Source: an uncultured Methylococcaceae bacterium
Lineage (GTDB): Bacteria; Pseudomonadota; Gammaproteobacteria; Methylococcales; Methylococcaceae
Direction: 5' to 3'
Length of the DNA: 35,812 nt
Assembly: GCA_903911305.1 (NCBI GenBank)
Contig: CAIWDB010000016.1
Span: 1 to 35,812 of the forward strand
Shown here: one piece after another, positions 1 to 35,812 of the stretch
How positions within the stretch are numbered: the stretch's first letter is position 1
How the letters are laid out: the number at the start of each line of letters is the position of its first letter
Position numbers and translations under genes: made by a program
The notes under the pieces: model-generated
What the model was told of the DNA's origin: nothing
The model's database searches: none
The model's input: only the letters and a program-made list of their open reading frames with translations

Positions 1-1
1 A

Positions 2-349
2 GCCGCCTTGAAAAAGCTATTGCGTGACGGTGAAGAACGTTTAAAGAAAGGCCGTTGGGTGGTGATTTTCCCGGAAGGAACCCGTGTCCCTCCCGGTCAA
101 AAAGGCCAATATAATTCCAGCGGTGCGATACTGGCCCACCGGGTCGGTTGCCCGGTAGTTCCGGTTGCCCACAATGCCGGCGAATTTTGGGCTAGGCAAG
201 CGTTTTTGAAGTACCCCGGTGTGATTCAACTCCGCATCGGACCCGTTATTGAGAGCAGCCAAAGCATAGCCGACATTATGCAACAGGCGGAGGAATGGAT
301 AGAGGGGCAAATGGCGGAAATCACGAATATTGGCTCTAATAGGGAGTGA
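2..349 (+). CDS. plsC: 1-acyl-sn-glycerol-3-phosphate acyltransferase, C-terminal part
   Basis: This is the 3' end of a gene that enters from the left edge, with 115 residues visible. The family moves an acyl chain onto lysophosphatidic acid to make phosphatidic acid at the inner membrane. The motif FPEGTR, which binds the glycerol phosphate group in PlsC/LPLAT proteins, is present. It is followed by the typical run CPVVPVAHNAG. The HX4D catalytic motif must lie upstream, outside the window. The reading frame is open from base 2, so the TTG at base 8 is not a real start. The gene ends inside the 3' end of the converging small gene at 336-584. Confidence 0.88.
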   Translation, partial: AALKKLLRDGEERLKKGRWVVIFPEGTRVPPGQKGQYNSSGAILAHRVGCPVVPVAHNAGEFWARQAFLKYPGVIQLRIGPVIESSQSIADIMQQAEEWIEGQMAEITNIGSNRE

Positions 350-584
350 CTTTGTAAGTTGATGAAAGCTGGTCGTCGGTTTCGATACAGCCAATGAAAC
401 CAATTGCATCCAATGCTTGATAAAACGGCGATGCTTCAACATCCTCCTCCTGCTGCGGCAAAGGTTTTGCCAAGGCAGCATCAATCGCAGTGGCAAGTAC
501 TTCAGACAAGGGTTTTTGCAATCGATCTAGCAAAATGTTTAGACGTTCGACGTGAATGTCGTCGAGTTCGGCTTCAATGTGCAT
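336..584 (-). CDS. small antitoxin-like hypothetical protein
   Basis: The product has 82 residues. Its first 40 residues (MHIEAELDD, then a helix with LNILLDRLQ and LSEVLATAIDAAL) resemble ribbon-helix-helix or similar small DNA-binding antitoxins. The acidic stretch QQEEDVEAS is followed by FYQALDAIGFIGCIETDDQLS, a conserved-looking tail. No toxin gene lies beside it, because the neighbour on one side is acr3 and on the other the converging acyltransferase gene. Its 3' end overlaps that acyltransferase gene by 14 bases, so the C-terminus may have been altered or cut short by the junction. Assignment as an antitoxin is an inference from composition and size. Confidence 0.6.
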   Translation of the reverse strand: MHIEAELDDIHVERLNILLDRLQKPLSEVLATAIDAALAKPLPQQEEDVEASPFYQALDAIGFIGCIETDDQLSSTYKVTPY

Positions 585-659
585 GGGTTGTCAATCGGGA
601 GAATGATTGTATCGTTAAGCTAAAATCTAAATTCGACTGTATCATCATTCTGAAACAAT

Positions 660-1757
660 TTAAACGTCCTCAGCATGAGTAAAATAGCGTTTTCTAAAAT
701 ACAACGCCACATTCACCAACCCAATCAATACAGGCACTTCGACTAACGGCCCGATGACGGCGGCAAAGGCTTGGCCGGATTGCAGACCGAAAACCGCAAC
801 GGCAACGGCTATCGCGAGTTCAAAGTTATTGCTGGCGGCTGTGAACGATAAGGTTGCGCTGATGCGATACCCGGCCCCGGCCTTGGCTGACATCCAGAAG
901 GTAACCAAAAACATCACTAGAAAGTAGATGACTAAAGGCACGGCGATGCGCAACACATCCATGGGTAATTGGACGATGTATTCGCCTTTCAGCGAGAACA
1001 TCACCAAAATGGTGAATAGCAAGGCGATTAATGTCATCGGGCTGATTTTGGGAATGAATTTCTCTTCATACCATTGCCGCCCTTTATATCGCACCAGAAA
1101 GAACCGGGTCAACATTCCCCCAAAAAAAGGTATGCCCAAGTAAATCATCACGCTTTCGGCCACTTGTAGAATGGTGATATTGACCTGTAGGCCGGAGGCT
1201 ATCCCCAACCATTCCGGTAACACAGTCACAAACACATAGGCATACACCGAAAAGAACAGCATCTGGAATATAGAGTTGAAGGCCACCAATCCGGCGCAAT
1301 ATTCACTGTCGCCTTCCGCCAATTCATTCCACACCAATACCATCGCTATGCAACGAGCCAAGCCGATGACTATCAAGCCAACCATATATTCCGGGTAGTC
1401 GCGAAGGAATAATACCGCCAGCCCGAACATCAATACGGGACCAATAATCCAGTTTTGCACCAAGGACAGCAGCAGCACTTTGACGTTTTTGAATACTTGC
1501 GGCAGTTCCTCGTAGCGCACCTTTGCCAACGGCGGGTACATCATCAAAATCAAGCCAACCGCAATAGGTATGGATGTCGTGCCAACTTGATAACGGGTCA
1601 AAACTTGGGTGAAACTAGGCACAAAATAGCCTAATGCCACGCCAACGCCCATGGCAATGAAAATCCACACGGTCAACAATCGCTCGACGAAGCCTAGCCG
1701 TTTGGGCATGGCGGGTTTAGGGGTTGGATTAAGTCCTTTAGTTTGACGTATGTTCAT
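660..1757 (-). CDS. acr3: ACR3 family arsenite efflux transporter
   Basis: The product has 365 residues with about ten hydrophobic segments, as expected of the bile acid/arsenite/riboflavin transporter superfamily. It exports arsenite across the inner membrane, either alone or with the ArsA ATPase. The conserved cysteine of ACR3 proteins is seen at C136 (GLARCIAMV), and the conserved glutamate near the end at E340 ([10 protein letters not shown]). The gene starts 13 bases after the arsC stop codon and is the last gene of the ars operon. The first 20 or so residues are hydrophilic and poorly conserved, so the start could also be the methionine at residue 17 (MPKRLGF). Translation initiation signals are weak at both. 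Confidence 0.93.
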
Positions 1758-1770
1758 GGGGGGTTTGCCA

Positions 1771-2262
1771 TTAATGGGTTTCTGCGCCGATTTTGTTCAG
1801 CGCCTCGCCGAGTTCCTGCCGAGACAGGCTTTCAACCGGCAGTGCCAACAGTTTATGGATGCGCTTTTCCATGGTGGCAAAAGTGGCTTCAAAAGCTGCG
1901 ATGACTTCCTCTTCCGTGCCTTTGACATGACCGGGGTCCGCCAAACCCCAATGTCCACGCACGGCTTTACCCAGATAGGCCGGACACGCCTCCCCCGCCG
2001 CCGAGTCACAAACTGAAATCATGATGTCGATCTCAGCATCCTCGAATTCATCCCATGACTGGCTGACATAGCCCTCCGTCGGTAGCCCGTGACGGGCCAA
2101 GGTCGCCAAGGCACCAGTGTTGATTCTGCCAATGGGGTGGCTACCCGCGCTAAAGGCTTTGAAGCGGCTTTGACTTAAGTGGTTAATCAAGGCTTCGCCT
2201 AATACGCTGCGGCAGGAATTGCCAGTACAAAGAACGAGAATGTTAAGGGGGCGGTTGGTCAT
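1771..2262 (-). CDS. arsC: arsenate reductase, thioredoxin-coupled (low molecular weight phosphatase fold)
   Basis: The product has 163 residues. It reduces arsenate to arsenite so that it can be exported. The CX5R loop of the low molecular weight tyrosine phosphatase fold is CTGNSCRS, with C12 and R18. Two further cysteines, C85 and C93 in [11 protein letters not shown], match the disulfide relay cysteines of the thioredoxin-linked ArsC type (pI258 class). The HWGLADP segment that follows is also typical. The glutaredoxin-linked E. coli ArsC type has a different fold and is excluded. It lies between arsA and acr3 in the same operon. Confidence 0.93.
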
Positions 2263-2301
2263 AGATGGCTCCTTAATAATGTATAAATCGAGGGGTTTGC
2301 T

Positions 2302-4221
2302 TTAATTAATGTGTGTGTGCATGACATCCGCCAATCCTTTCGCACCAATGGGCGGTTCGGCAAGCCATGGAATCAAAGCGCAACGGGGCGATAATTCTTC
2401 GGCGACTTTGCGGATGAACGGGATTTCGTAGCGGCCTCGTTCTGCCAGCAAAGGGTCGTGTGTCCCGCTTGCCAACAGGCTTTGATTGATGACCCAGGCA
2501 TAGGGTTTGATGCCAGCCCTTGCCAAATCTTGTTGAAGCCGCTCTGCTTCATGAACCGGCGTGGCTTCGGCAAGCGTTGTGATTATGACCCGCGTGTAAG
2601 CAGGATCGCGCAAGCGGGGCAACAATTGCCGCACCGATTCCGGCATGTCGCCTTGTACCCGCATCACTTCTCGGTGATAAGCTTCGGCGGCATCGAGCAG
2701 CAAAATGGTGTGGCCGGTGGGCGCGGTGTCCAATACGACAAACCCCGTTTTTCCAGCGTCAACCGCCTGGGCAAATGCGCGGAACACGGCGATTTCCTCG
2801 GTGCAGGGCGAGCGTAAATCCTCTTCCAGCATCGCAAGCGCATTGGCATCCAGGTTTTTGCCGGCCTTCGCCACGATGTCCTGACGGTAGCGTTCGACTT
2901 CCGCTACCGGGTCAATTCGGCTGACCGAAAGATTCGGCACGGGGTTTTCGATGGTGACGGCGACATGCGCCGCGGGATCAGTGGTAGATAACAACACCGG
3001 GTGACCGCGATGGGCTAAGGCTACTGCTATCGCAGCGGCGACGGTGGTTTTACCTACGCCGCCCTTGCCCATGGTCATGATGACACCATGCCCGCCTTTT
3101 TCAAGGCCATTCACCAAGCTGTTAAATGTCGGCAGTTCGGGTGAATTGGCAACAGACGGGGTTGCAGGAGTCAATGTTGTTGAATTAACTCCTTCCCCCA
3201 TCGGGGGGAGGTTGGGAGGGGGGCGATCAGAAAGCTGCGAAGCCACTGATTTTACTCGCCCCCACCCTAACCCTCCCCCGTTGGGGGAGGGAACTGGTTC
3301 GCTTAATTCAACGGCATTGGTTACAGGAGCGGCGTGGGCGTTCAGTTCGATCAAGCAACGCAAAGCACTGATGCCAACCATTCCTAGCGCCACCAACGGG
3401 GTGACACAACGCGGCAAGCTTGCCAGCCTATCTGGCATGGACTTTAAAGCGGCAATGGCCTTCTGTGTCATCGCATCGGCAATGGCATCATTACCCGGTT
3501 CGGCTTGGAACAGGCCGTTGATCGCCAGCACTTGGTTGGCTATACCCAACTCTGCCAGTTCGCTGCTAGTTCGTTCCGCCTCGCGCAAGGCCGAAGTCTC
3601 GGGCCGACTGACCAACACCACCGTGGTTTGTTGTGCGTCGGCCAATTGCGCCACGGTCGCAGCATACAAACTTCGCTGTTTCTCCAAACCCGCCAATGGG
3701 CCTAAACACGAAGCGCCGCCAGTGGAGGATTCGATGAAACCATTCCAAGCCGACGGCAAGGACAACAGGCGCAAGGTGTGGCCGGTCGGTGCGGTATCGA
3801 AAATCACATGATCAAAGCCTTCGGTTTTCTGTGGGTCGCCAAGCAGTGCGGAGAACTCGTCAAATGCGGCAATTTCGACGGTACACGCACCAGAAAACTG
3901 TTCTTCCATGCTGGCGATTGCTGCCGTGGGTAATATTCCCCTATAAGGCGCAACCATACGCTCCCGGTAGGCATGGGCAGAGGCTTCCGGGTCAATATTC
4001 AGCGCGAACAGTCCAGCCACTTCGGGTATTGCGGTGGGTGTTGAGGAAAGCTTTACACCTAACACCTCATCCAGATTGGAAGCCGGGTCGGTGCTTACGA
4101 TCAACACCCGCCGGCCTGATTCGGCAAGGGCAATGCCAGTGGCGCACGACAGCGACGTTTTGCCTACGCCGCCTTTGCCGGTAAAAAACAGATAACGGGT
4201 ATCGACACTTGGAAGTCCCAT
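2302..4221 (-). CDS. arsA: arsenite-activated ATPase ArsA with an in-frame repeat insertion
   Basis: ArsA hydrolyses ATP to drive arsenite export. The 639-residue product has two homologous ATPase halves: A1 with P-loop GKGGVGKTS at residues 15-23 and A2 with GKGGVGKTT at residues 385-393. The switch motif DTAPTGHT occurs in both (about 142 and 498). The three metalloid-binding cysteines known from E. coli ArsA have counterparts at C113, C172 and C473. The linker between the halves is longer than usual because residues about 309-345 are encoded by a GC-rich palindromic repeat; this segment is rich in Pro and Gly. The protein is therefore longer than the 583-residue E. coli enzyme. A possible ribosome site AAGGGC precedes the ATG. 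Confidence 0.95.
   Translation of the reverse strand: MGLPSVDTRYLFFTGKGGVGKTSLSCATGIALAESGRRVLIVSTDPASNLDEVLGVKLSSTPTAIPEVAGLFALNIDPEASAHAYRERMVAPYRGILPTAAIASMEEQFSGACTVEIAAFDEFSALLGDPQKTEGFDHVIFDTAPTGHTLRLLSLPSAWNGFIESSTGGASCLGPLAGLEKQRSLYAATVAQLADAQQTTVVLVSRPETSALREAERTSSELAELGIANQVLAINGLFQAEPGNDAIADAMTQKAIAALKSMPDRLASLPRCVTPLVALGMVGISALRCLIELNAHAAPVTNAVELSEPVPSPNGGGLGWGRVKSVASQLSDRPPPNLPPMGEGVNSTTLTPATPSVANSPELPTFNSLVNGLEKGGHGVIMTMGKGGVGKTTVAAAIAVALAHRGHPVLLSTTDPAAHVAVTIENPVPNLSVSRIDPVAEVERYRQDIVAKAGKNLDANALAMLEEDLRSPCTEEIAVFRAFAQAVDAGKTGFVVLDTAPTGHTILLLDAAEAYHREVMRVQGDMPESVRQLLPRLRDPAYTRVIITTLAEATPVHEAERLQQDLARAGIKPYAWVINQSLLASGTHDPLLAERGRYEIPFIRKVAEELSPRCALIPWLAEPPIGAKGLADVMHTHIN
3188..3296. 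repeat. palindromic repeat inserted in the arsA linker
   Basis: About 109 bases form a nested inverted repeat. Each arm has its own hairpin (CCCCCATCGGGGG on the left, CCTCCCCCGTTGGGGGAGG on the right), and the two arms are themselves roughly complementary across a 28-base centre. The composition is unlike the rest of arsA. It keeps the frame open and codes for a Pro/Gly-rich stretch between the two ATPase domains. A related GGGGGAGGG-type sequence occurs again at about 5150-5295. Confidence 0.75.
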
Positions 4222-4245
4222 GATGGCTAAGCCCTTGAATATAGA

Positions 4246-4617
4246 TTAACAACAACCGCTACTCGGTTTGCAACAGCCAGATTCAGTAAGTTTGGTCTGC
4301 GGCTTTGCCTCTTTCCCGGTCAGGCCAAGTTTTGCCGCCAATTGATCGCGGGTAAGATAAATCCCTGTGGACACTACATGACCGTCCACCACCATCACCG
4401 GCAAGCGATCCATCCCGGCTTCCATTTCCTTGACCACATCCGCGTTGGAGGCGAATGCCTGGGGCTGTTGAGACAGATTATGACGAGTCACTTCCACACC
4501 TTGCTCGGCAATCCATTGCAAGTCGGCGACGAATTGGACGAGGACGGGATCGACATCGACACCGCAAACGCCTGTTGAACAACACATGGCCGGTTCGTAA
4601 ATTTCAAGTTTTTTCAT
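4246..4617 (-). CDS. arsD: arsenite metallochaperone ArsD
   Basis: ArsD binds As(III) and hands it to ArsA. The product has 123 residues from the chosen start. The metalloid site CCSTGVC (vicinal Cys pair plus a third Cys) follows the expected beginning KKLEIYEPAM. Two more cysteine pairs stand at the C-terminus (GCCKPSSGCC), as in many ArsD proteins. The start at 4617 is preceded by AGAGGA at a good distance; an in-frame TTG 27 bases further upstream gives a non-conserved extension. It lies between arsR and arsA, the standard order. Confidence 0.94.
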   Translation of the reverse strand: MKKLEIYEPAMCCSTGVCGVDVDPVLVQFVADLQWIAEQGVEVTRHNLSQQPQAFASNADVVKEMEAGMDRLPVMVVDGHVVSTGIYLTRDQLAAKLGLTGKEAKPQTKLTESGCCKPSSGCC

Positions 4618-4649
4618 GCGTGTAATCCTCTTTGATAATTTCAAAAAAA

Positions 4650-5009
4650 CTAAGCCGCTTTGTCATTTACCCAATCAGACGGACATGCACCAGGGCCAGT
4701 CAATCGGGCGGCATCCTCGGCAAACATTGGCTGCCCCACCAGTCCATCGGCGGCAGTGGTCAGCACCGCCAAAGCCCACTCGGGCAAATCGGGATGCAAG
4801 CGGTAATACACCCAAGCCCCTTGCCTACGGTCTTGCAACAAGCGGCAAGTGCGCAACAATGCCAAGTGACGGGAAATTTTAGGTTGCGACATTTGCAAAG
4901 CTTGGGTCAACTCGCACACGCACAACTCTCCGCGCTTTTGTAACAGCAAAAGGCAACGCAACCGTGTCTCGTCGGCTAGACATTTGAAGAATTGTGCGGG
5001 TTGGTACAT
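4650..5009 (-). CDS. arsR: ArsR family arsenic-responsive repressor
   Basis: The product has 119 residues and is the first gene of the operon. It is a winged-helix repressor that leaves its operator when As(III) binds. The metalloid site ELCVCEL (C30, C32) sits at the start of the recognition region. The helix-turn-helix is MSQPKISRHLALLR, about residues 40-53. The upstream region carries a promoter with a palindrome in the spacer, so autoregulation is likely. The product ends 32 bases before the arsD start. Confidence 0.94.
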   Translation of the reverse strand: MYQPAQFFKCLADETRLRCLLLLQKRGELCVCELTQALQMSQPKISRHLALLRTCRLLQDRRQGAWVYYRLHPDLPEWALAVLTTAADGLVGQPMFAEDAARLTGPGACPSDWVNDKAA

Positions 5010-5025
5010 CGCGTTCTTAGAATCA

Positions 5026-5054
5026 AATATATGGATATACGTATATTAAAGCAA
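5026..5054 (-). promoter_or_regulatory. ars operon promoter with ArsR-type operator
   Basis: On the minus strand TTGCTT (5054-5049) and TATATT (5031-5026) are separated by 17 bases, a good sigma-70 layout. The spacer holds the perfect palindrome ATATACGTATAT (5035-5046). An operator in the spacer explains repression by ArsR. The sites are read from sequence; binding is inferred. Confidence 0.7.
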
Positions 5055-5128
5055 AACGAAGGGAATGCAAGCAACATTAGCTAAATGTGTAAACCCCACG
5101 TTCCATTGTGCCGACTGAGGCCCACAGG

Positions 5129-5331
5129 CATAGGCATCTACACAAGTCCCTTCCCCCTTGTGGGGGAGGGATTTAGGGAGAGGGGTATCGGTTTAATTAC
5201 CAGTGGATTGTTGTCTCATCAACTTTCCCAAAACCTTCTCCCCCGACCGGCTTCGCCCCCCTCGCTACGCTCTCCCCAAATACAGGAGAGGGGAGTAAAT
5301 CAATGCTTTATGAGTTGCGTAGATACCTATG
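5129..5331. mobile_element. MITE-like element with terminal inverted repeats
   Basis: The ends CATAGGCATCTACACAA (5129-5145) and TTGCGTAGATACCTATG (5315-5331) are inverted copies that match at 15 of 17 positions. The 203-base element codes for nothing recognisable. Inside lie GGGGGAGGG and CTCTCCCC/GGAGAGGGG palindromes related to the repeat in arsA. No clear target-site duplication was seen. Confidence 0.55.
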
Positions 5332-5412
5332 GACCAAGGGGAGGGCTCAATGCAATCGCGCGAAGGAAAATGGCTCGGCATTTCAGCCGGGAATGCCGGA
5401 ATCCAAGTTGCT

Positions 5413-6174
5413 TCAAAAGTTATTGTCTGCCATGTTCTTTCGTTGAAGAAACAGAATGTAAGCCCCCCATACAAAACTCAGCAGTATCAAGAAGGCTCCA
5501 ATGCCATAACTCAAATGGGCAATTTTTTGTGCGCTTCCCAACAAATTCATCATAGTGAGCAAATTACCCCAATCGTGGAATTCCTCAGAGGCGCCACCCA
5601 CTAAAGGCAATAATCGGTAATTCGCATCTGCAATATAAGGGGAAACATCAATAAAACTCTGCCCAGTCCACCAGAGCATCACCGATGCCGCGAAGTTATC
5701 GCGCCTTTGAAAAATAAAGGCCAACATCAAGCCGAATGGGAGTGCCACTTGGAATAAGCTGCCCCCTAATATATGCATAAACTTTCCAAATGGCATAAAT
5801 AAAACATGCCCAAACTCATGAAATGGAAGATTGATGTTATGCATAAACGAACCCATGATGACTTCCCAGTCAATCCCTCCAAAAATGAATTTTAACCCCC
5901 AAAAAAATAAACCGCTCAATGTGATGGCACGGGCATAAAACTCAACAGGCTCTACCCGTTCGGGCACGATAGTAATCGCCACCATGAGATTTTGGAATGA
6001 TGAATTGTCATCCTCATCGTTTGAACCTAATATTCTTGTGGGTTGCGGAATTTCTCCCTTCTGTCGGGCAATCCATTTATTATAGGCGATGCCACAAGCC
6101 GGACAAATCAGAGGATTAAGTTCGGCATCTAAGGCTCGGCGGACATATCCACATTTTGGACAGGGTTCATTCAT
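5413..6174 (-). CDS. zinc-ribbon membrane protein with HEFGH metalloprotease-like motif
   Basis: The product has 253 residues. The N-terminus is a small zinc ribbon (CPKC at 5-8, CPAC at 24-27). A linker of about 50 residues leads to several membrane helices. HEFGH at residues 119-123 fits the HExxH zinc site of site-2 protease-like (M50) membrane proteins, and the D in YIADANYRLLP may help. Its substrate is unknown. The gene ends in the repeat-rich region and lies 32 bases below the GNAT gene on the same strand. Function as a protease is inferred from the motif only. Confidence 0.7.
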   Translation of the reverse strand: MNEPCPKCGYVRRALDAELNPLICPACGIAYNKWIARQKGEIPQPTRILGSNDEDDNSSFQNLMVAITIVPERVEPVEFYARAITLSGLFFWGLKFIFGGIDWEVIMGSFMHNINLPFHEFGHVLFMPFGKFMHILGGSLFQVALPFGLMLAFIFQRRDNFAASVMLWWTGQSFIDVSPYIADANYRLLPLVGGASEEFHDWGNLLTMMNLLGSAQKIAHLSYGIGAFLILLSFVWGAYILFLQRKNMADNNF

Positions 6175-6206
6175 GGAGGATACTCAGGCTAATTCATTAA
6201 TTCAAT

Positions 6207-7058
6207 TCACCCTAACTCAAAGCTAGTGACACCAAATATCCGACGATGATTGATAGGGCGAATAGGGCCCGTGTACATTCGCCCTGTTTCAAACACTGGC
6301 TTTAACCCTCGCGCCTCGGCAAGTTTTACAGCGGCTGAATTAATCTTCGGAACATCGAGAAAGATTTCTTCATTGCCCACCTCAGCGATTAGCGCATCTA
6401 GCACAGCTTCCGCCGCTGTTCTATCATCGGCGAACAACGGGCCAATTTTATACCCTGTCCGGCACGGGCGGATCACCCCCCAGCCAAGCAGATTGCCATC
6501 CGGGAACAATGCCCGGCCTATGTGTCCCTCGGTTTCAATCCAAGCGCGGAGAAAGTCAAGCCGTGGTGCTGGAAAAACCTCGGTATCGTAGGCTTCGATG
6601 AGATTGATCGGAACGTCTCCGATAGGGATGATACCCGGCTGTAAATCTTCGCAGACCACTGAGGCTTTGCCAGCATACCGTATGTTGCGATAGGCAAAGA
6701 CAAAGCCTGACTTCAAATATCTGTCTTTTTGAGCCAAAACGCTATCAAGCCCTATGCTTCGCTGTCCCGCATGGGCGATGGCAGCTTGCCAGACAAGCCA
6801 GCCGTATCCCCGTTTCCGCAGGTCAGGACGGACGATATAGAAGCCAAGAAATGCGAAATGTTCGTCATAGTTGACTATTGAAATGCAGGCTGCTGCATGA
6901 CCGTGGAGTTCCCCGATCAAAAAGCCTTGTGGATCAATTGTGGCAAAGCAGCTTGCATCAGCCAGCCCAGGATTCCAACCCTCAGCCGCCGCCCAATCGA
7001 TCGCCAAGCTGATTTCGTCAGGTCGCATGGTGCGTATATGGAATTCATCAGTACTCAT
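6207..7058 (-). CDS. GNAT family N-acetyltransferase (two-domain)
   Basis: The product has 283 residues from the ATG at 7058, which lies 7 bases after the stop of the PuuE gene; longer starts would overlap that gene. The N-terminal GNAT fold shows the acetyl-CoA loop in RPDLRKRGYGWLVWQAAI (beta4 to alpha3). The C-terminal half resembles the second domain found in YitH-type acetyltransferases. The acceptor is unknown. Tight spacing with the allantoinase gene suggests co-transcription. Confidence 0.78.
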   Translation of the reverse strand: MSTDEFHIRTMRPDEISLAIDWAAAEGWNPGLADASCFATIDPQGFLIGELHGHAAACISIVNYDEHFAFLGFYIVRPDLRKRGYGWLVWQAAIAHAGQRSIGLDSVLAQKDRYLKSGFVFAYRNIRYAGKASVVCEDLQPGIIPIGDVPINLIEAYDTEVFPAPRLDFLRAWIETEGHIGRALFPDGNLLGWGVIRPCRTGYKIGPLFADDRTAAEAVLDALIAEVGNEEIFLDVPKINSAAVKLAEARGLKPVFETGRMYTGPIRPINHRRIFGVTSFELG

Positions 7059-7065
7059 GATTAAT

Positions 7066-7977
7066 TTAGTTTGGTTTGTGATGTTCATGCCAGTGTTGTG
7101 CAATATCAATCCGCCGTGTCACCCACACATGGCTATGACCTAACACATAATCGATAAACCGCTCCAAAGCCGCGATGCGTCCGGGTCGCCCTACCAAGCG
7201 GCAATGCAGACCAATCGACAACATCTTAGGCGTATCTTCACCTTCCGTATAAAGCACGTCAAAACTATCGCGCAAATAAGCGAAGAACTGGTCGCCGGAA
7301 TTAAACCCTTGCGCGACGGCAAAACGCATATCATTGGTATCAAGTGTGTAAGGCACCACCAAATGTGGCCCGTTTGCACCAAGAATCCAATACGGCAAAT
7401 CGTCGGCATAGGAATCGGAATCGTAAACGAAGCCTCCCTCATGCATGACTAAACGCCGAGTGTTTTCCGAGCAGCGACCCAAATACCAGCCCAGTGGGCG
7501 CGAGCCAGTCACTTCGGTGTGTATGCGAATTGCCTCTTGTAAGTGTAGGCGTTCTTCTAATTCGCTAAAATCTTTATACTCAATCCACTTAAGCCCATGG
7601 CTTGCAATTTCCCAACCAGCCTCTTGCATAGCGGCAACTGCATTGGGGTTACGGGCAAGTGCGCTGGCAATGCCAAAAACCGTGAGCGGAATATTTTTCC
7701 GGGTAAACAAGCGCCAAATGCGCCAGAAACCCGCCCTTGAACCATATTCGTAGATTGACTCCATGTTCATATTTCGCATGTCCTGCCAAGCTTGAGCGCC
7801 TATGATTTCAGACAAAAACGCTTCTGAGGCAGTGTCACCATGCAGAATGCAGTTTTCACCCCCTTCTTCATAGTTCAGCACGAATTGCACGGCGATTTTG
7901 GCATCATCTGGCCACTTGGGATCGGGAGGAGTTTTACCATAACCAATAAGATTACGGGGATAATGGATAATGGTCAT
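7066..7977 (-). CDS. puuE: allantoinase PuuE (polysaccharide deacetylase fold)
   Basis: The product has 303 residues, the usual length of PuuE. This family hydrolyses allantoin to allantoate in purine breakdown and has the NodB/polysaccharide deacetylase barrel. The beginning HYPRNLIGYG, the FVLNYEEGGE segment (residues 32-41) and the later IGLHCRLVGRPGR are characteristic. No other ureide or purine genes are nearby, so the pathway cannot be confirmed here. A deacetylase acting on another amide is an alternative. Confidence 0.85.
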   Translation of the reverse strand: MTIIHYPRNLIGYGKTPPDPKWPDDAKIAVQFVLNYEEGGENCILHGDTASEAFLSEIIGAQAWQDMRNMNMESIYEYGSRAGFWRIWRLFTRKNIPLTVFGIASALARNPNAVAAMQEAGWEIASHGLKWIEYKDFSELEERLHLQEAIRIHTEVTGSRPLGWYLGRCSENTRRLVMHEGGFVYDSDSYADDLPYWILGANGPHLVVPYTLDTNDMRFAVAQGFNSGDQFFAYLRDSFDVLYTEGEDTPKMLSIGLHCRLVGRPGRIAALERFIDYVLGHSHVWVTRRIDIAQHWHEHHKPN

Positions 7978-8516
7978 TTAGGTTCAGATGGAGAGGCGGT
8001 TAGCACTAAAATTGAGAGTCCAAAATAAACCCTGAGCTTCGAACTTTGTTTCATAAATTGTACCTGCTTAGGTTTGAATTGATGGTTTTTTTGACGGTTT
8101 GGGTTTGTCAGCCGCTAAACACACAATGAACATCAAACTATTCAGGTAAAGATTGTAATTAAATCCATCATTTGTCAACTTTGGATAGGCGCGGGCTTAC
8201 GCAGTGGTAGAGAAAGAAGGTAGTGTCCTTGGAAAAAGCCTTAGTCTAAACTATTTATGTATTGTTTTTGCATCTTAACTTTAAGCGACATTTTTTCCCC
8301 TATTCAGAAATTCCTTTATATTCAATTAATTAAAAAACTCATAAACAAGACTTTTGACATGGACAAATCAGGCAATAAGCGATTCAATACAAATTCATTG
8401 ATTAACGCGCCGTTTTATATTCAAATTCATCAATTAAATGCCAATCTCACGCGTTAATTTATTGCATGACGTGAGGGATTGCTTAACAGATCAATGCATT
8501 ACAAAACGAGAAAACG
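7978..8516. promoter_or_regulatory. 539-base divergent region upstream of the fds genes and puuE
   Basis: No gene is supported here. The right half is AT-rich and must hold the promoter of the fdsGB genes. A TTGACA at 8354-8359 has no good -10 partner. A short dyad CTCACG (8446-8451) and CGTGAG (8470-8475) lies 42 bases before the fdsG start and could be a regulator site. This is weak evidence. Confidence 0.35.
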
Positions 8517-8993
8517 ATGAGTCAGCCGGACTGGGACAAAAACACGGTCGCGCAAGTGATCGAAAGCTTAAAAGACAAACCGGGCGCAATGTTGCCGATT
8601 TTGCATGGTATTCAAGATGCTTTAGGTTACATTCCAAAAGGGTCTGTACCGTTGATTGCCAACGCGCTCAATGTTTCCCGCGCCGAAGTGCATGGGGTCA
8701 TCACGTTTTATCATTATTTTCGTGATACGCCTCCGGGCAAGCACACGATTCATGTCTGTCGTGCCGAATCCTGCCAATCGATGAATGGCAGCGATTTGGA
8801 AGCCCACGCCAAAGCCAAGCTCGGCATCGATTACCACGAAACCACGGCGGATGGGGCTTTTAGCTTGGAACCGGTTTATTGTTTGGGCAATTGCGGTTGT
8901 TCACCGGCTATCTCAGTTGATGGCGAGGTTCATGGTCGCGTAAGCCCCGAGCGATTTGACGAAATCTTGGACGAAGTGAGGGCACAGGCATGA
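8517..8993 (+). CDS. fdsG: NAD-dependent formate dehydrogenase gamma subunit
   Basis: The product has 158 residues and belongs to the NuoE-like thioredoxin-fold [2Fe-2S] family. The four cluster cysteines are C81, C86, C122 and C126 (CRAESC and CLGNC). In FdsABG enzymes this subunit works with FdsB in electron transfer to NAD. The start codon has only a weak ribosome site (GAGAAAACG). Its stop overlaps the fdsB start in ATGA, implying translational coupling. Confidence 0.95.
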   Translation: MSQPDWDKNTVAQVIESLKDKPGAMLPILHGIQDALGYIPKGSVPLIANALNVSRAEVHGVITFYHYFRDTPPGKHTIHVCRAESCQSMNGSDLEAHAKAKLGIDYHETTADGAFSLEPVYCLGNCGCSPAISVDGEVHGRVSPERFDEILDEVRAQA

Positions 8994-10525
8994 GCATCAA
9001 AGTATTTATTCCTAGGGATTCCAGCGCACTGTCTTTGGGCGCAGAAAAAACCGCCAAAGCCATCGCCGCCGAAGCCGCCAAGCGTGGATTTGACATCGAA
9101 TTGGTTCGCAATGGCTCGCGCGGTTTGTTTTACTTGGAGCCGTTGGTTGAAGTTGAAACAGCTAAAGGCCGGGTGGCTTATGGGCCTGTTCAACCCAAAG
9201 ACGTATCAGGACTTTTCGATGCCGATTTCCTCAATGGCGGTAGTCATCCGTTAAATCTGGGCTTGACCGAAGAAATTGAGTATCTGAAAAAACAGGAACG
9301 CTTAACCAATGCCCGTGTCGGCATTACCGATCCGGTTAACTTGGAGGATTATCTGGCCCATGACGGTTATAAAGGCTTGGCCAATGCATTGAAACTGACT
9401 CCAGCGGAAATCGTCAAACAAGTGACAGATTCCGGTTTGCGCGGACGCGGCGGCGCGGCCTTCCCAACTGGCATCAAATGGAACACCGTGCTGAATGCGC
9501 AAGGCGAGCAAAAATATATCGTCTGCAATGCCGACGAGGGAGACTCTGGCACTTTCTCGGATCGCATGATTATGGAAGATGACCCGTTTGTATTAGTGGA
9601 AGGCATGACCATTGCCGGTTTGGCCGTCGGTGCGACCCAAGGTTATATTTATTTGCGGGTAGAATATCCCCATGCCCACAAAAACCTCAATACGGCAATC
9701 GCTGCGGCAGAACAGGCCGGATATTTGGGAGCCAATATTTGCGGTTCCGGTAAAGCGTTTAATTTGGAAGTTCGCTTGGGTGCTGGTGCTTATGTTTGTG
9801 GTGAGGAAACTTCATTACTGGAAAGCTTGGAAGGCAAGCGTGGCCTCGTCCGTTACAAACCGCCATTACCCGCCATTAAGGGTTTATTTGGCAAACCGAC
9901 CGTTATTAACAACGTTATTTCTTTGGCTTCCGTGCCGATTATTTTGGACAAAGGCGGCGAGTATTATAAAAACTTCGGCATGGGCCGTTCTCGTGGAACC
10001 CTGCCGATTCAATTGGCCGGCAACATCAAACGCCCCGGTTTGATTGAAAAAGCCTTTGGTATCACCTTGCGGGAATTGCTCTACGACTACGGCGGCGGTT
10101 CCGCAACAGGCCGACCGATCAAAGCCGTGCAAGTGGGCGGGCCGTTAGGTTCTTTTGTGCCGGAATCGCAATTTGACACGCCCTTGGATTATGAAGCCTT
10201 CGCCGCGAATTGGGCAGTTTTAGGCCACGGCGGTGTGGTGGTATTCGACGACACCGTGAATATGGCAACTATGGCCCGTTATGCGATGGAGTTCTGCGCC
10301 ATCGAATCCTGCGGCAAATGCACCCCCTGCCGCATCGGTTCGACTCGCGGCGTGGAAGTCATGGACAAGATCATCAATAATCAAGATAGGGCGAAGAATA
10401 TTGCCTTGTTGAGGGATTTAAGCGATGTCATGTTGAATAGCTCGCTCTGTGCCTTGGGCGGCATGACGCCTTATCCAGTATTGAGCGCGTTGAACCATTT
10501 TCCGGGGGATTTTGGGGTGGAATGA
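8990..10525 (+). CDS. fdsB: NAD-dependent formate dehydrogenase beta subunit
   Basis: The product has 511 residues and is NuoF-like. It carries FMN, a [4Fe-4S] cluster and the NAD site. An N-terminal NuoE-like thioredoxin-fold domain covers about residues 1-100. The NADH/FMN motifs are GLRGRGGAAFPTG (149-161) and GAGAYVCGEETSLLESLEG (264-282). The cluster ligands are C441, C444, C447 and C487 (ESCGKCTPC and SLCALGG). In most fds operons fdsA follows directly, but here it lies 5.2 kb further downstream. Confidence 0.95.
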   Translation: MSIKVFIPRDSSALSLGAEKTAKAIAAEAAKRGFDIELVRNGSRGLFYLEPLVEVETAKGRVAYGPVQPKDVSGLFDADFLNGGSHPLNLGLTEEIEYLKKQERLTNARVGITDPVNLEDYLAHDGYKGLANALKLTPAEIVKQVTDSGLRGRGGAAFPTGIKWNTVLNAQGEQKYIVCNADEGDSGTFSDRMIMEDDPFVLVEGMTIAGLAVGATQGYIYLRVEYPHAHKNLNTAIAAAEQAGYLGANICGSGKAFNLEVRLGAGAYVCGEETSLLESLEGKRGLVRYKPPLPAIKGLFGKPTVINNVISLASVPIILDKGGEYYKNFGMGRSRGTLPIQLAGNIKRPGLIEKAFGITLRELLYDYGGGSATGRPIKAVQVGGPLGSFVPESQFDTPLDYEAFAANWAVLGHGGVVVFDDTVNMATMARYAMEFCAIESCGKCTPCRIGSTRGVEVMDKIINNQDRAKNIALLRDLSDVMLNSSLCALGGMTPYPVLSALNHFPGDFGVE

Positions 10526-10537
10526 TAGGAGTACAAC

Positions 10538-10912
10538 ATGGGGTTTGTCCATGCCGATTTGACTTTGAAAAACCCCCGCACCGAAGCCGAAATGCAAGTC
10601 CGGGCGATGGTTGACAGTGGGGCATTATTATTATGTATCCCGCAACATGTCGCTTTGCAACTTCAGTTGGAGGAATTGGAAAAACGCGAAGTAACTTTGA
10701 CTGACGGCAAACGTCAATTAGTGCCTTATGTCGGCCCTTTGCAAGTGCAATTCGCCAACCGCCGTTGTTTCACTGGGGCGTTGGTTTTAGGGGATGAAAC
10801 CTTGCTCGGCGCAGTGCCAATGGAAGATTTGGATGTGCTGGTTGATTTGGCTATGCAACGCCTGATTGTCAACCCGGACAGCCCGAATATCGCCGTTGCG
10901 CCGGTGAAATAA
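10538..10912 (+). CDS. clan AA aspartic protease-like protein
   Basis: The product has 124 residues. The N-terminal part reads VRAMVDSGALLLCIP, with the DSGA motif of retropepsin-like (clan AA) aspartic protease domains in which one chain supplies one aspartate of a dimeric site. No signal peptide is visible. A good ribosome site TAGGAG stands 7 bases before the ATG. The gene starts 12 bases after fdsB and may be read from the same promoter. Such small proteins are often found near toxin-antitoxin genes, but the role is unknown. Confidence 0.7.
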   Translation: MGFVHADLTLKNPRTEAEMQVRAMVDSGALLLCIPQHVALQLQLEELEKREVTLTDGKRQLVPYVGPLQVQFANRRCFTGALVLGDETLLGAVPMEDLDVLVDLAMQRLIVNPDSPNIAVAPVK

Positions 10913-10925
10913 GGAATTCCACAAA

Positions 10926-11186
10926 ATGCCCTATGTCTCGATGTTTTTCGGTATCATCATTAGAATGTTTCATAATGAGCATAACCCTCCTCATTTTCAT
11001 GCTGAATATCAAGGGCAAAAGGGTTTGTTTGATTTTGATGGAAACCTACTGAGAGGCAATATGAAATCCAATACTGCAAAGAAGCTTATCCGAGAATGGG
11101 CATTGCTGCATAAGGAAGAATTGCAGGGTAATTGGAACAAAGCCGCACATGGCAAGCAGATAGATAGAATAGAGCCGTTAAACTAA
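10926..11186 (+). CDS. DUF4160 protein
   Basis: The product has 86 residues. MPYVSMFFGIIIRMF, then HNPPHFHAEYQGQKGLFDF, then AKKLIREWALLHKEEL match the DUF4160 pattern, whose members usually sit beside DUF2442 genes, as here. The pair is often thought to act as a toxin-antitoxin-like module, with no proven mechanism that I know. AAGGA stands before the start codon. Confidence 0.85.
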   Translation: MPYVSMFFGIIIRMFHNEHNPPHFHAEYQGQKGLFDFDGNLLRGNMKSNTAKKLIREWALLHKEELQGNWNKAAHGKQIDRIEPLN

Positions 11187-11200
11187 CAAAGGTGAAAACT

Positions 11201-11443
11201 ATGGATTACTTACCTGTGGTGATAGATGCAACCTACTTGGAAAATTACAAAATCAAAGTCGCTTTTGACAATGGCGAAGAAAAAATTGCCGACTGTGAAA
11301 AATGGCTGAAAGGGGAAATATTTGAACCATTGAAGGACAAAAACTATTTTCAACGGTTTTTCGTTGATGGTTGGTCTATCTCTTGGCCGAATGGCGCTGA
11401 TATTGACCCGGAAACTTTATACGAAGAAAGCGAACCATCCTAG
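11201..11443 (+). CDS. DUF2442 protein
   Basis: The product has 80 residues from the ATG at 11201. This start has AAAGGTG at a good distance; the GTG at 11192 is part of that ribosome site. The pattern VVIDATYLENYKIKVAFDNG and ISWPNGADIDPETLYEE is typical of DUF2442. It follows the DUF4160 gene with a 14-base gap and is probably its partner. Confidence 0.87.
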   Translation: MDYLPVVIDATYLENYKIKVAFDNGEEKIADCEKWLKGEIFEPLKDKNYFQRFFVDGWSISWPNGADIDPETLYEESEPS

Positions 11444-11468
11444 TTGATGGAGGGAATCAGCCTGTTAT

Positions 11469-11502
11469 TGATCGTTCCTACGCTCCGGCTTGGGAACGAT
11501 CA
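11469..11502. repeat. REP-like palindrome
   Basis: Arms TGATCGTTCC (11469-11478) and GGAACGATCA (11493-11502) are perfect inverted copies around a 14-base centre. The inner text GGCTTGGGAACG links it to the larger repeat family at 12584-12689 and 33844-33947. It lies between the DUF2442 gene and the SUMF1 gene and could also act as a transcription stop. Confidence 0.7.
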
Positions 11503-11529
11503 AACCTAAACTAAACCGAGAGAACCTCG

Positions 11530-12576
11530 ATGAAAACCGCCCACCGCATTGCACTGGCACTGGCACTGTCGCTGTTGACGACCTGGGCCTTGGCCTACCT
11601 GCCGGATGAAGAGCCCGTGCCCGCTCCTCCCAAGCCTGAACACAAAGTAAGGCCCATACCTGCACCTGTGCCGAAACAGCACCACGCCCCGCGCCACTCG
11701 ACACAGCAAACGGATAAAGACGGGGGCAGAGTTGAAGTGCTACGCCACACAGGGGGTAAAACCTTCAGCGACTGCGGCGACTGTCCTGAAATGGTCAGGA
11801 TTCCTGGCGGTAAGTTTATGATGGGTTCGTCCTCGTCGGAGCAGGACAGCCAAGCCGACGAGAAGCCATACCATTCGGTGAGGGTGGACAGTTTCGCTAT
11901 CGGCAAATACGAGGTGACCAAAGAGCAGTATGCGGCATTTGTGGACAAGACGGGCTATGCAGGCGGCGGTGATTGTTATACTTGGAACGGTTCGAAATGG
12001 GGGAAGCAAGCGGGGGCGGATTGGCGCAATCTTGGCTACTCGCAGGCTCGCACCCAGCCGGTGGTGTGCGTGAGTCTGCAAGACGCGGAAGCCTACGCCC
12101 GCTGGCTGAGCGGGAAGACCGGCAAGCACTACCGGCTGCCGACCGAGGCGGAATGGGAATACGCGGCGCGAGCGGGGACGGACACGACGCGGTATTGGGG
12201 TGACGGCCCGAATCAGGCTTGTCGTTATGCCAATGTGGCCGATGAAACGGGTCAGCAAAAATTTAATTGGGAAAGCTCGTATATTCACCATTGCGCAGAT
12301 GGCTATGTCCACACCGCGCCGGTAGGCAGTTTCAGCCCCAACCGTTTCGGCCTGTATGACATGATGGGGAATGTGCGGGAGTGGACGTGCTCGGCTTACA
12401 CCGAGAGAGGCTATGACGGCAGCGAAATATCATGCATAGATGATGTCACTTCCCGCCGGGTCTATCGGGGCGGATCTTGGGCCAGCGAGCCGGCCCACGT
12501 TCGCTCGGCCGACCGCTATGGGTTTGACCCCGCTGACCGCGACGTTGGCCGGGGGTTCCGTCTCCTCCAAGACTGA
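11530..12576 (+). CDS. secreted SUMF1-domain (formylglycine-generating enzyme-like) protein
   Basis: The product has 348 residues. A signal peptide covers about residues 1-22 (IALALALSLLTTWALA). A proline-rich linker of about 55 residues follows. The SUMF1 fold (a C-type lectin variant) begins near PEMVRIPGGKFMMGS and ends with RVYRGGSW and GFRLLQD. The core signs YEVTKEQYAAF, YRLPTEAEWEYAARAG and YDMMGNVREWT are all present. Proteins of this group may be sulfatase activators, or non-enzymatic binding domains; the residues that decide this were not checked. Its GC content is higher than that of its neighbours. The last 35 residues have the layout of a variable region used by diversity-generating retroelements. 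REP palindromes follow the stop directly. Confidence 0.85.
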   Translation: MKTAHRIALALALSLLTTWALAYLPDEEPVPAPPKPEHKVRPIPAPVPKQHHAPRHSTQQTDKDGGRVEVLRHTGGKTFSDCGDCPEMVRIPGGKFMMGSSSSEQDSQADEKPYHSVRVDSFAIGKYEVTKEQYAAFVDKTGYAGGGDCYTWNGSKWGKQAGADWRNLGYSQARTQPVVCVSLQDAEAYARWLSGKTGKHYRLPTEAEWEYAARAGTDTTRYWGDGPNQACRYANVADETGQQKFNWESSYIHHCADGYVHTAPVGSFSPNRFGLYDMMGNVREWTCSAYTERGYDGSEISCIDDVTSRRVYRGGSWASEPAHVRSADRYGFDPADRDVGRGFRLLQD

Positions 12577-12583
12577 TTTGGCT

Positions 12584-12692
12584 GGTTCCCAAGCTCCAGC
12601 TTGGGAACCCATGTATTGCAAGCTCTGCTTGGTGGTTTCTCTGGAAGCTGGAGCTTCAAAAGCCGCATTCCCAAGCTGGAGCTTGGGAACGA
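12584..12692. repeat. REP-like palindrome cluster
   Basis: Three palindromes in a row: GGTTCCCAAGCT/AGCTTGGGAACC (12584-12609), GAAGCT/AGCTTC (12644-12657) and TTCCCAAGCT/AGCTTGGGAA (12668-12689). All have centres of only 2 bases. The group follows the SUMF1 gene at once and runs almost into the next small gene. Confidence 0.85.
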
Positions 12693-12715
12693 GCAAACGA
12701 GCAATAGGTTATATA

Positions 12716-12955
12716 TTGGCTATAAAATTCGTTGTCTGTCTCGACAAGCAAGACTTAGGGGATTTTTCCAACGTAGATATTACTGTGGGTCGGGTTTATG
12801 AACTTGTCGAAGAAAATGCTGGCAATGACATGATGCGGATTATTGACGAATCGGGCGAAGATTATCTTTATCCATCATCTTGGTTCGCGACTATAGTGTT
12901 AGGCGATTCCACAGCCATACGGCTTCATGATGCTTTGACAAGGCTTTCAGTTTGA
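12716..12955 (+). CDS. small hypothetical protein
   Basis: The product has 79 residues from the TTG at 12716. It reads AIKFVVCLDKQD, then ITVGRVYELVEE, then MMRIIDESGEDYLYPSSWF. This recalls a widespread small family built around IGKVYEV and RIIDESGEDYLYP, of unknown function. No ATG is in frame near the start, and the ribosome site is weak. The REP cluster ends just before it, so the original 5' end may have been replaced by repeat sequence. Confidence 0.6.
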   Translation: MAIKFVVCLDKQDLGDFSNVDITVGRVYELVEENAGNDMMRIIDESGEDYLYPSSWFATIVLGDSTAIRLHDALTRLSV

Positions 12956-12997
12956 TTCAGCGGAACTTGGGAACGAACACAAAATCGAGGTTGGAAT

Positions 12998-13168
12998 ATG
13001 AAGTCTGAATTCACAGCAATTGTTAAACAAGACGGTGATTGGTGGCTAGGTTGGGTCGAAGAAGTCCCCTGTGCCAATGCGCAGGAAAAGACCAAGGAAG
13101 AATTACTGATTAGCCTTAGAGAAGCCGCAGCAGATATTCTGGAATTAAGGCGTAAGCAAGCTATCTGA
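12998..13168 (+). CDS. HicB-like small protein
   Basis: The product has 56 residues: KSEFTAIVKQDGDWW, then WVEEVP, NAQEKTKEELLISLREA and DILELRRKQAI. This is the partial RNase H-like fold of HicB antitoxins without the DNA-binding tail. No hicA toxin gene is next to it. GAGG stands 7 bases before the ATG. A near copy with a damaged 3' half lies at 14481-14636. Confidence 0.75.
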   Translation: MKSEFTAIVKQDGDWWLGWVEEVPCANAQEKTKEELLISLREAAADILELRRKQAI

Positions 13169-13219
13169 ACAAAAAGCAAATAATATTGGTAAGCATGAAA
13201 TCAACGGTGGTTAAGCAAA

Positions 13220-13441
13220 ATGGCACATCAAACATTAATTTATATACCTGATGAATTGCTCATCGAATTGTCTCAATGGACACCCGACCTTAACGAGCAG
13301 TCGAATATTATTGCCGAAGCCTTGCGTAACTTTTTCGCAACGCACAAGAAAAGTTCTGACGATTTAGACAAAATCAATGCTTTTGCCGATGAATTAAACC
13401 AAGAAGCTGAGGATGTTCTCGATTATCAGGTGATGCCTTGA
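13220..13441 (+). CDS. ribbon-helix-helix antitoxin-like protein
   Basis: The product has 73 residues. LIYIPDELLIELSQWTPD and QSNIIAEALRNFFATH fit a ribbon-helix-helix DNA-binding domain. The acidic second half is typical of the toxin-binding part of an antitoxin. Its stop overlaps the start of a MazF-like remnant, the normal layout of an antitoxin-toxin operon, so it is very likely the antitoxin of a now broken MazF system. Confidence 0.78.
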   Translation: MAHQTLIYIPDELLIELSQWTPDLNEQSNIIAEALRNFFATHKKSSDDLDKINAFADELNQEAEDVLDYQVMP

Positions 13442-13566
13442 AGAGAGGCGATTTGTACCGTGTGGCTCATTCTCTGGCGCGTGACCCAAAGAGATCAAGG
13501 GTTTTTGTAAAAGAATTGAATGAGGCAATAAAGCTTGCATTAAGCATTGATATTTTTCAAAGTTAA
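13438..13566 (+). pseudogene. MazF/PemK-type toxin with large internal in-frame deletion
   Basis: The frame from the TTG at 13438 gives 42 residues. KRGDLYRVAHSLARDPKRSRVFV is the usual N-terminus of a PemK/MazF endoribonuclease. It is joined directly to KELNEAIKLALSID, which resembles the last helix of the same proteins. The middle, about 60-70 residues with most of the beta-barrel, is absent. The frame is kept across the joint. It overlaps the antitoxin gene by 4 bases. A toxin activity is not expected. Confidence 0.75.
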
Positions 13567-13599
13567 AAAAGCTAATAAACATGTAATGTAATGTAGATA

Positions 13600-14409
13600 A
13601 TGATCCGTTATCGTTATTTTATTCTTTTATTACTCGCACTGCATACTTCATTTGCACCAGCCCAAGAGCAGTGGTTACTGTCCTACCAAGGAAAGTCTGC
13701 CAACGAATTTATTTGGGACAAGCGCACGGTTGGCCTGATTAAATCAACCATTCCGAATCATTTATCAGGCAAGCTGTTGGACGGCTTGGGTGGCCCTCCT
13801 GACCCTGTCCGTATATCAGAGAATCGCTACTTTTCAACCTCGGCTTGCAAACCTCATGAATGCTTCACTAAATCTTTCTACTGGTATGACATGCACACTG
13901 GAAAATCCATCGGGGCTATTTTGAATGATGGGGGTAGGCTTTCCATCTCTTCCAACAATATTAATGCCAACGACATTCCAAAATCAGCGATTGGCGATTT
14001 ACGTCGCTGGCTGTCGGAAATCGACAAAACTCCAACGCAAGTCAACTTTGTACCCAGTCATGGAAAGTATATTCGGCTTCAAGCAATAGACTTTCAGCCT
14101 TTTGAGAAATTTCAACCCACTGCCAATGGCCCTAGCTTCGATTGCCATAAAGCAAATACTAAAATAGAAGACCTCATTTGCAAAAACCCTGAACTATCAA
14201 GAGTTGACCTTGAACTTCACACGCTATATAACAATATTTATTATGCAAATTCAACGCTTCCTGCTAGGAGTCAGTTATCGATATTTCAGAGAAACTGGCT
14301 TCGCTCCAGAGACGCATCATGCAATAATGCCGACAACATAGAAGCCTGTTTAATGGATAACTATAAATTGCAAAAAAATGCTTTGATGCATTGGCTCCCA
14401 CATCAATAG
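13600..14409 (+). CDS. secreted DUF1311 (LprI-like) protein
   Basis: The product has 269 residues with a signal peptide (FILLLLALHTSFAPAQ, cleaved near residue 21), so it is exported to the periplasm. The C-terminal 90 residues hold the DUF1311 pattern: FDCHKANTKIEDLICKNPEL, a helix with DLELHTLY and FQRNWLRSRDASC, and a last cysteine in EACLMDNY. Four cysteines probably form two disulfides. The first 150 residues match no family that I recognise. DUF1311 domains include the lysozyme inhibitor LprI of mycobacteria, but a similar role here is speculative. Confidence 0.75.
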   Translation: MIRYRYFILLLLALHTSFAPAQEQWLLSYQGKSANEFIWDKRTVGLIKSTIPNHLSGKLLDGLGGPPDPVRISENRYFSTSACKPHECFTKSFYWYDMHTGKSIGAILNDGGRLSISSNNINANDIPKSAIGDLRRWLSEIDKTPTQVNFVPSHGKYIRLQAIDFQPFEKFQPTANGPSFDCHKANTKIEDLICKNPELSRVDLELHTLYNNIYYANSTLPARSQLSIFQRNWLRSRDASCNNADNIEACLMDNYKLQKNALMHWLPHQ

Positions 14410-14480
14410 CGTGGCAAGATGATTAAATACTTGTATTCCAGAATATTAACCAATGAACCAAAAATTGAACAATTGTCATT

Positions 14481-14636
14481 ATGAAAACCAAATTCACAGC
14501 AATTGTTAAACAGGACGGCGATTGCTGGTTCGGTTGGGTCGAAGAAATTCCCGGCGTGAATGCGCAGGAGATATCAAAGGAAGAATTGCTGACAAGCCCA
14601 AGAATCGTTTTTCCAAATTCAGACAAGTTTATGTAG
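14481..14636 (+). pseudogene. truncated second copy of the HicB-like gene
   Basis: The 51-residue frame begins KTKFTAIVKQDGDCWFGW and continues EEIPGVNAQEISKEELL, nearly the same as the gene at 12998-13168. After LLTS the similarity ends and the frame runs into unrelated sequence before stopping 5 bases before the next gene. The normal helix ending (REAAADILELRR) is lost. This looks like a duplication whose 3' half was replaced when the downstream methyltransferase gene was joined to it. Confidence 0.7.
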
Positions 14637-14641
14637 ATAAT

Positions 14642-15538
14642 ATGAAAAGTCCGGTAATTGACAAATATGAGGCATGGGAATCTGTACGGCGTTCGCATCA
14701 AGCAGGAGTATTCGACACGAATGTATTGCGTACCATAGAATCTTTGTTGCCTCAGCGGGTGGAGAACAGCGCGGAAACGGGTTGTGGCAAATCAACCATA
14801 TTATTTTCCAATATCTCAGATCATCATACCGTTTTCGCGTTGAATGACAGAGATGCAGGGGAAGGCTCTTCAGTGTTGTTTTATGAGGAATGCCCGCTAA
14901 CTCGCATGGATCGGATCACATTCATTGCTGGCCCGACTCAACAAACATTACCCGCGTTTGACCAATTTCGCCCACTAGACCTTCTACTTATTGATGGACC
15001 CCATGGATTTCCGTTTCCAGAGTTGGAGTACTACTATTTCTACCCGCATCTGCGTCCGGGCGCGTTGCTCATTCTGGATGATGTGCAAATTCCAACCATT
15101 GGCCGCCTTGCCGACTTTTTGGCTGAAGACGAGATGTTCGAAACTGTTGATTTGGTGGAAGGCACGGCAATATTCAGACGCACCGACGCACCAACATTCG
15201 ACCCGCTCCAAGACGGGTGGTGGACCCAACGCTACAACCGTCGGCGAGTTTCGTCCAAACGGGATATATTTCTCCCGAGTGAATCAGTCACCGACCACTT
15301 CACCGAACAGCATCTCGATTGCCGCTTGCATGAAGGTGAAGGTTTTGAAGATCATCAGAACAAGACTCTTAACGAACAAATCGAGCGTTTAAATATCACC
15401 CTCGGCAAACGCGATGAAGAAATTGTTAATCTTAGAAAAGAGATTGATGCCGCCAATTCGACATTAAATCAGCTATTCTCCAGTTCTTCATGGCGAATCA
15501 CAGCTCCAATAAGACAGTTCATGGGGTGGTTGCGTTAG
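14642..15538 (+). CDS. class I SAM-dependent methyltransferase with C-terminal coiled coil
   Basis: The product has 298 residues from the ATG at 14642; the frame is open further upstream only as a shadow in the HicB-like remnant. The fold begins at ENSAETGCGKSTILFSN (SAM loop), then LLLIDGPHGFPFPELEYYY and GALLILDDVQIPT, as in Methyltransf_24 type proteins. Residues about 235-280 form a coiled coil (QIERLNITLGKRDEEIVNL). It ends with SSSSWRITAPIRQFMGWLR, a tail often seen on glycan-biosynthesis enzymes. The substrate is probably a sugar or glycan, by analogy. Confidence 0.78.
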   Translation: MKSPVIDKYEAWESVRRSHQAGVFDTNVLRTIESLLPQRVENSAETGCGKSTILFSNISDHHTVFALNDRDAGEGSSVLFYEECPLTRMDRITFIAGPTQQTLPAFDQFRPLDLLLIDGPHGFPFPELEYYYFYPHLRPGALLILDDVQIPTIGRLADFLAEDEMFETVDLVEGTAIFRRTDAPTFDPLQDGWWTQRYNRRRVSSKRDIFLPSESVTDHFTEQHLDCRLHEGEGFEDHQNKTLNEQIERLNITLGKRDEEIVNLRKEIDAANSTLNQLFSSSSWRITAPIRQFMGWLR

Positions 15539-15735
15539 ACACCAATGAATATACACCTAATCTATTGAATTCGATTGGAGCGTCAAGGCTTGCCTTGCCT
15601 TGACGGGCAAAGCGATCTTTGCCATTCTGTTCAAAATATTAATAAAATAGGCAGGCCGGTGGGAGTCCGTGTCGAAATTAACGGTCAAAGCGGTTAACGC
15701 CGCTGTTTAACCAATCAACAGAAAGAGGTAAGTTT
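15539..15735. promoter_or_regulatory. hairpin and possible fdsA promoter
   Basis: A hairpin with arms CGTCAAGGC (15581-15589) and GCCTTGACG (15597-15605) could end transcription from upstream, although no T-run follows. A possible promoter TTGCCA (15619-15624) and TAAAAT (15643-15648) with an 18-base spacer would let fdsA be transcribed by itself. The long leader and an AGAGGT ribosome site lead to the fdsA ATG. Confidence 0.45.
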
Positions 15736-18582
15736 ATGTCATTAGTACGCGATAAAGACTACGGAACCCCCGCCAGCCCGTCCGAGAAAAATGTGACGGT
15801 GGAAATCGACGGCTTTAAAGTCACCGTGCCGGAAGGCACGTCGGTAATGCGAGCTGCGTCCAGCATAGGCATTGAAATCCCAAAACTGTGCGCAACGGAC
15901 AGCATAGACCCGTTTGGCTCCTGCCGTTTGTGCGTGTGTCAGGTGGAAGGCGGCAAAGGTTATCCGGCTTCTTGTACGACTCCGGTTTATGAAGGCATGA
16001 AGGTGCAAACCGAAAATGCCAAGCTGAATGAAATCCGCAAGGGCATCATGGAGTTGTACATTTCCGACCACCCGCTGGATTGCCTCACTTGCCCGTCGAA
16101 TGGCAATTGCGAGTTACAAGATATGGCCGGTACGGTCGGCTTGCGGGAAGTGCGGTATGGCTACGAAGGTGAAAACCACCTGAAAGCCGAAAAAGACACT
16201 AGCAACCCGTATTTCACGTTTGACCCGAGTAAATGTATCGTCTGCTCGCGCTGCGTCCGTGCTTGCGAGGAAACTCAAGGCACGTTTGCGCTGACTATCG
16301 ACGGACGGGGCTTTGACTCTAAGATTTCGCCGGGGCAGAATGAAGCTTTCATGGATTCCGAATGCGTATCCTGCGGCGCGTGTGTGCAAGCCTGCCCGAC
16401 CGCGACCCTGATGGAAAAATCCATCTACGAACAAGGTCAACCCGACCATAGCATCACCACGACGTGCGCCTATTGCGGCGTGGGTTGTTCGTTCAAGGCC
16501 GAAATGAAGGGTGCGGAAGTGGTGCGTATGGTTCCCGACAAAAACGGTATGGCCAATCATGGGCATTCCTGCATCAAGGGCCGGTTTGCGTTTGGTTATG
16601 CCACTCACCCCGACCGTATCACCACTCCGATGATCCGCAAGAGCATCAACGACCCATGGCAGAAAGCGTCTTGGGATGAGGCGATTGATTATGCCGCATC
16701 TGAATTTAAGCGCATCCAAGAGAAGTATGGGCGTTATTCAGTAGGCGGCTTAACGTCCAGCCGTTGCACCAACGAAGAAGCCTATCTGGTGCAAAAGCTG
16801 GTTCGCGCCGCGTTCGGCAACAACAACGTGGACACTTGTGCCCGCGTATGCCATTCGCCCACGGGTTATGGACTCAAGCAAACCTTGGGTGAATCCGCCG
16901 GCACACAGACATTTGATTCGGTGATGCAATCCGATGTCATCATGGTCATCGGGGCCAACCCAACGGACGGGCATCCTGTGTTTGGCTCATTGATGAAAAA
17001 GCGTCTACGTCAAGGCGCCAAGCTGATCGTTGCAGACCCGCGTGACATTGATCTGGTCAGATCGGCCCATGTGCAAGCCGATTATCATCTCAAGCTGCGT
17101 CCCGGCACGAATGTCGCGTTGGTCAATGCCATCGCCCATGTGATTGTCACCGAAGGACTGGTCAAAGAGGACTTCGTCAACGCCAAGTGTGAAGTTGATT
17201 CATTCAAAAAATGGCGCGATGTCGTTTCCCAAGAACGTAACTCACCAGAATCCAGCGAAGTGCATACGGGTGTCCCGGCCAAACTGGTCCGCGAAGCCGC
17301 CCGGCTTTACGCCAAAGCGGGAAATGGTGCGATTTATTATGGCTTGGGCGTGACCGAACATAGCCAAGGCTCAACCACCGTCATCGGCATTGCCAATTTG
17401 GCGATGGCGACTGGCAACATTGGACGGGAAGGCGTGGGTGTAAACCCCTTGCGCGGTCAAAACAATGTACAGGGTTCTTGCGACATGGGCTCGTTCCCGC
17501 ATGAACTGCCAGGATACCGCCATGTGTCCGATTTGGAAACCCGTACCTTGTTCGAGTCGGTTTGGGGGGCCAAGCTGGAAGCCGAACCAGGATTGCGCAT
17601 CCCAAACATGTTCACCGCCGCGATTGATGGTTCATTCAAAGGCTTGTATTGCGAAGGCGAAGACATCGCCCAGTCTGATCCCAACACCCAACATGTTGAA
17701 GAGGCGTTAAGGTCAATGGAATGCGTAGTGGTTCAAGACTTGTTCCTCAATGAAACCGCCAAATACGCTCATGTGTTTTTACCCGGTGCATCGTTCTTGG
17801 AAAAAACCGGCACATTCACCAATGCCGAACGTCGCATTTCGCCGGTTCGCCGCGTTATGCCGCCGAAAGCCGGTTATGAGGATTGGGAAGTCACTCAATT
17901 ACTGTCCAACGCCTTGGGCTATGAGATGAACTATTCCAGCGCCAAGGAAATTCTCGACGAAATTGCATCCTTGGTGCCGACCTTCAAGGGTGTCAGCTTC
18001 AAAAAGCTGGACGAATTGGGCAGTGTGCAATGGCCTTGCAACGACGAAGCGCCGACTGGTACGCCGACGATGCACATTGAAGAGTTTGTGCGCGGCAAGG
18101 GACGTTTCATGCCGACCGAGTATGTGCCGACCAGTGAACGCAGCAACAGCAAATATCCGTTGCTCCTGACCACGGGACGCATTCTGTCGCAATACAATGT
18201 CGGCGCTCAGACCCGTCGCACCGACAATGTGGCTTGGCATCCAGAAGACCGTTTGGACATCCATCCGCATGATGCCGAAGTGCGCGGGATTGTCGATGGC
18301 GACAAGGTGTCCATTGCCAGCCGTGCCGGGGTAACCGTGTTACACGCCAGAGTCACGGAAAAAATGCAGCCGGGCGTGGTGTACACGACCTTCCACTTCC
18401 CTGAATCCGGCGCAAACGTCATCACCACCGACAATTCTGACTGGGCGACCAATTGCCCGGAATACAAGGTGACGGCGGTGCAAGTCACCAAGGTGACTGG
18501 CTTCTCGGAATGGCAAAACGGGTTCAAAAGCTTCACCGAGCAGCAATTGTCCATGTTGGAGAATGCCACGACGGCTGTCTGA
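15736..18582 (+). CDS. fdsA: NAD-dependent formate dehydrogenase alpha (catalytic) subunit
   Basis: The product has 948 residues and oxidises formate at a molybdenum or tungsten bis-guanine-dinucleotide centre. In order: an N-terminal [2Fe-2S] domain (C52, C63, C66, C80), a His/Cys [4Fe-4S] site (DHPLDCLTC), a two-cluster ferredoxin domain (CIVCSRCVRAC near 167 and CVSCGACVQAC near 210), a further [4Fe-4S] site of the catalytic domain (CAYCGVGC near 244) and the molybdopterin domains to the end. The metal ligand is expected to be C372 in ARVCHSPTG, an ordinary cysteine codon and not selenocysteine. It is separated from fdsGB by other genes. Confidence 0.96.
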   Translation: MSLVRDKDYGTPASPSEKNVTVEIDGFKVTVPEGTSVMRAASSIGIEIPKLCATDSIDPFGSCRLCVCQVEGGKGYPASCTTPVYEGMKVQTENAKLNEIRKGIMELYISDHPLDCLTCPSNGNCELQDMAGTVGLREVRYGYEGENHLKAEKDTSNPYFTFDPSKCIVCSRCVRACEETQGTFALTIDGRGFDSKISPGQNEAFMDSECVSCGACVQACPTATLMEKSIYEQGQPDHSITTTCAYCGVGCSFKAEMKGAEVVRMVPDKNGMANHGHSCIKGRFAFGYATHPDRITTPMIRKSINDPWQKASWDEAIDYAASEFKRIQEKYGRYSVGGLTSSRCTNEEAYLVQKLVRAAFGNNNVDTCARVCHSPTGYGLKQTLGESAGTQTFDSVMQSDVIMVIGANPTDGHPVFGSLMKKRLRQGAKLIVADPRDIDLVRSAHVQADYHLKLRPGTNVALVNAIAHVIVTEGLVKEDFVNAKCEVDSFKKWRDVVSQERNSPESSEVHTGVPAKLVREAARLYAKAGNGAIYYGLGVTEHSQGSTTVIGIANLAMATGNIGREGVGVNPLRGQNNVQGSCDMGSFPHELPGYRHVSDLETRTLFESVWGAKLEAEPGLRIPNMFTAAIDGSFKGLYCEGEDIAQSDPNTQHVEEALRSMECVVVQDLFLNETAKYAHVFLPGASFLEKTGTFTNAERRISPVRRVMPPKAGYEDWEVTQLLSNALGYEMNYSSAKEILDEIASLVPTFKGVSFKKLDELGSVQWPCNDEAPTGTPTMHIEEFVRGKGRFMPTEYVPTSERSNSKYPLLLTTGRILSQYNVGAQTRRTDNVAWHPEDRLDIHPHDAEVRGIVDGDKVSIASRAGVTVLHARVTEKMQPGVVYTTFHFPESGANVITTDNSDWATNCPEYKVTAVQVTKVTGFSEWQNGFKSFTEQQLSMLENATTAV

Positions 18583-18593
18583 AACCCATTGAC

Positions 18594-19469
18594 GTGAGCG
18601 ATAATAACTGCATTTTAAGTCAATCCAAGCCCTCGCCCACCAGCGGGGGCTTTGCTTTGTCTGGTAAACTACGCTGGCTGGCTACCAAAACCTATCCTGT
18701 TGAGCGTTGGCAAGGAGGTGTGTGGCAGCAAGCGAAAGATGCAGTTATCGAAGAAGCTCCGGTGGCATTGTTTTACAATAACGTACCTCATGTCGTCATG
18801 TTAGCTACCCCATTGGACCTTGAAGATTTCGCATTGGGGTTTAGCCTAACCGAGGGTATCATTGGTTCGCCAAGCGAACTGAACTTTGTTGAAGCCTATC
18901 ATCGGGAGGATGGCATTGAATTATGGATGCGGATTCCGCCAGAACGTTTTGAGCAACTGTCCCACAAAGAGCGCAACCTGACAGGACGAACGGGCTGCGG
19001 TTTGTGTGGGTCAGCAACGATTGCGCAGGCTGTCCGCCACCCTCCCCCGGTCGGCAAGGGAGTTTCTGTGACCGTTGAAGCATTACGTCAAGCCTTGCGT
19101 AGCCTTGAGGAACATCAGATTTTGAACAAGCAGACGGGGGCAGTCCATGGGTCCGCATGGGTAGTTCCAGAAAAGGGCATCGAGTTTATCCGTGAAGATG
19201 TGGGCCGACACAATGCTTTGGATAAGCTGATTGGTGCATTGGTGAAGTCGGGTGCTGATAGGGACAAAGGCTTCGTCATCGTCACCAGTAGAGCCAGTTT
19301 TGAAATGGTGCAAAAATGTGCAATGGTCGGCATTAGCTTAATGGTTGCGATTTCAGCCCCAACTGGCTTGGCTATAAGGCTTGCCGAAGAAACTGGATTA
19401 ACCCTCATTGGCTTTGCGAGGGAAAATCGGCACACGGTTTACGCCAACTCACAGCGGTTGGTTTTATAA
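18594..19469 (+). CDS. fdhD: formate dehydrogenase accessory sulfurtransferase FdhD (FdsC)
   Basis: FdhD passes sulfur from a cysteine desulfurase to the molybdenum cofactor of formate dehydrogenase. The CxxC site is TGCGLCGS. The motifs EEAPVALFYNN and LEDFALGFSLTEGII and the later VGRHNALDKLIG are typical. The start is uncertain. GTG at 18594 gives 291 residues but lacks a ribosome site. TTG at 18657 gives 270 residues, close to the usual length, and follows the G-rich arm of a hairpin. It is followed by fdsD. Confidence 0.92.
   Translation: MSDNNCILSQSKPSPTSGGFALSGKLRWLATKTYPVERWQGGVWQQAKDAVIEEAPVALFYNNVPHVVMLATPLDLEDFALGFSLTEGIIGSPSELNFVEAYHREDGIELWMRIPPERFEQLSHKERNLTGRTGCGLCGSATIAQAVRHPPPVGKGVSVTVEALRQALRSLEEHQILNKQTGAVHGSAWVVPEKGIEFIREDVGRHNALDKLIGALVKSGADRDKGFVIVTSRASFEMVQKCAMVGISLMVAISAPTGLAIRLAEETGLTLIGFARENRHTVYANSQRLVL
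18627..18652 (+). terminator. terminator-like hairpin between fdsA and fdhD
   Basis: A ten-pair stem, AAGCCCTCGC (18627-18636) with GCGGGGGCTT (18643-18652), has one G-T pair and a six-base loop CCACCA. It is followed by TGCTTTGT rather than a pure T-run. It lies 45 bases after fdsA and either inside or just before fdhD, depending on the fdhD start. It may partly stop transcription and lower fdhD expression relative to fdsA. Confidence 0.55.
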
Positions 19470-19512
19470 ATTACCAACAAAATTAGCAGTTAATAAGGAG
19501 ACTATTCCCATT

Positions 19513-19731
19513 ATGCACAACAATGAAAATCTAATCAAAATGGCAAACGACATCAGTGCATTTTTTGCTAGCGACCCTGACCACGCCTCCGCCGTCAGTG
19601 GCATGGTCGATCATCTCAGTAAATTCTGGGAACCGAGAATGCGCAAGGCAATCATCGCCCATTTGAACGAGGGTGGTGAAGGTTTGAGTGATTTGGCTAA
19701 AGACGCAGTCAATCAATTATCAGCTGTATAG
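19513..19731 (+). CDS. fdsD: formate dehydrogenase delta subunit
   Basis: The product has 72 residues and is the last gene of the formate dehydrogenase set. MANDISAFFASDPD, then HLSKFWEPRMRKAIIAHL, are the pattern of FdsD. This small protein is needed for maturation or stability of Fds enzymes. The ATG at 19513 has AAGGAG 13 bases upstream, a somewhat long distance. Frames starting further upstream overlap fdhD and are not conserved. Confidence 0.92.
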   Translation: MHNNENLIKMANDISAFFASDPDHASAVSGMVDHLSKFWEPRMRKAIIAHLNEGGEGLSDLAKDAVNQLSAV

Positions 19732-19883
19732 ATTGGCCCGTCAGAGTTGCATTGACCACCATCTTTCAGCTAAATTACTGGTGGATCGTGGAGTTTTCAC
19801 ACTTTGAGACTGGGTTCAACAACCAACCAAAATTACAGTGAAACGGCACATCGCAACCTATCCTCCCAAAAGCATTTATATTT

Positions 19884-20663
19884 ATGACAAACAAAATGTC
19901 CGACTCTAATAAAGAAATCTTTGCACAGTTGTTCCGAGTTCATCGTTCAGGGACAATTGATGCTGGAAGAAACATCCAAGCTGGTTATTACCGTGGATGG
20001 GGCCTTGAATATGGCGAACTGTCATCCGTATTTTCAAATTTGCCAATCTACCAACGCGCCTTGTCGCGAGCGATGGAACGAGGTTGCATGTTGCCAGAAT
20101 GTAAACTTTTCAATTTGTTTATTCTAATTTATTTTGGCCTAGAAAACATACCAGGTGACATCATTGAACTTGGCAGTTATAAAGGAGGATCGGCCGTATT
20201 TATGGCTGATATAGTCAAATCCCTTGGAAGATCGACTCAAGTGTGGGCGCTTGACTCGTTTGAAGGAATGCCCACAACCGATCCAGTTCGTGACCTGCAT
20301 AGTAAAGGTGATTTTTCTGACACTAGCTATGAAGACTTGCTAAGCTATACGAAAGATAACGGGCTTGATACCCACCTTAATATAGTCAAAGGGACTTTCG
20401 ATAAAACCTTGGAGGGTGTCGCGCAACGAGCCAAGTCATTCAGTTTAGCCCATATTGATTGTGATATTTATGAAGCAGTCAAATACTCGATCATAGGCTC
20501 TTGGCCTTATCTTGCAAACGGAGCATTTTTAATATTCGATGATGCGTTGCAAAGCTCTTGTCTTGGGGCTTTGCAAGCAGTTGAGGAGGAATTGATCTCT
20601 GGACGAGGACTTCGAGCCGAGCAAGCGTTCCCCCATCTAGTTTATCGATATTTTGCCAATTAG
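19884..20663 (+). CDS. TylF/macrocin O-methyltransferase-family protein
   Basis: The product has 259 residues. The SAM-binding region is IIELGSYKGGSAVFMADIV, followed by VWALDSFEGMPTTDP and the metal-site stretch AHIDCDIYEAVKYS, then AFLIFDD. This is the layout of TylF-type, metal-dependent sugar O-methyltransferases. Such genes are common in polysaccharide and glycopeptide clusters. The next gene, 36 bases downstream, is another methyltransferase and is probably co-transcribed. The start could also be the second methionine (MSDSNKE) at 19896. Confidence 0.82.
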   Translation: MTNKMSDSNKEIFAQLFRVHRSGTIDAGRNIQAGYYRGWGLEYGELSSVFSNLPIYQRALSRAMERGCMLPECKLFNLFILIYFGLENIPGDIIELGSYKGGSAVFMADIVKSLGRSTQVWALDSFEGMPTTDPVRDLHSKGDFSDTSYEDLLSYTKDNGLDTHLNIVKGTFDKTLEGVAQRAKSFSLAHIDCDIYEAVKYSIIGSWPYLANGAFLIFDDALQSSCLGALQAVEEELISGRGLRAEQAFPHLVYRYFAN

Positions 20664-20699
20664 ATCTGCGGGTGCAGTTTTGCGAGTTGTAGCCATTAA

Positions 20700-21677
20700 A
20701 TGTCGTATTTCGAAAAGATAAAATTCCTTTTGTCCTTTGGGTGGACTAATGCAAAGTATTCTAAAATTAGTTTCCTTTCGAGTCTGCCTTATAATTGTCG
20801 GTTAATTGATGTAGGTTGTGGCAATAACTCCCCACAATTTATCAAGTTGTTACGACCCGATATTTACTACGTCGGTATTGATGTAAGCGATCATAACCAA
20901 TTAGGCAATCCATTACTTTTTGCAGACGAGTACATACTAACAAGCCCAGATAGATTCTCGGAAGCCATTGACCAGTATAAAGGGCAAATGGATGCAGTAT
21001 TGAGTCATCATAATCTGGAACACTGTAATGACCAACTTGCAGTGTTATCGTCCATGACTAATGCGCTAAAGCCAAATGGAAAACTTTACCTGTCGTTCCC
21101 CTGCGAGGAAAGCATCAATTTCCCTCACAGAGACGGGTGTTTAAATTTTTTCGACGACCCAACTCATAACCAAGTTCCTTGTTGGAGTTCAGTGGTGCAT
21201 CACATCGAAATGGCTGGATTTAAATTTGATTTTACTGCTAAACGCTATAGGCCATTAGGTCTGGCTTTGAAAGGTTTGCTTCTTGAACCCCTTAGTTTTT
21301 GGCGTCGCCAAACATTGATCGACGGATCAACTTGGGCGCTATACGGATTTGAGTCAATCATATGGGCAGCGGCACCCACTGCCGAAGTCATTTTGGGAGA
21401 TTGGGGCCCAAAAGAAACCGTCAGAGGACAAGGATTCAACATCCAGACGGAAGGTTTATCTGCCATGTGGATTCTCGTTCAAGGGTTAAATCGGTACGGT
21501 CAAGTTTGGGTTGAGTTTGGCAACCTACGTCCAAAATATCCTGCCAATACGTGGGACACTTACCTCACTACAGCCATGCCAGAGGAAATCATTGTGACTC
21601 CAGGTTTTCATTCTGTCGTTATTGTTGAACCCACCGGTCGCAGAACCAAGGTCGGTGAGTTTTACGTGATGGAATAG
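20700..21677 (+). CDS. SAM-dependent methyltransferase with C-terminal IPT-like domain
   Basis: The product has 325 residues. The first 200 hold a class I methyltransferase: LIDVGCGNNSPQF (SAM motif I), YVGIDVSD, AVLSHHNLEHC and LKPNGKLYLSFPCEES. The last 100, from VILGDWGPKETVRGQGFN to VEPTGRRTKVGEFYV, look like a beta-sandwich of the IPT/TIG kind, as found in some glycan-cluster methyltransferases. The role of the extra domain is unknown. The gene converges on the large fusion gene with a gap of 57 bases. Confidence 0.72.
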   Translation: MSYFEKIKFLLSFGWTNAKYSKISFLSSLPYNCRLIDVGCGNNSPQFIKLLRPDIYYVGIDVSDHNQLGNPLLFADEYILTSPDRFSEAIDQYKGQMDAVLSHHNLEHCNDQLAVLSSMTNALKPNGKLYLSFPCEESINFPHRDGCLNFFDDPTHNQVPCWSSVVHHIEMAGFKFDFTAKRYRPLGLALKGLLLEPLSFWRRQTLIDGSTWALYGFESIIWAAAPTAEVILGDWGPKETVRGQGFNIQTEGLSAMWILVQGLNRYGQVWVEFGNLRPKYPANTWDTYLTTAMPEEIIVTPGFHSVVIVEPTGRRTKVGEFYVME

Positions 21678-21734
21678 CAATCAGCACACGATAAGTGAAA
21701 GCACTCTTTTCAAAGTCACCCTTTATCCCAAATT

Positions 21735-24700
21735 TCACTTAGTTTCATCAATGACTAACACATCCCCGCCGCCCGATTCAATTGGGTTCGATAAGATCTC
21801 TATGATGCCGGCACCAAACGTATAACCCCCACCAAATGCACATAAGCCTATGCGTTCGCCTTTTTTATGAGTCGCGAGTACGTCTTTCAAACAAATGGGT
21901 ATACTGGAAGAAGATGTGTTACCAAAATGCCGGATGTTGGAATAAAGCTTATCCTCTGGAAGACCCAAGCGACCCCGGATTGCGTCAATAATGCGTTGGT
22001 TGGCCTGATGGGGGACAATGCAATCCAGTTGCTCAATCGGTAAAGAGGCATCGTGGCAAGCTTTCTTCAAAATTGCCATCATACTTCGAACTGCCTCTTG
22101 GAATACGCGATGCCCCTTCATTTGAATATAGGGTGCTTGGCTAAAACCAAGGGGGACACTTAAATTATTTCCCTCGTCTGGTTTTGAACTGATGACGGGC
22201 CGATAGAGCATGGCTTTCCATTGCGCAAAATGATCGCCCCCCATCAACACTGTGGCCGTGGCCGCATCTCCAAACAAAGGAAAGGTGGAAAAATCTTCGG
22301 GATCTACTTTTTTGGACAAACATTCAGCGGTGACCAGTAACACCCTTCCTTTTGGTAAAGTATATAGGAAATCATAGGCATTCGAGAGTCCGTAGATATA
22401 GCCGGAGCATGCCGCAGATATGTCATAGGCGGGGATTTGCACATCATTTTCGTCAATCGAGAGATCCTTGAGGATCAAACAAGCCAAGGAAGGGCACATG
22501 CTTAATGGCGTACCTGACGAACAGATCAAAAGGTTAATGTCTTTAATGCTTAGCTTCGCAGAAGCCAGGGCTTCGCGTGCGGCTGTGACAGCCAAGCCAA
22601 GTATAGTCTCCCCTTCGGCAAGACGGGGGCGGGTGACTATGCCGGTCAACCGCTCCAATTCCTCGGGAGTGTGATCGCTTAACTTGGCTAGAACCTTTGG
22701 ATTGTCAACCCAATCGGAACCTGTGGCATAGGCTATCGACCCTATCCCGGCAAACAGGTTGCGCCGACGCTCGCGCAGTACATGCATGCGTCGATCCAAA
22801 ACAGGTTTCGGCCTATGTTTGGAAAATACGGGAAGTCCAACATCTTCACGACTCACTGGCTTTTTTGACACCCTCGGGTTTTGCAAACGAATGGCTAGGA
22901 TGGGAGTTCCTAGTTTGACCGATTCCCCAACCGGAACCAAAATTTCTTCTACGGTGCCAGAAATCGGGCTCTCCAAATCCATGACGGCTTTTGACGCCTC
23001 CAATATTGCCAAGATTATCCCTGGGGAGATGACGTCGCCCAGCTTCACCTTCCATTCGAGGATTTCCACAGTTTCGTCGGAAGGGCTGGCACCAATAGCT
23101 TCCACAAAATATATTTCTTGATCAGTTTCAGTGGTCTTTTCCCAAATTACATCCATTCTGAGCATGGACGCCACTTTTTCCACTACCCGCTTGAGGGATG
23201 GCAATACTTCGAGTTGGTTGGCAAAATGATAGGGAATAAATGTATCTTCACGAGCCAGTCTCGCCGATTGAATGTGTCGATGGGCTTTCTCCGCCACAGT
23301 GGCTAAGATTTCAGCACCAAAACCGACAGTATGGTTATCCTCGTGGACAACTAATATCCGCCCCGTTTTCATTGCTGATTCTATTACAGCCTCTTCATCC
23401 CAAGGGGATATGGATCTTAAATCTAAGATTTCCAACGACACCGATTCCTTTTCAAAAAAAACCGAAGCTTGCTCGCAAATGGGAACGGTGTTACCCCAAG
23501 CCACGATTGTAAGATCATGTCCTGAGCGGACGAGTCTCGCTTTCCCTAGAGGAACACGATGGACAGCCGGCTGAATCGCGGCTGCAAGCTCCTTATTTTG
23601 TAGTAGATTTTTTGGGTAAAAAAAGATGGTCGGTCGGCCACTATCAAATGCACTATTTAATAATCCAGAAGCGTCGGCTGCGTTGGATGGCAATAGGACA
23701 TCAATCCCAGGAATATGTGCCGCCGTCGCTTCCATACTCGCGGCATGATAGGGGCCAAGGCCAGGTCGATAGCCCCCGCAAGTTATCATCAGGATAAGCG
23801 GAACCTCATATTTCCCGGCAGTACGCCAGTACATGCTGGCCACTTCACTATAGAGCTGGTTGTAGGCGAGCGGAAAAAAATCACCAAATTGAATGAAGGC
23901 AACTGGCCTAAGCCCCCCCAAAGCCCTACCGACCGACACACCTATTATCGTAGCTTCTGAAAGTGGGGCATTGATGACTCTTCCAGGAAATTCTATGGAA
24001 AGACCATGAGTTACTTTAAACACATCACCTTTTGGGTCTTCTATGTCTTCTCCGTAAAGCATGACCCTCGGGTCTCTTCGCAACCTTGCACCTAAGGTAT
24101 CACGGATGGCATCGGCCATAACCAATAAAGTTTCGGTAGGCAACTCAAGCTTAGGAGGGGTTGGCATGTTCGGGCGCTTAACTATTAAATCGACTGATGG
24201 GTCAGGATTATTCTGGGAGGCTTCCCCTACAATCTTGACTTCCTCAATAATTTCATCCCGGATAGACTCAAGAGCTTGTTTGGTAATACCTCTTTTTTGA
24301 AGGTTAAGTTCAAGCAACAGTATTGGATCGCGCTTCTTGTTCTCGTTTAATTCATCTTCGCTTCGATAGCTAGATTGATCATCAGCATTGGAGTGGTCAC
24401 ACAAACGCACAACATGAAAAACTACCAGAGCAGGCCCCCGAGTTTCCCGTATTTTGGCGACAATCGGACCGAGAGCATTGTAAGCAGCTTCAACATTTGT
24501 ACCGTCAATATGATGCAAGGGAAGCCCAAACCATCGGTCATTGGGTCCTTGTGGAAGCGAAAAAAAAGTCTTACCTTTAGTTCGTGTGGAAATAGCATAT
24601 TGATTATCTTCCACCATAAACAACACGGGCAAAAAATCCCTGACGGCTGCCGCTACGGCTTCCATCCATTCCCCTTCTTGAGTGCCACCACCTCCACAAC

Positions 24701-25127
24701 CACAATAGACGAAACCTGTTCCGATGTCTTTCAACGTGGATGCCAAACCAACCGACGGTAGCGCATTGTTACCGACAGGAACCGTCATGGGGAGTATCCT
24801 CAGGGCAGGGTCCCCGAGAAAATCTGCCATTTGTCGTCCTCGACAATGAGAAGTGTCTTTGCTGAACAGCGTGTCAAAAAAGGCACTTGGAGGTAGGCCA
24901 TGCGCAAGAAGTAGGGCCTTATCACGATAATGAGGGTTAATCCAATCTTCCTGCGTTAAGTACGGTGCCAGTGCGACAGTGCCTTCATGCCCAGATCCCC
25001 CAATGGTGAAGAATGCCTCGCCTCGCTGGCAGTAAGCCCGTTCAAGGATGTCAATCTCACGGGCCGTCACCATCCAGCGATAAAAAGCGAGGAGTTGTTC
25101 ACGCAAGGGTTTTTCTTCAGCCGTCAT
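21735..25127 (-). CDS. fused 2-oxoacid dehydrogenase E1-alpha/E1-beta, lipoyl domain and ketoacyl-ACP synthase III
   Basis: One 1130-residue frame joins four domains. E1-alpha (about 10-325) has a thiamine diphosphate region ending EDNQYAIS (173-180). E1-beta covers about 330-655 and includes NAPLSEA and HIPGIDVLLPSNAADA. A lipoyl domain (about 675-750) carries K713 in LEASKAVMDLESP as the expected lipoylation site. KAS III (about 790-1115) has Cys907 (SAACSGY), His1040 (VPHQANQ) and Asn1070 (HFGNTSS), the full catalytic triad. No E2 acyltransferase or E3 domain is present. By family knowledge E1 decarboxylates a 2-oxoacid and acylates a lipoyl arm, and KAS III condenses an acyl group with malonyl-ACP; direct transfer between them is inferred. 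It lies 42 bases after creD and faces two methyltransferase genes. Confidence 0.9.
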   Translation of the reverse strand: MTAEEKPLREQLLAFYRWMVTAREIDILERAYCQRGEAFFTIGGSGHEGTVALAPYLTQEDWINPHYRDKALLLAHGLPPSAFFDTLFSKDTSHCRGRQMADFLGDPALRILPMTVPVGNNALPSVGLASTLKDIGTGFVYCGCGGGGTQEGEWMEAVAAAVRDFLPVLFMVEDNQYAISTRTKGKTFFSLPQGPNDRWFGLPLHHIDGTNVEAAYNALGPIVAKIRETRGPALVVFHVVRLCDHSNADDQSSYRSEDELNENKKRDPILLLELNLQKRGITKQALESIRDEIIEEVKIVGEASQNNPDPSVDLIVKRPNMPTPPKLELPTETLLVMADAIRDTLGARLRRDPRVMLYGEDIEDPKGDVFKVTHGLSIEFPGRVINAPLSEATIIGVSVGRALGGLRPVAFIQFGDFFPLAYNQLYSEVASMYWRTAGKYEVPLILMITCGGYRPGLGPYHAASMEATAAHIPGIDVLLPSNAADASGLLNSAFDSGRPTIFFYPKNLLQNKELAAAIQPAVHRVPLGKARLVRSGHDLTIVAWGNTVPICEQASVFFEKESVSLEILDLRSISPWDEEAVIESAMKTGRILVVHEDNHTVGFGAEILATVAEKAHRHIQSARLAREDTFIPYHFANQLEVLPSLKRVVEKVASMLRMDVIWEKTTETDQEIYFVEAIGASPSDETVEILEWKVKLGDVISPGIILAILEASKAVMDLESPISGTVEEILVPVGESVKLGTPILAIRLQNPRVSKKPVSREDVGLPVFSKHRPKPVLDRRMHVLRERRRNLFAGIGSIAYATGSDWVDNPKVLAKLSDHTPEELERLTGIVTRPRLAEGETILGLAVTAAREALASAKLSIKDINLLICSSGTPLSMCPSLACLILKDLSIDENDVQIPAYDISAACSGYIYGLSNAYDFLYTLPKGRVLLVTAECLSKKVDPEDFSTFPLFGDAATATVLMGGDHFAQWKAMLYRPVISSKPDEGNNLSVPLGFSQAPYIQMKGHRVFQEAVRSMMAILKKACHDASLPIEQLDCIVPHQANQRIIDAIRGRLGLPEDKLYSNIRHFGNTSSSSIPICLKDVLATHKKGERIGLCAFGGGYTFGAGIIEILSNPIESGGGDVLVIDETK

Positions 25128-25169
25128 TGAATATCACTTTAATCTGTAAGGGTCGTTTCATTCGGTACT

Positions 25170-26516
25170 TCACTTGTTGGCTTGCCCCAACCCATACCAA
25201 TCTAAATGTCGAGTAGCAGTCATCGCAAGCGTTAACAAGACAAACAATAAAAGGGAACCAAGCATGAGCGCATTATCTTCCGATTGCAATAAGCCAAATA
25301 AGGCAGCGTACAACCCAGCCAGCATGAATCCCGCGCCAGTGGCACGTCGAATGCTTTTCATGACAGCACTAAGATAAAAAACCAGCAATCCCACGCAGGC
25401 TAAGGCGGCAGACAAATAAGCCATGGTGAAACCAATATGCTCGGAAAGACTGAGCAACAACAAAAAGAACATCGCCAATGCAAGCCCCACCAACGTGTAT
25501 TGCGCCGGATGGATGACTAGGTTTTGCAAAATTTCATAAAGGAAAATGGCTGCAAAGGTGAGGCAGACAAACAGGAATCCATATTTCGTCGCCCGGTCAG
25601 ACATCGAATAGATGTTGACGGGATCAATCAAACGCACTCCAAAACTATCGAAACATGCCATCTCCTTGCATTGGTTAAGATTTTCAGACACGTTGGAGGC
25701 CAGTGAATTGACTGACCAATTGGCACTGAAGCCGTCCGCACCCACTTGCTGAGTGGCAGGGTCGGGCAAGAAGCGTCCATGAAATCCGGGATGAGGCCAA
25801 GATGAGGATAAGGCGACATGAGTTTGCCGACCGGCGGGAACCCATTCTAAATCTTCCAGCCCGCGCAATTTGAGGGTGAAGTTGACCGGGATAGTCACTT
25901 TCCCCTCAACATTGCCCAAGTCTTCCAAAGACACATGCATACCAGGGGTTGTCCCAAAGTTCAATCCCGAGCCTTGCTCAAAGGAATGGTGTACGCCATT
26001 CCACTCCAAGCCGGGGGCATCCAACACTCCCCGCATATCGGCCACGGTCACCGCAAGATAAGGTTTGCCTACGGCGAGGGTACCATTGTGCCGTGCTTGA
26101 GGTTTGCCAAATTCCTGGGGAATGTTAAAAACCCCTTTGAATTGTGAATCCAACACATAGGAGCGCACGTTGAATAACCCGCGCTGTTTGGTTTCCGCCG
26201 TCAATTTGCCAGTAATGTCCAATTGTTCAGGCAGCAAATAAAGTTTGATATGTTCGGTACGATTTTCTTGACGCTTGTTCGACTGCCCATTTAACAAGGT
26301 TTCGACGGTTTCTTGCCATTGCTCTAAGTAGGGTACGACAAGCACAGGACCGAACACTCGCTGTTGACCGGCGGAACTGGCGGCTATGTCTGCAATCACC
26401 TCGTTTTGGCGGTAAGTGCGTTCGTTGACCAAGCCTTGGATCATCAACAGCGGAACCAGCAAAGCCAGCGTCAGACCAAACACGACTGAGGCTTTAATCC
26501 AAAGGGTTTTTTGCAT
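25170..26516 (-). CDS. creD: CreD family inner membrane protein
   Basis: The product has 448 residues. The N-terminal helix (ASVVFGLTLALLVPLLMI) is followed by a conserved box VNERTYRQNEVIADIAASSAGQ. A large periplasmic region leads to five or so C-terminal helices. This is the layout of CreD, linked to envelope stability and colicin tolerance in E. coli. The start at 26516 has AGGAG at a good distance; a longer frame starts inside the DUF3999 gene and is rejected. No creBC two-component genes are nearby; instead it follows DUF2339 and DUF3999 genes. Confidence 0.88.
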   Translation of the reverse strand: MQKTLWIKASVVFGLTLALLVPLLMIQGLVNERTYRQNEVIADIAASSAGQQRVFGPVLVVPYLEQWQETVETLLNGQSNKRQENRTEHIKLYLLPEQLDITGKLTAETKQRGLFNVRSYVLDSQFKGVFNIPQEFGKPQARHNGTLAVGKPYLAVTVADMRGVLDAPGLEWNGVHHSFEQGSGLNFGTTPGMHVSLEDLGNVEGKVTIPVNFTLKLRGLEDLEWVPAGRQTHVALSSSWPHPGFHGRFLPDPATQQVGADGFSANWSVNSLASNVSENLNQCKEMACFDSFGVRLIDPVNIYSMSDRATKYGFLFVCLTFAAIFLYEILQNLVIHPAQYTLVGLALAMFFLLLLSLSEHIGFTMAYLSAALACVGLLVFYLSAVMKSIRRATGAGFMLAGLYAALFGLLQSEDNALMLGSLLLFVLLTLAMTATRHLDWYGLGQANK

Positions 26517-26527
26517 GGCGCTGACTC

Positions 26528-28042
26528 CTATGATTTCATTTGTTTGAAAAGCCGCCATGTCATTGCAAGCAACACAAGGACGCCCAACAGCAAAACCCCC
26601 CATAGAATCAATGTGCGGTTCTGCGCTGAATTTTTTGCCGTGGTTGCAGCCGTTTCAAAATCCGTCGAAGTTTGACGAATTTGAAGCGGGCCTGCTTGGG
26701 CTTGTTCCAACTGCAATAACTCTTGAGTGGAAAACCCCGGGGCAACTTGGGATAACTCGACAGCGGCTGATTTAATCTTGTCTCGGCCAAACGCCAAGGT
26801 ATAGGGGGGTGGCCCGTTAATTAGAAAAACCAAAGTGGCTGGTTGCCAGATTAGGCTAAGTTCGGGTTTGCTAGCAGTGACCACTTGAGGATGCAAGACC
26901 CACTCCGCAAAATGCGACACCGGCACGGACAACTCGCCGGAACGACGGGTCTTTTCCGGCTGGGTGATCTGGTAGAAAACCGCTCGGGTAAGTGGTTGAA
27001 ACACCCATTCGTTAGGCTTGCCGAGTTGCCTGCTGGGAATTTCACGATAAGCCCCTATTTGAGCGGGCAAAACGATATTGGGTTCGGTGAAGTGTAGGTC
27101 AATTTTTTCCACCGGGATGGCAATTCCCGCCTTATACATCAAATCATCAGGGAGTTTCCCCGCAATGGGTTGAATCGTCAGTTTGTCCAAAAATGACGCG
27201 GTGGACGTCTTTTCGGAATGCTCTGCATCAATCGACGCAAAACGTATGGGTTCGCCGCTACGCCAACTGAGCCTGGCATAGCGAAATGCTCGGGGCGAGA
27301 ACTCCAAGATGTCATTGACAAGGGTTTCTGAGGTCTGCGTATCCACCAGCCAATTCAACTCGGTGGCTGCAACCATATCCCATTGTTTGAGGTTGTCGCT
27401 GACTTCCAACCATACTTGGGCAGAATAAGTCTGTTTCCCCGGTGGCAAGGTAAACCGCAGTGCGCTGATTAAAGGCTGCTTATTATCATTGTTCACATGC
27501 TTGGCTTGCCCCAAATCAAGTAGCAATCCGACCAAAACCGGCTTGTCACCGATGCCATTTGATCCAGCTTCACCCTTTCGGGGTTTGGTTTTGACAGAAA
27601 GCAAAGTGCCATCTGCTCCCGTTTTGATATCCATATCAATTCCATCGACTGACTGAAGGTTTGGCTGAATTGCGTTTATCTCAAATTGTTTGACTGGCCA
27701 GGATTGTTTTTGAATGCTGTTTTGCGGTGCAGGCACATAAAAGGCAAAAGGTGGTTTGCCCCCGTTCGCGTCGAACACTCGCAAATCGCTGAGATCAGCC
27801 GAATGGGCATTGAGATAAACCAATTGCGGTAAGCGCAAACTAACCACACCCTGCTTACCGGATACCGTTAGGCTTAGGAAATGCGAGTAGTCTGTTGGCA
27901 AGTCGGAAACCGCTTCGGCATCTGCATTGGATGATGATGCGGCGAACACAGTCTGCGGATTAAAAAACCCCATGACTGCGATCAGTAATAAGTAAACCGG
28001 TGATATTTTCATAATGATCCGTTTAGCCCCCGTTCTTGGCAT
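26528..28042 (-). CDS. DUF3999 family envelope protein
   Basis: The product has up to 504 residues. A signal peptide (VYLLLIAVMGFFNPQTVFA) is followed by a long periplasmic part with beta-rich text (SLTVSGKQGVVSLRLP and FRYARLSWRSGEP) and a final membrane helix (LILWGVLLLGVLVLLAMTW). The pattern fits DUF3999. Its ATG overlaps the DUF2339 stop codon in TAATG, so translation is probably coupled; an alternative start is the methionine at 28012. The family nearly always follows a DUF2339 gene, as here. The function is unknown. Confidence 0.82.
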   Translation of the reverse strand: MPRTGAKRIIMKISPVYLLLIAVMGFFNPQTVFAASSSNADAEAVSDLPTDYSHFLSLTVSGKQGVVSLRLPQLVYLNAHSADLSDLRVFDANGGKPPFAFYVPAPQNSIQKQSWPVKQFEINAIQPNLQSVDGIDMDIKTGADGTLLSVKTKPRKGEAGSNGIGDKPVLVGLLLDLGQAKHVNNDNKQPLISALRFTLPPGKQTYSAQVWLEVSDNLKQWDMVAATELNWLVDTQTSETLVNDILEFSPRAFRYARLSWRSGEPIRFASIDAEHSEKTSTASFLDKLTIQPIAGKLPDDLMYKAGIAIPVEKIDLHFTEPNIVLPAQIGAYREIPSRQLGKPNEWVFQPLTRAVFYQITQPEKTRRSGELSVPVSHFAEWVLHPQVVTASKPELSLIWQPATLVFLINGPPPYTLAFGRDKIKSAAVELSQVAPGFSTQELLQLEQAQAGPLQIRQTSTDFETAATTAKNSAQNRTLILWGVLLLGVLVLLAMTWRLFKQMKS

Positions 28043-31000
28043 TATATTGTAGGCGGAGTGGATTGCCCATTGTCGGACTGCTGGCGTGTCTCGGTTGGCA
28101 ATGGAGCGAGATATCCTATTGCCAGCATAAGCAAGCCAACTCCTAAAAACGATATGACACGTTCCAATCCACCAGTATTGGATAGATCGACTAAGAAAAG
28201 TTTGGCAACCACAATACCCAATAAAATAGCCCCAGACATCCAGATTTTACGAAAACGTCGTTGCGCTGCCACACGCATAAGAATCAACGCGGTTGCACTC
28301 CACACCAGTGAGAGCATGGTTTGCACAACATGCGAGTCGAACAGGGAATCGACTTGATAAGGTATGGGCAAAAAAACTGCCACCGTGCGTAACAGCATTA
28401 GGTTAAACCAAGCATAAGCAGCCAGGGCTGCAATCCAAGGCATTTTGGCTTCCCACAGAGGGGGTTGTGCCGTATTCCCCCTCCCCTCTTTTAGCATACG
28501 GTAAGCGGCAAAGCCGAGCAGCGCCGCAAAACCAGTGGTGATATCGAGTGGATTCAATATCGGCAAATAAGGGAGCGGTTCCATCAATCCATTTTGTGTC
28601 AGATTCCATATGACGACTAGGACGATAGCCCAGCCAGCACCTAGCGGAATGAGGACACGCCGATACCAATCCGCAATGGGGACGCAAGGCCAAGCGTTTT
28701 TACGCATCTGCTGCACAACCCAAGCAACCGCCAAAATCATCAGCCAAACGGGCAGATAGCTCGGCCAACTCCCTGACACAAACCAGCCAGCATCATCCAA
28801 TAATACCTGTTCCTCGGGTGTGCCAAGCCCAAGCCAGTGGGTGATCAAGTGGTGTCCGACCGGACAAATCATCAACCACGGACCAATCGTGCGTTGCCCA
28901 TGCAAGGTCTTCAGCCAGAGGGCATCCATTGACCATGCCTTTTTTTGCCAGTATGCCATCAACCATTCACTCACTCCCCACAGGGCTAGATACGCCCACC
29001 AAGTCTCCCGGTAAGCGATATCATCATTGAAGAACATATCTAACAGCATGACAATATTGAACAGACCCAACGCAAACCAAGCCGATAGCCCGAACCAGCG
29101 TAAAGCAGGCCAGCACAAACGATCTGCCAATAAAGCGCATCCATAGGCTAATAAGGCCACACTCAAACCGTAGACGCTCCAATATAGAGATAGACTCTCG
29201 GCACGATAAGGCTCCAAGCCAAATGCAAGCCCGTATTGGCCTTGCACCCAATACGACCATTCATTCAGTACGAATGCAAAGCACCAAAATCCAGACCATA
29301 GCAACAAGCGGTTAGATAGCTTTGAGTATTCCACCTCAGCTTGACGTTGAAAGAACCAACTGCTGAGAAACGCCCCCAAGCCGATCAACAATGCGCCCAA
29401 GAAAGGCCCGGCGAATAGGTTGGGCTGAGGTTCCGTGGTAGAATCAAAACCGGCCATTGCCAAGCATAGAAAAACCAATCCAGCCAGAATCTGTGCCACC
29501 ATCGCGAAAGTTCGGGCAATTTTCCATTGCATTTGCCACGCGATCACGCTCAAAATAATTGCCACTAATAACCCACTCATCGCCAACAAGTTAGCCTCTA
29601 ACGAGTTATCCGTGCGCAGTGCAATTTCGGCCCAAGCACCCGCCAGCATCCATATAGCCGCCAATGCCAGAAATGCAGTGGCAAATGGGGCTAAGTTCAC
29701 TGGGTGGCTAGCTTCATCGGCGGCGGTTTGGCGTCTAAAATTAATCGCCATCATGAACGCAGTGACCGCCAGCAACAGGAACCCTAGCCATAAATTGGAC
29801 TGCATCGCACTGGCTGCATCCAATCCAGTCACCGTACCGACGAATGACATCCAAGCCCCAAACTGCACCAACAAACCAAACACCCAAGCCATGGTTTGGC
29901 GTTGCCGCAACCCCACCCACACCATGCCAGCCCCTTCCAAAGCCCAAGCTGCGGAAGTCCAACGCCCATCCAACGCAAATGGAATGGTCAAGGTGCCAAA
30001 CACCACACCGAGAGCCAAAAAGGATTCCGTCAATAACTTTAACGAGGTGCCTCGACGATGCCATAACAGCACGGCAACCACTGTGTAAAACAAACCCAGA
30101 GCCAATGAAGAGTACGCCAAGCCAAATTCAATATGTTTGACCAAGCCGTATTGCAAACCAAAAGTCACTAACGGAGTGCCAAAAACTAAGGTGGCATCAA
30201 CATAATGCTTTAAATTGGGTGCTTGACGACTGGCATAGAAAATAGTGATCAACACATAGAATAAAAAGAACAAAACAAGGAATAGCTGAACGGAAAGATA
30301 ATGCTCAGGCGAGTATTTCAATACCCCCCATGCTGTTCCAATGATAAAGGTAAATGCAAAACCGATTAAATTGAGTAAACGCCATGAGCGATACAACGAA
30401 ATAACCAATATGCCGGCATTCAAAATGGCATAGTATGAAAACAGCCCAATATGGCTACCCCCGCCGGTTGTGGTCAAAATCGGCGCGGCAAAACCACCGG
30501 CAATCCCGAACACCGCCAACCATAAAGCATCCTGCAACACAGCTAACATGCAAGTGAGTGCCGTCAGCACAAATAATAATGCAAAGGCTATGCTGCCCGG
30601 AAATAGGCCATAAATCTTATAGCCTCCAAATGTCACCAACATTAATATGGCAACAGCCGAACCCTGCACTGGCAAGCTTATCTCTGGCCTTTTTTCACGT
30701 ATCCGCCAAGCCCATGACAACAGCGCAATATCGGCTAAAACAATGCCGACGAGACGATATTCAATCGGCACCGAAATCCGTGCTGCCGCATATTTAAGCA
30801 GGAAACTCACCCCTAAAAACAAAATCAACAAGCCGATTTTAGCGACCAGATTACCGCCGAATAGCCAAGCTTTAATCTTGAGTATCCATTCCGGGGTCGG
30901 TTGTTGAGTGTGTTGACGGGACTCCTTAAGCTTTACATATTCCATCCAAGGGTCAGTGGCGACGTTTGATGCGATGGATTCCGCAACAGTATTGGCATTT

Positions 31001-31380
31001 GCCGAGGTCTGCACCTGTGGCTCTGGTATAATATTGGAGATTTCCGAAGGCGAAACAGAGTCCGTGCTTGTGTTTGCTTGAATCGCTTCGATGGGAGTCG
31101 ATGCAGGGACAGAAGCAGCTAAAACACTGTCTGGCATGACTGTATCTTCAGCCTTTGCCAAAGGCTCTGTTGCTTGTTGAATCTCCGCTTTTGGCGACTT
31201 GGCTTGAGCGGCTGCCAACTCGCCGCTAAGACGAACGACCAACTCATTGAGCTTGCGCACAACTTGATCCAGTTCGGCGACTTTAGCATGTGCATTGCGG
31301 GCCGAGATGAAGGCGATAATTGGGCAAAGCAACAGATAGAGGCCAAAAGCCAGCGCTGCCAGTATGATAATAGCTTCCAT
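28042..31380 (-). CDS. DUF2339 polytopic membrane protein
   Basis: The product has 1112 residues. An N-terminal helix is followed by a short coiled coil (VAELDQVVRKLNELVVRL), a low-complexity Pro/Ala/Ser-rich segment, and then more than twenty hydrophobic stretches. This is the layout of DUF2339. The ATG at 31380 has GGAGA six bases upstream; the TTG before it is rejected. It heads the DUF2339-DUF3999-creD operon. The function is not known; the context suggests envelope stress or integrity. Confidence 0.85.
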   Translation of the reverse strand: MEAIIILAALAFGLYLLLCPIIAFISARNAHAKVAELDQVVRKLNELVVRLSGELAAAQAKSPKAEIQQATEPLAKAEDTVMPDSVLAASVPASTPIEAIQANTSTDSVSPSEISNIIPEPQVQTSANANTVAESIASNVATDPWMEYVKLKESRQHTQQPTPEWILKIKAWLFGGNLVAKIGLLILFLGVSFLLKYAAARISVPIEYRLVGIVLADIALLSWAWRIREKRPEISLPVQGSAVAILMLVTFGGYKIYGLFPGSIAFALLFVLTALTCMLAVLQDALWLAVFGIAGGFAAPILTTTGGGSHIGLFSYYAILNAGILVISLYRSWRLLNLIGFAFTFIIGTAWGVLKYSPEHYLSVQLFLVLFFLFYVLITIFYASRQAPNLKHYVDATLVFGTPLVTFGLQYGLVKHIEFGLAYSSLALGLFYTVVAVLLWHRRGTSLKLLTESFLALGVVFGTLTIPFALDGRWTSAAWALEGAGMVWVGLRQRQTMAWVFGLLVQFGAWMSFVGTVTGLDAASAMQSNLWLGFLLLAVTAFMMAINFRRQTAADEASHPVNLAPFATAFLALAAIWMLAGAWAEIALRTDNSLEANLLAMSGLLVAIILSVIAWQMQWKIARTFAMVAQILAGLVFLCLAMAGFDSTTEPQPNLFAGPFLGALLIGLGAFLSSWFFQRQAEVEYSKLSNRLLLWSGFWCFAFVLNEWSYWVQGQYGLAFGLEPYRAESLSLYWSVYGLSVALLAYGCALLADRLCWPALRWFGLSAWFALGLFNIVMLLDMFFNDDIAYRETWWAYLALWGVSEWLMAYWQKKAWSMDALWLKTLHGQRTIGPWLMICPVGHHLITHWLGLGTPEEQVLLDDAGWFVSGSWPSYLPVWLMILAVAWVVQQMRKNAWPCVPIADWYRRVLIPLGAGWAIVLVVIWNLTQNGLMEPLPYLPILNPLDITTGFAALLGFAAYRMLKEGRGNTAQPPLWEAKMPWIAALAAYAWFNLMLLRTVAVFLPIPYQVDSLFDSHVVQTMLSLVWSATALILMRVAAQRRFRKIWMSGAILLGIVVAKLFLVDLSNTGGLERVISFLGVGLLMLAIGYLAPLPTETRQQSDNGQSTPPTI

Positions 31381-31475
31381 CAAATTCTCCGATTCAGGTA
31401 TTTCGGCGTGTCAGATTATTACAACACAACGGACGGCCAAAATATCTATTTAGATTGGAAATTTATCCATCAATA

Positions 31476-31561
31476 ACTGATGTTACGCACTGAGACAATA
31501 GATGCTTATATTTTCTGGCATGACGGGAGCGTCGAAGCCTAGGTCGCCGCGTTACATCAGT
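31476..31561. repeat. inverted repeat upstream of the emrE-like gene
   Basis: Arms ACTGATGTTACGC (31476-31488) and GCGTTACATCAGT (31549-31561) match at 12 of 13 positions around 60 bases. They lie 25 bases before the transporter start. This may be a MITE-like remnant or an RNA stem in the leader. Confidence 0.5.
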
Positions 31562-31586
31562 AAATATCACGAAGAGATCATCAACC

Positions 31587-31916
31587 ATGGGCTATGTTTA
31601 CCTTGCGATTGCCATCCTTGGAGAAGTGGTGGCCACCAGTACCTTGAAGGCCACGGAGGAGTTTACCCGCTTATGGCCCAGTGTCGTGGTGCTTGTTGGA
31701 TACGGCATCGCATTTTTTTTCCTGACTTTAGTGTTGCGTAGCATTCCTGTGGGTATCGCCTATGCGATATGGTCGGGCTTGGGGATTGTGTTAGTCGCCA
31801 TTGCCGGCGTGTTTCTGTACCGGCAGATACCGGATTTGCCCGCGATACTTGGCATGGCGTTGATCGTGTTGGGCGTAGCCGTGATTCAATTGTTTTCAAA
31901 AACGGTTCCGCACTAA
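31587..31916 (+). CDS. emrE: SMR family multidrug exporter, EmrE type
   Basis: The product has 109 residues and four membrane helices. It works as a dimer that swaps protons for lipophilic cations. The essential glutamate is E13 in AILGEVVATSTLK. The text FTRLWPSV, GIAYAIWSGLGIVLV and DLPAILGMALIVLGV closely follows EmrE rather than the guanidinium exporter Gdx/SugE. It stands alone; the gene on the left is divergent. GAAGAGA precedes the ATG. Confidence 0.92.
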   Translation: MGYVYLAIAILGEVVATSTLKATEEFTRLWPSVVVLVGYGIAFFFLTLVLRSIPVGIAYAIWSGLGIVLVAIAGVFLYRQIPDLPAILGMALIVLGVAVIQLFSKTVPH

Positions 31917-31918
31917 CG

Positions 31919-32040
31919 GGAAACTCGAAAAACCCCGCACTTCGACATGCTCAGTGCGAACGGCATTTGGCTAATCAGTAGGTTACGTTCGTGGTGAGCC
32001 TGTCGAACCATGAACGTAATCAGGTTTTCGAGGCTCCCTA
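31919..32040. repeat. nested palindromic repeat after emrE
   Basis: Outer arms CTCGAAAAACC (31924-31934) and GGTTTTCGAG (32023-32032) enclose GCACT/AGTGC (31937-31957) and ACGTTCGTGGT/ACCATGAACGT (31985-32017). The TTCGACA and TGTCGAA steps are those of a dispersed repeat common in gammaproteobacteria. It may also stop transcription of the exporter gene. The rest of the gap to 32170 shows no gene. Confidence 0.65.
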
Positions 32041-32170
32041 ACATTTAGCTAGATTTTGCCAATTGGGAGCAAGCTGTTGGCAACTATGAAATTTAACTTC
32101 TCATGGAGGTTTAACCGCGTTGGAAATTCTATAAAGCCGTTTGACCACAGTACTCGACTGTAACGCATGG

Positions 32171-32389
32171 TTAGGCATGGATTTGCGTAATTGATGATTT
32201 AAAAGTTTGCGGGGGTGGCAGTGGTGAGGTAGAACCCATGAGCAACTCCAAAACCTCTTTACCATTCTGTAATGCTTCTTCATACGTCTTACCATGGGTA
32301 AGCGCATACTGCCCAAATTCGGGAAGGGAAGCTATATAACAACTGTCCTCGTCCGACCACTGAATAATAATACTGTAGTGAGTTTTCAT
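32171..32389 (-). CDS. hicB: HicB family antitoxin
   Basis: The product has 72 residues: YSIIIQWSDEDSCYIASLPEF, then ALTHGKTYEEALQNGKEVLELL, a typical HicB core. The C-terminal tail is short and lacks a clear DNA-binding domain. It overlaps the hicA gene by 4 bases. Its stop codon forms part of a GCCTAAC core at 32170-32176. Confidence 0.88.
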   Translation of the reverse strand: MKTHYSIIIQWSDEDSCYIASLPEFGQYALTHGKTYEEALQNGKEVLELLMGSTSPLPPPQTFKSSITQIHA

Positions 32390-32589
32390 TTCTTATCTAT
32401 TATGTCTTTTATGTACTTTTCGACGGAATTTTCTTGATAGGGTTTAGCATCACTTCCGTCGCTACCTAACAATGTCAATTTATCAGGTAGGCAAGGATGT
32501 GACCATTTTGTATGGCTACCTTTGCCTTTCTCAACTAGGCAACCAGCCCTTAGTAAAAGAGCTTTCAGTTCTCTGATTTTCTTCGGCAT
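32386..32589 (-). CDS. hicA: HicA family mRNA interferase toxin
   Basis: The product has 67 residues. HicA toxins cut mRNA with a double-stranded RNA-binding fold and one catalytic histidine. That histidine is H26 in GKGSHTKW, and the run before it (LRAGCLVEKGKGS) is standard. Some text, such as LGSDGSDAKPYQENSVEKYIKD, differs a little from the usual tail. It comes first in the operon, with hicB following. Confidence 0.88.
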   Translation of the reverse strand: MPKKIRELKALLLRAGCLVEKGKGSHTKWSHPCLPDKLTLLGSDGSDAKPYQENSVEKYIKDIIDKK

Positions 32590-32634
32590 GAATACTCGAT
32601 ATCAAAGACTTAGCTGTGTCAGAACTCTTTGATT

Positions 32635-33147
32635 TTAACTGATTAGGTGAAATATTTTTGCAAACTGGGCACGCAATAATACCGATCTTATAAATGTGGG
32701 GATAAGCATAAAAACACCACCGCCGACTACAAATGAGAGAATGAGATTTTTCCAAGTCAGCAGCCCTTTCCTGCCCCACTTCGCCAAAAAATATAATCCG
32801 CCGGGTATATAAAGAACTATCGCTGTCACTAAACCGGGAGAGTATTCACCACCGAGTATAGTTGATGAAATATGTATAAAAGAGTTAGCTAGAACCCACA
32901 TAGCGGCAGACATTCCAAGCCATAAGTATTTGGTCGAATCCTTGTAGTACAGATAACATCCAAAAGTCAGACACACAAAGAATATAGAATTTCCAATTAG
33001 ATTTTGTGTCCAGTCGAAACTGCCAAAATATCTATTTGCCCATTCAACAAAGCCTTGAGTGAATTCCTCTACCATGTGAAAAATGTAAAGGAGACAAAAA
33101 ATAAAAATGCTCCTAGGATTCTCATCAGCAATCTGTTTGTATTTCAA
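32635..33147 (-). CDS. HXXEE domain membrane protein
   Basis: The product has 170 residues with about five membrane helices. The name-giving motif is HMVEE at residues 24-28 in the first helix. Function of the family is unknown. The start is a TTG with AGAGAG six bases upstream; no ATG is in frame nearby. Base composition is lower in GC than in the core genes, which fits an accessory origin. Confidence 0.75.
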   Translation of the reverse strand: MKYKQIADENPRSIFIFCLLYIFHMVEEFTQGFVEWANRYFGSFDWTQNLIGNSIFFVCLTFGCYLYYKDSTKYLWLGMSAAMWVLANSFIHISSTILGGEYSPGLVTAIVLYIPGGLYFLAKWGRKGLLTWKNLILSFVVGGGVFMLIPTFIRSVLLRAQFAKIFHLIS

Positions 33148-33172
33148 ATGAATCTCTCTCTTTATGTAACGA

Positions 33173-33307
33173 TCAGGTTAGGCAAGCAACTTGACGTATT
33201 GCACGGACTTTAGGTATTGCTTTTAATATGATCAAGCGCAATAGCTGAATATTTTCTGGCAATTTAGCATAAAAACACCAAAACTTTGGGTTAGCCCGAT
33301 GTCTCAC
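33173..33307 (-). pseudogene. degraded RelE-like toxin remnant
   Basis: A GTG overlapping the antitoxin stop (GTGA) opens a 44-residue frame: RHRANPKFWCFYAKLPENIQ, then unrelated LRLIILKAIPKV to a stop. The beginning matches the usual N-terminus of a RelE/ParE-superfamily toxin (N-P-x-F-W, then L-P-x-x-I-Q). The catalytic second half is missing. The break comes near residue 22-23, just before a GCCTAAC core at 33177-33183. Confidence 0.65.
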
Positions 33308-33504
33308 AGATCAGTACAGCGTCCTTCACGAAGGTCACGCAGTGCCTCCTCTGCAAGCGCATCAAGGCGACCCGCAGAGACATCTGCTTCAAATTGTTTG
33401 TCCCAAGCCTCAGCATCAAATTCTTGAAACCAATCTCGAAAGGCGGAAAGCTCATCGCGAGAAAGTTTTTTTATAGCACCTTCAATCTCAGAAACCAAAT
33501 TCAT
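33304..33504 (-). CDS. RelE-partner antitoxin-like protein
   Basis: The product has 66 residues: SEIEGAIKKLSRDELSAFRDW, then DAEAWDKQFEADVSAGRLDA and LAEEALRDLREGRCTDL. This acidic, helical pattern is common in antitoxins coded directly before RelE/ParE-type toxins. The following toxin is broken, so this is probably an orphan antitoxin. AAAGGGTGG stands before the ATG. Confidence 0.78.
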   Translation of the reverse strand: MNLVSEIEGAIKKLSRDELSAFRDWFQEFDAEAWDKQFEADVSAGRLDALAEEALRDLREGRCTDL

Positions 33505-33586
33505 TTGTTACCACCCTTTATTAGTGTCTATAAAAGTTTTTGTGTGTGCAATGATAAAGCCGTTTGCCTACATTCTTAATTCGTTT

Positions 33587-33799
33587 TCATGCCGATACTG
33601 CTTCAAATGCAATTTGCATAGGACCGGAACTAGCAACAGTAAAATTTAACTTCTCAAAGCCAATTACACGACCAGATTGATCCTTCATCAGAACCACCTC
33701 ATCTCCGGTTTCCTCACAGATATATTCAGCTTGTGGGTTATCGAACCAAACTGTCAACGTGTTACCCGTTTGGTCGTAATACACTTTCACTTTGGCCAT
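33587..33799 (-). CDS. DUF2283 protein
   Basis: The product has 70 residues: VKVYYDQTGNTLTVWFDNPQ, then CEETGDEVVLMKDQSGRVIGFEKLNF, the usual DUF2283 pattern. The function is unknown; these proteins often sit beside DUF4258 or toxin genes. AAGGAGG precedes the start at a good distance. Confidence 0.85.
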   Translation of the reverse strand: MAKVKVYYDQTGNTLTVWFDNPQAEYICEETGDEVVLMKDQSGRVIGFEKLNFTVASSGPMQIAFEAVSA

Positions 33800-34187
33800 A
33801 AATGCTAACCCTCCTTTATTGAGTCAGTGGGATAGGTTGCGCTCGTTACCAAGCTCTAGCTTGGTAACGCTACCCTAGAAGCTCAGCTTCCGCTGATTTG
33901 AAGCGGAGCTTCAAATAATAGGTTCCCAAGCAAAGAGCTTGGGAACCAGAACTCAAGGTCAAACGACGGACGGCGCGGGTCGGCTGGAACTGCGGCTTAG
34001 GCGGGTGGGCAGAGAGACAAGGCCGGGGATCAATGGGTTTTTCCTCTTTGCTTGTTTAATTATCATGAAAACATGTAGGGCGGAATAGCGATTTAGCGTA
34101 TTCCGCCGAATGTTTCAACTTTCCCATGCGGCGCAATACGCGGCGGAGCCGCTATTGCGCCCTACGGCCCTAACTTGTTTAGCTATT
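33800..34187. repeat. 388-base gene-free region made mostly of REP-like palindromes
   Basis: Two families are present. The first has CGTTACCAAGCT/AGCTTGGTAACG (33844-33869), GAAGCT-type steps (33878-33917) and GGTTCCCAAGC/GCTTGGGAACC (33921-33947), the same family as at 12584-12689. The second has GTAGGGCGGAAT with GTATTCCGCC (34077-34112) and GGCGCAATACGCGG with CCGCTATTGCGCC (34131-34162). No gene is supported. Confidence 0.75.
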
Positions 34188-34673
34188 TTATGCCTCATAT
34201 ACGGTGAGATTACCAGTTCGCCAGTATTTACCGTCCCAAGAAATAACATCACTTAAGTATTTGTAAATTCTTTTTTGGTTAAACCTTGGTGATCCATCTT
34301 TCTTAAACCAATGTGAGATTATAGTGGTCGGATATGGCGGGTTGAACCGTTTTCTAACATTCAGAGTTGGTTGCCAAAAATAAACAATTATAGATTCGGC
34401 AGTTTCAAGGTGCATACGCGAATGCTCAATCGGATAGTTAATATCGCCAAGCCAAATCTCAAGCTCTCGAGTAATTTCAAATAATTTATGGTGGTTTTTA
34501 AAACGATTCCTGTATAAACCCTCCGTAATTCCACAATACTGAATAAAAGACTCTTCTCTTTGGTATTTTTTCTTCCCTGCAAAAAGATACAGTCCATCCC
34601 CGTCATCAAGCATTTCGACTTCTTCGTAAGAATAAGGGCCACGCCAATGAATTTTTATTGTGAGAAGGTGCAT
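34188..34673 (-). CDS. GIY-YIG-like nuclease domain protein
   Basis: The product has 161 residues from the ATG at 34673. GDGLYLFAGKK is the possible first strand (in place of GIYxIG), then FIQYCGITEG, then LYRNRFKNHHKL, which fits the YxG and R-x-x-x-H spacing of GIY-YIG folds. ETAESIIVYFWQPTLNVRKRFN may hold the later Glu and Asn. The first motif is poor, so nuclease activity is doubtful. A longer frame starts at 34706, but a GTTAGGC core lies between the two starts. Confidence 0.5.
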   Translation of the reverse strand: MHLLTIKIHWRGPYSYEEVEMLDDGDGLYLFAGKKKYQREESFIQYCGITEGLYRNRFKNHHKLFEITRELEIWLGDINYPIEHSRMHLETAESIIVYFWQPTLNVRKRFNPPYPTTIISHWFKKDGSPRFNQKRIYKYLSDVISWDGKYWRTGNLTVYEA

Positions 34674-34862
34674 ATAAATAACGCCTAACTTTGAGTTAGC
34701 TATCATTTTGAAGCTTTACAAAAACCACTTTTGATACCTAACATCCCAAAACGATCATCAGTTATTGATCTGGTGTCCAACAAGATTAACAACCCCGTCA
34801 CTTTAGCAGGTCAAAAGCGTCATCCTCTCTGTCCATTTCGCTTCAACAACGAAACGACTAGA

Positions 34863-34916
34863 TTGATCTCCAATCTACTCGATAAATAATGGAAATGCAA
34901 TACGACGCGACCAACC
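34863..34916 (+). repeat. first copy of a promoter-like direct repeat
   Basis: TTGATC (34863-34868), 16 bases and AATAAT (34885-34890), followed by ATGG, match the promoter region at 35546-35599 at about 41 of 54 positions. This copy has a weaker -10 box and no gene that I can support after it. The remainder of the gap 34707-34957 holds nothing else clear. Confidence 0.6.
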
Positions 34917-34957
34917 GGGTATCTCGCTACGTGGCGAGTGTGCTATGGAACGATTCC

Positions 34958-35212
34958 TTAAGCACATGGAGCTTGATACTGGGCTACAGGTATCGGGCGC
35001 TCAATGGCAACGGAGTTTCGCAACGCCTTGATACGCTCTATTTCGTGCATAGTTTGCGCTGTGAAGTAAGACACCCCACAATGCGGACATGTCCATAACG
35101 GTAATTCCTCGATCACTAATAGTGAACTTCCTCGACCGAAACTCCGGGTCACTTGGCGCTTTTGCACACCCGGTTTTCCGCAGGAGGCGCAGAGTTGCTC
35201 AGAGGAGGTAGG
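34958..35212 (-). CDS. YgiT-type zinc finger antitoxin-like protein, start unclear
   Basis: The conserved part has about 84 residues. The zinc finger is CASCGKPG with CPHCGVSYF, and the tail is AQTMHEIERIKALRNSV, as in YgiT/MqsA-type zinc-finger proteins. It follows the DUF4258 gene, the usual partner, and overlaps its end by about 14 bases. No ATG, GTG or TTG stands at the expected start; the nearest in frame is a GTG at 35299, deep inside the DUF4258 gene. The end given here marks where similarity begins, not a proven start. Confidence 0.65.
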   Translation of the reverse strand, partial: PTSSEQLCASCGKPGVQKRQVTRSFGRGSSLLVIEELPLWTCPHCGVSYFTAQTMHEIERIKALRNSVAIERPIPVAQYQAPCA

Positions 35213-35480
35213 CGGTAATGACGAAGAGCTTGCCCGTCGGGCCGATTTTGACGACCGTTTCGGCTTGTCGTTCGTCGAGTGTGTGACCTCGGATAACACA
35301 CTTAACTTCTCTGGTATGGTTGTCTCGCTGTCGCTCGACGATTTCGCCAGAGAAGATGACGTTTTCAAGGTCAAGGATCGTGATGTTGTCATCGTCTAGT
35401 TCCTCGGCTGCGTGAATGGAAACAACATAGTTGAGCGAACGGATGCATTCTCGGATTCGGGTTATGGTCGGTTCTGCCAC
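35199..35480 (-). CDS. DUF4258 protein (toxin-like)
   Basis: The product has 93 residues from a GTG. IRECIRSLNYVVSIHAAEELDDD, then IFSGEIVERQRD and VKCVIRGHTLDERQAETVVKI match DUF4258, which is thought to have a RelE-like fold and pairs with YgiT-type zinc-finger proteins in toxin-antitoxin modules. The module lies between two copies of one promoter-like repeat. Confidence 0.85.
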   Translation of the reverse strand: MAEPTITRIRECIRSLNYVVSIHAAEELDDDNITILDLENVIFSGEIVERQRDNHTREVKCVIRGHTLDERQAETVVKIGPTGKLFVITAYLL

Positions 35481-35545
35481 TCAACTAGCTCGCTTTCTAC
35501 AAAATTTAGGTGATTCTTGGAGAGCAACAAAAATATTCTGAATAA

Positions 35546-35573
35546 TTGAGTTCCAATCTACTCGATTTATAAT
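35546..35573 (+). promoter_or_regulatory. sigma-70 promoter of the methyltransferase gene
   Basis: TTGAGT (35546-35551) and a perfect TATAAT (35568-35573) are separated by 16 bases. The gene at 35621 starts 47 bases further on. A decayed copy lies at 34863-34890. Confidence 0.65.
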
Positions 35574-35620
35574 GGGTTTGCAACACGCCATCGCCAACCT
35601 AACCGAACCCACCAAAGATC

Positions 35621-35812
35621 ATGACCACACCCCCAGACGACTTAGACTTACCCACCATCTCCGCCATCACGCTAGACCATTACAACCAACGGGCGGAGGA
35701 TTTTTGGGAAGGGACTCGCGACCATGATGTGCGGCAGAATATCGAGGCATTATTGCAAACCATCGAAGGCGAGCCGCCGTTTAAGCTACTGGATTTTGGC
35801 TGCGGGCCGGGG
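35621..35812 (+). CDS. SAM-dependent methyltransferase, N-terminal part
   Basis: The first 64 residues are visible; the gene leaves the window on the right. ITLDHYNQRAEDFWEGTRDHD and then FKLLDFGCGPG (SAM motif I) indicate a class I methyltransferase. The ATG at 35621 is the first in frame. A strong promoter stands upstream. The substrate is unknown. Confidence 0.85.
   Translation, partial: MTTPPDDLDLPTISAITLDHYNQRAEDFWEGTRDHDVRQNIEALLQTIEGEPPFKLLDFGCGPG

Follow-up and report, generated by a model that had tools for sequence, protein, structure and literature searches.

A single-chain E1–lipoyl–KAS III protein as a candidate CoA-free chain initiator in scattered Gammaproteobacteria

INTRODUCTION

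Bacterial fatty acid synthesis, as generally described, starts from acyl-CoA via KAS III. Can one polypeptide start a chain from a 2-oxoacid without free acyl-CoA? The question is raised by a gene of an uncultured Methylococcaceae bacterium (contig CAIWDB010000016.1 of assembly GCA_903911305.1), in which both E1 subunits of a 2-oxoacid dehydrogenase, a lipoyl arm and a KAS III condensing domain appear to be joined. It had been proposed from the DNA letters (hereafter, the original prediction) that the lipoyl arm may serve the condensing domain directly. Here, we analyzed the whole 35,812-nucleotide stretch that holds the gene (the window) and compared the encoded protein with those of other genomes.

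RESULTS AND DISCUSSION

A single frame encodes four domains

The gene occupies positions 21735–25127 of the minus strand, on which all features given below also lie. It consists of 1130 codons plus a stop, starts with ATG and contains no internal stop. The protein begins with an E1-alpha domain (Pfam E1_dh, residues 17–305, positions 24213–25079, E-value 3.4e−33), followed by the E1-beta pyrimidine-binding domain, which contains E391 (Transket_pyr, residues 337–510, positions 23598–24119, 2.8e−27), the E1-beta C-terminal domain (Transketolase_C, residues 528–635, positions 23223–23546, 7.4e−27) and a lipoyl domain (Biotin_lipoyl, residues 687–746, positions 22890–23069, 1.6e−14). The KAS III domain (residues 793–1111, positions 21795–22751) was recognized by KAS III models and by two Pfam matches, ACP_syn_III (901–964, 9.3e−17) and ACP_syn_III_C (1024–1111, 5.4e−26). 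These six Pfam domains, each above its own cut-off and matched beyond chance, were everything found at E ≤ 0.001; no E2 (PF00198), E3-binding or PP-binding (carrier-protein) domain was found at this threshold. The four domains in one 1130-residue frame, the lack of an E2 or E3 domain, and the residues K713, C907, H1040 and N1070, each verified by position, were therefore as originally predicted. A structure prediction with three near-identical rows as input gave a mean pLDDT of 31.

The fusion recurs in several families and is under constraint

A search for the same domain order found it in seven other genomes, making eight genomes of five families with the window included. The frame is complete in six of them (the window, G001, G156, G752, G1011 and G1081) and cut at contig ends in two (G002 and G078). 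The proteins of two congeneric metagenome-assembled genomes (G001 and G002) shared 84–85% identity with the window protein, and those of five genomes of four other families shared 41–49%. A search of 134 class genomes with E. coli thrA DNA gave seven short, weak matches and no evident Enterobacteriaceae genome; the order to which the best match belongs (396 genomes) contributed two of these fusions. Of 1085 plasmid records with a match, none covered 80% of the query. The G+C content of the fusion gene was 0.484 versus 0.486 for the window, and the fusions of four distant members were 3–7 points higher in G+C than their own flanks.

Phylogenetic trees of 26 KAS rows and 24 E1 rows, selected from trees of 53 and 50 rows, respectively, showed that the KAS parts of the eight fusions formed one group (support 99/98) and that the E1 parts formed one group (100/100, midpoint root) together with G358, which has no KAS domain in its protein or within the 19 kb read. 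The fusion KAS III lay outside the FabH group in the 53-row tree (support 93), from which L140, L146, L150, L156 and L159 were omitted; the FabH rows were not one group in the 26-row tree. The dN/dS values between the window and G001 were 0.061 for E1-alpha, 0.042 for E1-beta, 0.115 for the lipoyl domain and 0.053 for KAS, with dS saturated, and in the close pair G001/G002 E1-alpha had the highest value of the domains (0.232). Every domain of the fusion is under constraint in the window's genus.

Could the frame be an assembly or sequencing artefact that joined separate genes? Nearly all copies come from draft assemblies, and those of G002 and G078 end at contig ends. However, because the unbroken frame recurs in the assemblies of several families, and the copies group together in two trees, we reject this explanation, the probability of which is vanishingly small.

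A CreD-family gene (25170–26603) lies 42 bp upstream of the fusion on the same strand, followed by a DUF3999 gene (26528–28042) and a gene for a DUF2339 membrane protein (28042–31383). G001 and G002 both have a frame similar in size to the DUF3999 gene at the corresponding position; at that of the DUF2339 gene, G001 has a frame of similar size and G002 a truncated one. Listing the neighbors of the same-order proteins had been suggested with the original prediction. Within the genus, CreD occurred in exactly three of seven congeners, those holding the fusion (the match in G001 and G002 begins at residue 28). The subset of neighbors scanned beside the distant members (GreA, SPFH, a periplasmic binding protein, TIR-WD40 and cyanase) were mutually unrelated and indicated no pathway.

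The E1 metal site is altered in the window's genus

The window protein has the domain set of an α2β2-type E1 (E1_dh with the transketolase pyrimidine and C-terminal domains), and the best PDB matches of its E1 parts were 1um9_B for E1-beta (2.2e−60) and 1um9_A for E1-alpha (6.6e−42). The E1 is not wholly canonical, because the ThDP metal motif GDG...NN reads GGG...DN; the GGG had gone unmentioned in the original prediction. In the alignment, G146 (24690–24692) stands at the position of the Mg2+-binding Asp, which is Gly in the window and G001 and Ser in G002, that is, in all three fusion members of the genus. Of 38 control E1-alpha sequences, 37 have an acidic residue (D or E) at this position, and the Asp is retained in G156, G752, G1011 and G1081, which read GDG...DN, and in the KAS-less G358, which reads GDG...NN; G078 is cut before the site. 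In the alignment, the NN motif keeps its second Asn, the metal-binding one (N175, 24603–24605), and has Asp at its first position (174); an acidic residue at 174 is common to the window and four distant members. The loop His245 is also retained, and E391 is invariant across six aligned rows. Because the Mg2+-ligand Asp is absent from all three members, E1 activity in the window's genus is in doubt.

The lipoyl arm and a KAS III domain lacking the CoA clamp

The predicted lipoylation site K713 (22989–22991) is invariant in six aligned rows. The window protein matches the lipoyl model and carries a modifiable Lys in the turn, and the best PDB matches of this domain were E2 lipoyl domains. PF00198 was absent not only from this protein but also from the 20 other window frames scanned; two E2s and an Lpd are encoded on other contigs of the same genome, the latter by a free gene (G000:C238) with 58% identity to E. 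coli Lpd.

In the KAS III domain, the nucleophile C907 (22407–22409), H1040 (22008–22010) and N1070 (21918–21920) were assigned by position. The equivalents of C112, H244, N274 and R249 (FabH numbering), together with G209 and the G-G/A-G loop, were retained in all eight fusion members. The domain scored 248.7 bits against NCBIfam PRK09352 (cut-off, 249) and was 34–39% identical to 28 FabH-like controls. The residues W32 and R151 of FabH are described as stacking the CoA adenine (PMC4606726). Neither residue was found in any of the eight fusion members, whereas both were present in 28/28 controls, a set biased to housekeeping FabH because it was taken as the best-scoring loci among 94 genomes. 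The window genome's own FabH keeps both residues and stands in its usual gene setting; the fusion domain is therefore an additional KAS III. Among 20 other KAS III paralogues, hand-picked from lower-ranked rows, W32 was absent in 16 of the 19 having that position (L140 has no residue there) and R151 in six (two with Lys); neither residue occurred in L143, L146, L147, L150, L156 and L159, of which L150 and L159 look badly aligned at the clamp. Because these six paralogues also keep neither residue, clamp loss alone is no proof of a lipoyl donor, and we take it as support for a donor other than CoA. The T28 equivalent, like those of W32 and R151, was altered in all eight members, as was that of K256; K214 was altered in seven, beyond the K/R range of the controls. 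The F87 equivalent was Phe in none of the eight, small residues standing in its place.

Proposed mechanism and alternatives

On balance, we lean towards a single-chain enzyme for chain initiation. From its family chemistry, the E1 with ThDP would decarboxylate a 2-oxoacid and reductively acylate the lipoyl group on K713. C907 of KAS III would then attack the acyl-dihydrolipoyl thioester, so that neither E2 nor CoA takes the acyl group; KAS III is proposed as the direct acceptor because the protein is a fusion that lacks an E2 and the CoA clamp. Condensation with malonyl-ACP of the ordinary fatty acid synthase, suggested because the Cys-His-Asn triad is intact and the Arg249 equivalent is kept, would give 3-oxoacyl-ACP, and the cell's free Lpd would reoxidize the arm with NAD+. 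The original prediction had left redox balance to a separate answer; the separately encoded Lpd is an ordinary candidate for it, reoxidation itself being conjectural. The branched or unusual starter that it suggested finds one indication: with small residues in place of F87, the acyl group probably exceeds acetyl in size.

That the lipoyl arm supplies KAS III directly, the core of the original prediction, is thus partly supported and is the most economical reading: the fusion recurs, contains no E2, shows shared descent of its E1 and KAS parts and lacks the clamp; against this, the clamp is also absent in some other KAS III, and the E1 metal ligand is lost in the window's genus. It is a serious but tentative possibility that scattered Gammaproteobacteria use this single protein to start fatty acid or polyketide chains without CoA. 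The lipoyl arm would then take the place of E2 and of CoA in supplying KAS III, and the E1 of the window's genus would work with a remodelled metal site, in which GDG has become GGG or GSG and the NN motif contains an acid. If so, chains would start straight from a 2-oxoacid, the intermediate would stay bound, and the choice of starter would be tied to the keto acids. The protein would also be a single purifiable object for testing transfer from a lipoyl group to a ketosynthase and, should its E1 prove active, would provide a natural example of one that does without the usual metal ligand.

Three other explanations were considered. In the window's genus, the E1 may have lost catalysis and become a scaffold, with acyl groups reaching the lipoyl arm or KAS III from other 2-oxoacid dehydrogenases or from acyl-CoA. 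The Gly, Gly and Ser at the GDG site fit this explanation when set against the acidic residue of nearly all controls and the Asp of five distant members, G358 included, and D173, the aligned Asp of a solved E1 when matched by counting along the alignment, is named as part of its Mg2+ site (PMC2663715). However, the low dN/dS of both E1 domains between the window and G001 and the retention of N175, His245 and E391 argue against a mere scaffold, and the acid at 174, common to four distant members, could substitute for the lost ligand; we consider this explanation unlikely.

Alternatively, KAS III may not condense but act as an acyltransferase, moving the acyl group off the lipoyl arm onto ACP or another acceptor, with E1 and the arm acting as proposed above. 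PMC4578411 mentions ketosynthases that acylate, the altered F87, K256 and K214 equivalents would suit such a change, and the KAS-less G358 suggests that the E1–lipoyl part can serve other partners. This is rather unlikely, given that the residues for decarboxylative condensation (Cys-His-Asn, G209 and the G-G/A-G loop) are complete in all eight members. It is more improbable that KAS III uses ordinary acyl-CoA while the acyl groups of the E1–lipoyl part are meant for something else, the fusion being a linked supply. Although its score is close to the FabH-type model and the clamp varies in other KAS III, the protein has no E2 for lipoyl-to-CoA transfer, and the T28, W32 and R151 equivalents are altered throughout.

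Comparison with known systems

The four-domain protein was not found as a subject among the titles and abstract openings listed in searches of open-licence literature. A conceptual relative is the Bkd system of Photorhabdus, in which E1 and KAS III are the separate proteins BkdA and BkdC. As described in the literature, BkdABC is a split version of the same idea, with separate genes in place of the single window protein (PMC4578411, PMC4901931, PMC3838401). BkdB is described as having an ACP, for which the transferase NgrA is required (PMC4578411); the Pfam scan of the window protein found no such domain. Moreover, Photorhabdus Bkd is described as giving isovaleryl-CoA, not as transferring directly (PMC3838401), which counts against the direct supply that we favor. 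Because this split relative has already been described, the concept is less new than the original prediction stated.

Two Streptomyces plasmids (NZ_CP061282.1 and NZ_CP108424.1) carry a fused E1-alpha/beta gene directly before a gene that starts with lipoyl-E2-ACP-KS. Of all E1 rows compared, these two are most closely related to the fused clade, and they fall beside it, not inside (100/100, midpoint root). The acyl group presumably also runs from lipoyl to KS in these lines; unlike in the window protein, an E2 and an ACP stand between the two, the KS is of the modular-PKS kind, and the E1 is a separate gene. In Bacillus subtilis, E2 and FabH are likewise separate, unlike in the window fusion, and acyl-CoA is a free intermediate. 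The logic of its branched-chain 2-oxoacid dehydrogenase with FabH, from 2-oxoacid to 3-oxoacyl-ACP, is the same in the description available (PMC6461809). The window KAS III shares the Cys-His-Asn triad with FabH and differs from it in being fused and in lacking the CoA clamp and F87. The merging of an E1 with other parts has a counterpart in OdhA, where the partner is a succinyl transferase and, to our knowledge, no KAS is present. This actinobacterial two-in-one enzyme is described as an E1 merged with another component of its complex (PMC10415282).

Domain architecture and neighboring genes

The frame at window positions 21735–25127, on the minus strand, is intact, with an ATG start and 1130 codons. 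Pfam matches over the cut-off were obtained for E1_dh, transketolase pyrimidine, transketolase C-terminal, lipoyl, and both KAS III models, bearing out the original prediction of a single frame joining E1-alpha, E1-beta, lipoyl, and KAS III domains; the predicted residues K713, C907, H1040, and N1070 were also correct when checked by position. A Pfam scan of the protein at E ≤ 0.001 detected no further family beyond the E1, lipoyl, and KAS III domains. By sequence, the closest solved chains were 1um9_A for E1-alpha (6.6e−42), 1um9_B for E1-beta (2.2e−60), and 2ebd_A for the KAS part (3.8e−51), and the best matches of the lipoyl part were E2 lipoyl domains. The window spans the whole of contig 16 (of 661) in a 5.84-Mb draft genome.

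Genes for CreD, DUF3999, and DUF2339 lie immediately upstream of the fusion on the same strand (25170–31383). CreD and the fusion are 42 bp apart, no terminator-like site is listed in the gap, and CreD is present in exactly those three of seven congeners that carry the fusion. Positions 8990–19469 hold formate dehydrogenase-type genes (NuoF-like, Fdh-alpha, and FdhD), among which lie a sulfatase-modifying-factor-like gene and one for a methyltransferase.

Occurrence in other genomes

The proposed search for the same four-domain order was run and found eight members, spread over five families. Six are complete; contig ends truncate G002, a congener, and G078. Residues 2–69 of the G002 frame sit at the end of a separate contig, and 886 residues of G078 are read without a stop, the stop counted in its search match being taken as its terminal stop. 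The genome searches overlap and their thresholds are unequal (1e−60 to 1e−100), so the following counts are not to be taken as frequencies: the frame occurred in 3 of 41 genomes of the window's own and related groups, all three in its genus (seven genomes compared); 33 of 369 genomes of the class sample matched at E ≤ 1e−60, with all four domains matched in the window's own genome, G078, and G156, E1 and lipoyl only in G358, and E1 or E1 plus lipoyl in the remainder (28–39% identity); 5 of 398 genomes of the phylum sample matched at E ≤ 1e−80, the window's own and G752 across all four domains; G752 was the sole match among 200 genomes of its family at E ≤ 1e−100; and in another order 23 of 396 matched at E ≤ 1e−80, with G1011 and G1081, two of the eight genomes of their genus, matching across all four domains.

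In G358, genes for a SET-domain protein, a WelO5-like halogenase, and an alpha/beta hydrolase come after the E1-lipoyl gene (locus L060, 8626–13228), a predicted gene set resembling a small biosynthetic cluster. G078 has a second, truncated KAS III C-terminus (locus L058, 1441–1758; 105 aa, 48% identical across the matched part); upstream of it are genes for TIR-WD40, formate/nitrite transporter, kinase-phosphatase, and cyanase proteins.

Phylogeny and constraint

The KAS domains of all eight members formed one group in a careful tree (99/98; 98% of 200 bootstrap trees), where G156 had a very long branch, and they again grouped together in a quick tree of 53 rows (support 95). The FabH rows formed a single group in the quick tree (93) but not in the careful tree, so any position assigned to the fused clade with respect to FabH is tentative. 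The E1 parts of the eight members and G358 also formed one group (100/100), with branching inside it resolved only in part; nearest among the compared rows were two Streptomyces E1 genes (100/100).

The dN/dS values of the window protein against its congener G001 were 0.061 (E1-alpha), 0.042 (E1-beta), 0.115 (lipoyl), and 0.053 (KAS), with saturated dS (1.2–1.8), and those against G002 were 0.072, 0.041, 0.103, and 0.066, respectively. The close pair G001/G002 gave 0.153 overall, highest in E1-alpha (0.232), with 0.096 in E1-beta, 0.107 in lipoyl, and 0.131 in KAS. On these within-genus values, every part of the protein is evidently under constraint, E1-alpha least so in the recent past.

Condensing domain

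On alignment with E. coli FabH, C112, H244, N274, R249, and G209 are conserved in all eight members. W32 is replaced in all eight (E, D, or G), as are R151 (F, Y, or P) and F87 (C, T, S, or V); T28 is altered in all and R36 in four. Given the role that we assume for position F87, the small residues there suggest that the acyl group is larger than acetyl. The FabH-like controls, which scored best in a class sample of 94 genomes once the window and G078 are set aside, keep W32 and R151 in 28/28 and F87 in 27/28. The genome's own FabH, whose gene is flanked by plsX-like and fabD-like genes (judged by eye), has every one of these residues. Among 20 other KAS III paralogues, R151 occurs in 14, W32 is present in 3 of the 19 sequences that cover its position, and six keep neither. 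Passages of PMC4606726 describe W32 and R151 of FabH as sandwiching the CoA adenine, which T28 also contacts, and R36 as contacting phosphopantetheine. The loss of W32 and R151 would fit a non-CoA acyl donor, short of proof because the 20-paralogue control is less clear-cut.

E1 part, lipoyl arm, and proposed mechanism

E391, H461, and H471 of E1-beta, which we take to be catalytic, are invariant in six aligned rows, and loop His245 is conserved across all compared rows. According to PMC2663715, alpha-subunit residues D173, N202, and Q200 take part in the Mg2+ site of a bacterial E1 of solved structure; counting along the alignment places them at the GDG Asp, the second Asn of NN, and the residue preceding NN, respectively. 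The GDG Asp position holds Gly in the window protein and G001, Ser in G002, Asp in the far members G156, G752, G1011, and G1081, in G358, and in both Streptomyces E1s, and D or E in 37 of 38 control E1-alpha sequences. The second Asn is conserved in all members and in each of the 37 controls that have a residue at its position. Immediately before it stands an acidic residue in the window protein, both congeners, the same four far members, and both Streptomyces E1s, and Asn in G358 and 37/37 controls. In the window's genus this acid might take on the metal-binding role. NCBIfam pyruvate dehydrogenase E1 models scored 215.6 bits against a cut-off of 454 and 173.9 against 411.35, and no branched-chain model was among the 25 families listed out of 34.

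K713 does not vary among the six aligned rows. The genome encodes AceE-like and AceF-like proteins on one contig, a second E2, and an Lpd with 58% identity to that of E. coli, so that lipoylation and reoxidation of the arm are likely to be available in the cell. In the most likely working order, E1 would generate an acyl-dihydrolipoyl group on K713, the acyl group would move to C907 of the KAS III domain, condensation with malonyl-ACP would yield a 3-oxoacyl-ACP, and Lpd would then restore the oxidized arm.

Comparison with known systems

In passages of PMC4578411 and PMC4901931, Photorhabdus BkdABC is described as producing a 5-methyl-3-oxohexanoyl thioester; a passage of PMC3838401 names its product isovaleryl-CoA and reports branched fatty acids obtained in E. 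coli. BkdB is described as carrying an ACP dependent on NgrA. Judged by these descriptions, the window gene resembles a fused form of the same idea, without the ACP. On two Streptomyces plasmids, NZ_CP061282.1 and NZ_CP108424.1 (loci L068, 11941–18474, and L069, 9908–16437), a fused E1-alpha/beta gene immediately precedes a giant NRPS/PKS gene whose N-terminus comprises lipoyl, E2 acyltransferase, carrier protein, and ketosynthase domains. This arrangement looks like a putative loader of 2-oxoacid starters; unlike the window protein, it has both an E2 and a carrier protein. Among the open-licence papers listed in literature searches, none concerned the four-domain protein by its title or the opening of its abstract.
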